64,000 nt of DNA. Source: Oryzias latipes (lineage: Eukaryota > Chordata > Actinopteri > Beloniformes > Adrianichthyidae). Of this stretch, positions 1 through 64,000 are shown one piece after another (the stretch's first letter is position 1; each line of letters starts with the position of its first letter). Below the pieces are notes generated by a model. The model did not search any database and had not been told where the DNA came from. It saw only the letters and a program-made list of their open reading frames with translations. Location of the stretch: contig NC_019859.2 of NCBI RefSeq assembly GCF_002234675.1, forward strand, positions 593,376-657,375, written 5' to 3'. The position numbers and the translations under genes were made by a program.

Positions 1-140
1 GTCCAAACTGGTCCCAGACGTTTGGACAGAATTGGTCCAAACTGGTCCCAGACGTTTGGAACTGGTCCAAGTCTCCAGACGTATGGACAGCACTGGTCCA
101 AACTGGTCCCAAACATTTGGACAGAACTGGTCCAAACACG
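1..140. repeat. Short minisatellite at the left edge, about 34-bp unit, roughly 4 copies
   Basis: Four degenerate copies of a unit built around GTCCAAACTGGTCCCAGACG followed by TTTGGACAG and a short variable tail are visible; the second copy is shorter. The array starts at base 1, so it probably continues out of the window. It lies 3' of the spred2 stop codon. Confidence 0.8.
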
Positions 141-554
141 GGGCTTAACGGTCCTTGACTTATCCCAGTTAGGCCCAGTTCATGTGTTGGTCTCTTGTTG
201 GTCTGCTTCAGAGCCAAAGTCCTTCGTTCCTGTGGTCGGTTCATCGGGGCTAAAACGTTGATTATACTTGTCGGCTTTTCAAACGGATCAAAGGAATCAA
301 CCCGATTCACTTCTGCAGGCAGAGTCCTGCCTCTGAAGGCGGGAACGCTCCTCTGACTTCAGCCCTGCTGGTGGGATTTGGAAGTGCACGTGCACGGCGA
401 CACCGCTCACTCATTCATGAACGTTCTCTCTAGAAATGACCTCTGACCTTCACAAAGGAAAACCAGGATTTAAATCTGTTCACACAAACGACGACAGAAA
501 TCACAGCGGCCTTTGATGGCAGGTGGTCTTGGGGGTGGGCGGGGCTGCGGCGCC
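141..554. other. spred2 3' UTR / downstream flank
   Basis: This stretch follows the spred2 stop codon on the minus strand. I see no coding exon, no RNA gene and no clear AATAAA on the minus strand here, so the poly(A) site is probably outside the window or non-canonical. Confidence 0.4.
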
Positions 555-3500
555 TCAGCTCGCAGCCTTGTGCTTGCCGCCGCAGCAGCGGCAGGCCACA
601 CCGCAGCGGTGGCACGCCCGCAGCGGGCCGTAGCAGCACATGCAGGGGGCCAGTAGGGACAGGCCCACCAGCGCCGCCCAGCGCAGGCAGAAGTGCTCGT
701 CTCTGGTGTCGCAGGAGCAAGGGTCGAAGTACTCGCCCTCCGGGTCGGACATGCAGTGGTACAGCAGGCTGTCGGCGCACCAGATGAAGCTGACCCGCCG
801 GATGCAGGTCCGAACGGGGTCCGGGGCCTCCTGGCAGCGGCCCCGCCAGTTCTCCTCCAGCCTGAACATGTCCTGACAGTACACGCAGCGGAGGTGCTCC
901 GCGTCCTCCGCGTGCCGTTTGCATTTGGCCGGGAGGGGCCTAGGGGGCAGAGTCACCACCGTCCTGTGGGCCCCTCCGAGGTCGCCGCAGCCCGCCTTGC
1001 TGTCGCAGCACGGCCGCACGCCGCAGCTAAGCGGAAACGGGTAGAGGTGGTCCCGCTGGTCCCGCTTGGGTGCGTCCTTCTTGGTGAAGTGCACGTAGGT
1101 GTCCGGCGTGTGAGGCGGGACCAGGTTGTCCTGGGTGGAGTTAGCATGCCGGTAGTCCTCGTAGCCGGTGAGCCAGCCTCGCTCTCGCGGGTTGATGCGT
1201 ACGATGTCATCCTCGTCCACCTGGAAGCCAACGCGATGGGGGATGATGTGCACCGCCTGCAAACACGAGGACCACATGGGCGGAGTCAGAGAGGAACCGC
1301 AGCTGGGGGTACAGAACCCCTCCAGGCTGGGACAGTAGACGGTTCTGCCGAGTTCTTACCACAATCCTCCCCGTGAACGCGGCAGAAACGCGGCATAGGT
1401 GAATTTCTGATCTACTGATCTAACGGCAGATTGATTATCAAAAAAGCACCAGGAACTCTCTGACAACAGACGATGATGGGAACCTGGGCTCTTACTGTAC
1501 CGGAGGAACAGAACCTCTCTAAAGCTTCAGCTGTCTGGTGGATCCGGTCCCTGCGGTGAAACTGGACTTTTCTTCAAGGAGTTCAAGAACCCATCAGATA
1601 CAGATACATCAGCTACACTAAAGCGTCAGGAAGACACTTTCTGTCTGTGAGGCCACTCACCTGCTCCAGGAAGCAGTGCTCCAAGGCTCGGGGCTGCTCG
1701 TAGAAATGTCCCAGAATGCAGTGGGGCCGGCGGGGTTCGCAGAAGTAGGCAGGAACCCAAGCGGTCATCGCTGGCTCTCTCCTCTGGGAGGAGTTGGAGG
1801 AACTGTCTGTGGCTGTCTGGAGGACAAAGGAGGAGCAGATGTTAGTGAAAGGATGTCTCTCCGTCCAAGGGAGGAACATCCAGGAACAGCCTGAAGGAAC
1901 AGCTGGATCTGCAGCTGGTTGAAACATCCCTGTCAAACCTGCTGTGTTCACCTGGACAGGAAGTGTGACTGAGGGGCTTTGTAAAGCGGGAATCTGTCTA
2001 AAGGTTTTGTTCTTTCTGTCTTTGGGAGGAGAAACATTTGGTTTGTTGGTTCTTCTCGTTTCATCAGCAGCTTTAATTCCTTCAAATCTACTGCTCTGTT
2101 GAAGGCAATGACCTGAGGTCCAGTCGTGGTCGACGTCGACCCGAGGTCCAGTCATGGTTAACGTCGACCTGATGTCCAGTCATGGTTAGAGTCGACCAGA
2201 TGTCCAGTCATGGTTAAAGTCGACCCGGGGTCCAGTCATGGTTGACGTAGCCCAGAGGTCCAGTCATGGTTGACGTCAACCCGATGTCCAGTCATGGTTA
2301 ACATTGACCCGATGTCCAGTCATGGTTAACGTTGACCCGAGGTCCAGTCATGTTATCATCGACCCGAGGTCCAGTCATGGTTGACGTCCACCTGAGGTCC
2401 AGTCATGGTTGACGTCGACCCGAGGTCCAGTCATAGTTGACGTGGACCTGAGGTCCAGTCATGGTTGACGTTGACCTGAGGTCCAATCGTGGTTGACGTG
2501 GACCCGAGGTCCAGTCATGTTATCATCGACCTGAGGTCCAGTCATGGTTGACGTCCACCTGAGGTCCAGTCATGGTTAACGTCGACCCGAGGTCCAGTCA
2601 TAGTTGACGTGGACCCGAGGTCCAGTCATGGTTGACGTTGACCTGAGGTCCAGTCGTGGTTGACGTCCCCCTGAGGTCCAGTCATGGTTGACGTCGACCC
2701 GAGGTCCAGTCATGGTTAAGGTGGAACCGAGGTCCAGTCATGGTTGACGTTGACCTGAGGTCCGGTCGTGGTTGACGTGGACCCGAGGTCCAGTCGTGGT
2801 TGACGTTGACCTGAGGTCCAGTCGTGGTTGACGTCGACCCGAGTCATGGTTGACGTCGACCCGGGGTCCAGTCATGGTTGACGTGGACCCGAAGTCCAGT
2901 CATGGTTGACGTTGACCTGAGGTCCACTCGTGGTTGACGTCGACCTGAGGTCCAGTCATGGTTAACGTCGACCCGAATCATGGTTGACGTCGACCCGGGG
3001 TCCAGTCATGGTTGACGTAGCCCAGAGGTCCAGTCATGGTTGACGTCAACCCGATGTCCAGTCATGGTTAACGTTGACCCGAGGTCCAGTCATGGTTTAC
3101 GTCGACCTGATGTCCAGTCATGGTTAACGTCGACCCGAGGTCCAGTCGTGGTATACGTAAACCCGATGTCCAGTCATGGTTAACGTTGACCCGAGATCCA
3201 GTCATGGTTGACGTCCACCTGATGTCCAGTCATGGTTAACGTCGACCCGAGGTCCAGTCACGGTTAACGTCGACCCGAGGTCCAGTCACGGTTGACGTCG
3301 ACCTGAGGTCCAGTCACGGTTAACGTCAACCCGATGTCCAGTCATGGTTGACGTCGACCCGATGTCCAGTCATGGTTAACGTCGACCCAAGGTCCAGTCA
3401 CGGTTAACTTCGACCCGATGTCCAGTCATGGATGACGTCAACCCGATGTCCAGTCATGGTTAACGTCGACCCGAGGTCCAGTCATGGATGACGTCAACCC

Positions 3501-6500
3501 GATGTCCAGTCATTGTTTACGTCGACCTGAGGTCCAGTCATGGTTGACGTGAACCCGAGGTCCAGTCACGGTTAACGTCGACCCGAGGTCCAGTCATGGT
3601 TGACGTTGACCTTTTGTCCAGTCATGGTTAACGTCGACCCGAGGTCCAGTCATGGTTGACGTGGCCCGAGGTCCAGTCATGGTTGACGTTGACCTGAGGT
3701 CCAGTCGTGGTTGACGTGGACCCGAGGTCCAGTCGTGGTTGACGTTGACCTGAGGTCCAGTCATGGTTGACGTGGACCCGAGGTCCAGTCATGGTTGACG
3801 TTGACCTGAAGTCCAGTCGTGGTTGACGTCGACCTGAGGTCCAGTCATGGTTAACGTCGACCGGAATCATGGTTGACGTCGACCCGGGGTCCAGTCATGG
3901 TTGACGTAGCCCAGAGGTCCAGTCATGGTTAACGTCAACCCGATGTCCAGTCATGGTTAACGTTGACCTGAGGTCCAGTCACGGTTAACGTCTACCCGAG
4001 GTCCAGTCACGGTTAACGTAGACCCGAGGTCCAGTAATGGTTGACGTCGACCTGAGGTCCAGTCACGGTTAACGTCGACCCGAGGTCCAGTCATGGTTGA
4101 CGTCGACCCGATGTCCAGTCATGGTTGACGTCGACCCAAGGTCCAGTCATGGTTGACGTCAACCCGATGTCCAGTCATGGTTTACGTCGACCCGAATCAT
4201 GGTTGACGTCGACCCGGGGTCCAGTCATGGTTGACGTAGCCCAGAGGTCCAGTCATGGTTAACGTCAACCCGATGTCCAGTCATGGTTAACGTTGACCCG
4301 AGGTCCAGTCACGGTTAACGTCTACCCGAGGTCCAGTCACGGTTAACGTCGACCCGAGGTCCAGTCATGGTTTACGTCGACCTGAGGTCCAGTCATGGTT
4401 GACGTCAACCCGAGGTCCAGTCACGGTTTATGTCGACCCGAGGTCCAGTCACGGTTTATGTCGACCCGAGGTCCAGTCATGGTTAACGTCGACCCGAATC
4501 ATGGTTGACGTCGACCTGGGGTCCAGTCATGGTTGACGTAGCCCAGAGGTCCAGTCATGGTTGACGTCAACCCGATGTCCAGTCATGGTTGACGTCGACC
4601 CGAGGTCCAGTCGTGGTATACGTAAACCCGATGTCCAGTCATGGTTGACGTCGACCCGGGGTCCAGTCATGGTTGACGTAGCCCAGAGGTCCAGTCATGG
4701 TTGACGTCAACCCGATGTCCAGTCATTGTTTACGTCGACCTGAGGTCCAGTCATGGTTGACGTCAACCCGAGGTCCAGTCACGGTTAACGTCGACCCGAG
4801 GTCCAGTCATGGTTGACGTTGACCTTTTGTCCAGTCATGGTTAACGTCGACCCGAGGTCCAGTCATGGTTGACGTTGACCTGAGGTCCAGTCGTGGTTGA
4901 CGTGGACCCGAGGTCCAGTCGTGGTTGACGTTGACCTGAGGTCCAGTCATGGTTGACGTGGACCCGAGGTCCAGTCATGGTTGACGTTGACCTGAAGTCC
5001 AGTCGTGGTTGACGTCGACCTGAGGTCCAGTCATGGTTAACGTCGACCGGAATCATGGTTGACGTCGACCCGGGGTCCAGTCATGGTTGACGTAGCCCAG
5101 AGGTCCAGTCATGGTTAACGTCAACCCGATGTCCAGTCATGGTTAACGTTGACCTGAGGTCCAGTCACGGTTAACGTCTACCCGAGGTCCAGTCACGGTT
5201 AACGTAGACCCGAGGTCCAGTAATGGTTGACGTCGACCTGAGGTCCAGTCACGGTTAACGTCGACCCGAGGTCCAGTCATGGTTGACGTCGACCCGATGT
5301 CCAGTCATGGTTGACGTCGACCCAAGGTCCAGTCATGGTTGACGTCAACCCGATGTCCAGTCATGGTTTACGTCGACCCGAATCATGGTTGACGTCGACC
5401 CGGGGTCCAGTCATGGTTGACGTAGCCCAGAGGTCCAGTCATGGTTAACGTCAACCCGATGTCCAGTCATGGTTAACGTTGACCCGAGGTCCAGTCACGG
5501 TTAACGTCTACCCGAGGTCCAGTCACGGTTAACGTCGACCCGAGGTCCAGTCATGGTTTACGTCGACCTGAGGTCCAGTCATGGTTGACGTCAACCCGAG
5601 GTCCAGTCACGGTTTATGTCGACCCGAGGTCCAGTCACGGTTTATGTCGACCCGAGGTCCAGTCATGGTTAACGTCGACCCGAATCATGGTTGACGTCGA
5701 CCTGGGGTCCAGTCATGGTTGACGTAGCCCAGAGGTCCAGTCATGGTTGACGTCAACCCGATGTCCAGTCATGGTTGACGTCGACCCGAGGTCCAGTCGT
5801 GGTATACGTAAACCCGATGTCCAGTCATGGTTGACGTCGACCCGGGGTCCAGTCATGGTTGACGTTGACCTTTTGTCCAGTCATGGTTAACGTCGACCCG
5901 AGGTCCAGTCATGGTTGACGTTGACCTGAGGTCCAGTCGTGGTTGACGTGGACCCGAGGTCCAGTCGTGGTTGACGTTGACCTGAGGTCCAGTCGTGGTT
6001 GACGTCAACCCGAGGTCCAGTCACGGTTAACGTCGACCTGAGGTCCAGTCATGGTTGACGTCAACCCGAGGTCCAGTCACGGTTAACGTCGACCCGAGGT
6101 CCAGTCATGGTTGACGTTGACCTTTTGTCCAGTCATGGTTAACGTCGACCCGAGGTCCAGTCATGGTTGACGTTGACCTGAGGTCCAGTCGTGGTTGACG
6201 TGGACCCGAGGTCCAGTCGTGGTTGACGTTGACCTGAGGTCCAGTCATGGTTGACGTCAACCCGATGTCCAGTCATTGTTTACGTCGACCTGAGGTCCAG
6301 TCATGGTTGACGTCAACCCGAGGTCCAGTCACGGTTAACGTCGACCCGAGGTCCAGTCATGGTTGACGTTGACCTTTTGTCCAGTCATGGTTAACGTCGA
6401 CCCGAGGTCCAGTCATGGTTGACGTTGACCTGAGGTCCAGTCGTGGTTGACGTGGACCCGAGGTCCAGTCGTGGTTGACGTTGACCTGAGGTCCAGTCAT

Positions 6501-9500
6501 GGTTGACGTGGACCCGAGGTCCAGTCATGGTTGACGTTGACCTGAAGTCCAGTCGTGGTTGACGTCGACCTGAGGTCCAGTCATGGTTAACGTCGACCCG
6601 AATCATGGTTGACGTCGACCCGGGGTCCAGTCATGGTTGACGTAGCCCAGAGGTCCAGTCATGGTTAACGTCAACCCGATGTCCAGTCATGGTTAACGTT
6701 GACCTGAGGTCCAGTCACGGTTAACGTCTACCCGAGGTCCAGTCACGGTTAACGTAGACCCGAGGTCCAGTAATGGTTGACGTCGACCTGAGGTCCAGTC
6801 ATGGTTGACGTCGACCCAAGGTCCAGTCATGGTTGACGTCAACCCGATGTCCAGTCATGGTTTACGTCGACCCGAATCATGGTTGACGTCGACCCAGGGT
6901 CCAGTCATGGTTGACGTAGCCCAGAGGTCCAGTCATGGTTAACGTCAACCCGATGTCCAGTCATGGTTAACGTTGACCCGAGGTCCAGTCACGGTTAACG
7001 TCTACCCGAGGTCCAGTCACGGTTAACGTCGACCCGAGGTCCAGTCATGGTTTACGTCGACCTGAGGTCCAGTCATGGTTGACGTCAACCCGAGGTCCAG
7101 TCACGGTTTATGTCGACCCGAGGTCCAGTCACGGTTTATGTCGACCCGAGGTCCAGTCATGGTTAACGTCGACCTGAATCATGGTTGACGTCGACCTGGG
7201 GTCCAGTCATGGTTGACGTAGCCCAGAGGTCCAGTCATGGTTGACGTCAACCCGATGTCCAGTCATGGTTGACGTCGACCCGAGGTCCAGTCGTGGTATA
7301 CGTAAACCCGATGTCCAGTCATGGTTGACGTCGACCCGGGGTCCAGTCATGGTTGACGTAGCCCAGAGGTCCAGTCATGGTTAACGTCAACCCGATGTCC
7401 AGTCATGGTTAACGTTGACCTGAGGTCCAGTCACGGTTAACTTCTACCCGAGGTCCAGTCACGGTTAACGTAGACCCGAGGTCCAGTAACGGTTGACGTC
7501 GACCTGAGGTCCAGTCACGGTTAACGTCGACCCGAGGTCCAGTCATGGTTGACGTCGACCCGATGTCCAGTCATGGTTGACGTCGACCCAAGGTCCAGTC
7601 ATGGTTGACGTCAACCCGATGTCCAGTCATGGTTTACGTCGACCCGTATCATGGTTGACGTCGACCCGGGGTCCAGTCATGGTTGACGTAGCCCAGAGGT
7701 CCAGTCATGGTTAACGTCAACCCGATGTCCAGTCATGGTTAAAATTGACCCGAGGTCCAGTCACGGTTAACGTCTACCCGAGGTCCAGTCACGGTTAACG
7801 TCGACCCGAGGTCCAGTCATGGTTTACGTCGACCTGAGGTCCAGTCATGGTTGACGTCAACCCGAGGTCCAGTCACGGTTTATGTCGACCCGAGGTCCAG
7901 TCACGGTTTATGTCGACCCGAGGTCCAGTCGTGGTATACGTAAACCCGATGTCCAGTCATGGTTGACGTCGACCCGGGGTCCAGTCATGGTTGACGTAGC
8001 CCAGAGGTCCAGTCATGGTATACGTAAACCCGATGTCCAGTCATGGTTAACGTCTACCCGAGGTCCAGTCACGGTTAACGTAGACCCGAGGTCCAGTAAT
8101 GGTTGACGTCGACCTGAGGTCCAGTCACGGTTAACGTCGACCCGAGGTCCAGTCATGGTTGACGTCGACCCGATGTCCAGTCATGGTTGACGTCGACCCG
8201 AGGTCCAGTCGTGGTATACGTAGACCCGATGTCCAGTCATGGTTGACGTCGACCCGGGGTCCAGTCATGGTTGACGTAGCCCAGAGGTCCAGTCATGGTT
8301 GACATAGCCCAGAGGTCCAGTCATGGTTAACGTCAACCCGATGTCCAGTCATGGTTAACGTTGACCCGAGGTCCAGTCACGGTTAACGTTTACCCGAGGT
8401 CCAGTCACGGTTAACGTCGACCCGAGGTCCAGTCATGGTTTACGTCGACCTGAGGTCCAGTCATGGTTGACGTCAACCCGAGGTCCAGTCACGGTTTATG
8501 TCGACCCGAGGTCCAGTCACGGTTTATGTCGACCCGAGGTCCAGTCATGGTTAACGTCGACCCGAATCATGGTTGACGTCGACCTGGGGTCCAGTCATGG
8601 TTGACGTAGCCCAGAGGTCCAGTCATGGTTGACGTCAACCCGATGTCCAGTCATGGTTGACGTCGACCCGAGGTCCAGTCGTGGTATACGTAAACCCGAT
8701 GTCCAGTCATGGTTGACGTCGACCCGGGGTCCAGTCATGGTTGACGTAGCCCAGAGGTCCAGTCATGGTTGACGTCAACCCGATGTCCAGTCATTGTTTA
8801 CGTCGACCTGAGGTCCAGTCATGGTTGACGTCGACCCGAGGTCCAGTCACGGTTAACGTCGACCCGAGGTCCAGTCATGGTTGACGTTGACCTTTTGTCC
8901 AGTCATGGTTAACGTCGACCCGAGGTCCAGTCATGGTTGACGTGGCCCGAGGTCCAGTCATGGTTGACGTTGACCTGAGGTCCAGTCGTGGTTGACGTGG
9001 ACCCGAGGTCCAGTCGTGGTTGACGTTGACCTGAGGTCCAGTCATGGTTGACGTGGACCCGAAGTCCAGTCATGGTTGACGTTGACCTGAAGTCCAGTCG
9101 TGGTTGACGTTGACCTGAGGTCCAGTCATGGTTAACGTCGACCCGAATCATGGTTGACGTCGACCCGGGGTCCAGTCATGGTTGACGTAGCCCAGAGGTC
9201 CAGTCATGGTTAACGTCAACCCGATGTCCAGTCATGGTTAACGTTGACCTGAGGTCCAGTCACGGTTAACGTCTACCCGAGGTCCAGTCACGGTTAACGT
9301 AGACCCGAGGTCCAGTAATGGTTGACGTCGACCTGAGGTCCAGTCACGGTTAACGTCGACCCGAGGTCCAGTCATGGTTGACGTCGACCCGATGTCCAGT
9401 CATGGTTGACGTCGACCCAAGGTCCAGTCATGGTTGACGTCAACCCGATGTCCAGTCATGGTTTACGTCGACCCGAATCATGGTTGACGTCGACCCGGGG

Positions 9501-12500
9501 TCCAGTCATGGTTGACGTAGCCCAGAGGTCCAGTCATGGTTAACGTCAACCCGATGTCCAGTCATGGTTAACGTTGACCCGAGGTCCAGTCACGGTTAAC
9601 GTCTACCCGAGGTCCAGTCACGGTTAACGTCGACCCGAGGTCCAGTCATGGTTTACGTCGACCTGAGGTCCAGTCATGGTTGACGTCAACCCGAGGTCCA
9701 GTCACGGTTTATGTCGACCCGAGGTCCAGTCACGGTTTATGTCGACCCGAGGTCCAGTCATGGTTGACGTAGCCCAGAGGTCCAGTCATGGTTGACGTCA
9801 ACCCGATGTCCAGTCATGGTTGACGTAGCCCAGAGGTCCAGTCATGGTTGACGTCAACCCGATGTCCAGTCATGGTTGACGTCGACCCGAGGTCCAGTCG
9901 TGGTATACGTAAACCCGATGTCCAGTCATGGTTGACGTCGACCCGGGGTCCAGTCATGGTTGACGTAGCCCAGAGGTCCAGTCATGGTTGACGTTGACCT
10001 GAAGTCCAGTCGTGGTTAACGTGGACCCGAGGTCCAGTCGTGGTTGACGTTGACCTGAGGTCCAGTCATGGTTGACGTCGACCCGATGTCCAGTCATGGT
10101 TTACGTCGACCTGAGGTCCAGTCATGGTAGACGTCAACCCGAGGTCCAGTCACGGTTGACGTCGACCCGAGGTCCAGTCATGGTTAACGTCGACCCGAAT
10201 CATGGTTGACGTCGACCCGGGGTCCAGTCATGGTTGACGTAGCCCAGAGGTCCAGTCATGGTTGACGTCAACCCGATGTCCAGTCATGGTTGACGTCGAC
10301 CCGAGGTCCAGTCATGGTTGACGTCAACCCGATGTCCAGTCATGGTTGACGTCGACCCGGGGTCCAGTCATGGTTGACGTAGCAGAGAGGTCCAGTCATG
10401 GTTGACGTTGACCTGAAGTCCAGTCGTGGTTAACATGGACCTGAGGTCCAGTCATGGTTGACGTTGACCTGAGGTCCAGTCATGGTTAACGTCGACCCGA
10501 ATCATGGTTGACGTCGACCCGAGGTCCAGTCATGGTTGACGTAGCCCAGAGGTCCAGTCATGGTTGACGTCAACCCGATGTCCAGTCATGGTTAACGTCG
10601 ACCCGAGGTCCAGTCATGGTTGACGTAGCCCAGAGGTCCAGTCATGGTTGACGTCAACCCGATGTCCAGTCATGGTTAACGTCGACCCGAGTCATGGTTG
10701 ACGTCGACCCGGGGTCCAGTCATGGTTGACGTAGCCCAGAGGTCCAGTCATGGTTGACGTCAACCCGATGTCCAGTCATGGTTAACGTTGACCCGAGGTC
10801 CAGTCATTGTTGACGTCCACCTGAGGTCCAGTCACGGTTAAAATCTACCCGAGGTCCAGTCACGGTTAACGTCGACCCGAGGTCCAGTCATGGTTGACGT
10901 CGACCTGAGGTCCAGTCACGGTTAACGTCGACCTGAGGTCCAGTCATGGTTGACGTCGACCCGAGGTCCAGTCATGGTTGACGTGGACCCGATGTCCAGC
11001 TATGGTTGACGTAGACCCGAGGTCCAGTCACGGTTAACGTCGACCCGAGGTCCAGTCATGGTTTACGTCGACCTGAGGTCCAGTCATGGTTGACGTCAAC
11101 CCGAGGTCCAGTCACGGTTTATGTCGACCCGAGGTCCAGTCACGGTTTATGTCGACCCGAGGTCCAGTCATGGTTGACGTAGCCCAGAGGTCCAGTCATG
11201 GTTGACGTCAACCCGATGTCCAGTCATGGTTGACGTAGCCCAGAGGTCCAGTCATGGTTGACGTTAACCCGATGTCCAGTCATGGTTGACGTCGACCCGA
11301 GGTCCAGTCGTGGTATACGTAAACCCGATGTCCAGTCATGGTTGACGTCGACCCGGGGTCCAGTCATGGTTGACGTAGCCCAGAGGTCCAGTCATGGTTG
11401 ACGTTGACCTGAAGTCCAGTCGTGGTTAACGTGGACCCGAGGTCCAGTCGTGGTTGACGTTGACCTGAGGTCCAGTCATGGTTGACGTCGACCCGATGTC
11501 CAGTCATGGTTTACGTCGACCTGAGGTCCAGTCATGGTAGACGTCAACCCGAGGTCCAGTCACGGTTGACGTCGACCCGAGGTCCAGTCATGGTTAACGT
11601 CGACCCGAATCATGGTTGACGTCGACCCGGGGTCCAGTCATGGTTGACGTAGCCCAGAGGTCCAGTCATGGTTGACGTCAACCCGATGTCCAGTCATGGT
11701 TGACGTCGACCCGAGGTCCAGTCATGGTTGACGTCAACCCGATGTCCAGTCATGGTTGACGTCGACCCGGGGTCCAGTCATGGTTGACGTAGCAGAGAGG
11801 TCCAGTCATGGTTGACGTTGACCTGAAGTCCAGTCGTGGTTAACGTGGACCTGAGGTCCAGTCATGGTTGACGTTGACCTGAGGTCCAGTCATGGTTAAC
11901 GTCGACCCGAATCATGGTTGACGTCGACCCGAGGTCCAGTCATGGTTGACGTAGCCCAGAGGTCCAGTCATGGTTGACGTCAACCCGATGTCCAGTCATG
12001 GTTAACGTCGACCCGAGGTCCAGTCATGGTTGACGTAGCCCAGAGGTCCAGTCATGGTTGACGTCAACCCGATGTCCAGTCATGGTTAACGTCGACCCGA
12101 GTCATGGTTGACGTCGACCCGGGGTCCAGTCATGGTTGACGTAGCCCAGAGGTCCAGTCATGGTTGACGTCAACCCGATGTCCAGTCATGGTTAACGTTG
12201 ACCCGAGGTCCAGTCATTGTTGACGTCCACCTGAGGTCCAGTCACGGTTAAAATCTACCCGAGGTCCAGTCACGGTTAACGTCGACCCGAGGTCCAGTCA
12301 TGGTTGACGTCGACCTGAGGTCCAGTCACGGTTAACGTCGACCTGAGGTCCAGTCATGGTTGACGTCGACCCGAGGTCCAGTCATGGTTGACATGGACCC
12401 GATGTCCAGCTATGGTTGACGTAGACCTGAGGTCCAGTCGTGGTTGACGTCGACTTGAGGTCCAGTCATGGTTAACGTCGACCCGAATCATGGTTGACGT

Positions 12501-15500
12501 CGACCCGAGGTCCAGTCATGGTTGACGTTGCCCAGAGGTCCAGTCATGGTTGACGTCAACCCGATGTCCAGTCATGGTTGACGTTGACCCGAGGTCCTGT
12601 CGTGGTTGACGTCAACCCGATGTCCAGTCATGGTTGACGTCGACCCGGGGTCCAGTCATGGTTGACGTAGACCAGAGGTCCAGTCATGGTTGACGTTGAC
12701 CTGAGGTCCAGTCGTGGTTGACGTGGACCCGAGGTCCAATCGTGGTTGACGTTGACCTGAGGTCCAGTCATGGTTGACGTGGACCCGAGGTCCAGTCATG
12801 GTTGACGTGGACCCGAGGTCCAGTCATGGTTGACGTTGACCTGAGGTCCAGTCGTGGTTGACGTTGACCTGAGGTCCAGTCGTGGTTGACGTCAACCCGA
12901 TGTCCAGTCAAGGTTAACGTTGACCCGAGGTCCAGTCATGGTTGACGTAGCCCAGAGGTCCAGTCATGGTTAACGTCGACCCGAGTCATGGTTGACGTCG
13001 ACCCGGGGTCCAGTCATGGTTGACCCAGCCCAGAGGTCCAGTCATGGTTGACGTCAACCCGATGTCCAGTCATGGTTAACGTTGAACCGAGGTCCAGTCA
13101 TGGTTAACGTCAACCCGATGTCCAGTCATGGTTAACGTCGACCCGAGTCATGGTTGACGTCGACCTGAGGTCCAGTCACGGTTAACGTCGACCCGAGGTC
13201 CAGTCATGGTTAACGTCGACCCGAATCATGGTTGACGTCGACCTGAGGTCCAGTCATGGTTGACGTCAACCCGAGGTCCAGTCATGGTTGACGTAGCCCA
13301 GAGGTCCAGTCGTGGTTGACGTTGACCTGAGGTCCAGTCGTGGTTGACGTCGACCTGAGGTCCAGTCATGGTTAACATCGACCCGAGTCATGGTTGACGT
13401 CGACCTGAGGTCCAGTCATGGTTGACGTCAACCCGAGGTCCAGTCATGGTTGACGTAGCCCAGAGGTCCAGTCGTGGTTGACGTTGACCTGAGGTCCAGT
13501 CGTGGTTGACGTCGACCTGAGGTCCAGTCATGGTTAACATCGACCCGAATAATGGTTGACGTCGACCCGAGGTCCAGTCATGGTTGACGTAGCCCAGAGG
13601 TCCAGTCATGGTTGACGTCAACCCGAGGTCCAGTCATGGTTGAGGTCAACCCGAGGTCCAGTCGTGGTTGACGTCAACCACGACTGGACCTCAGGTCAAC
13701 GTCAACCACGACTGGACCTCGGGTCGACATCAACCATGACTGGACCTCGGGTCGACGTTAACCGTGACTGGACCTCGGGTCGACGTCGACCTGAGGTCCA
13801 GTCATGGTTGACGTCAACCCGAGGTCCAGTCATGGTTGACGTCGACCTGAGGTCCAGTCACGGTTAACGTCGACCCGAGGTCCAGTCATGGTTAACGTCG
13901 ACCCGAATCATGGTTGACGTCGACCCGAGGTCCAGTCATGGTTGACGTAGCCCAGAGGTCCAGTCATGGTTGACGTCAACCCGATGTCCAGTCATGGTTA
14001 ACGTCGACCCGAGTCATGGTTGACGTCGACCCGGGGTCCAGTCATGGTTGACGTAGCCCAGAGGTCCAGTCATGGTTGACGTCAACCCGATGTCCAGTCA
14101 TGGTTAACGTTGACCCGAGGTCCAGTCATGGTTGACGTCCACCTGAGGTCCAGTCACGGTTAAAATCTACCCGAGGTCCAGTCACGGTTAACGTCGACCC
14201 GAGGTCCAGTCATGGTTGACGTCGACCTGAGGTCCAGTCATGGTTAACGTCGACCTGAGGTCCAGTCATGGTTGACGTCGACCCGAGGTCCAGTCATGGT
14301 TGACGTGGACCCGATGTCCAGCTATGGTTGACGTTGACCTGAGGTCCAGTCGTGGTTGACGTCGACTTGAGGTCCAGTCATGGTTAACGTCGACCCGAAT
14401 CATGGTTGACGTCGACCCGAGGTCCAGTCATGGTTGACGTTGCCCAGAAGTTCAGTCATGGTTGACGTCAACCCGATGTCCAGTCATGGTTGACGTGGAC
14501 CCGATGTCCAGTCATGGTTGACGTTGACCTTAGGTCCAGTCGTGGTTGACGTCGACCTGAGGTCCAGTCATGGTTAACGTCGACCCGAATCATGGTTGAC
14601 GTCGACCCGAGGTCCAGTCATGGTTGACGTTGCCCAGAGGTCCAGTCATGGTTGACGTCAACCCGATGTCCAGTCATGGTTGACGTTGACCTGAGGTCCA
14701 GTCGTGGTTGACGTCGACCTGAGGTCCAGTCATGGTTAACGTCGACCCGAATCATGGTTGACGTCGACCCGGGGTCCAGTCATGGTTGACGTAGCCCAGA
14801 GGTCCAGTCATGGTTGACGTCAACCCGATGTCCAGTCATGGTTGACGTCGACCCGAGGTCCAGTCGTGGTTGACGTCAACCCGATGTCCAGTCATGGTTG
14901 ACGTCGACCCGGGATCCAGTCATGGTTGACGTAGCCCAGAGGTCCAGTCATGGGTGACGTTGACCTGAGGTCCAGTCGTGGTTGACGTGGACCCGAGGTC
15001 CAGTCATGGTTGACGTTGACCTGAGGTCCAGTCGTGGTTGACGTCGACCTGGGGTCCAGTCATGGTTAACGTCGACCCGAATCATGGTTGACGTCGACCC
15101 GGGGTCCAGTCATGGTTGACGTCAACCCGATGTCCAGTCTTGGTTAACGTTGACCCGAGGTCCAGTCATGGTTAACGTCAACCCGATGTCCAGTCATGGT
15201 TAACGTTGACCCGAGGTCCAGTCATGGTTAACGTCAACCCGATGTCCAGTCATGGTTAACGTTGACCCGAGGTCCAGTCATGGTTGACGTCCACCTGAGG
15301 TCCAGTCACGGTTAACGTCGACCCGAAGTACAGTCATGGTTGACGTCGACCCGATGTCCAGTCATGGTTGACGTCGACCCAAGGTCCAGTCATGGTTGAC
15401 GTAGCCCAGACGTCGAGTCATGGTTGACGTCAACCCGATGTCCAGTCATGGTTGACGTGGACCCGATGTCCAGTCATGGTTTACGTTGACCTGAGGTCCA

Positions 15501-18500
15501 GTCGTGGTTGACGTCGACCTGAGGTCCAGTCATGGTTAACGTCGACCCGAATCATGGTTGACGTCGACCCGGGGTCCAGTCATGGTTGACGTAGCCCAGA
15601 GGTCCAGTCATGGTTGACGTCAACCCGATGTCCAGTCATGGTTGACGTCGACCCGAGGTCCAGTCGTGGTTGACGTCAACCCGATGTCCAGTCATGGTTG
15701 ACGTCGACCCGGGATCCAGTCATGGTTGACGTAGCCCAGAGGTCCAGTCATGGTTGACGTTGACCTGAGGTCCAGTCGTGGTTGACGTGGACCCGAGGTC
15801 CAGTCGTGGTTGACGTTGACCTGAGGTCCAGTCATGGTTGACGTGGACCCGAGGTCCAGTCATGGTTGACGTTGACCTGAGGTCCAGTCGTGGTTGACGT
15901 CGACCTGAGGTCCAGTCATGGTTAATGTCGACCCGAATAATGGTTGACGTCGACCCGGGGTCCAGTCATGGTTAACGTCGACCTGATGTCCAGTCATGGT
16001 TAACATCGACCCGAGACATGGTTGACGTCGACCCGGGGTCCAGTCATGGTTGACGTAGCCCAGAGGTCCAGTCATGGTTAACGTCAACCCGATGTCCAGT
16101 CATGGTTGACGTAGCCCAGAGGTCCAGTCATGGTTAACGTCAACCCGGGGTCCAGTCATGGTTGACGTCAACCCGATGTCCAGTCATGGTTAACGTTGAC
16201 CCGAGGTCCAGTCATGGTTAACGTCAACCCGATGTCCAGTCATGGTTAACGTTGACCCGAGGTTCAGTCATGGTTGACGTCCACCTGAGGTCCAGTCACG
16301 GTTAACGTCTACCCGAGGTCCAGTCACGGTTAACGTCGACCCGAGGTCCAGTCATGGTTGACGTCGACCTGAGGTCCAGTCACGGTTAAAGTCGACCCGA
16401 GGTCCAGTCATGGTTGACGTCGACCCGATGTCCAGTCATGGTTGACGTTGACCCAAGGTCCAGTCGCGGTTAACGTCGACCCGATGTCCAGTCATGGATG
16501 ACGTCAACCCGATGTCCAGACATGGTTAGGGTCGACCCGAGGTCCAGTCATGGATGACGTCAACCCGATGTCCAGTCATGGTTTACGTCGACCTGAGGTC
16601 CAGTCACGATTAACGTCGACCCGAGGTCCAGTCATGGTTAACGTCGACCCGAATAATGGTTGACGTCGACCTGGGGTCCAGTCATGGTTGACGTCAACCC
16701 GATGTCCAGTCATGGTTGACGTCGACCCGGGGTCCAGTCATGGTTGACGTAGCCCAGAGGTCCAGTCATGGTTGACGTCAACCCGATGTCCAGTCATGGT
16801 TAACGTCGACCTGAGGTCCAGTCATGGTTGACGTCGACCCGAGGTCCAGTCGTGGTTGACTTTGACCTGAGGTCCAGTCATGGTTGACGTCGACCCGAGG
16901 TCCAGTCATGATTGACGTGGACCCGAGGTCCAGTCATGGTTGACGTTGACCTGAGGTCCAGTCGTGGTTGACGTCGACCTGAGGTCCAGTCATGGTTAAC
17001 GTCGACCCGAATCATGGTTGACGTCGACCCGGGGTCCAGTCATGGTTGACGTAGCCCAGAGGTCCAGTCATGGTTGACGTCAACCCGATGTCCAGTCATG
17101 GTTAACGTTGACCCGAGGTCCAGTCATGGTTAACGTCGACCTGATGTCCAGTCATGGTTAACGTCGACCCGAGTCATGGTTAACGTTGACCCGGGGTCCA
17201 GTCATGGTTGACGTCAACCCGATGTCCAGTCATGGTTGACGTTGACCCGATGTCCAGTCATGGTTAACGTTGACCCGAGGTCCAGTCATGGTTGACGTCA
17301 ACCCGATGTCCAGTCATGGTTGACGTTGACCCGATGTCCAGTCATGGTTAACGTTGACCCGAGGTCCAGTCATGGTTGACGTCAACCCGATGTCCAGTCA
17401 TGGTTGACGTTGACCATGTTTGACTCTTCTGTGTTGTGGTTTTGGAGTCGTGTTTTCTGCTGGATGAGATTCTGTTGGAGTTTCTTTAGCTCGTTTGGAT
17501 TCTCAGAATCAGAATCTTTTTATTACTTCCTGTCCTTTATTCTCTATTTCTAGAGGTTTTGGCGTGAAGAACCAGTTTGTTCCTCATAGGACCACCCTTC
17601 CTGTTTCCCATAATCCCGATAGGCTGGTTCCAGGAGTCTTTGCAGTTCTGCTGCTCATTGAACCATGTCACCTTATGCACTGAGGCGCCCCCTACAGGAG
17701 GAACATGGCCATCATCGACTGTACATAAGAACTAGACTGAGTGACCCCTCCCCCTGGCGTGCCAAACAGGAAGTGGCTCCAACAAGCCAAAATCCCACAG
17801 CGGTAATTCTGTCCATCAGAACGGGATCTGAGAACATTTCTAACACGTTCTTGATGATCCTCATCGTTCTGAACTGACTGTTGGCTTGGAAGTGGAGGTC
17901 AACTCTGGCGTGGATCCGTCACTAGGTCCAGTTCTGGCCCGCTCAGAGGGGCTCTGTGACACCATGAACCGGGTTTTCTACGGCAGGTTGAGGTCCCAGA
18001 CAAACATGGAGGAACCGGTGAATAACAGGTGGAGAAGAACCAGAACCAGAACCAGTCTTCTGGTCGCTGACCTCCAGACCTCACTGACGGTTCCAGCTGT
18101 GCAGCTCAGAAACCAAACTACAACCTGAGCAGGTGGAGGCCGCCGCAGCTCACCGTGAACACGTCATCGTCTCCGAGCTCCGTTTCGTTGTGCAGCGTGG
18201 AGGAGGACGTGGTGGAGCCTGGAAGGCAGAAGACACGGCGTCAGGGCGGAGCTCAAGACGAGGACCACAGAGACTGAAAACAACGCAGAACCCGCCGTTC
18301 CGGCAAGGCTACACGCCTGCGAGGCTGCAGCAGAACCCGCCTGACGCCGCCGGCGTTCCTGCGAGGCTGCAGCAGAACCCGCCTGACGCCGCCGGCGTTC
18401 CTGCGAGGCTGCAGCAGAACCCGCCTGACGCCGCCGGCGTTCCTGCGAGGCTGCAGCAGAACCCGCCTCTCCCCTTCTACCAACCTTCTGTGAGGTCCTC

Positions 18501-19588
18501 CAGAGCCTTCCTCACCCCGCGGTCAAAGGCTCGGGCGTCGGACGGACTCTGGAAGGTCAGGCCGCACTTCCTGTTGTCCACCCTCCAGTGGTGGAATGTG
18601 GGCGTGGCCTTGGTGTACACCAGGTCTTTCTTTAAGAAGCACTTCAGGATCACCTGAGCAGAGAGACACATCAGGAGACCTTCGTCATCAAACCGCCTTC
18701 ATCCCTAAGATTCAGTTTTTGGGTTGTTCCTGTTCAGCCTCCGGAGCCCCCTCCCCATCAGTCTGGGCCTGAGCGTGGACCCCCCCCCACAGAAAGGAAA
18801 CATCTTCATCTTCATCATCATCTTCACTCAGATGTTGCTCCTCAGCCGTTTCTGGAGACGTTTGAAGAAACGACGTTTCACAGATGGACTGGTTCTGAAG
18901 GCGGCCTCAAGCTGAGTTCGGGTCAGAACGGTCCGGTCTGAGTTCCTTACAGTGACCCTACAGAACGTCTGGTTCCTACAGAACCGGCCCGACACGTCTG
19001 GAGAACCACGAAGCAGCTTCAGGTGAACCTGCCTCACCTGCCGGTCCTTCAGCCGCTCGCCGTGGATGAGGAAGGAGAAGCGGCCGGGCAGCAGGTCTGG
19101 CAGCAGTCGGCACACGCCCACTCTGCTCAGACCGCCGTCCTGCGCCAACCAGCCGCCGCTGGACTCATCTCTGGTCATCACCACCGCCTTCACGCGCACG
19201 ATGAAGCTGTCACTGCAACACAGACCAGGAGGAGGTCAGAGGTCATGACATCAGGACCCCCAGCTCGGTTCTGAGGGTTCAGGAGAACACATGAGAATCT
19301 TCTGCCACAATTATTTGAAGACTCCCCCCCCCCCCCGACTAGAGTTCTGGTCTCATCAAGCTTTGCATCTCTCCTGCTGACCCCCCCGCCAGTACTCACA
19401 CGTGCACGCGCGCTGTGAGCGTGCTTGAAGGTGATGGTAACAGGCCCTGAACACTCAGAATCACGTGATCATCAGCTCGCGCGGCGGCCTGTAGGTGCGC
19501 GCGTGGAGGGGGGGTGTCATTGCGATCAGATCATGCGTGTGCGCGGGTTGGGGGGTACTCACTCCTCTGGGCGCCATTCCTCGTTCAT
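555..19588 (-). CDS. spred2: Sprouty-related EVH1 domain-containing protein 2 (spred2), 6 exons, 430 aa
   Basis: Membrane-associated inhibitor of Ras-Raf-ERK signalling. Coding exons on the minus strand are 19563-19588, 19038-19212, 18485-18653, 18154-18218, 1661-1816 and 555-1256; all phases agree and the total is 1293 nt. The start MNEEWRPED joins in frame to [20 protein letters not shown], the EVH1 domain (residues about 10-120, with [10 protein letters not shown] and GLTFQSP). Exon 4 gives [20 protein letters not shown] and exon 5 [10 protein letters not shown], both SPRED hallmarks. Exon 6 carries the KBD-end segment (GYEDYRHA) and the Cys-rich Sprouty domain ([37 protein letters not shown]). 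The IRRVS and CADS signatures fit SPRED2 better than SPRED1 or SPRED3, though the a/b paralogue is unresolved. The exon 3 donor (GTTGGT) is weak. Intron 4 is 16.3 kb and about 94% minisatellite. Confidence 0.93.
1817..2110. other. Unique part of spred2 intron 4 next to exon 5
   Basis: About 290 bp of non-repetitive intron upstream (in gene sense) of exon 5. It contains only the polypyrimidine tract and acceptor of exon 5; no further exon or element is recognised. Confidence 0.6.
9751..12429. repeat. 1410-bp tandem segmental duplication inside the 28-bp array
   Basis: Rare marker variants recur at a constant offset of 1410 bp: the unit starting at 9751 and 11161, GTGGACCCGA at 10021 and 11431, AGCAGAGAGG at 10381 and 11791, and GATGTCCAGCTATGG at 10991 and 12401. 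The two copies, about 9751-11019 and 11161-12429, differ by few substitutions. Confidence 0.85.
13673..13784. repeat. 112-bp inverted block (exactly four 28-bp units) inside the array
   Basis: Between 13673 and 13784 the unit reads in reverse complement (AACCACGACTGGACCTC and variants), while both flanks are in normal orientation. The junctions are centred on GACGTC palindromes at 13670-13675 and 13782-13787. The distance between palindrome centres is 112 bp, equal to 4 x 28. Confidence 0.93.
17416..18153. other. Unique part of spred2 intron 4 next to exon 4
   Basis: Non-repetitive intronic sequence between the end of the 28-bp array and exon 4. Short open frames here show no domain or splice context. 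No RNA gene or element is recognised. Confidence 0.6.
18310..18472. repeat. 42-bp minisatellite, about 4 copies, in spred2 intron 3
   Basis: A GC-rich unit built on CCTGCGAGGCTGCAGCAGAA followed by CCCGCCTGACGCCGCCGGCGTT is repeated almost perfectly at 42-bp spacing, with the last copy partial. Because 42 is divisible by 3 it gives an in-frame repeat in conceptual translations, but it lies between coding exons 3 and 4 of spred2. Confidence 0.9.
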
Positions 19589-20057
19589 TTTTCCCCCGTT
19601 TCACCTCCGGTGGCGCGGAGCCGCGGCGCGGCGCGGACGCTTCATGCCGGCGGCCCGGTTCTGTGATCCGCGTGCGGCGTTCCGGTTTGGATGCGCTCCT
19701 CCGTTCGTCCGTCCGCCCGCAGCGGCGGGAGCCTCGGGTTCAGGCCAGGCCGCCTCCTCCGGCGCGCCGGTGTCGGTAGAGTCCCATCCCTCCTCCTCAC
19801 TCCATGTTGGACCGGGAGACAGCGACGGAGTGACGTCAGACCCGAAGGACCGCAGAGTCACGTGCTCCACCACAACAACACTGATCGCACCTGCAGGGGC
19901 GGGTGGACGGTTTCGGTGGTCCGGGAATGGCGCATGCGTGTTTGGGAAAATCGTCCATGTAGAATTATAGGACTATTAATCCTGAAACACACATGTGAAG
20001 ATCCTCCAAATATCTGAATGAACTGCTGAAAGAAAAGAAAAGAGAATCAAAGTTTCA
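19589..20057. promoter_or_regulatory. spred2 promoter / 5' UTR region, GC-rich, with a consensus CRE
   Basis: The sequence upstream of the minus-strand start ATG (19588) is GC- and CpG-rich from about 19600 to 19800, consistent with a CpG-island promoter. A perfect CRE octamer TGACGTCA lies at 19831-19838, about 245 bp upstream of the ATG. No TATA box is evident. The transcription start is not determinable from sequence alone. Confidence 0.5.
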
Positions 20058-23000
20058 CAACCTGCTGGATGAAAGACGTCCAACCTGCTGGATGAAAGAC
20101 GTCCAACCTGCTGGATGAAAGACGTCCAACCTGCTGGATGAAAGACGTCCAACCTGCTGGATGAAAGACATCCAACCTGCTGGATGAGAGACGTCCAACC
20201 TGCTGGATGAAAGACGTCCAACCTGCTGGATGAAAGACGTCCAACCTGCTGGATGAAAGACATCCAACATGCTGGATGAGAGACGTCCAACCTGCTGGAT
20301 GAAAGACGTCCAACCTGCTGGATGAAAGACGTCCAACCTGCTGGATGAAAGACGTCCAACCTGCTGGATGAAAGACGTCCAACATGCTGGATGAAAGACG
20401 TCCAACATGCTGGATGAAAGACGTCCAACCTGCTGGATGAAAGACGTCCAACATGCTGGATGAAAGACGTCCAACCTGCTGGATGAAAGACGTCCAACCT
20501 GCTGGATGAAAGACGTCCAACCTGCTGGATGAAAGACGTCCAACATGCTGGATGAAAGACGTCCAACCTGCTGGATGAAAGACGTCCAACCTGCTGGATG
20601 AAAGACGTCCAACCTGCTGGATGAAAGACGTCCAACCTGCTGGATGAAAGACGTCCAACATGCTGGATGAGAGACGTCCAACCTGCTGGATGAAAGACGT
20701 TCAACCTGCTGGATGAAAGACGTCCAACCTGCTGGATGAAAGACGTCCAACCTGCTGGATGAAAGACATCCAACATGCTGGATGAGAGACGTCCAACCTG
20801 CTGGATGAAAGACGTCCAACCTGCTGGATGAAAGACGTCCAACCTGCTGGATGAAAGACGTCCAACCTGCTGGATGAAAGACGTCCAACCTGCTGGATGA
20901 AAGACGTCCAACCTGCTGGATGAAAGACGTCCAACCTGCTGGATGAAAGACGTCCAACCTGCTGGATGAAAGACGTCCAACCTGCTGGATGAAAGACGTC
21001 CAACCTGCTGGATGAAAGACGTCCAACCTGCTGGATGAAAGACGTCCAACCTGCTGGATGAAAGACGTCCAACCTGCTGGATGAAAGACATCCAACCTGC
21101 TGGATGAAAGACGTCCAACCTGCTGGATGAAAGACGTCCAACCTGCTGGATGAAAGACGTCCAACCTGCTGGATGAAAGACGTCCAACCTGCTGGATGAA
21201 AGACGTCCAACCTGCTGGATGAAAGACGTCCAACCTGCTGGATGAAAGACGTCCAACCTGCTGGATGAAAGACGTCCAACCTGCTGGATGAAAGACGTCC
21301 AACCTGCTGGGATGAAAGACGTCCAACCTGCTGGATGAAAGACGTCCAACCTGCTGGATGAAAGACGTCCAACCTGCTGGATGAAAGACGTCCAACCTGC
21401 TGGATGAAAGACGTCCAACCTGCTGGATGAAAGACGTCCAACCTGCTGGATGAAAGACGTCCAACCTGCTGGATGAAAGACGTCCAACCTGCTGGATGAA
21501 AGACGTCCAACCTGCTGGATGAAAGACGTCCAACCTGCTGGATGAAAGACGTCCAACCTGCTGGATGAAAGACGTCCAACCTGCTGGATGAAAGACGTCC
21601 AACCTGCTGGATGAAAGACGTCCAACTGCTGGATGAAAGACGTCCAACCTGCTGGATGAAAGACGTCCAACCTGCTGGATGAAAGACGTCCAACCTGCTG
21701 GATGAAAGACGTCCAACCTGCTGGATGAAAGACGTCCAACCTGCTGGATGAAAGACGTCCAACCTGCTGGATGAAAGACGTCCAACCTGCTGGATGAAAG
21801 ACGTCCAACCTGCTGGATGAAAGACGTCCAACCTGCTGGATGAAAGACGTCCAACCTGCTGGATGAAAGACGTCCAACATGCTGGATGAAAGACGTCCAA
21901 CCTGCTGGATGAAAGACGTCCAACCTGCTGGATGAAAGACGTCCAACCTGCTGGATGAAAGACGTCCAACATGCTGGATGAAAGACGTCCAACCTGCTGG
22001 ATGAAAGACGTCCAACCTGCTGGATGAAAGACGTCCAACATGCTGGATGAAAGACGTCCAACCTGCTGGATGAAAGACGTCCAACCTGCTGGATGAAAGA
22101 CGTCCAACCTGCTGGATGAAAGACGTCCAACATGCTGGATGAAAGACGTCCAACATGCTGGATGAAAGACGTCCAACCTGCTGGATGAAAGACGTCCAAC
22201 CTGCTGGATGAAAGACGTCCAACATGCTGGATGAAAGACGTCCAACCTGCTGGATGAAAGACGTCCAACCTGCTGGATGAAAGACGTCCAACCTGCTGGA
22301 TGAAAGACGTCCAACCTGCTGGATGAAAGACGTCCAACCTGCTGGATGAAAGACGTCCAACCTGCTGGATGAAAGACGTCCAACCTGCTGGATGAAAGAC
22401 GTCCAACCTGCTGGATGAAAGACGTCCAACCTGCTGGATGAAAGACGTCCAACCTGCTGGATGAAAGACGTCCAACCTGCTGGATGAAAGACGTCCAACC
22501 TGCTGGATGAAAGACGTCCAACCTGCTGGATGAAAGACGTCCAACCTGCTGGATGAAAGACGTCCAACCTGCTGGATGAAAGACGTCCAACCTGCTGGAT
22601 GAAAGACGTCCAACCTGCTGGATGAAAGACGTCCAACCTGCTGGATGAAAGACGTCCAACCTGCTGGATGAAAGACGTCCAACCTGCTGGATGAAAGACG
22701 TCCAACATGCTGGATGAAAGACGTCCAACCTGCTGGATGAAAGACGTCCAACCTGCTGGATGAAAGACGTCCAACCTGCTGGATGAAAGACGTCCAACCT
22801 GCTGGATGAAAGACGTCCAACCTGCTGGATGAAAGACGTCCAACATGCTGGATGAAAGACGTCCAACCTGCTGGATGAAAGACGTCCAACCTGCTGGATG
22901 AAAGACGTCCAACCTGCTGGATGAAAGACGTCCAACATGCTGGATGAAAGACGTCCAACCTGCTGGATGAAAGACGTCCAACCTGCTGGATGAAAGACGT

Positions 23001-26000
23001 CCAACCTGCTGGATGAAAGACGTCCAACCTGCTGGATGAAAGACGTCCAACCTGCTGGATGAAAGACGTCCAACATGCTGGATGAAAGACGTCCAACCTG
23101 CTGGATGAAAGACGTCCAACATGCTGGATGAAAGACGTCCAACCTGGATGAAAGACGTCCAACCTGCTGGATGAAAGACGTCCAACCTGCTGGATGAAAG
23201 ACGTCCAACATGCTGGATGAAAGACGTCCAACCTGCTGGATGAAAGACGTCCAACCTGCTGGATGAAAGACGTCCAACCTGCTGGATGAAAGACGTCCAA
23301 CCTGCTGGATGAAAGACGTCCAACCTGCTGGATGAAAGACGTCCAACCTGCTGGATGAAAGACGTCCAACCTGCTGGATGAAAGACGTCCAACCTGCTGG
23401 ATGAAAGACGTCCAACCTGCTGGATGAAAAATGAAAGACGTCCAACCTGTGGATGAAAGACGTCCAACCTGCTGGATGAAAGACATCCAACATGCTGGAT
23501 GAGAGACGTCCAACCATGCTGGATGAGAGACGTCCAACCTGCTGGATGAAAGACGTCCAACCTGCTGGATGAAAGACGTCCAACCTGCTGGATGAAAGAC
23601 GTCCAACCTGCTGGATGAAAGACGTCCAACCTGCTGGATGAAAGACGTCCAACCTGCTGGATGAAAGACGTCCAACATGCTGGATGAGAGACGTCCAACC
23701 TGCTGGATGAAAGACGTCCAACCTGCTGGATGAAAGACATCCAACCTGCTGGATGAAAGACGTCCAACCTGCTGGATGAAAGACGTCCAACCTGCTGGAT
23801 GAAAGACGTCCAACCTGCTGGATGAAAGACGTCCAACCTGCTGGATGAAAGACGTCCAACCTGCTGGATGAAAGACGTCCAACCTGCTGGATGAAAGACC
23901 AATCCAAAACCCTGTTGGATGAAAGACGTCCAACCTGCTGGATGAAAGACGTCCAACCTGCTGGATGAAAGACATCCAACCTGCTGGATGAAAGACGTCC
24001 AACCTGCTGGATGAAAGACGTCCAACCTGCTGGATGAAAGACGTCCAACCTGCTGGATGAAAGACGTCCAACCTGCTGGATGAAAGACGGGATGAAACAT
24101 GCTGGATGAGAGACGTCCAACCTGCTGGATGAAAGACATCCAACCTGCTGGATGAAAGACGTCCAACCTGCTGGATGAAAGACGTCCAACTGCTGGATGA
24201 AAGACGTCCAACCTGCTGGATGAGAGACGTCCAACCTGCTGGATGAAAGACGTCCAACCTGCTGGATGAAAGACGTCCAACCTGCTGGATGAAAGACGTC
24301 CAACCTGCTGGATGAAAGACGTCCAACCTGCTGGATGAAAGACGTCCAACCTGCTGGATGAAAGACGTCCAACCTGTGGATGAAAGACGTCCAACCTGCT
24401 GGATGAAAGACGTCCAACCTGCTGGATGAAAGACGTCCAACCTGCTGGATGAAGAGACGTCCAACCTGCTGGATGAAAGACGTCCAACCTGCTGGATGAA
24501 AGACGTCCAACCTGCTGGATGAAAGACGTCCAACCTGCTGGATGAAAGACGTAACTGCGGATGAAGACGTCCAACCTGCTGGATGAAAGACGTCCAACCT
24601 GCTGGATGAAAGACGTCCAACCTGCTGGATGAAAGACGTCCAACCTGCTGGATGAAAGACGTCCAACCTGCTGGATGAAAGACGTCCAACCTGCTGGATG
24701 AAAGACGTCCAACCTGCTGGATGAAAGACGTCCAACCTGCTGGATGAAAGACGTCCAACCTGCTGGATGAAAGACGTCCAACCTGCTGGATGAAAGACGT
24801 CCAACCTGCTGGATGAAAGACGTCCAACCTGCTGGATGAAAGACGTCCAACCTGCTGGATGAAAGACGTCCAACCTGCTGGATGAAAGACGTCCAACCTG
24901 CTGGATGAAAGACGTCCAACCTGCTGGATGAAAGACGTCCAACCTGCTGGATGAAAGACGTCCAACCTGCTGGATGAAAGACGTCCAACCTGCTGGATGA
25001 AAGACGTCCAACCTGCTGGATGAAAGACTCCAACCTGCTGGATGAAAGACGTCCAACCTGCTGGATGAAAGACGTCCAACCTGCTGGATGAAAGACGTCC
25101 AACCTGCTGGATGAAAGACGTCCAACCTGCTGGATGAAAGACGTCCAACCTGCTGGATGAAAGACGTCCAACCTGCTGGATGAAAGACGTCCAACCTGCT
25201 GGATGAAAGACATCCAACCTGCTGGATGAGAGACGTCCAACCTGCTGGATGAAAGACATCCAACCTGCTGGATGAAAGACGTCCAACCTGCTGGATGAAA
25301 GACGTCCAACCTGCTGGATGAAAGACGTCCAACCTGCTGGATGAAAGACGTCCAACCTGCTGGATGAAAGACGTCCAACCTGCTGGATGAAAGACGTCCA
25401 ACCTGCTGGATGAAAGACGTCCAACCTGCTGGATGAAGACGTCCAACCTGCTGGATGAAAGACGTCCAACCTGCTGGATGAAAGACGTCAGCGATGAAGA
25501 CCCAACCTGCTGGATGAAAGACGTCCAACCTGCTGGATGAAAGACGTCCAACCTGCTGGATGAAAGACATCCAACCTGCTGGATGAGAGACGTCCAACCT
25601 GCTGGATGAAAGACGTCCAACCTGCTGGATGAAAGACATCCAACCTGCTGGATGAAAGACGTCCAACCTGCTGGATGAAAGACGTCAACCTGCTGAAAAA
25701 AAGTGATGAAAGACGTCCAACCTGCTGGATGAAAGACGTCCAACCTGCTGGATGAAAGACGTCCAACCTGCTGGATGAAAGACGTCCAACCTGCTGGATG
25801 AAAGACGTCCAACCTGCTGGATGAAAGACGTCCAACCTGCTGGATGAAAGACGTCCAACCTGCTGGATGAAAGACGTCCAACCTGCTGGATGAAAGACGT
25901 CCAACCTGCTGGATGAAAGACGTCCAACCTGCTGGATGAAAGACGTCCAACCTGCTGGATGAAAGACGTCCAACCTGCTGGATGAAAGACGTCCAACCTG

Positions 26001-29000
26001 CTGGATGAAAGACGTCCAACCTGCTGGATGAAAGACGTCCAACCTGCTGGATGAAAGACGTCCAACCTGCTGGATGAAAGACGTCCAACCTGCTGGATGA
26101 AAGACGTCCAACCTGCTGGATGAAAGACGTCCAACCTGCTGGATGAAAGACGTCCAACCTGCTGGATGAAAGACGTCCAACCTGCTGGATGAAAGACGTC
26201 CAACCTGCTGGATGAAAGACGTCCAACCTGCTGGATGAAAGACGTCCAACCTGCTGGATGAAAGACGTCCAACCTGCTGGATGAAAGACGTCCAACCTGC
26301 TGGATGAAAGACGTCCAACCTGCTGGATGAAAGACGTCCAACCTGCTGGATGAAAGACGTCCAACCTGCTGGATGAAAGACGTCCAACCTGCTGGATGAA
26401 AGACGTCCAACCTGCTGGATGAAAGACGTCCAACCTGCTGGATGAAGACGTCCAACCTGCTGGATGAAAGACGTCAACCTGCTGGATGAAAGACGTCCAA
26501 CCTGCTGGATGAAAGACGTCCAACCTGCTGGATGAAAGACGTCCAACCTGCTGGATGAAAGACGTCCAACCTGCTGGATGAAAGACGTCCAACCTGCTGG
26601 ATGAAAGACGTCCAACCTGCTGGATGAAAGACGTCCAACCTGCTGGATGAAAGACGTCCAACCTGCTGGATGAAAGACATCCAACCTGCTGGATGAAAGA
26701 CGTCCAACCTGCTGGATGAAAGACGTCCAACCTGCTGGATGAAAGACGTCCAACATGCTGGATGAAAGACGTCCAACCTGCTGGATGAAAGACGTCCAAC
26801 CTGCTGGATGAAAGACGTCCAACCTGCTGGATGAAAGACGTCCAACCTGCTGGATGAGAGACGTCCAACCTGCTGGATGAGAGACGTCCAACCTGCTGGA
26901 TGAAAGACATCCAACCTGCTGGATGAAAGACATCCAACCTGCTGGATGAAAGACATCCAACATGCTGGATGAGAGACGTCCAACCTGCTGGATGAAAGAC
27001 GTCCAACCTGCTGGATGAAAGACGTCCAACCTGCTGGATGAAAGACGTCCAACCTGCTGGATGAAAGACGTCCAACCTGCTGGATGAAAGACGTCCAACC
27101 TGCTGGATGAAAGACGTCCAACCTGCTGGATGAAAGACGTCCAACCTGCTGGATGAAAGACATCCAACCTGCTGGATGAAAGACATCCAACCTGCTGGAT
27201 GAAAGACGTCCAACCTGCTGGATGAAAGACGTCCAACCTGCTGGATGAAAGACGTCCAACCTGCTGGATGAAAGACGTCCAACCTGCTGGATGAAAGACG
27301 TCCAACATGCTGGATGAAAGACGTCCAACCTGCTGGATGAAAGACGTCCAACATGCTGGATGAAAGACGTCCAACCTGCTGGATGAAAGACGTCCAACCT
27401 GCTGGATGAAAGACGTCCAACCTGCTGGATGAAAGACGTCCAACCTGCTGGATGAAAGACGTCCAACCTGCTGGATGAAAGACGTCCAACATGCTGGATG
27501 AAAGACGTCCAACATGCTGGATGAAAGACGTCCAACATGCTGGATGAAAGACGTCCAACCTGCTGGATGAAAGACGTCCAACCTGCTGGATGAAAGACGT
27601 CCAACATGCTGGATGAAAGACGTCCAACCTGCTGGATGAAAGACGTCCAACCTGCTGGATGAAAGACGTCCAACCTGCTGGATGAAAGACGTCCAACATG
27701 CTGGATGAAAGACGTCCAACATGCTGGATGAAAGACGTCCAACCTGCTGGATGAAAGACATCCAACCTGCTGGATGAAAGACGTCCAACCTGCTGGATGA
27801 AAGACGTCCAACCTGCTGGATGAAAGACGTCCAACCTGCTGGATGAAAGACGTCCAACCTGCTGGATGAAAGACGTCCAACCTGCTGGATGAAAGACGTC
27901 CAACCTGCTGGATGAAAGACGTCCAACCTGCTGGATGAAAGACGTCCAACCTGCTGGATGAAAGACGTCCAACCTGCTGGATGAAAAACGTCCAACCTGC
28001 TGGATGAAAGACGTCCAACCTGCTGGATGAAAGACATCCAACCTGCTGGATGAAAGACGTCCAACCTGCTGGATGAAAGACGTCCAACCTGCTGGATGAA
28101 AGACATCCAACCTGCTGGATGAAAGACGTCCAACCTGCTGGATGAAAGACGTCCAACATGCTGGATGAAAGACGTCCAACATGCTGGATGAAAGACGTCC
28201 AACATGCTGGATGAAAGACGTCCAACATGCTGGATGAAAGACGTCCAACATGCTGGATGAAAGACGTCCAACCTGCTGGATGAAAGACGTCCAACATGCT
28301 GGATGAAAGACGTCCAACCTGCTGGATGAAAGACGTCCAACATGCTGGATGAAAGACGTCCAACCTGCTGGATGAAAGACGTCCAACCTGCTGGATGAAA
28401 GACGTCCAACCTGCTGGATGAAAGACGTCCAACATGCTGGATGAAAGACGTCCAACATGCTGGATGAAAGACGTCCAACATGCTGGATGAAAGACGTCCA
28501 ACCTGCTGGATGAAAGACGTCCAACCTGCTGGATGAGAGACGTCCAACATGCTGGATGAGAGACGTCCAACATGCTGGATGAAAGACGTTCAACCTGCTG
28601 GATGAAAGACGTCCAACCTGCTGGATGAAAGACGTCCAACATGCTGGATGAAAGACGTCCAACCTGCTGGATGAAAGACGTCCAACCTGCTGGATGAAAG
28701 ACGTCCAACCTGCTGGATGAAAGACGTCCAACATGCTGGATGAAAGACGTCCAACATGCTGGATGAAAGACATCCAACCTGCTGGATGAAAGACGTCCAA
28801 CCTGCTGGATGAAAGACGTCCAACCTGTTGGATGAAAGACGTCCAACCTGCTGGATGAAAGACATCCAACATGCTGGATGAGAGACGTCCAACATGCTGG
28901 ATGAGAGACGTCCAACCTGCTGGATGAAAGACGTCCAACCTGCTGGATGAAAGACGTCCAACCTGCTGGATGAAAGACGTCCAACCTGCTGGATGAGAGA

Positions 29001-31392
29001 CGTCCAACCTGCTGGATGAAAGACGTCCAACCTGCTGGATGAAAGACGTCCAACATGCTGGATGAGAGACGTCCAACCTGCTGGATGAAAGACGTCCAAC
29101 CTGCTGGATGAAAGACATCCAACCTGTTGGATGAAAGACGTCCAACCTGCTGGATGAAAGACGTCCAACATGCTGGATGAGAGACGTCCAACCTGCTGGA
29201 TGAAAGACGTCCAACCTGCTGGATGAAAGACGTCCAACCTGCTGGATGAAAGACGTCCAACCTGCTGGATGAAAGACATCCAACCTGTTGGATGAAAGAC
29301 GTCCAACCTGCTGGATGAAAGACGTCCAACCTGCTGGATGAAAGACATCCAACCTGCTGGATGAAAGACGTCCAACCTGCTGGATGAAAGACGTCCAACC
29401 AGCTGGATGAAAGACGTCCAACCTGTTGGATGAAAGACGTCCAACCTGCTGGATGAAAGACATCCAACATGCTGGATGAGAGACGTCCAACCTGCTGGAT
29501 GAAAGACATCCAACCTGCTGGATGAAAGACGTCCAACCTGCTGGATGAAAGACGTCCAACATGCTGGATGAGAGACGTCCAACCTGCTGGATGAGAGACG
29601 TCCAACCTGCTGGATGAAAGACGTCCAACCTGCTGGATAAAAGACGTCCAACCTGCTGGATGAAAGACGTCCAACCTGCTGGATGAAAGACGTCCAACCT
29701 GCTGGATGAAAGACGTCCAACCAGCTGGATGAAAGACGTCCAACCTGTTGGATGAAAGACGTCCAACCTGCTGGATGAAAGACATCCAACATGCTGGATG
29801 AGAGACGTCCAACCTGCTGGATGAGAGACGTCCAACCTGCTGGATGAAAGACGTCCAACCTGCTGGATGAAAGACGTCCAACCTGCTGGATGAAAGACGT
29901 CCAACCTGCTGGATGAAAGACGTCCAACCTGCTGGATGAAAGACGTCCAACCTGCTGGATGAAAGACGTCCAACATGCTGGATGAGAGACGTCCAACCTG
30001 CTGGATGAAAGACGTCCAACCTGCTGGATGAAAGACGTCCAACCTGCTGGATGAAAGACGTCCAACCTGCTGGATGAAAGACGTCCAACCTGCTGGATGA
30101 AAGACGTCCAACCTGCTGGATGAAAGACGTCCAACCAGCTGGATGAAAGACGTCCAACCTGTTGGATGAAAGACGTCCAACCTGCTGGATGAAAGACGTC
30201 CAACCTGTTGGATGAAAGACGTCCAACCTGCTGGATGAAAGACATCCAACCTGCTGGATGAGAGACGTCCAACCTGCTGGATGAAAGACATCCAACCTGC
30301 TGGATGAAAGACGTCCAACCTGCTGGATGAAAGACGTCCAACCTGCTGGATGAAAGACGTCCAACCAGCTGGATGAAAGACGTCCAACCTGTTGGATGAA
30401 AGACGTCCAACCTGCTGGATGAAAGACATCCAACATGCTGGATGAGAGACGTCCAACCTGCTGGATGAAAGACATCCAACCTGCTGGATGAAAGACGTCC
30501 AACCTGCTGGATGAAAGACGTCCAACATGCTGGATGAGAGACGTCCAACCTGCTGGATGAGAGACGTCCAACCTGCTGGATGAAAGACGTCCAACCTGCT
30601 GGATAAAAGACGTCCAACCTGCTGGATGAAAGACGTCCAACCTGCTGGATGAAAGACGTCCAACCTGCTGGATGAAAGACGTCCAACCAGCTGGATGAAA
30701 GACGTCCAACCTGTTGGATGAAAGACGTCCAACCTGCTGGATGAAAGACATCCAACATGCTGGATGAGAGACGTCCAACCTGCTGGATGAGAGACGTCCA
30801 ACCTGCTGGATGAAAGACATCCAACCTGCTGGATGAAAGACGTCCAACCTGCTGGATGAAAGACGTCCAACCTGCTGGATGAAAGACGTCCAACCTGCTG
30901 GATGAAAGACGTCCAACCTGCTGGATGAAAGACGTCCAACATGCTGGATGAGAGACGTCCAACCTGCTGGATGAAAGACGTCCAACCTGCTGGATGAAAG
31001 ACGTCCAACCTGCTGGATGAAAGACGTCCAACCTGCTGGATGAAAGACGTCCAACCTGCTGGATGAAAGACGTCCAACCATGCTGGATGAGAGACGTCCA
31101 ACCTGCTGGATGAAAGACGTCCAACCTGCTGGATGAAAGACGTCCAACCTGCTGGATGAAAGACGTCCAACCTGCTGGATGAAAGACGTCCAACCTGCTG
31201 GATGAAAGACGTCCAACCTGCTGGATGAAAGACGTCCAACCTGCTGGATGAAAGACGTCCAACCTGCTGGATGAAAGACGTCCAACCTGCTGGATGAAAG
31301 ACGTCCAACCTGCTGGATGAAAGACGTCCAACCTGCTGGATGAAAGACGTCCAACCTGCTGGATGAAAGACGTCCAACATGCTGGATGAGAG
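20058..31392. repeat. 23-bp minisatellite, about 11.3 kb (roughly 490 units), intergenic
   Basis: Near-perfect tandem copies of a 23-bp unit with core GACGTCCAACCTGCTGGATG plus AAA. Common variants are CCAACATGC, GACATCC, GATGAGAGAC, CCTGTTGG and CCAGCTGG. The array separates the spred2 promoter from etaa1. On the minus strand the unit has no stop in any frame, producing open frames of up to 3559 codons with the 23-residue period DVFHPAGWTSFIQQVGRLSS plus SRL; these are repeat artefacts. Its right end is broken by the L2 LINE; a last partial unit survives at 34944-34959. Confidence 0.97.
29401..30694. repeat. 966-bp (42-unit) duplication inside the 23-bp array
   Basis: The rare GGATAA variant occurs at 29635 and 30601, and CCAGCTGG variants (AGCTGG) at 29401, 29723, 30137, 30367 and 30689. 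The pairs 29401/30367, 29723/30689 and 29635/30601 all differ by exactly 966 bp = 42 x 23, showing that a block of about 42 units was duplicated in tandem. Confidence 0.85.
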
Positions 31393-34300
31393 ATGGCGCC
31401 TGTGTGCACGGCCTGCCGTCTGTCAGCGGTATTTTTGTTTGTGTTTGTGCTACTTCTGACAACTGTCATTAAAAACATCAACTCTTTACTGGTGTATGAT
31501 CGCCAAACGCTCCTGGATCTGAGCTGTTTTCCACCAAAGCTGGTGCAGTTTAGACACGATGGTCAGGAGACGCCGCACCCGTTGCTGTCCGAGGTGCCTG
31601 TCTACCTGTGCCGCACCTCAGTGACGTTTCAGCGGAGGAAACGCCGTCGTCGTCGTTATCGGGGAAAACGCGGGGGTAAGCTGGCGAATCTGAAGCGGAT
31701 GCTGACGACCTGTCTGAGGCGCTCTGCGGTGGCCTCGTTGGATGACTTTGGACCGGTTCATCGACTCTTTCCTTCCCGGCGCTCATTGGAGCCTGTCAGC
31801 ACCTGGCTGTTACCTGTCGCCGGCTCAGAGCAGCTGTTCCAGCCTCGCGGTCCCTGTTCTCCTCGCCCCAGGCAGCGCGGGGTGAACCTGGAGAGCTTAC
31901 GGCCGCTCCCCCGGGCCAGCCGGACCATCAACACCCCGGCCCCACCACCCCCCGCCAGATTTGGCCTGGTGAACACTAGGTCCCTGGCAAACAAAACTTT
32001 CATCCTGAAGGATTTTTTCGCCTCTCAGGGCTTGGATTTCCTTTGTCTGACGGAGACGTGGCTGAACGTCGGTGAGTCCAGCGCGTTTTCTGAACTTTTA
32101 CCGCCGGACTGTGATTATTTCAACTCCCCGCGCACATCAGGCCGAGGAGGAGGAATCGCCACCATTTATAAATCTGCATATAAATGTCTCCCTCCGTCTC
32201 TGCTGGTCTCTTTGTCCAGCTTTGAACTTGAACTTTTTGAACTGGGCTGCTCTCCACCGGTGCTGTGTGCTGTGGTTTATCGTCCACCAAAATACAACAA
32301 GGACTTCTTAAATGAATTCTCTGGGCTGCTGGCTGAAATCCTGCTTAAATATGACCGAGTTCTTATTGTTGGAGATTTTAATATACATGTGTGCTGTCCA
32401 GACCATACAATGTCTAAGGACTTTTTAAGTCTTATTGACTCTTTTAATCTTGTTCAGCATGTGTCTGAACCCACGCAGGAACGTGGACACACACTTGATC
32501 TGGTGCTAACATATGGACTCTCTGTTTCTAACCTGGTGATATGTGATGCAGTGTTTTCAGATCATATGCCTGTTTTATTTGACATCACTCTGCCCTGTAG
32601 CCCCTGTAGGCCTCCAGCTCCGGCTCGGTGGGTCCGTATCATCAAACCTTCCACTGCAGCTCTTTTCTCTTCTTCTTTTAATCAAACCAGTGTCATCCCT
32701 CAGTCCACATGTTCTAGTACAGATGAGCTCAGCTCCTGGTTACACTCCACCTGCCTGACAGTACTGGATGCAGTGGTTCCACTTAAATCCAGGCAGCCAA
32801 AAGTTAAAACTGAGCCGTGGTTGAACAACGTAACTCGTGCTGCTAGACGTGAGTGCAGAAAAGCTGAACGGAAGTTTAAAAAGGACAAGCTACAGGTGTC
32901 ACTACAGATGTTGAAGGCCAGCTGGTGTCATTATCAGGCTACTGTAAAAAAGGGGCAAAAAGGGAACATCTGTCAAATGTTATCCTGTTAAACCGACACA
33001 AGCCCCGTGTCCTGTTTAGCACCATAGATGCAGCTCTCAACGCCCCCAAGTCTGTCTATGTCCAACCTACGCTGGAGACATGTGAAACCTTCCTTAGGTT
33101 TTTTGTGGACAAGGTGAATAATGTCAGGGCCCTCATATCACCACCTGGATTTGACCCCTCTGTTGTTGTGTCCTGCCCTGTAACCTTTGACCAGTTTGAA
33201 CCAGTGACTCTGTCTGTTTTATATGAGACTGTGAAACACCTGAAGCCCTCAGGTTCCCCCTCTGATGCGATTCCACCCCGATTATTTAAAGAGGTTATCA
33301 CTACTCTGGGACCTGCAGTTCTTGCTGTTGTAAACGGCAGCCTTTCCTCTGGTGTGTTTCCTAGAAACTGTAAACATGCTACAGTACAGCCATTGATAAA
33401 GAAGCCTAACCTGGATCCCTCTGTGCTGTCCAATTTTAGACCCATTTCTAAACTTCCTTTCCTCTCAAAGATTCTGGAAAAAATTGTGTATGTTCAATTG
33501 AAGGATTTTTTAGATGAAAATGGCAACCTTGAGGTTTTCCAGTCTGGCTTCAAATCTCTACACAGCACCGAGTCAGCTCTGCTTAGGGTGTTTAACGACA
33601 TCCTCTTAGCTACAGATGCTGGGGACCATGTGGTTCTGGTACTACTGGATCTTACAGCTGCCTTCGACACACTGGATCACAACATCTTGATCTCCCGGTT
33701 ACAGCAACTTGTAGGCATCCGTGGCACTGCTCTGCAGTGGTTCAGGTCATATCTAGAAGATAGAACATTTTGTGTAAACCTCAATAATGTTCAATCTTCC
33801 TCTGCTCCTCTACTGTATGGGGTCCCGCAGGGTTCAGTCCTTGGGTCTATGCTTTTCTCTCTTTACTTACTCCCCCTGGGTTCCATTCTTAGAAAGCATA
33901 ACTGTGCTTTTCATTGCTATGCGGATGATACCCAGATATACGTCCCAATAACAAAGAAGGATGCCCACTCCATCAGCCCTTTAATTAAGTGCTTGGAGGA
34001 ATTGAAAATCTGGATGGCTCTTAAATTTTCTCCACCTCAATGACGAAAACACAGAGGTGATTGTCTTTGGTCCCAGTGGCAACAGTGAGTCACACCCTAT
34101 AGCTCTGGGCTCTCTCACTCAATCGGTGAAATCCACAGTCACAAATTTAGGAGTGAAGATGGACACTGGTTTTAATTTGGACAGGCAGATCAGTTCGGTG
34201 GTGAGATCCAGCTTCTTTCAGTTAAGGCAGCTTGCCAAAGTCAAATCATTTTTATCAAGAAAGCACTTTGAGACAGTAATCCACGCCTTTGTTACAACTC

Positions 34301-34946
34301 GGCTGGATTACTGTAACTCCCTTTACTTTGGTACCCCTCACTCATCCTTGTCCCGTCTCCAGCTGGTGCAGAACGCTGCTGCACACTTGTTAACTGGAAC
34401 ATGGAAGAGAGAGCATATCACACCAGTTCTGGCTTCTCTCCACTGGCTGCCTGTCCATTTTAGAGTTCGTTTTAAAATTCTTTTATTTGTTTTTAAGTCT
34501 TTAAATGGTCTGGCTCCGCCCTACCTCTCTGAGCTGCTACACCTGCATTTCCCTTCCCGCTCACTTAGATCAGCTGACCAGCTGCTCCTAGATGTGCCAA
34601 GGACACGGCGGAAACTCAGAGGGGATAGAGCATTTGCTGTTGCTGGCCCCAGCTTGTGGAATGCACTCCCTATGCAGGTTAGGAAGGCCCGTTCACTGAA
34701 TGATTTTAAATCCAAGTTAAAAACTCACCTTTTCTCCCTGGCTTTTAACTCAGTATGAGTTGATGTTTTTATTGGTTTTATAAATTTATTTTTATTGGTT
34801 TTATGTATTTTTATTTAATGTATCGATTTCTTATTGATTTTATTCTGTTTTAGTTTGTTGTTTTGTTTTATTCTGCATTGTTAAGCACTTTGGTCAGCTT
34901 CTGCTGTTTTAAAAGCGCTTTATAAATAAAGTTGACTTGACTTGAC
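31391..34946 (+). mobile_element. L2-clade non-LTR retrotransposon (LINE), nearly complete, with two frameshifts
   Basis: The coding region opens at 31393 and shows, in order, a basic N-terminal segment, an APE-type endonuclease (GLVNTRSLANK, LCLTETWL, VVYRPP, IVGDFNIH, SDHMPVLF, about 31960-32580), a reverse transcriptase (NFRPIS, LLDLTAAFDTLDH, GVPQGSVLG, YADDTQIY, about 33240-33950) and the conserved L2 C-terminus (LHWLPVHFRVRFKIL, to stop at 34758). The frame shifts in an A/G run near 32946-32956 and again in an A-run near 34022-34025, so this copy is probably inactive. The 3' end has GCTTTATAAATAAAG followed by a (TTGAC)3 tail at 34932-34946, typical of L2 ends. It is inserted in the 23-bp array. 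Confidence 0.9.
31393..34758 (+). pseudogene. L2 LINE endonuclease-reverse transcriptase reading frame, broken by two frameshifts
   Basis: Three consecutive segments carry the element protein: 31393-32991 (N-terminus and endonuclease), about 32950-34043 (reverse transcriptase with an intact YADD) and about 34025-34758 (C-terminal region). Both breaks fall in homopolymer runs, so they could be sequencing or consensus errors as well as real mutations. The first shift is equivalent to two extra bases, the second to one. The first ATG is two bases inside the junction with the minisatellite, so a 5' UTR seems lacking and the element may be 5' truncated. Confidence 0.85.
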
Positions 34947-34959
34947 GTCCAACCTGCTG

Positions 34960-35720
34960 CTGTTTGGTAAAGGGGGGGGGGCTCTACAGACCCGTCTCTG
35001 TTCAACACTTAACTCCTGACTAAATGTTTAATTTGGAGTTAATTTTAGTGAATACATATTTATTTATAAAGCTTGAATGTTTAGTTGAAAAATAAATATT
35101 TTAATATGCATATTTAACTTTAATTTGACCAATTTAAAGTGTTTTTTTGCAAACTAAACATTTAGTTTGTAAACGAATATATTAATTTAATGTTTAGCTC
35201 CTAACCTATCATTTATTTGATAATAATAAATGTAACATCAATTAAAAGGTGAATATATTGCTGTAAATATTTGACTCTTTCCAGACTAATTGCTAGTTTA
35301 TTCTGCACCTGAATGAGTTTATGAAAAGCCGACAGAAGAGAAGAAGGTGGAGTGAGTTCAAGTTAAACTACCAAATTTAGTAATTAGTGAAGCAAAACTT
35401 ACTGAAAATATGTGATAATAAACATCTAAACAAATCCATTACAGGTCAATTATACCAGGACTTTAACAGAGAAGTGAAACATAAAATAACTGAGACACCT
35501 GTCAGTCACATCAGGTGCTCAACATGGACATTCATCAAATGACCCGTAGTCCCCAAGATGAAAGAAATGCAGTTCAGAATGAGAAACAATGATTATCCAT
35601 CAGCAGAGACGCTGAGGAGAAGATTTGAGGTTGATCCGTGTGATTTCTGTCATACAGAAACAACCAGAAACGTTTCTTCATGTCAGAGATCCAAAGATTC
35701 TGGATCAGTAAGAAAATGAA
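34960..35720. other. AT-rich intergenic sequence between the LINE and etaa1
   Basis: After a G-run near 34971-34980 the sequence becomes AT-rich and unique. I see no exon, RNA gene or TIR element. It separates the L2 insertion from the etaa1 promoter. Confidence 0.5.
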
Positions 35721-35724
35721 CAAC

Positions 35725-35932
35725 ATCCAATAATAATCAACATCCCATAATAATCATCCAATAATAATCATCATCCAATAATGAACAACATCCCATAATG
35801 AACAACATCCAATAATAATCATCATCCAATAATGAACATCCCATAATAATAATCACCCAATAATGATCATCATCCCATAATAATCATCCAATAATGAACA
35901 ACATCCCATAATAATCATCATCAATTCCCAGA
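35725..35932. repeat. AT-rich short tandem repeat (CATCCCATAATAATCATCCAATAATGAA-like)
   Basis: Degenerate alternation of CATCCCATAATAATCAT and CATCCAATAATGAACAA blocks over about 200 bp. It is intergenic, 0.5 kb upstream of etaa1. Confidence 0.75.
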
Positions 35933-36279
35933 ATAACATATTCTGTTCTCTAACAGTAAATTCTCCACAGAAACAACAACTTTAGTGAAAATCTTCCTGA
36001 TTTTAGGAAAATATCATTTTCCTCCAAAAATGGAGCAAAGATGGTCTGAATGTTGTGTTTCTAAAATGAAGTCAGATTCTATTGATCCTCATGAACTCAA
36101 ATCTTTCTTGATGACATCGATCTGCTCCAGAATAGTTCCTGATCCAGATGACCTGGAAATGGAACTTATGCTGAGAGATTTCTCTGTTTTCTACATGGAG
36201 ACATGTGTTTCTGTGGAGATCTGCGCCTCACGTCACTGTCTGCTTCATGTCTGCCACACTTTTCTATTTTAAAAAGTGT

Positions 36280-36438
36280 TTACGAAGCTGCTTTTTCCGC
36301 GCCGCTATGTGACAGTAAACGCGCCACCGAAAAGCATTCTGGGTAGAAGAAAACATGGTGGGAATTTCGAACTCTGTTCTTTCGGTCCGCCTTAAAAGCT
36401 GAATTCGGTTCGGTCTCGGTTCTCCTCACCGGGTCTCC
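36280..36438 (+). promoter_or_regulatory. etaa1 proximal promoter / 5' UTR with a ZNF143-like motif
   Basis: On the minus strand TACCCAGAATGC (36334-36345) resembles the ZNF143/STAF core (CCCAGAATGCA type). It lies about 100 bp upstream of the etaa1 ATG in a region that turns GC-rich towards exon 1. There is no TATA box. Confidence 0.4.
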
Positions 36439-39032
36439 ATGACCGAGGAGCGGCACCGGTTCTGCTCCCCGCCGGAACCGGGCGCGAAACCGCCGCGCGC
36501 GAACCGGCTGAGCCGGAGCTCCAGACAGGCGGAGTCCCCGCGGAGCCGAGGTGAGGAGGCGCGCGGGATCCAGTCGGTTCCGATTCTCCTTCTGCCCCTC
36601 AGAAGGTTCTCTGAGCTTTTTCGTTCCTGCTGGTCGAAGCTTTGAAACGTCATTTATGGAGACGAATGACGTCATGAGGTCCACAGATCCTTTGGTACCG
36701 GAAGGTCCAACCCCCCCTCAGTGTCCTCAAAGCTCTGAGGAACATCCGGGTCCAAAAGTAGAACTCTCCGGTTCTTCAGCGGGTCATGACGATGTTCTGT
36801 GGAGTTCGGGTTCTCCTCCAGACAGGAACCCTGAAACCCGGTCCAGATTCTCCTCCAGGTTTGTTCTTCAGAACTCCCGGTCCAACGACGGACCAACCAG
36901 CGCCGAGCGGACACGTCCAACAACAGAACCAACCAGGATCCACTACAGATGGACCCCATAGAACCTTCTGTCACGTCTTCCCAAAGACGGCCACAAACGG
37001 GTCAGGACCATCCGGTCAGTAAACTCATCAGCACCCTCCTTTTCTGACAGGTCGAGCAGAACTTCTCCCAGAATTCAAGACTCCCACCCGGATCCCCAGA
37101 CCCAAACCCGCATCAGCTTCCAGCGCCGAGTCTCCTGTCAGCGACTCGGACTTCCAGCAGGACATCGTCTGGGACGGCGCCTCGCCGGCACCGCGACGCC
37201 CAGGTGAGCCGTCGCACCTGGAGCTGGACGGGTGGAGTTCTGAGCTGCAGGTTCTGTCTGCAGGCCGGAGACCCGGGAAGCAGTCCGCCGGAACCGTCAG
37301 CATCTCCCAGATCGTCAGCAGGATCGCCCCAAAGGTCGGTGCCGCCGGGTCGTTGGTGGGCATGCACGTGGGCGTGCACGTGGGTGTAACTGTGCTTCCT
37401 GTGCAGCACGGCCGGCCGCGGACCTCAGAACCGAGCCTGCAGCAGTGGATTGGTGACAGCGCCAGCATCCCCTGCACTCCTGAACTTCCAGCTACCAGAA
37501 CCAGGAAGAAGAGGTGAGTCTGAGTCCAAGCAGAACCATGCCAGAACCGAACGTGGGCCCCCGGAGGCCCAAGACTCAGCAGGAGTGCGCACGAGTCACA
37601 CAGCTCCGCCCATTTAGGGGGTGTGGCCTATCCTAAAGAGTTAGCCATGATTAGGGGCGGGGACCCTCTGGACCTGCTTTGGTTTACTCATCATGTGCAT
37701 GTTCTGGAGTGGTTCTGCTGAATTCCTGTTCTGTTTTGGATCAGAACCAGCTCTGATGTCCTGCTGAAGCTTGCCCAGCAGTTCGACCAGAACCTGTTCC
37801 ACCAGGAGGAGGGGCTTCTATCGGACCGGGACCTGGACTTTAGCGACCATCAGAACTTGGAGCCGGCGGCGGACGCTCGGACGGACCCGGACCAACAGTT
37901 GGACAACGACCTGGACTTCCTCTTTGATTGTCCAACTCAGAGCCTGAGCCCGGTGCCGGTACCGTCAACAGAACCGCCTCAGCCTCACCCTGCCACTCTG
38001 ACCACTGCAGCCGTTTCCACGGCGACCTCCAGGAGCTCCTCGACCCGCGACGCATTTGAGGACGACTGGGAAAATGACGACTTGCTGAATGACTCTTTGG
38101 TTCTGGAGATGACTCAGAACCCGCACATGTTCATGACGCCCCAGCTGTGTTCCACCCAGAACCCACCGGGTCAGGGGAACACGCCAGGTCCGGGACCCAG
38201 AGCCCAGAAGGAAAACACCAGACCCAGAGCCTGGTTCCGATTGGACCGGACCTCGGGTTTCTCTGAGAGAAGAAACCAGAAGGTCTGGAGAACGGAGCGG
38301 TCCGGGTCTGTGGTCCCTCAGCAGATGTGCCGTCCAATCAGTACCATGCCAGAACCACAGGGTTTTGGGGTCCAACAGATAACTTGTCCTGGTGAGGTTG
38401 TCCATAAGAACCCTGACCCGGTTTCTTCCCAAAGAAGCCCTCCTGACGTGGACGAGGATCTGGACTTGTTGTTCTCCTCAGAACCGGTCTGGGATGATCC
38501 GGCTGACGACGAGCTGCTGTGTGAGGTCTGTGACGAACTGGAGAACCAGATCCAGAACCGCCAGAGAGCAGTTCTGCAGCCGACCCACAGGACCCAAGAC
38601 AACCAAATCCAAACTTCAGCTGCTAGCCCCTCCGGTCCGGGGGAGGGCGCCGTACCGACGAGCACCGCAGCCACATCCACAGGGAGGGCGTCTGTGTCGC
38701 CATGGCAACAGGGAGGAGCCCAAAACACCGTTTCCATGACGAGTAAGAACACACACACACAAACCAACATCCATGCCCCGCACTTTGGTTCTGATCCTGA
38801 TCGGTGAACCTGGACAGAACCTCTGGGTCCTGCCCTTCTGGTCATGTGATCGTGTTGCCGTGGCTGCAGGTGTCTCTCTGTTACATGGTTCATGTGGCTG
38901 ATGATGTCACTTCCTCCTGCAGGTGGCGGGAAATGCTCAGCGGCGGAGATCGAGCTGAAGAAGCAGCGGGCTGTGGAGCGGCGTCGGCAGAGGCTACGGG
39001 CTGCACAGAACCTCCACTCTGACCCAAACTGA
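36439..39032 (+). CDS. etaa1: ETAA1, RPA-binding activator of ATR kinase, 6 exons, 516 aa
   Basis: ETAA1 is recruited to RPA-coated single-stranded DNA at stressed replication forks and activates ATR-ATRIP. Exons are 36439-36550, 37051-37203, 37264-37334, 37407-37513, 37745-38742 and 38923-39032; phases agree and the sum is 1551 nt. The conserved N-terminal half has DSDFQQDIVWD (residues 69-79), VSISQIVSRIAPKHGRP (100-116) and SLQQWIGDS (122-130), within the region corresponding to the ATR-activating domain. Next comes an acidic segment, DDWENDDLLNDSLVLEMTQNP, which resembles an RPA-binding block of ETAA1. The C-terminus, CSAAEIELKKQRAVERRRQR, is the RPA32-binding helix of the SMARCAL1/XPA type. 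The protein is much shorter than the roughly 926-residue human form; the loss is in the low-complexity middle. An AATAAA lies at 39256-39261. Confidence 0.92.
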
Positions 39033-39255
39033 ACCCGAGCAGAACCTCTGAAGAACCGGTGAGGGAGGTGATCCGGCAGCGCTTTGCTGGTTCTGGACGT
39101 TTCAGAGCCAGTGATGAATTTTGATGTAGCCCCTCCTCAAAGCGGCCCAGAAGTGGGCGTGGTCTGTTCCACTGCTGAGCAGACGGTGTGAGTGTCATGA
39201 TGAGGGACTGAGACGAAGACCTCCACATGCGGGAAATACTTTTTGTACAGACATG

Positions 39256-39261
39256 AATAAA
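39256..39261 (+). terminator. etaa1 poly(A) signal AATAAA
   Basis: A canonical AATAAA lies 224 bp after the etaa1 stop codon. It is followed within about 10 bp by the start of the 38/39-bp minisatellite. Confidence 0.75.
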
Positions 39262-39269
39262 TCTGATCT

Positions 39270-41705
39270 GACGTCTGCTTCTGCGTGTCTTTCAAAATAA
39301 GAGTCTAGGACGTCGGTGTCTGCGTGTCTTTCAAAGTAAGAGTCTGGACATCTGCCTCTGCGTGTCTTTCAAATAAGAGTCTCGGACGTCGGTCTCTGCG
39401 TGTCTTTCAAAGTAAGAGTCTGGACTTCGGCCTCTGCGTGTCTTTCAAAGTAAGAGTCTAGGACGTCGGTGTCTGCGTGTCTTTCAAAATAAGAGTCTCG
39501 GACGTCGGTCTCTGCGTGTCTTTCAAAGTAAGAGTCTGGACATCGGCCTCTGCGTTTCTTTCAAAATAAGAGTCAAGGACGTCGGTCTCTGCGTGTCTTT
39601 CAAAGTAAGAGTCTCGGACGTCGGTCTCTGCGTGTCTTTCAAAGTAAGAGTCTGGACATCGGCCTCTGCGTGTCTTTCAAAATAAGAGTCTAAGACGTTG
39701 GTCTCTGCGTGTCTTTCAAAGTAAGAGTCTGGACGTCGGTCTCTGCGTGTCTTTCAAAGTAAGAGTCTAGGACGTCGGTGTCTGCGTGTCTTTCAAAATA
39801 AGAGTCTCGGACGTCGGTCTCTGCGTGTCTTTCAAAGTAAGAGTCTGGACTTCGGCCTCTGCGTGTCTTTCAAAGTAAGAGTCTAGGACGTCGGTGTCTG
39901 CGTGTCTTTCAAAATAAGAGTCTCGGACGTCGGTCTCTGCGTGTCTTTCAAAGTAAGAGTCTGGACATCGGCCTCTGCGTTTCTTTCAAAATAAGAGTCA
40001 AGGACGTCGGTCTCTGCGTGTCTTTCAAAGTAAGAGTCTCGGACGTCGGTCTCTGCGTGTCTTTCAAAGTAAGAGTCTGGACATCGGCCTCTGCGTGTCT
40101 TTCAAAATAAGAGTCTAAGACGTTGGTCTCTGCGTGTCTTTCAAAGTAAGAGTCTGGACGTCGGTCTCTGCGTGTCTTTCAAAGTAAGAGTCTGGACATT
40201 GGCCTCTGCGTGTCTTTCAAAATAAGAGTCTCGGACGTTGGTCTCTGCGTGTCTTTCAAAGTAAGAGTCTGGACATCGGCCTCTGCGTGTCTTTCAAAGT
40301 AAGAGTCTGGACATCGGCCTCTGCGTGTTTTTCAAAGTAAGAGTCTGGACATTGGCCTCTGCGTGTCTTTCAAAATAAGAGTCTCGGACGTCGGTCTCTG
40401 CGTGTCTTTCAAAGTAAGAGTCTGGACATCGGCCTCTGCGTGTCTTTCAAAATAAGAGTCTAAGACGTTGGTCTCTGCGTGTCTTTCAAAGTAAGAGTCT
40501 GGACGTCGGTCTCTGCGTGTCTTTCAAAGTAAGAGTCTGGACATTGGCCTCTGCGTGTCTTTCAAAATAAGAGTCTCGGACGTCGGTCTCTGCGTGTCTT
40601 TCAAAGTAAGAGTCTGGACATCGGCCTCTGCGTGTCTTTCAAAATAAGAGTCTAAGACGTTGGTCTCTGCGTGTCTTTCAAAGTAAGAGTCTGGACGTCG
40701 GTCTCTGCGTGTCTTTCAAAGTAAGAGTCTGGACATTGGCCTCTGCGTGTCTTTCAAAATAAGAGTCTCGGACGTTGGTCTCTGCGTGTCTTTCAAAGTA
40801 AGAGTCTGGACTTCGGCCTCTGCGTGTCTTTCAAAGTAAGAGTCTAGGACGTCGGTGTCTGCGTGTCTTTCAAAATAAGAGTCTCGGACGTCGGTCTCTG
40901 CGTGTCTTTCAAAGTAAGAGTCTGGACATCGGCCTCTGCGTTTCTTTCAAAATAAGAGTCAAGGACGTCGGTCTCTGCGTGTCTTTCAAAGTAAGAGTCT
41001 CGGACGTCGGTCTCTGCGTGTCTTTCAAAGTAAGAGTCTGGACATCGGCCTCTGCGTGTCTTTCAAAATAAGAGTCTAAGACGTTGGTCTCTGCGTGTCT
41101 TTCAAAGTAAGAGTCTGGACGTCGGTCTCTGCGTGTCTTTCAAAGTAAGAGTCTGGACATTGGCCTCTGCGTGTCTTTCAAAATAAGAGTCTCGGACGTT
41201 GGTCTCTGCGTGTCTTTCAAAGTAAGAGTCTGGACATCGGCCTCTGCGTGTCTTTCAAAGTAAGAGTCTGGACATCGGCCTCTGCGTGTTTTTCAAAGTA
41301 AGAGTCTGGACATCGGCCTCTGCGTGTCTTTCAAAGTAAGAGTCTCGGACGTCGGTCTCTGCGTGTCTTTCAAAGTAAGAGTTCGGACATCGGCCTCTGC
41401 GTGTCTTTCAAAGTAAGAGTCTGGACATCGGTCTCTGCGTGTCTTTCAAAATAAGAGTCTCGGACGTCGGTCTCTGCGTGTCTTTCAAAGTAAGAGTCTG
41501 GACATCGGCCTCTGCGTGTCTTTCAAAATAAGAGTCTAGGACGTCGGTCTCTGCGTGTCTTTCAAAATAAGAGTCTCGGACATCGGCCTCTGCGTGTCTT
41601 TCAAAGTAAGAGTCTGGACATCGGCCTCTGCGTGTCTTTCAAAGTAAGAGTCTGGACATCGGCCTCTGCGTGTCTTTCAAAATAAGAGTCTCGGACGTCG
41701 ATCTG
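39270..41705. repeat. 38/39-bp minisatellite, about 2.4 kb (roughly 63 units), 3' of etaa1
   Basis: The unit contains CTCTGCGTGTCTTTCAAAGT (or ...AAAAT) followed by AAGAGTCT and GGACATCGG or a CGGACGTCGG variant, which makes the spacing 38 or 39 bp. Ordered blocks of variants recur, for example the group with TTTCTTTCAAAATAAGAGTCA at about 39555, 39978 and 40943. It lies between the etaa1 poly(A) signal and the 3' end of the ppp3r1-like gene. Confidence 0.95.
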
Positions 41706-42082
41706 ATTTCTGTTTCTGCTCTTCCAGCTGACCTTAAACAGGAACTCTGGTTTCTATCAGGTCATTTCAAAGGAACCAGCCAAGTTCCCAGAATGCACCA
41801 CTACGCCCAGAACCGCTGTGGCTTCAGGAGCAGCTGAGGTCCAATCAGAACCACAAAGACCCCCCCAACCACAGCTGACGCTGCCACATGAAACCCTCTG
41901 CATCCTCATCCCACTGAGAATGACTGCTGCCCGGCCTGACACGCAGGAAGTCTCTTATTTTGAAATGCAGCTCTGTTTCCAGCTTTTCTGCAGTCAGACG
42001 TTCACACGGGTTTAAACCTCCGACCCAAACTGGTGGTTGAACTCGTTTACTGGAGCAGACGGACCGATACCCAGCAAAAACG
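41706..42082. other. Intergenic sequence between the 38/39-bp array and the ppp3r1-like 3' end
   Basis: Unique sequence without a recognisable exon. It contains TTCCCAGAATGCAC at 41785-41798, a strong ZNF143/STAF-type core, although no gene start is evident beside it. Confidence 0.4.
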
Positions 42083-42088
42083 TTTATT
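42083..42088 (-). terminator. Poly(A) signal of the ppp3r1-like gene
   Basis: TTTATT on the plus strand reads AATAAA on the minus strand, about 146 bp beyond the last ppp3r1-like stop codon (42234-42236). Confidence 0.6.
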
Positions 42089-42233
42089 GGAGAAACTACC
42101 CACAGTGCCTCAGTACATGAACAAAGTACCACTGTAGTTTGTAACTGATTACTTTTGAAAAGTACTCTTCTACTAAACATGAAGGGAAGGCTGGACTTCA
42201 GAGCTGCTGTCCAACCGGAGGTCCGCTGCCACA

Positions 42234-43437
42234 TCAGACGTCAACCACCATCTTTTTGTGGAAGTCCAGTCCGCCGACCACCTGCAGGACACAGACAGGA
42301 AGTGAGGTCACAGGCACTTCCTGTTTGAATGCGTCAGTGAATCAAGCAGGATGAGAGCTTCTGGGAGCTGCGAGCTAACAGAGCGCCGTGTGTCGGGGGG
42401 GGGGGGGGCACACGCCAACCTCTCAAAGCAAACAGACTCGGGGGTTTGAACTCCAAGCAGCTCCTGAGAGCAGACGGAGTCGGACCCGGTCCGCCTCACC
42501 TGTCTGAACGCCGTCTCCGTCCTGGTCGGCGCTGATGATGGTTTTATCCACGACCTGCTGCAGCTCCCAGTCCTTCAGGTTGCTGCCCGCCATCGTCTTC
42601 AGGACCTGAAACAGCTCGCCGTTCGAGATGAAGCCGTCTTTGTCCACGTCGTAGATCCTGAAGGCGACTGAGGACAGAGAGGAAGGTCAGGAAGTCTTCC
42701 TCACTTCGAATCGGACCCCCGAACATCAGAACCCCCAGAGAAGAGGCTGAGTCTTCTTCCAGTTAGGAGGTTCTGAGGAGAAACCATCATGGAGGACAGG
42801 TTCTTCTGGCTCCTCTCCACGTGCACACTCACGTGCACGGCAGAGGGAACATGCAGACGGTCAGACTCATGGTCCTCTCAGCACAGAAGGGGGGGGGGGT
42901 CCTCTGGGGGTTCAGGTGAGGTTCGTGCCCAGAACCCCCACCCTAAAAGAGCCTGCAGGACCCTAACAGCCCCCCATGGATGAAGGACTGACTCACATTG
43001 CAGCTTCTGCTCTCTGCTGCCTCCAACGCTGAACTGGGAGATGCCCTCCATGAACTCTGCAAACACAGCGACACTCAGAACCGGGCCCTTCTGCCCCCCA
43101 GTGGACCAGCACATGGACCTGAACCTGCAGGGGAGTCTGCGTTCACCTCTGAAGTCGATCTCGCCGTCACCGTCGGTGTCGAATATGTCGATGACCCGTG
43201 GAACCAGGGGGTTCTGCTGCAGCTCAGGGAGGGACATGAACTCCCCCACGCTCAGGGAGCCCGACCCATCCAGGTCAAGCTTCTTAAACCTCTTCTTCAG
43301 CCTCTTAATCTCACCAGCCTGACCTGCAACGACACACAGCAGGTGCTGACCCACCAGGGTTCTGGACTCTCCAGGTTCTGACCCGGGAGCTCTGCCCCCC
43401 CCCATCACTCACCGGGGCTCTGCCTGGTGCTGGCCAT
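42234..43437 (-). CDS. ppp3r1: Calcineurin subunit B-like protein (ppp3r1-like), possibly defective
   Basis: Regulatory EF-hand subunit of the Ca2+/calmodulin-dependent phosphatase calcineurin. Minus-strand exons: 43413-43437, 43147-43323, 42997-43056, 42500-42667 and 42234-42281. EF1 ([13 protein letters not shown]), EF2 ([13 protein letters not shown]) and EF3 ([13 protein letters not shown]) are complete, as are [18 protein letters not shown] and the C-terminal [15 protein letters not shown]. Two features do not fit. First, the only start I find gives [17 protein letters not shown] instead of the family start MGNEAS...DADEIKRL, so the myristoylated Gly2 is absent. Second, exon 4 stops at [10 protein letters not shown] with a good donor, so the second half of EF4 (family ISFEEFCA) is missing and exons 4 and 5 do not join in frame. 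Alternatives are an undetected exon, a local assembly error near the G-run at 42396, or a decaying paralogue. Confidence 0.75.
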
Positions 43438-43970
43438 GGCAGCTGCAGGATCTCTGTGAAGGAGCGGCGGACCTCCCGACGTCTCGGTTAAGCCGGGTCA
43501 TGTGACAGCAGTGTGACCGGGGGGGAGGGGGCCTCCACCCCCCCTGACAGAGGGAGCAGCATGACAATGAGTCTCCGTCTGTCATTAACCTCAACGACAG
43601 CAGTGTCTGAACTCCGTCTACACGGGTCCAGACAGAACCAGAGAACTGGACCGGGTCTGTGTGACGTCATCCACAGAAAACGGTCAACTTCCTTCCAAAC
43701 AAGGAAGTCGATTCAGTCCACCTTTTTGTACAATACGGACGCCGCCATGTTGGAGCCAGACATCAGGAAGCACTGACTGGTCCGAGTCAGTCTGAGTCAT
43801 CGTTTCTATAGCAACCACGCTCACCAATCAGGAGGGAGCTTGTTGGAAGGCCACACCCCTAACATTTCAAAGCAGGCCACACCCCATCTGTTGATCAAAC
43901 GTTTTAAACGTTGCATAAGGGGCCAATAGGCTCCGCCTACTTTTAGTTGTGGCATCTGATTGGTTAGTTT
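43438..43970 (-). promoter_or_regulatory. Promoter region of the ppp3r1-like gene
   Basis: Upstream of the minus-strand start, a YY1-like GCCGCCATGTTGG lies at 43741-43753. CCAAT-type boxes occur near 43826 (CCAATCAG), 43923 (CCAATAGG) and, inverted, near 43956 (TGATTGG). There is no TATA box. Assignment is by position and motif only. Confidence 0.4.
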
Positions 43971-44197
43971 ATAACTTAAATGAAGAGAAAATATCAAAGA
44001 ATTAGGATTATCAGGAAGATGTTTAAAGATCCAGAACGGTTCTCCTGGAGAACGACGGAGGGACAGACGTTTCTCTACAGAAGTCTGTGTACTTCCTGTT
44101 TGGAACGCCAGGGGGCGGGGCCACTCTGTCCACTTGTAGAGTCGTGTAGAAGTTCTCAGGATTCAAGCAATAGACCCACGATGAAGTTGAAAGGACT
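43971..44197. other. Short intergenic interval between the ppp3r1-like promoter and the esf1 3' end
   Basis: No gene or element is recognised in this stretch. It marks the junction between the spred2/etaa1/ppp3r1 block and the esf1/ndufaf5 block. Confidence 0.4.
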
Positions 44198-44203
44198 TTT
44201 ATT
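44198..44203 (-). terminator. Probable esf1 poly(A) signal
   Basis: TTTATT on the plus strand reads AATAAA on the minus strand, about 530 bp beyond the esf1 stop codon. It is the only canonical signal I found in the expected 3' UTR. Confidence 0.5.
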
Positions 44204-44731
44204 TTAAAAGGTCAGGATGTGGGGATGTTCTTCTTGACTTTGACGGAAAGGTCAATGGTCAGAAATACGTCAGGAATCAAACAAAGGCGTCATTTAGAAA
44301 GGTTTAGAACAGATTACTGGATTTGAACAGATTCACATCATTTTAGCTTCAGAAACTTTCCAGGAAGCCTTTTCTCTTTAGTCCTGAGCAGACGGCTGGA
44401 GATCTGAACGCAGATACAAAACATGGACAGAGACATCTTTGTTTACTGACCAGCGGTCCATAAATGTTCAGGTCGGACCAGCAAAGCTCTTCTGGTTCGT
44501 CCGGTCCCGGCAGAGAACCACGAGAACGCAGAACCGAGGTTCTACAGCCGTGATTCTCTGTCGGATCAGCAGATTCAGCATTACTGAACCCAACAGATCA
44601 TTGATTGACCGTCATTAAAGCCATCAAACACGAGTCGGATCGGATTCAGATTTCTGCTCCGTGTCCTTTGGTAATACCAGCACAGAGGTCGTGACCTGGC
44701 ATGGTCCCGCCTTCAGGAGGTTCAGCCACGC

Positions 44732-47700
44732 CTACGCCGTCTTCTGCTTCTTCCGGGCCTGAAACTGCTGCGTTTTGCTCTTTATTGATTTGACGAGCAA
44801 CGACAGACTTGGGTCCATGTCTTTCTTTGACGCCATGGTCTCAGAGTCATTTTCCCGCCTTTCTGCGGCAGCTTCCTGTGTCATGGCCGCCTGTCTGTGC
44901 GAAGGTGTGGCCTCCTGAGCGTCGAGCTTGTCCTCCAGGTGGCGCTGCTGCTCTTCTCTGCGTCGCTGCTTCTCTGCCAGGATGCTCTGCATGGCCTTGG
45001 TCTTCCTGTAGTTGGGGTGGGAGGGGTCCAGGCTGAAGAGATGGGAGGTGAAGATGGCCTGGAAGCGGGGGTCCTGAACGTCAACCTGAAACCAAACAAC
45101 GGGGTCACAGAACGCTGCTGCAGTGGAACCACAGACTCTGGAGGATCCCTGCATCCTCTTTACTGCTGTGTCCCAACCAGGAACCTCCTCCAGGGAGGGG
45201 CATTCGTCTACAGAAACGCCTCCATTTAATGATGCAGCTACACCAAAGACCACATCTCAGTATTAAGCATGTGAAACCACCAACAAGGACTCTGGCGGGG
45301 TCACCGTAAGGACTCTGGCGGGGTCACCGTAAGGACCCCGGCGGGGTCACCGTAAGGACCCCGGCGGGGTCACCGTAAGGACTGCGGCGGGGTCACCGTA
45401 AGGACCCCGGCGGGGTCACCGTAAGGACCCCGGCGGGGTCACCGTAAGGACCCCGGCGGGGTCACCGTAAGGACCCCGGCGGGGTCACCGTAAGGACTCT
45501 GGCGGGGTCACCGTAAGGATTCCGGCGGGGTCACCGTAAGGACCCCGGAAGGGTCACAGTAAGGACTGCGGCGGGGTCACCGTAAGGACCCCGGCGGGGT
45601 CATCGTAAGGACCCCGGCGGGGTCACCGTAAGGACCCCGGCGGGGTCACAGTAAGGACTGCGGCAAATCAACCATAAAGGCTCCGGCAAAGCTGGAAATG
45701 AACTTCCATCCTTAACAGAATCTTTGGAGGAAGTCGATCATTTATCTTCCAACTAGAAAACCTTCTCAGATGAGCAACACACCCAAGATCAGAAGTCTCA
45801 CCTGGAAGCCGTCATCCTCCAGTAGCTCCGCCCCTTTCTTCAGGAGCTTCTTCCTTTTCTTCTTGCTCAGGTTCTGCTGCTCCACGATGCGGTCGTAGTT
45901 GAAGTGTGCGTGTTTGGGGTCCGTGTCGTCCTCCATCAGCAGAGCCATCTCAGCCTGGAACACAAACAGGGTCAGCTCCAGCTGGAAGCAGCAGTTCTCC
46001 TCAGTGGGAGGGGCTTCGCCTGACCTGCTGTTTCTCCAGCTCCTCGCCGTTGTCGGCAGCACATATTTCCACCTTCTTCTTCTTCTTCGGTTTTCTCTTC
46101 ATGTCTGCAACAGAAGAAGAGTTGGACTCTGACCCTCATCATCCAGAAAGAACCCAGGAGCTCCTCTGGGACGTGGACACTTCTTGATGTCAGAGTTCCT
46201 CTGAACGTCTCCAGGAACAGCGACAAACAGCAACACGTTCGTAGCAGCAACACCTTCAACCATCAACAACCCGAGCCGTCACCAGAGAACCGGCAGTCAG
46301 GCGCGTGGCGGTGGTTTCCCACCAGCAATGAGGTTCTAGGCTGAAGCACTGACCACTGCGTTCCCCTCCGAGCTCCTCCACAAAGAAGGGGTCGCTGAGG
46401 TCGACGTCATCAGGAAGCTGGTCATCGCTGAGCTCGCCATCAGACGCCCCCTACAGGGAATAAGGTCACATGACTCAGGAGGAGGCACAAAGGTTAAACC
46501 CAGTAAAGCATCGACTCTCTAGCAGCCTGGTTATCTGGGGGGCGGAGTCACAGGCCTTGATGACCAAACCCACATTCCTGTTTTCCATGAAGAAAACCAA
46601 ACAGGATCCACTAAGATCAACCCCATGATGTGGACCCCCTGAACCTTCAGTGTTGGTGTCCAGCCCACCTGCTTCTTCCCGCTCTTCTTCTCCTTCTTCT
46701 TCTGCAGGTACCCCTCCCAGGGCGTCAGCTTGTCCTTCCCCTCCAGCTTTTCCTTCACCAGCTTCTCCGTGGTCTCCTTCAGACCTGCAGAAACCACACA
46801 GCAGCTGTGAATCCAGTCCAAAGCTGCTCCCGGACCAGGTCTATGCTGTTCTTCCTGTTCCTGGTCTTAGTGGATGCTATCCATGCTCCCGGTTCTCCCT
46901 CCAAGGTGACATGGGAGAAGTGGGAGGATGTTGTCAACAAGCTGGAGGGGAAGATGGAGAAGTGGTGATGGCTGCTCCCCCAGACGTCTTCTAGGGTTAG
47001 AGTTCTGGTCATCAACTACCGTGTTGCTTCCCTGTTTGGGTCCTGATGGGGGGGGGGTCTCACTGGACATCAGCTTCGTCCCTTCAGTCCCAACGGCCCG
47101 ACTCTGAGGACGTTGTCCATGTTAGTCATTGGAGGGGAGGACGGACCACCTGGCAGAGTTCTTTACAAGGCCCCTGTATGGAGAACCGGAGACCTGCGAT
47201 GGCGGCTCTTAAACGGTTCTGTTGCTTCTTTTATCTCTGTTGTTACCGTCTCTGACCGCCGGCCTTTCTGCCGTCAGAGGGAGACGGTTTCTGTTTTTAG
47301 GGAGTGAGAGTGGATTTGTGGTTTTGGTTATGGGTCAGGATACAAGAAGACAGAGAGAGAGAGAAGTTGGAGCTGTGGTACCACAGTCAGAGTTCGCCTA
47401 AACGTCTCCAGGAACAGCGACAAACAGCAACATGTTCGTAGCAGCAACACCTTCAACTGTGGTACCACAGTTACTGTGGTAACTAGTTACCACAGTAACT
47501 AGTGTTCTTCATGTTCCTCATGAATTTCAATTCTCTAACATTTTGTTAAATGATCCCAAACTGCATGAAAACCTGAGGTTCCCTGAGGAACCTCGTTTTA
47601 GAACCTTCAGCAGAATCTCTCCAGTTCTTAGAAAAACCACCGTTTGCTCCTGAACATTTTCCAGTACCGTTTCATTACAAACTGGAGATCCCCCTTTGGG

Positions 47701-50700
47701 CTCCATACCTGGCACCCAGGTGACCTCCATCTCCATGTCTTTGTCCTCCTTCTGGTCTTTGTCCTGGACGCTCTTCAGCAGCTCTCTGTACTTGGAGATT
47801 TGCTCCTCACTCCTCCTCTTCTTCGTCTCGCTGACAGCTGCCTCTGTGGAAGGAGGAGCAGATCAGTTCCATTCCACAGAGGGACCCCTCCCTGAAAGCT
47901 CCGGTCCCACCTCCCCCCGTGTCCGGCTCCTCTCCACTCAGAGCCTCCTCTTCCTCACTGGAGGAGGCCAGGTAGGCCCTGAAGTCCATGTCCAGGAGCT
48001 CGTCTTTGTTGAACTTTCGGTTGAGGGCGGTCAGGCGCTCGTGGTCGGTCTCGTCCCACGTCAGCTGCACCTGGTTGGAGGAACACGCGTTAGTGTCTGG
48101 GAGGGAGCAGAAACCGCTGAGACGGTCTCACCTTGGAGGTGGCGGCGGCTGAGGAGGTGAAGAGTTTGGGCGTGAACGCAGAGGGATTGACGTGGGTCGC
48201 CTCGTCTCTGGGCTCCTCGTCAAACGTCATGTCTTCAGGAACGAACCTGTTGGGCTCAGAGTCGGTCAGACGTGTGCGGCGGCGGCGGCTGAAGGACGGC
48301 CAGACGAGCGTACCGGAGGTCCAACACGGAGCAGCTGCTCTCGTACTCAAAGCCGTCGCACTCCTCGTAGATCTTTGCCGCCGTGTCGACCGAGTCGCAC
48401 TCCACCACGGCGTAGAAGTACTTCAGGCGCTTGAACTGGTAGTCGCGGATCTTCTCCCTGTGAACCCTGAGAGGAGGTGATGAGAAGGAGCTGCAGCAAA
48501 GTTCCCGCCCTCTGTGAGGAGGCGCAGCAGATGCCAGCATGACATCATCATGACAGCAGCACTTACCTCTCCTCCTCCGTGTCTTCCTCGGAATCTTCTG
48601 GAAGGGCCTTGAGCTCCGGTGGTCCCCGGGCCTCCTCCTCCTTCAGCCTCTCTTTCCCAAATTCTGACGGGTAGATCTGAGCAACACCCAGAATGCATTG
48701 CTGTTAGAACGCCGTTGCTGACCACGCCCCTTCCATCAGAATGGGTCCCACGGGCCGCCTCACCCTCACAGACAGCACGGCGCCCCCTTTAGGTGCAAAC
48801 GAGCCGAACAGAACCAGCAGGTCCCGGGCCTTCATGCGGTCCCAGTCCATGTTGCAGACGGCCAGCCGAGTCGAAGCCTGACCCAACAGAACCGGGTCAA
48901 ACAGATCCACAACGGTCACCCCCTCCCCTCCCTCTGAGGCGGACCCACCTGTTCGCCCCGTGGAGCGTCCTTGCACAGCTCTCCCCAGTCATGCTCCAGC
49001 TCCTCTTCCTCCCTCCTGAGGATGGCGTCCACCTCATCCTCCTCATCTTCGTCTGAGCTGGTCTCCACGTTCCCCTTCCCCCGGGCCAGGTCCGGTCCAC
49101 TATCGCTGTCGTCCTCAGAATCCAGACTGGACGACTCCTCCTCATCGGACCGCCTCGCTTCGTGGCGCTTCCCCTCCTCAGCTTCATCACCAGCAGACAG
49201 CTCCTCGTCTTCATCACCTTAGAACAAGAGAAACAGCATCAGAGGATCTTCTGGAGGCCCGATGAAGATCTGAGCTCCATCGCTTCCCGTTCTGACCTCA
49301 GGGTCACAAACATGTTCTCCGTTCGTTTTTCCTGGTTTAACGGAACAAAGTTTTTCTGTTTTTCATCTGCTGTCGCCATGGAAACGCAGCAAAGACGGGT
49401 CAGGGGCTCAGCTGTGGGACAGTGTCTGGCCAAGGAGTTTAATGAGGGACCACCTGGACCGTAAACGAAACACCCGCCTGAGGCTACGAGAACCCTGTCA
49501 GAACCAAAGACAACCATCAGAACCATAGAGAACCATGAAACCGATCAGAACCATAGAGAACCATCAGAACGACATGGCGCGACAGTGGCTCAGGTGGTTG
49601 AGCGGGTCGTCCAATGATCGAAGGGTTGGCGGTTCGATCCCCGCTCCCCCCAGCCAAATGTCGTTGTGTCCTTGGGCAAGACACTTCCCCCTCCTTGCCT
49701 CCAGTGTGGCTCCACTGGTGTGTGAATGTGCATGTATGATCCCGGTGATGGTCAGAGGGGCCGTAGGCGGGAACTGGCAGCCAGGCCTCTGTCAGTCTGC
49801 CCCAGGGCAGCTGTGGCTACAACCGTAACTACCATCACCAAGAATGAATGAGGAGGGAATGAATAATGGACACAATGTAAGAACTTTGGATGTCTTGAAA
49901 ATCGCAGATAAGTCCAATCCATAGAACCAATCAGAACCAAAGAGGACCAGCAGAACCTGTCAGAACCAAAGAGAACCATCAAACGGATCAGAACCAAAGA
50001 GGACCATCAGAACGATAGAGAACCATCAAACCGATCAGAACCAAAGAGGACCATCAGCACCAGTCAGAACCAAAGAGGACCATCAGAACCATAGAGAACC
50101 ATCAAACCGATCAGAACCAAAGAGGACCATCAGCACCAGTCAGAACCAAAGAGGACCAGCAGAAACAGTCAGAACCAAAGAGAACCATCAAACGGATCAG
50201 AACCAAAGAGGACCATCAGAACGATAGAGAACCATCAGAACCGGTCAGAACCAAAGAGGACCATCAGAACCATAGAGAACCATCAAACCGATCAGAACCA
50301 AAGAGGACCATCAGCACCAGTCAGAACCAAAGAGGACCAGCAGAACCTGTCAGAACCAAAGAGAACCATCAAACGGATCAGAACCAAAGAGGACCATCAG
50401 AACGATAGAGAACCATCAGAACCGGTCAGAACCAAAGAGGACCATCAGAACCATAGAGAACCATCAAACCGATCAGAACCAAAGAGGACCACCAGCACGA
50501 TAGAGAACCATCAGAACCGGTCAGAACCAAAGAGGACCACCAGAACCATAGAGAACCATCAGAACCAAAGAAGACCACCAGAACCAAAGAGAACCAGCAG
50601 AACCAAAGAGGACCATCAGAACCAAAGAGAACCATCAGAACCGATAAGAACCAAAGAGGACCATCAGAACCATAGAGAACCATCAGAACTGGTCAGAACC

Positions 50701-52943
50701 AAAGAGAACCATCAGAGCCGGTCAGAACCAAAGAGAACCATCAGAACCATAGAGAACCATCAAACCGATCAGAACCAAAGAAGACCATCAGCACGATAGA
50801 GAACCATCAAACCGATCAGAACCAAAGAGGACCATCAGAACCAAAGAGAACCATCAGAACCGATAAGAACCAAAGAGGACCATCAGAACCATAGAGAACC
50901 ATCAGAACTGGTCAGAACCAAAGAGAACCATCAGAGCCGGTCAGAACCAAAGAGAACCATCAGAACCATAGAGAACCATCAAACCGATCAGAACCAAAGA
51001 AGACCATCAGCACGATAGAGAACCATCAGAACCGGTCAGAACCAAAGAGGACCACCAGTACCATAGAGAACCATCAGAACCGGTCAGAACCAAAGAAGAC
51101 CACCAGAACCAAAGAGAACCAATCAGAACCAAAGAGGACCATCAGAACCAAAGAGAACCATCAGAACCGATAAGAACCAAAGAGGACCATCAGAGCCGGT
51201 CAGAACCAAAGAGAACAGTCAGAACCAAAGAGGACCATCAGAACTAGGGGTGTCAGAAAAAAATCGATTGGGTAAAATATCGCAATAGTTCATTTGGCAA
51301 TACTTGTATGGATTCAAAATGCTGCCAGATCGATGTTTATTTAATTATTTCTGAGCGTCCTTCAGCGTCTGACTCTTGTTGTCCACTTCACCCTCCGACC
51401 TCTAGTTGGCAGCAGAGAACATGGAGCCTCTTTGAGCAGCTCTACTCTGCACAAGACAACAGGAAGACTGCAGCCAGAGGCAGCTGGTTCTGTTGTTACG
51501 AGACATGAACTACTTCGTTTTTACTTGAAGGGATACTAGACAGAAACTCTGAACCATGTTGCTGCCAGTAAGATAGAAAAACGAGGATTTCTGTGCTTTT
51601 TAGCGGCTCAGATAAATAAGATAGACAATGAAGCACGGCAGCAGCTAATAGGCTAATGCGCTTAGCATCTGCTAACATGCTAGCAAAGCGGGCTAAAGTT
51701 CTGCAGAACCTCCCAGCAACAGATTCTAGTTTAGTGACCTGATGGATCAGAGGGATGTGTACATCGCTCTGAAAAAGGCTGACTGTGGTGATCAGTGTTA
51801 CCAGTTCCTTCTGTGTGTGAGAAGCGTGTCTGCAAAGGTGCAGCAGAGCAGACTGTAAACATACAAAGCACCTTTTTTGTTACATTAAAGCAACTTTCCT
51901 TCCTTCTGTCCTGCTGCCTCATCATCACACTTTATTGTTTCTGGAAAAAAACAGTTTGCCCCCCCCCCACCCCTTTATTTTGGAAGCACCATTCAGGCCC
52001 CAGAACCGTTGAAAAGCACTAGAGAAGCTACATTAATGCTGAAAATAAACAGCATTTTATTTCCCCAAAAGACACTTATTGGTTAAGGAACATTCATTCT
52101 TTGTTTTTTCTTACACTGAAAAATATATATTTATGTTTTAAATCAGACAATGTTGACTTCCCTTTCTATGTTTTAACTTACCAAAATAAAAGCACTATGA
52201 ACTTATATATGAGATACAGTTGCAGTGCTTAACATTAACATTGTGATCATTAAATAAACTGAATTTGACCATTTTATTACAGTGGAAGACATTAAGATTC
52301 AGGTAAAGTTTTTTCAAAGTCCTTAAAAAAACAGAAAGGAAATATGTTTTGGTAAAGTATCGGGATACGTATCGTATCGCCAGACTCTTGCCAATACACA
52401 CCCCCAATCAGAACCGGTCAGAACCACTGATCTAACAGCTTCGGTCCTGCGTGATCCGGCCAATCAGAAGGCCTCTATGTGTGGGCGGGGCCAGTCGCCG
52501 TGTGGCGTTACTGCTCCAGCTTTAGTCCAGCATGCCAGCAGTCTTCCTCGGTCTCTGCAGCTTTATGGCGTTGACACAGATGTTCTTCTGTGAGGATGAA
52601 GTTCAACCAAAAGCTCCTCACCTTCATCATCATCATCATCGTCTCCTCTTCCTCGCGGTTCAGCTTCATCTTCTCTGACCTTCGTCCTCCCCTCCTCCTC
52701 CTCCTCTTCATCGGAGTCAGACAGCTGGTAGAAGCGCCTCAGGTCTTCGGCGGTGGAGTGGCTGACGGGTCGGCCCCGTTTGTCCACCGTCTGTTTCACC
52801 TTGAAGCGCTGGTCGTGGAACATGGACCGGAACCGTTTGTCAATACTGATCTTACGGTCCCGCTCAGGCATCTCCCAGAACCGTGGGTCCTTCTGGACCC
52901 GGAGGAATCGTGGATCGCCGTCCTTCATCTTCTGGGACGACAT
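44732..52943 (-). CDS. esf1: ESF1 nucleolar pre-rRNA processing protein, 13 coding exons, 725 aa
   Basis: Nucleolar factor needed for early 18S rRNA processing. Minus-strand exons: 52622-52943, 48949-49217, 48764-48877, 48567-48676, 48314-48466, 48132-48246, 47911-48070, 47709-47843, 46669-46784, 46354-46450, 46025-46104, 45802-45954 and 44732-45085. All phases agree (2178 nt). The N-terminus has [20 protein letters not shown] and [16 protein letters not shown]. The acidic linker has [18 protein letters not shown]. The core has [36 protein letters not shown] and [17 protein letters not shown]. The C-terminal NUC153 motif is [20 protein letters not shown], and the end is QFQARKKQK. The acceptor TTTCTTCCAG sits one base before the ATG, so a non-coding exon probably lies near the ndufaf5 promoter. 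It is shorter than human ESF1 (about 851 aa), mainly in the charged linkers. Confidence 0.95.
45285..45668. repeat. 23-bp GC-rich minisatellite, about 16-17 copies, in the last esf1 intron
   Basis: The unit AAGGACCCCGGCGGGGTCAC plus CGT is repeated with substitutions such as GACTCTGGC and GACTGCGGC. Each consensus unit holds the inverted repeat GACCCC-GGC-GGGGTC. It lies between coding exons 12 and 13. Confidence 0.93.
46204..46260 (+). repeat. Dispersed direct repeat, copy 1 of 2
   Basis: This 57-bp block starting AACGTCTCCAGGAACAGCGA matches 47401-47457 with one mismatch (CACG versus CATG). Weaker similarity extends about 12-15 bp upstream (GTCAGAGTTC). Copy 1 is in the intron between esf1 exons 10 and 11. 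Confidence 0.9.
47401..47457 (+). repeat. Dispersed direct repeat, copy 2 of 2
   Basis: Same 57-bp block as 46204-46260, 1197 bp away, in esf1 intron 8. It is followed directly by GTGGTACCAC and the 32-bp palindrome, which copy 1 lacks. Confidence 0.9.
47469..47500. repeat. Perfect 32-bp palindrome
   Basis: The arms AGTTACTGTGGTAACT and AGTTACCACAGTAACT are exact reverse complements with no spacer. A shorter palindrome, TGTGGTACCACA, lies just to the left and at about 47373. Confidence 0.92.
49575..49905 (+). mobile_element. tRNA-derived SINE (V-SINE/AFC-like) in esf1 intron 1
   Basis: The 5' part has an A-box-like TGGCTCAGGTGG and a B-box-like GGTTCGATCCC, spaced as in a pol III promoter. 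The body has the teleost SINE core words CCTTGGGCAAGACACTTCCC, CTCTGTCAGTCTGCCCCAGG and GCTGTGGCTACAA. The tail CTTTGGATGTCTTGAAAA resembles the usual CGCTTT..GTCTTGAAAAGCGC end. Orientation is opposite to esf1. The degenerate A and B boxes suggest an old copy. Confidence 0.8.
49906..51236. repeat. Degenerate GAACC-rich minisatellite in esf1 intron 1
   Basis: Repeats of CAGAACCAAAGAGGACCATC and AGAACCATAGAGAACCATCA alternate in irregular order, with blocks of about 200-250 bp recurring. Similar words occur upstream of the SINE at 49490-49570, so the SINE seems to have been inserted into this repeat. Confidence 0.9.
51245..52406. mobile_element. Non-autonomous hAT-like DNA transposon with 8-bp target duplication
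   Basis: The left end is TAGGGGTGTC and the right end ACACACCCCCA, giving short imperfect TIRs. Both ends are flanked by ATCAGAAC (51237-51244 and 52407-52414), an 8-bp target duplication as expected for hAT. The ends also carry the inverted words GGTAAAATATCG..CAATACTTG and GGTAAAGTATCGG..GCCAATAC. No transposase frame is visible in the 1.16 kb. The flanking sequence is itself an ATCAGAACC-rich repeat, so the duplication could be partly fortuitous. Confidence 0.65.
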
Positions 52944-52984
52944 GCTGGAAGAAACCACAGAACCCGAGATCAGAACAAACGGAG

Positions 52985-53262
52985 CGCCAGTCAGAACCAC
53001 AGGCTGCAGAACCACAGGTACTTCCCGGCAGAACCACAGGCTGCAGAACCACAGGTACGTCCCGTCAGAACCACAGGTACGTCCCGGCAGAACCACAGGC
53101 TGCAGAACCACAGGTACGTCCCGTCAGAACCACAGGCTGGAGACCCACAGGTACGTCCCGGCAGAACCACAGGCTGCAGAACCACAGGTACGTCCCGGCA
53201 GAACCACAGGCTGCAGAACCACAGGTACGTCCCGTCAGTCAGAACCACAGGTACGTCCCGTC
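52985..53262. repeat. 37-bp compound minisatellite upstream of esf1 exon with the ATG
   Basis: A 15-bp word CAGAACCACAGGCTG alternates with a 22-bp word based on CAGAACCACAGGTACGTCCC, about 7-8 rounds. It lies between the acceptor in front of the esf1 ATG and the shared promoter, so it is probably intronic in the esf1 5' UTR. Confidence 0.88.
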
Positions 53263-53439
53263 ACCAATAGGAGAACCAGAAATAGAAAACCGGGTTCAGT
53301 CCAGTTCTGAAAACAGTTTTAGTTTCTGATCTTCAGAACCGGAACCGGGCCGGGACTCTGAGATAAGTTGAAGCATGAAACTAGGATCCGTAAATTGATG
53401 CTGCGTTCAGCCCTGGACCGAGCCCGGTACCCGAGGCTT

Positions 53440-54071
53440 CACACCGAACTTTGTTAATTATTTTAGGTCTGCTGACAGACATTAAGTCCAGCAGAATTCC
53501 GTAATCTTTACATTAAAGGTTCGCGGTTTTGTCGTGACGGACCTCGGAACCAGAACTCCGGTATCCGGCGGGAAAGCACCGAGGAGGAAACCTACGGCTG
53601 AAAATAATAATGAAGAACGTTTACCTTTGCTTTTAGCACGTGCTTTCCCAGCATGCACCTCTGCCGTTACCCTCTGTTTCCCCGCCTTCTTGTTCCAATG
53701 GAAAGCGACGTGGGACAAACTTCCCGAAATCGCTGCAAAACGAACTCGTTTAACAAACAGTATAAAAACAGACATTTTTACGGATATTTCGTAACAAAAC
53801 GACACTTTGACATCATTTTATTTTACAAATGGTCTCAATTAAATTAGTGTTTCAAACCGACATGTCTTCGTAGGTGACCTGTCAACACAAACGGCGACCG
53901 TCCCGGTCACCTCCAGGGCCCAGGCTGACACCGAAACTCTGCGCTTATGGCAGAGTCTCTTACCAGGTTCTGATCCGGTTCCGCAATTTCCCACAGACCC
54001 AAACAGATCCGGGTCCGGGTTTCTGCTCCGTCCTTCTTCAGGAAGCTGCTGCTGTCAGAGAGGACGAAGAC
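53440..54071. promoter_or_regulatory. Shared esf1/ndufaf5 divergent promoter region with a ZNF143/STAF motif
   Basis: The two genes are transcribed outwards; their ATGs are 1.1 kb apart. TTCCCAGCATGCAC at 53645-53658 is a close match to the ZNF143/STAF core that is frequent in bidirectional TATA-less promoters. No TATA box is evident. The precise start sites cannot be read from the sequence. Confidence 0.55.
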
Positions 54072-57000
54072 ATGAGGAGCAGAGGAGGCTTCAGAGTCCT
54101 GCAGAGGCTGCGGAGGGCTGCGGTCTGTGCGGCGGGGGGCCCCGGGACGGGGCTGGGGGGCCCCGGGACGGGGCTGGGGGGGCCCGGGACGGGGCTGGGG
54201 GGGCCCGGAGCCTGCAGGAGGCTGTCGGGCTCCGTGATCGTCTTCAACCGGGAGATGAAGAAGCGGCAGAAGGACTGGGCCGCCTCCCTGCAGGATGGAC
54301 AGCAGTACGACTACCTGAGGGACGAGGTGAGGAGACGGGGGAGGGGGGTGGGGGGGGGGGGTAATCTTCATACAGAACCTCCAAGTTCTATCTAAACAAA
54401 CCTTCTGGACCCGGGAGAGACCCGGATCTGGAGAATCCTCTGGGGGTGGGGGGTGTTCTAGTTCATTGGATACACCAATCCTGGTAAACAGCTGCAGGGG
54501 AGTTTTGCTTCATTTCCCTCCATTCTGGTCGCTCAGCGTTGGTGAAACATACCTGGAACATACCTGGAACATACCTGGAACATAGCTGGAACATAGCTGG
54601 AACATAGCTGGAACATACCTGGAACATAGCTGGAACATAGCTGGAACATAGCTGAGACAAACATGTTGTGCGACTCTGTCCACGTTTGGGTAACAAACTT
54701 CTTCTCATGTCTGTTGGCAGGTTGGCAGCCGAGTGGCGGATCGGGTTTATGACATTGCAAGGTGGGTTCTGAGTAGATCCAGACAGTGAGGTCCTGCTGT
54801 ACTCAGAGGAACCGCCTCTGTGGCATTGAATGCTTCTGTCTATGTGAAGAAGTATCCAGTCTGACCCAAGATCAATGAAGAAGAGGAGTCTGGATCCGTC
54901 TGCAGAACAGCCGTGTGTCGTTGTGCGTCCGTCAGCTTCCAGCTCACACTCTTCTTCCTGCTCTCCGGTTCCGTAGGACGTTTCCTCTGGCGTTAGACAT
55001 CGGAGCAGGAAAGAGTCACATCGCCCAGCATCTGACTGAGGTCAGTGTGAGAACCTTCATGTGGAGGTTGTGGTCTGAGCCAAAGCTCAGCTGACTGCTG
55101 TCGTTTCAGGAGGTGGTGGAGCGTCTCCTCCTGACCGACGTCTCCCAGCAGGCTCTGGTGAGTTCTGGAGGCCCGGTTTCATCCTCGGTGCTCCACAGTC
55201 TCTGAGGCCTCAAACGGGACTTTTCTGGTTCTCCTGACTGCAGAGGCAGAGGCGGCGGACCCCGATGGCGACGCGGTGCGTTCTGGCTGACGAGGAGTTC
55301 CTGCCGTTTCAGGAGAACAGCTTTGACCTGGTGGTGAGCAGCCTGAGGTGGGTCAGGAGGCCTCACTTCCTGTTATGCTCGGCTTTGTTTCATGATGACA
55401 TTTGTAATCTTTTGTCTGCTTCAGTCTGCATTGGATCAACGACCTGCCCGGGGCTCTCAAACAGGTGACACACGCCGACCTCACAGGCTGACCTGGAGCT
55501 CCGAGTCGCTCAGACTGTCCCCTCCCCTCAGATCCACCAGGTGCTGAAGCCGGACGGCGTGTTCATCGGGGCCATGGTGGGCGGGGAGACGCTGTACGAG
55601 CTGCGCTGTTCGCTGCAGCTGGCCGAGACGGAGAGGGAGGGGGGGTTCTCCCCCCACGTGTCGCCCTTCACTGCCGTCACGGACCTGGGAAACCTGCTGG
55701 GCCGGGCCGGCTTCACCATGCTGACCGTGGTGAGAGTCCGTCAGCCAATCGGTGCCTGAGGTGAGGTTTTCTCAAGCTCCAGTGGGAGGAGTCTGACGGC
55801 GGTGTTTGTTTCTGAAGGACGTGGATGACGTGCAGGTCCACTATCCAGGAATCATGGAGGTCATGACGGATCTGCAAGGTACAGACCGCCAAGCCGCTGC
55901 CGCCATCAGGTTAACGCGGAAGAGCTGCCCAATCACTGATGTCTGGTGCACGAGTGTGGTGTGCACGAGTGTGGTGTGCACGAGTGTGGTGTGCACGAGT
56001 GTGATGTGCACGAGGGTGGTGTGCACGAGGGTGGTGTGCACGAGTGTGATGTGCACGAGTCTGGTGTGCACGAGTGTGATGTGCACGAGTGTGGTGTGCA
56101 CGAGTGTGGTGTGCACGAGTGTGGTGTGCACGAGTGTGATGTGCACGAGTGTGGTGTGCACGAGTGTGGTGTGCACGAGTGTGATGTGCACGAGTGTGGT
56201 GTGCACGAGTGTGATGTGCACGAGTGTGGTGTGCACGAGTGTGATGTGCACGAGTGTGGTGTGCACGAGTGTGATGTGCACGAGTGTGGTGTGCACGAGT
56301 GTGGTGTGCACGAGTGTGATGTGCACGAGTGTGATGTGCACGAGTCTAGTGTGCACGAGTGTGTTGTGCACGAGTGTGGTGTGCACGAGTGTGTTGTGCA
56401 CGAGTGTGGTGTGCACGTGTGTGGTGTGCACGAGTGTGGTGTGCACGAGTGTGATGTGCACGAGTCTGGTGTGCACGAGTCTGGTGTGCACGAGTGTGGT
56501 GTGCACGAGTGTGGTGTGCACGAGTCTGGTGTGCACGAGTCTGGTGTGCACGAGTGTGATGTGCACGAGTGTGGTGTGCACGAGTGTGATGTGCACGAGT
56601 GTGGTGTGCACGAGTGTGGTGTGCACGAGTGTGGTGTGCACGAGTGTGATGTGCACGAGTGTGATGTGCACGAGTGTGGTGTGCACGTGTGTGATGTGCA
56701 CGAGTCTGGTGTGCACGAGTGTGATGTGCACGAGTCTGGTGTGCACGAGTCTGGTGTGCACGAGTGTGATGTGCACGAGTCTGGTGTGCACGAGTGTGGT
56801 GTGCACGAGTCTGGTGTGCACGAGTGTGGTGTGCACGAGTCTGGTGTGCACGAGTGTGATGTGCACGAGGGTGGTGTGCACGAGTGTGATGTGCACGAGT
56901 GTGATGTGCACGAGTGTGGTGTGCACGAGTGTGGTGTGCACGAATGTGGTGTGAACGAGTGTGGTGTGCACGAGTGTGGTGTGCACGAGTGTGGTGTGCA

Positions 57001-59011
57001 CGAGTGTGGTGTGCACGAGTGTGGTGTGCACGAGTGTGGTGTGCACGAGTCTGGTGTGCACAAGTGTGATGTGCACGATTGTGATGTGCATGAGTGTGGT
57101 GTGCACGAGGGTGGTGTGCACGAGGGTGGTGTGCACGAGGGTGGTGTGCACGAGTGTGGTGTGCACGAATGTGGTGTGCACGAATGTGGTGTGCACGAGT
57201 GTGGTGTGCACGAATGTGGTGTAAACGAGTGTGGTGTGCACGAGTGTGGTGTGCACGAGTGTGATGTGCACGATTGTGGTGTGCACGAGTGTGGTGTGCA
57301 CGAGTGTGATGTGCACGAGGGTGGTGTGCACGAGTGTGGTGTGCACGAGGACGGGGCTGGGGGGGGCCCGGAGCCTGCAGGAGGCTGTCGGGCTCCGTGA
57401 TCGTCTTCAACCGGGAGATGAAGAAGCGGCAGAAGGACTGGGCCGCGAGTGTGATGTGCACGAGGGTGGTGTGCACGAGTGTGATGTGCACGATTGTGGT
57501 GTGCACGAGTGTGGTGTGCACGAATGTGGTGTAAACGAGTGTGGTTTGCACGAGTGTGGTGTGCACGAGTGTGATGTGCACGATTGTGGTGTGCACGAGG
57601 GTGGTGTGCACGAGTGTGGTGTGCACGAGTAAGTGTCAGACAGACAAACGGACAGAAACGCAAACAAGAGACAACCGATGTAAAATGATCCAGCAATAGT
57701 TTTGTGAATCAACGCTGCGTTTGCTGAAGTCTTTCAGAAACATGAACAGATTTTTCCTCCACTGTCTTTGAAGTCCAGAAATCCAGATTATCACCTGGAT
57801 TCTAATAATCTTGATGAGTTGGGTTTCTGTTGTTCTCCTTCATCAATGAACTGAAAGAGTTCAGGCCTCAACTGAAGCTTGGCATTGCCGTGGTTTCCAC
57901 TGATCCTCTAGGGATGGGAGAGAGTAACTGCGCCTGGAACAGGAGGACGCTGCTGCACAGGGACACCATGCTGGCAGCTGCTGCCGTTTACAAAGGTGAG
58001 GTGGTTTCACAACAGCAGCACACTTTGCACTACACAACAACAACACACAACGAGCAGACACCAAGCTGTTCCCGGGGGAACCCCGTCACCTCCGCCGTTC
58101 AGCCGTTCGTCTGGGAGAACACGTGGAACGTCTTCCTTCAGCTGATGCAGAGATTCCAGCAGGAACCGTTTTTTTCCGGTTGTTGGGACTCCGGCGCCCT
58201 GAAGAGTCCCTCAATAGAAACCTTGTCAGGGTTCTGCAGAACACGACCCAAACTCAGCAGGACGGACGTCCTGAGGGAGGCGAAGCAGCTGGAGGAGGTG
58301 TGGCCTCACGCTTCCTGCTGACTCAGCTGCTGCTCCACCTGTTTCCTGGCTGCTCTGACATCACTTCCTGTTTGACCAGCTGTTTCTGATGTGACTCTGC
58401 CGTCTTTCAGAGATGTATGGGAGCGAGGACGGCGCCGTGCCCGCCACCTTCGAGATCCTCTACATGATTGGCTGGAAGCCTCACGAGTCTCAGGTGAGCG
58501 TCAGAGGTGAGGTAAAAACCCCGCCCACATACGAGCACGGCTCTGGCCTCAGAAAATGTTTGATCCCCTCTGGGCTTCATGGAGCGGCGGGACAGAACCT
58601 CATTTCATAGACTCACCTGTAGACCCTCAGGTAGACGTTCTGGCTCTTCAGAAGCCCAATGAGGGTCACGGAGGGCGAGGCGATCTCCTCCGGGGTTAAA
58701 AGTCTCAAAACAAGAACCAACCATGAAACTTTACTGTTCTGAGACGGAACACCGAAGCTCCCTGTGGAAAGGATGGCGCTTAGCCAGGAGACAGGAAGTG
58801 GGCGGGGCCTCTTCAAACCCCCGTTTGGACCCACAGCAGGGACAGAACCACAGAGGTTTTTGGGTTTTGGATGAGAAGATGACGTCACTGTAGAGACGTT
58901 TGAACTGAAGCTGCTGTTTTTCAGGCCAAACCGGCGAAGCGAGGCTCCGCCACCGTCTCCTTTGGAGACCTGTCGCGGATCGGCCAGCCGGGCCCTGACC
59001 ACCAATCGTAG
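54072..59011 (+). CDS. ndufaf5: NDUFAF5, mitochondrial complex I assembly factor (arginine-hydroxylase family), 11 exons, 354 aa
   Basis: Matrix protein with a methyltransferase-like fold that hydroxylates an arginine of NDUFS7 during complex I assembly. Exons: 54072-54326, 54721-54761, 54977-55040, 55110-55157, 55244-55347, 55425-55464, 55532-55729, 55818-55878, 57912-57995, 58411-58493 and 58925-59011; phases agree (1065 nt). The basic N-terminus [20 protein letters not shown] suits a transit peptide and is followed by three 7-residue GPGTGLG repeats (residues 23-44). Then [14 protein letters not shown], a motif I-like LDIGAGKSH (105-113), [93 protein letters not shown] and [11 protein letters not shown]. 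Motif I has K-S where the human form, as I recall it, has R-G. Poly(A) signal at 59148-59153. Confidence 0.95.
54125..54203 (+). repeat. Coding 21-bp minisatellite in ndufaf5 exon 1 (GPGTGLG x 3)
   Basis: The word GGGACGGGGCTGGGGGGCCC is repeated three times with a 21-bp period inside exon 1. It adds whole heptapeptides and keeps the frame, and lies between the basic transit-peptide segment and the conserved domain. Confidence 0.9.
54543..54655. repeat. 11-bp tandem repeat in ndufaf5 intron 1
   Basis: About ten copies of GAACATACCTG or GAACATAGCTG in tandem. Purely intronic, between exons 1 and 2. Confidence 0.88.
55938..57632. repeat. 15-bp GT-rich minisatellite, about 1.7 kb, in ndufaf5 intron 8
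   Basis: About 105 copies of GTGCACGAGTGTGGT and variants (GTGTGAT, GAGGGTGGT, GAGTCTGGT). Because 15 is divisible by 3, conceptual translations on both strands give long 5-residue repeats such as CTSVV or HTTLV; these are not proteins. The array fills most of the 2-kb intron between 55878 and 57912. It is interrupted at 57349-57446 by a copy of part of ndufaf5 exon 1. Confidence 0.96.
57349..57446 (+). pseudogene. Captured fragment of ndufaf5 exon 1 inside the intron 8 minisatellite
   Basis: These 98 bp match exon 1 positions 54187-54283 at every base except one extra G in a G-run (8 versus 7). The fragment runs from the last coding heptapeptide repeat through [20 protein letters not shown] and stops mid-exon without a splice site. 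It is in the same orientation as the gene and is flanked on both sides by 15-bp minisatellite units. Confidence 0.93.
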
Positions 59012-59147
59012 AACCACAGACCGGACCGAGCCGCTGCACTTCATGGACGGCTTGGTGTGGCGGTCCGGCACAGGCTGGTCTGGACCGGGTCGTGACCTTC
59101 AGCAGGACCTGCACAGAGATCAGCATCTTCTGTGGTTCGCTTCAGTC

Positions 59148-59153
59148 AATAAA
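59148..59153 (+). terminator. ndufaf5 poly(A) signal AATAAA
   Basis: Canonical AATAAA 137 bp after the ndufaf5 stop codon, followed by a GT-rich stretch (GTGGTCGTTTTTGTC) that suits a downstream element. Confidence 0.8.
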
Positions 59154-59195
59154 CTTCCTTGTCAGATCGGATGTGGTCGTTTTTGTCCGTCTTTG

Positions 59196-59520
59196 TTTTG
59201 AATTCAGTTCAATTTTATTTGTAGCCCAAAATCACAACAACAGTCGTCTCGATGGGCTTCTTAGTCAAACATGAACTCAAAAGGATCATGAATACAAAGA
59301 GTTCAATAGGAAAATACTAAAATGAACTAACAAACTGACTAAGCTATACTGGCATCCCTGCCCTTAGACCCCCCTTTCTGTGAGGAAAAACTCCTAAAAA
59401 AACGGATTCCGGAAAAAACGAAGAAACCTCAGGGGTGCCCACATGAAGGAGGGATCCTCCCCCAGGACGGACAGGCGATTTACCAGAACTCTTAGAGAAG
59501 AATTAACTTATCTAACTCTA
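59196..59520. mobile_element. Dispersed teleost repeat (class unassigned)
   Basis: The sequence beginning TTCAGTTCAATTTTATTTGT, with AGCCCAAAATCACAACAACA, GAGGAAAAACTCCTAAAAAA, GAAGAAACCTCAGG and CCCCCAGGACGGACAGGCG, is a series of words I recall from a repeat common in many teleost genomes. I cannot assign it to a SINE, LINE tail or DNA element. No coding capacity is visible. Confidence 0.5.
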
Positions 59521-59896
59521 CAACTACATATATAAAAGTCCAGCAGACGAGCTTCATCCAGCCGTGGTTGGGGGGACAGTCAGGGGCGCGAGTCGAGCCG
59601 GAGACAGGAACCACATCCAGGTGTAGGAGCAGGAGCAGAGACGAGGTAAACGGTCAGGAACTGGAGCACGGATGAAACAACTGGAGTCTGGAAGAACTCG
59701 AAAGAAGGAAAGAGGGACAGTCCATGAATCACTGCAGCAAACAGAGGCATGGAGAACTAAATGATACATTTTTTTGCTGCGTTTGTTTTTCCGTGGCGAG
59801 CGAGCCGACCCCCTGCATGCATCATTTCCACGCGCTCTTCAGTCACGCCTTCCTCTTTCCGTCCAAACCTCACTTCTGCCTGCAGCGCCTGCAGAC

Positions 59897-60781
59897 ATGC
59901 TGCTCCTCGTCTGCCTCCTCTCGGCTGCAGGACTCCGCGTCTGCTCAGGTAACTGAAGCCCCTCATCGCCGCCGCTCGTGTCCCGCCGACGGCTGTGAGG
60001 GACCAGAGGCCTTCAGAGGAACCTGCACCTAAACGTCTTAGACAGTTTCTTTTGCCGTCTGTCTTTGTGTTCTGGAACCGTCAAGGTTTTGGGTTTCAGC
60101 TCAGTGAGGACTTCCCCTCACAGCTGTTCTTGCTCCGTAGGAATCCTCCAGCAGGTGGCGCCGCTGCACTCGGTGGCCGTACTCCCATGTCCTCATGCAG
60201 GAGAAGACGTGACCTGGAGCAGATTTCAAAACGGGGCCAAGCTGGTTCTGGTCACCATCAGAGAGGGCCGGGAGACGAGGCTGGACCGGCGGTTCGGTTC
60301 CCAGGCCGACGGCTCGCTGGTCATCATCCAGACGGAAGCTTCTGATGAGTCCGTCTACGTCTGCAACCAGAAGCACCGAGTTTATCTGACGGTGACCTCA
60401 GATGCAAAGCAGATCCCCTCAAAAGCTCCCCCAGAACCAGGACCACGAGGAGGCGACCCTGAAGACCCGCGGGGCGGATCTGCAGAGATCCAGGAGACCT
60501 CCGGCTGGTGGAAGCTTCCTGCGGGTGTGGTAACCGGGGCAGCTCTGGTTCTGCTCTCCGCCTTCATCCTGAGGTTCTGCTCGGCGAAGAGAGCAGAGAA
60601 GACCGACGGCAGAGACCGGAGCCTTCCTGACGTGGTCTACGAGGAGATCCAGGTCATCGGCGAGCTCAACAGAGGTCCACTGTGCTGCTCTCAGCCGGCG
60701 GGCGGGAACCCGCACAGCACCGGCCCACATCCTGAGGAGATGAGGACCAAAGACAACGAGATCTACTCCAGTGATCCGTAA
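59897..60781 (+). CDS. Single IgV-domain type I membrane protein with an ITIM-like tail, 230 aa, unassigned
   Basis: Two exons: 59897-59948 and 60141-60781 (693 nt in frame). Residues 1-17 (MLLLVCLLSAAGLRVCS) are a signal peptide that ends at a phase-1 donor, the usual leader/Ig junction. Residues 19-105 form one V-like Ig domain with Cys34 (VLPCP), Trp43 (VTWSR), a DGSLVI strand and SDESVYVC with Cys92. A Pro/Gly-rich stalk (107-138) leads to a membrane helix at about 143-163 (PAGVVTGAALVLLSAFILRF). The basic-flanked cytoplasmic tail has VVYEEI around Tyr184, fitting the ITIM pattern (V/I/L)xYxx(L/I/V), and a terminal EIYSSDP. It is probably a small immune-type inhibitory receptor of a fish-specific group. 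I do not recognise an orthologue. The Ig exon and the stalk/TM/tail being one exon is unusual; an unseen intron is possible. Confidence 0.72.
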
Positions 60782-61543
60782 CCATGTGTGACGAGGTTCT
60801 GATGGAGTCCGGCTGAGACGGACCTCCACCACCAACAAACGCCAGCAGGGAAAGCGCGGCTGACTCAACTAAAAAAATGTTTTATCTTAACTGAATCAAA
60901 TAATGAAGTTAGATCAAAGTGAAAAAGTTTATCTTTCCAACATCCATATGTGGTCTTATCACCCTCTCATGGTGGAAAAAGTATTATCTGAGCTTCTTCA
61001 TCCACTAAATCATCTTCAAATGGACACGCCATGCTGGTTCACCTCTCTGTAAACAAACTAACCTTCAACTAAACCTGCTCCGGACCAGGTTATGTTCAGA
61101 GCATGAGTTGCCATGGCAACTTGACCCACCCTGAAACATACCTCCATTTCTGGAACTGAAAGCTGAGGTTATCAACTTCCTTAGCCTCAAACTTACCGTG
61201 GGAGCTAGCATAACCTGCTTTCTGGAACACCCCCCCCTGGTTCTGAAAGCTGCAGAAAAACCTCAGAGGAACCAAATGAAATGTTTCTACTTTGAATCTG
61301 CAACCGGATCCTTCGGATCAGATCTTTTTTGAAGTTGGTGATTACTAAATGATTCTGGACCATAATTGCAATGGTAAATGCACGAACACAGAACAATGCT
61401 GTCACACAAGGGTTGAGTGAATGGAACTTATTTTGGGGGATTATTTAGATTTGTGTCCATGTTAATTTAGTCAAAAGTTGTTCACTAGTTAAACATGACA
61501 GATCTTTGTGCCATGAAAGATAACACAACCTTCCTGTTTTTTA
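60782..61543. other. Intergenic sequence 3' of the IgV gene, with a solitary TIR-like end
   Basis: No exon is recognised. AACCTGCTTTCTGGAACACC followed by CCCCCTGG (about 61212-61240) is the reverse complement of the left end of the element starting at 61544. It therefore looks like the right end of another, unresolved copy of the same family. Confidence 0.5.
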
Positions 61544-62484
61544 CCAGGGGGGTGTTCCAGAAAGCAGGTTCTGCTAGTTACCACGGTTACAGCGTTAAGT
61601 GTGGGCATTTGACCAAATGTGTTTAGTTGTTTAGCTGTTTTACTGTGTTTGTCTAGTTATGTTTAATTATTTCTGCACCATGAGTGAGAGAATGTGTAAG
61701 TTGGAGAAATGTCAAATGGTTTAATGTTTTAGGTTGCAAATTCATTTTTGTTTCATAAATTTTGTTGTCACAACCCCGTGACCCCGAAAGGGAAAAACGG
61801 TTAAGAAAATGAATGAATCAATGAAATTTTATTGTTGTATAAATGAGAATATCTGCAGGCTCAAACTTAGACATATGAGAGTTCAAGAATTACAATAAAT
61901 TAAGATGGAAAAACATTTAAGTTAGAGTTATATGACATTCATTTAGATAAATACGTAAATTTGAGTTGTAAAAAATATTGAGTTGGATAGACATCAGAAA
62001 TCAGGTTGAATAAATTTAACTCAATTACTTGTTATCAATGGAAGTAATTTAAGTTAGAAAAGTTATATATAAATGCGTCACAATGAAAATAGAAATAAGA
62101 TCAGAAACTCATGCGTTTACTTTGTCTGTTCTTCTACTACAAGCAGAAACTCTTTCTTTTGCTGATGATGCAGCCGTGTTACTTTATTGATGGACGTATA
62201 ATCTTCATACGCCGTCATTTAAATCTCAGACTCCGTCTGAAGTATAGCGCTCTCTTTTGTTCTCCACGCGTTTCCATGGTGACTCTGGAAATCTGCGATC
62301 CATTAAGAATGTCTTTATGTACCTGCTGTGCACGTGCATTAACCCAGGGTTACCAAGTGGAGCGTAATTACACTAACTCATATCCGGTCTGTTGGAACCA
62401 ACATACCCAGAGTAAGCAAGTTCAGCCAGAGTTCAGGGTTAAAGTCAGGGGAGTTTAAACGGGCCTTCTGGAATACCCCCCTGG
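61544..62484. mobile_element. Candidate DNA transposon/MITE with 22-bp TIRs starting CCAGGGGGGT
   Basis: The left end CCAGGGGGGTGTTCCAGAAA is matched by the reverse complement of the right end, CCAGGGGGGTATTCCAGAAG, with two mismatches over 22 bp. The 941-bp interior is AT-rich with no long reading frame. Short T-rich direct repeats (TTTTA) flank it, but the target duplication is uncertain. It ends 7 bp before the next TIR element. Confidence 0.6.
61768..61832 (+). mobile_element. Truncated LINE/SINE 3' tail (GAAT-type)
   Basis: ACCCCGTGACCCCGAAAGGG followed by AAAAACGG..AAGAAAATGAATGAATC resembles the tail of common fish SINE/LINE elements that end in GAATGAAT repeats. It sits within the larger TIR element, so it may be an older insertion or part of it. 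Confidence 0.4.
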
Positions 62485-62491
62485 GTTTTAC

Positions 62492-62814
62492 CCAATGAGT
62501 TATATCACTAGAGGAGACACGCCCGTTTTAGAAGCCTGGCCGACGGTGGCGGAGCGTGACGCCATCTTGGTGAGGTCGACGACGCCCACATGACAATGAT
62601 TTCTATTGATTTTAGTGAAATGTGAAATGATACACCTTCCTCCTTCATGGACTCAGTTCTCTGATTTTGGCAGCTGAAACCCGCACAATGAACTGGTATT
62701 ATGCAAAAAATGTGTTCACATGCACTGCAGTAGTAACTTGACCTCACCAAGATGGCGGCGCTCTCCTCCCGTGAGGAACCACGTGATGTCTCCTCTAGTG
62801 ATAGAACTCATTGG
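62492..62814. mobile_element. 323-bp MITE (copy A) with 28-bp TIRs and 6-bp target duplication
   Basis: The left terminus CCAATGAGTTATATCACTAG continues to GAGGAGACA, and the right terminus is its reverse complement with one mismatch in 28. Both sides are flanked by TTTTAC. Subterminal CGCCATCTTGGTGAGGTC and GACCTCACCAAGATGGCG form a second perfect inverted repeat containing YY1-type AAGATGGCG. No coding capacity. The 6-bp duplication points to families such as IS3EU or Dada, but this is unproven. Confidence 0.85.
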
Positions 62815-62863
62815 TTTTACCTGTTTCATCATAGCCATAACAGGAAGTCGCTCCCTGTCGAGA

Positions 62864-63289
62864 CCAATGAGTTATATCACTAGAGGAGACACGCCCGCTT
62901 TAGAAGCCTGGCCAACGGTGGCGGACCGCGACGCCATCTTGGTGAGGTCGACGACGCCCACATGACAATGATTTCTATTGATTTTAGTGGTGTCTAAGTA
63001 GCTTTTATAAACTCTATATATTTTTAGATTTAAATATATTTATACATATATATAAATATATTATATTTTATGTATATAATATATATATATATACATCATT
63101 TTTTGTTGTTAAAGAAGAGAAACAGTCAGCCTTAAAAGCTCAAACTTGAATGAAAATGCATTGTTGCAGGACTTCTTACAAATAAAAAAATAGTAGAAAG
63201 AATTTTTAAAATTAATTTCTAAACATTTAAAAGTTTTAAACATCTTTGACATGTAATTTAAATTATTTAGAAAAACCCAACAATAAGTC

Positions 63290-63323
<34 letters not shown>

Positions 63324-63991
63324 CAATAGTAAGTCAATACAAACAATAAATAACAATACATAAATAATAAGTCAATAAATAAGAATACAAATAATTATAT
63401 TATTATTATTATTAGTAGTAGTATTAATAAAAATAATAATAATATTCAAAAGAAGTCCAAAAGTAATCAATTGATTTACCCTAAAAAAAAAACAGTCTGG
63501 CCTCTTATCTAAATCTGTTTCCACAAATGTTTTGAACAGCCAGACTGTATTTCTAGTTGGTACCTCAGTGATCCATCTGGGTTTGCTCTTTTGATAGCTA
63601 AGGCCCACTTTTTCCCTAAGTCTGAATCCATTGGAAACCTGCAAGAAAAGTTCAGTCACTGAGTCAGAAATGTATAAATCTGTATTACTATTACAGCATG
63701 TTGATAACAGCCCTGCAGCATCATGGATGTCTACATGTGTTCTATTAATGAAGCCCCTTCAACCTTAAAATAAAAAAAATTAAAATACTTACCTGTGAAA
63801 TGATATACCTTCCTCCTTCATGGACTCATTTATCTGATTTTGGCAGTTGAAACCCGCACAATGAACTGGTATTATGCTAAAAATGTGTTCACATGCATTC
63901 ACTGCAGCAGTGACTTGACCTCACCAAGATGGCGGTGCTCTCCTCCCATGAGGAATCACGTAAAGTCTCCACTAGTGATATAACTCATTGG
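62864..63991. mobile_element. 1128-bp longer relative (copy B) of the same TIR element
   Basis: The termini match copy A (CCAATGAGTTATATCACTAG on the left, CTAGTGATATAACTCATTGG on the right) and TCGAGA flanks both sides, again 6 bp. The left 130 bp and right 210 bp are closely similar to copy A. The middle (about 62990-63785) is AT-rich, with TATA and AAT microsatellites, and is absent from copy A. No intact transposase frame is seen. The copy starts 49 bp after copy A ends. Confidence 0.85.
63290..63340. repeat. (AAT)n microsatellite
   Basis: About ten AAT/ATA triplets in a row within copy B, followed by further degenerate AAT-rich sequence up to about 63440. Confidence 0.85.
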
Positions 63992-64000
63992 TCGAGACGA

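Follow-up and report, generated by a model that had tools for sequence, protein, structure and literature searches.

Here we describe a 98-bp piece of a coding exon located inside a minisatellite that belongs to the same gene. The piece derives from exon 1 of an ndufaf5-type gene and sits within the 15-bp tandem array of intron 8, and in our judgement it is probably the product of a germline templated insertion, in which copying would have made an excursion from the intron 8 array, used exon 1 as donor and then returned. An intact donor, short shared ends, what appears to be slippage in a G run, and an excursion followed by a return together make up the pattern of a templated insertion. All positions refer to the window, by which we mean the whole 64,000-nucleotide stretch of Oryzias latipes DNA that was analysed.

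The host gene, which we take to be ndufaf5 in agreement with the human protein and with the naming in an earlier note on this DNA, extends over 54072-59011 of the + strand and comprises 11 coding exons that give an open frame of 354 aa, with all ten introns (10/10) bounded by GT-AG. Its predicted product matches the Pfam family Methyltransf_11 (E 1.5e-19), and comparison with solved structures returned 20 sequences, assorted methyltransferases, of which 3dtn was the best (E 4.5e-8). Coding exon 1, from the ATG to the splice donor, occupies 54072..54326 (+) and carries, in the N-terminal part, a 21-bp coding minisatellite (54134..54208, +; 3.6 copies) that is rich in G runs and encodes the heptapeptide GGPGTGL. 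This coding minisatellite also holds the gene's exonic G-quadruplex (G4) motifs, and its length may differ among individuals. Downstream of the gene, at approximately 59897-60781, an apparent small two-exon gene could be read by eye, whose product would have a signal peptide, one immunoglobulin-like domain and a membrane segment, also by eye.

A BLASTN comparison of the window with itself aligned the donor segment of exon 1, 54187..54283 (+, 97 bp), with the insertion at 57349..57446 (+, 98 bp) over 98 columns at 98.98% identity, with 0 mismatches and 1 gap, the E value being 5e-42 with the whole window as query and 1e-44 with a 140-bp query. This confirmed what the earlier note had claimed from the letters, a 98-bp copy of exon 1 in the same orientation with a difference of one G. 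The longest exact run is 87 bp (54197-54283 = 57360-57446), and the sole difference is the length of a G run, which is 7 in exon 1 (54197-54203) and 8 in the fragment (57359-57366). Every donor base (97/97) is therefore present in the fragment together with one extra G, which would be a slippage-type gain. A chance origin of the identity is excluded and, exon 1 itself being intact, the transfer was of the copy-and-paste kind. Also borne out was the description of the fragment as starting in the coding heptapeptide repeat and ending mid-exon: position 54187 falls inside the 21-bp repeat and the fragment stops 43 bp short of the exon 1 splice donor at 54326, on which grounds a duplication of the exon with its splice sites was rejected.

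After removal of matches within one array, the self-comparison left 10 rows with E up to 1e-3, among which the pairing of the fragment with exon 1 ranks third; the two stronger ones both lie at 62.5-64 kb. It is the only one of the 10 with an end inside a listed array. A separate 72-bp direct duplication, 46189-46260 and 47386-47457, is 94% identical, with its copies 1.2 kb apart and outside the listed arrays. The self-matches bear on the idea that the donor was not exon 1 but some other genomic copy, a processed pseudogene or paralogue that perhaps already had 8 G, as the one-G difference from exon 1 might suggest. All 97 local exon bases are, however, present in the fragment, and no third copy of it occurs among the self-matches in the window; we regard such a donor as very improbable.

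The target of the insertion is the 15-bp minisatellite of intron 8 (55879..57911, +; phase 1), which TRF places at 55946..57630 (+) with the consensus GTGCACGAGTGTGGT and 111.7 copies of a 15-bp period, interrupted by the exon 1 sequence. To the left of the insertion, 93 full units are followed by a broken unit that begins at 57341; to the right, the array restarts with GAGTGTGAT and continues with 11 full units from 57456, the last unit being partial. The earlier statement that clean array units flank the fragment was correct, though both junctions fall mid-unit, the left after position 9 of the 15-bp unit and the right resuming at position 7. At the left junction, the array gives way to the exon after GTGCACGAG (57341-57349), the exon sequence picking up at GAC; the G at 57349 is shared by array and exon, as is the next G if the broken unit is a GAGGGT variant. 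On the right, the exon sequence ends at 54283 with a C that is common to the array. The assignment of 57349, perhaps also of 57350, and of 57446 to exon or array is ambiguous, and the junction overlaps amount to 1 bp on the left (2 bp with the GAGGGT unit) and 1 bp on the right, with no untemplated bases at either junction. Any repeat at the fragment borders is at most GAG/CGAG (3-4 bp), on both sides, and with a 15-bp periodicity a duplication of 3-4 bp is indistinguishable from a loss of about 12 + 15n bp. Furthermore, no target duplication of at least 5 bp was found at the fragment edges, and neither edge bears an A run or poly(A) tract as read from the sequence.

Summed over 13 intervals, tandem arrays make up some 33.5 kb, or 52%, of the 64-kb window, and such arrays are hard to assemble. 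It is conceivable that a chimeric read or a faulty consensus placed the fragment in the array, the more so as the sole difference from exon 1 is one of homopolymer length, a common long-read error. An artefact of this kind would, however, have to involve a pair of joins separated by 98 bp, each flanked by array sequence; the window contains no N bases, and no sign of a chimera was noticed. Nor are interruptions a general property of the arrays. Eight of them were scanned for stretches of at least 12 bp without 9-mers recurring three times, a measure that would miss an inserted piece itself recurring three times within the array, with four short arrays omitted; six of the eight had no such stretch, and one each was found in the intron 8 array and in the 49498-51244 region. 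The interrupted intron 8 array is only 1.7 kb long, whereas two longer arrays, one of 15.3 kb with a 28-bp unit (2110-17415) and one of 11.3 kb with a 23-bp unit (20058-31393), gave none by the same measure. We hold an assembly or sequencing artefact to be unlikely; judged from anatomy alone, the insertion would be real.

The other non-array stretch, 357 bp at 49573-49929, has a tRNA-like head, with neighbouring TRF arrays of similar AGAACCAT-type units on either side; it is presumably a SINE inserted in a tandem array. Elsewhere, at 18316-18468, TRF found 3.6 copies of a 42-bp unit that are 100% identical and form a 14-residue repeat open in one + frame.

The arrangement of variant units around the insertion is informative in its own right. 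We encoded the array as a sequence of unit types, 93 to the left of the insertion and 12 to the right (the first partial), and searched it for internal duplications with our own unit-level score, which merges a unit with a first-base variant (TTGCAC) with the common unit. The top-scoring duplication is a six-unit block, geKgaD at 57191..57280 (+) and geKGaD at 57501..57590 (+), the two differing by one base, TTGCAC for GTGCAC, and bracketing the exon 1 insertion. By this score the pair reaches 8.5 and the next real block 3.3, while the best block of each of 500 unit shuffles scored 3.7 in the median, with the 95% point at 4.9 and the highest value at 6.8. When units were left unmerged, a search for exact blocks of at least five units returned five pairs, geKgaD/geKGaD not among them. 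At the base level, an alignment of the left flank (57191-57349) with the final 129 bp of the array (57501-57629) shows one substitution and one gap of two units; the left flank ends in the unit phase GTGCACGAG, as does the array where it meets unique sequence. In a whole-DNA control with 1,090 other array ends, the best score was 116.5, against 121.05 for the left flank; this closeness means that the duplication signal rests on the rare variant units.

These features suggest that the end of the array may have been copied twice, with the exon fragment between the copies. On their left, the two copies of the block are preceded by different units (gee vs araD), so a re-copying of the present left flank would be inexact, and another allele or later turnover must be assumed. 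A strict reconstruction, in which copying returned to a known unit, was tried and rejected: the right-hand order araDgeK is absent from the left part of the array, and thus the exact landing unit cannot be named. It is also possible that the insertion landed by chance between the two copies of an older duplication.

For the templated insertion that we prefer, the following course of events is envisaged. A break or stalled fork would have arisen within the minisatellite of intron 8, possibly at its 3' end. The growing DNA end would have left the array and copied ~97 nt of exon 1, 3.1 kb upstream and in the same orientation, before returning to the array at an upstream unit and copying the array end a second time; the insertion and the block duplication would then be one event. 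The copying may have been carried out by error-prone end joining (polymerase theta) or by microhomology-mediated break-induced replication (MMBIR), and a folded G4 on the sense strand of exon 1 may have halted it or exposed the donor. The earlier note had likewise proposed a templated insertion with exon 1 as donor, and this remains the best-supported account, the donor being intact and the ends mid-exon. It accounted for the fragment; the minimal junction overlap, the bracketing geKgaD duplication and the G4 repeat at the donor edge were outside its scope.

A non-overlapping pattern search found five G4 motifs in the window, four on the + strand and one on the - strand, of which two lie in exon 1 and a third just past exon 1 in intron 1. 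The motif at 54165..54188 (+), with four G runs of at least 3 and loops of 1-7, is closed by the G run 54186-54188, and the copied tract starts at the 3' edge of this motif; the first unambiguous exon base in the fragment is 54188, or 54189 if the broken unit is the GAGGGT variant. The repeat in exon 1 permits seven possible G4 3' edges. Counted for one end, 35 of the 3277 positions between exon 1 and the insert qualify as a G4 3' edge, and within exon 1 alone 35 of 255 do (about 14%); the 35-position count omits the motif in intron 1, in which the G run is broken up by the pattern search alone. The coincidence of motif and donor edge was noticed post hoc and lends modest support to G4-stopped copying. 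A DNA end extended leftwards from 54283 along the sense strand would stop at the G4 fold, and copying in the opposite direction along exon 1 is equally possible. In C. elegans, 84% and 80% of the 3' junctions of G4-induced deletions, at two sites respectively, mapped no more than 3 bp from the first G of the motif (PMC4654259). The ndufaf5 event resembles these in that the edge of the tract adjoins a G4 motif and differs in that the G4 is at the donor, theirs being at the break. Whether the locus is a vertebrate germline record of G4-stopped copying, in which a leftward-moving end on the G-rich sense strand of exon 1 stopped at the folded 54165-54188, jumped back and re-copied the array end, strikes us as rather doubtful, and we put this detailed version forward tentatively.

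A hairpin at the right edge of the donor, formed by CCTGCAGGAGGC (54211) and GCCTCCCTGCAGG (54282) with one bulge and seen by eye, was set aside, since we found no mechanism for it. An ungapped hairpin search did not report this pair and found one other (54092/54212).

The donor could also have been an RNA. Exon 1 is part of the transcript and the fragment is wholly exonic and in sense orientation, so a break in the array might have been patched with reverse-transcribed ndufaf5 RNA, the route put forward for class 2 insertions, and the GC skew of exon 1 is positive (0.30), a property that favours RNA:DNA hybrids. On the other side, the fragment crosses no exon junction, and nothing about it requires RNA. 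Class 2 templated sequence insertion polymorphisms (TSIPs) in humans are patches that lack poly(A) and target duplications, as does the ndufaf5 fragment (PMC5110952). The experimental insertions of the same report fell on 18 of the 24 human chromosomes with no obvious preference; unlike these scattered events, a same-gene donor 3.1 kb away favours a local DNA template (PMC5110952). All told, we think an RNA-templated patch distinctly unlikely.

The likeness to class 2 insertions extends beyond the source of the donor, for these share with the ndufaf5 insertion a distinct intact donor, the lack of a target duplication of at least 5 bp and junctions of the microhomology type, here 1-2 bp on the left and 1 bp on the right; they differ from it in that its donor is local, within the same gene and 3.1 kb off, and its target is a minisatellite (PMC5110952). 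The templated inserts made by C. elegans polymerase theta are similar in that they are primed from a single base (PMC5068794), although one shared base is easily met by chance, and in the presence here of one slippage-type error. Those inserts have a mean length of about 10 bp. Of them, 37-44% could be placed within 20 bp of the breakpoint and 2-3% originated >1000 bp away or on another chromosome; a further 47-50% were too short for mapping (PMC5068794). By comparison, the ndufaf5 insert of 97 nt from 3.1 kb is neither short nor copied from a nearby template, and any deletion at the target would be invisible because the array is periodic. By analogy, the ndufaf5 insertion may work like TMEJ but would not be a typical member of that class.

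Insertions linked to MMBIR also involve a template excursion and a return to the original locus, giving an insertion (PMC8421209). In one set of 103 from the cancer part of that work, overlaps of 2-12 bp occurred at 80% of junctions (PMC8421209), compared with the shorter overlaps here of 1-2 bp on the left and 1 bp on the right. In addition, MMBSearch sought inverted copies within 100 bp (PMC8421209), whereas the donor here is a direct copy 3.1 kb off. Donor pieces are likewise copied and pasted in yeast Dna2, Rad27 and RPA mutants, where the breaks were induced, in contrast to the natural event at a tandem array described here (PMC11724301). The inserted pieces in yeast and human are said there often to come from fragile, repetitive or R-loop regions (PMC11724301). 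Finally, PMC7615360 states that human meiotic repair favours autosomal insertions, with signatures of template switching and end joining, and notes minisatellites near telomeres as unstable. Compared in this way, the ndufaf5 insertion fits the group of templated insertions and matches no single member exactly.

The age of the event is less constrained than its anatomy. Zero substitutions in 97 bp give a 95% upper limit of 3.1% divergence, and at 0.7% divergence zero would still be expected half the time. Divergence up to 3.1% could mean millions of years, and the near-identity therefore does not imply polymorphism; on recency and polymorphism the case is weaker than the earlier note had claimed, and a recent origin of the fragment is only loosely supported.

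We also considered whether the fragment could be spliced. Between an AG and a GT lies an open stretch of 99 nt, 57350-57448, free of stop codons, which in the phase of the intron would be translated largely in the frame of exon 1 and would preserve the reading frame of the gene. A new cassette exon here is nevertheless unlikely, with a pyrimidine fraction of 0.38 before the one AG tested, compared with 0.62-0.81 for the ten real acceptors of the gene, and a poor donor score of -1.55 in a simple scheme. Among five GT sites near the right edge of the fragment (last exon base 57440-57469), four have negative scores and one scores 0.79; the ten real donors of the gene range from 0.73 to 7.13, and the weakest, that of exon 8, is equalled by the downstream GT at 0.79. 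The splice signals around the fragment are weak and, since the fragment is intronic, its effect on the gene is probably nil. It is most likely a repair scar, and we propose no function for it.

Change in minisatellites is usually a matter of their own units being gained, lost or shuffled. The ndufaf5 fragment seems to be a plain instance of an already known type of mutation; among the titles and abstract openings listed in a literature search that covered few subscription journals, none reported a piece of an exon within a minisatellite of the gene it came from. A foreign piece with a likely base-exact source acts as a tag, indicating that repair of an array can reach a coding exon 3.1 kb away. 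Such a tagged insertion provides both junctions, and with its help one could trace in relatives how old the changes in the array are and in what order they arose. If the G4 reading is true, a G4-forming coding repeat would be tied to array growth and to the capture of foreign sequence in an intron of the same gene.
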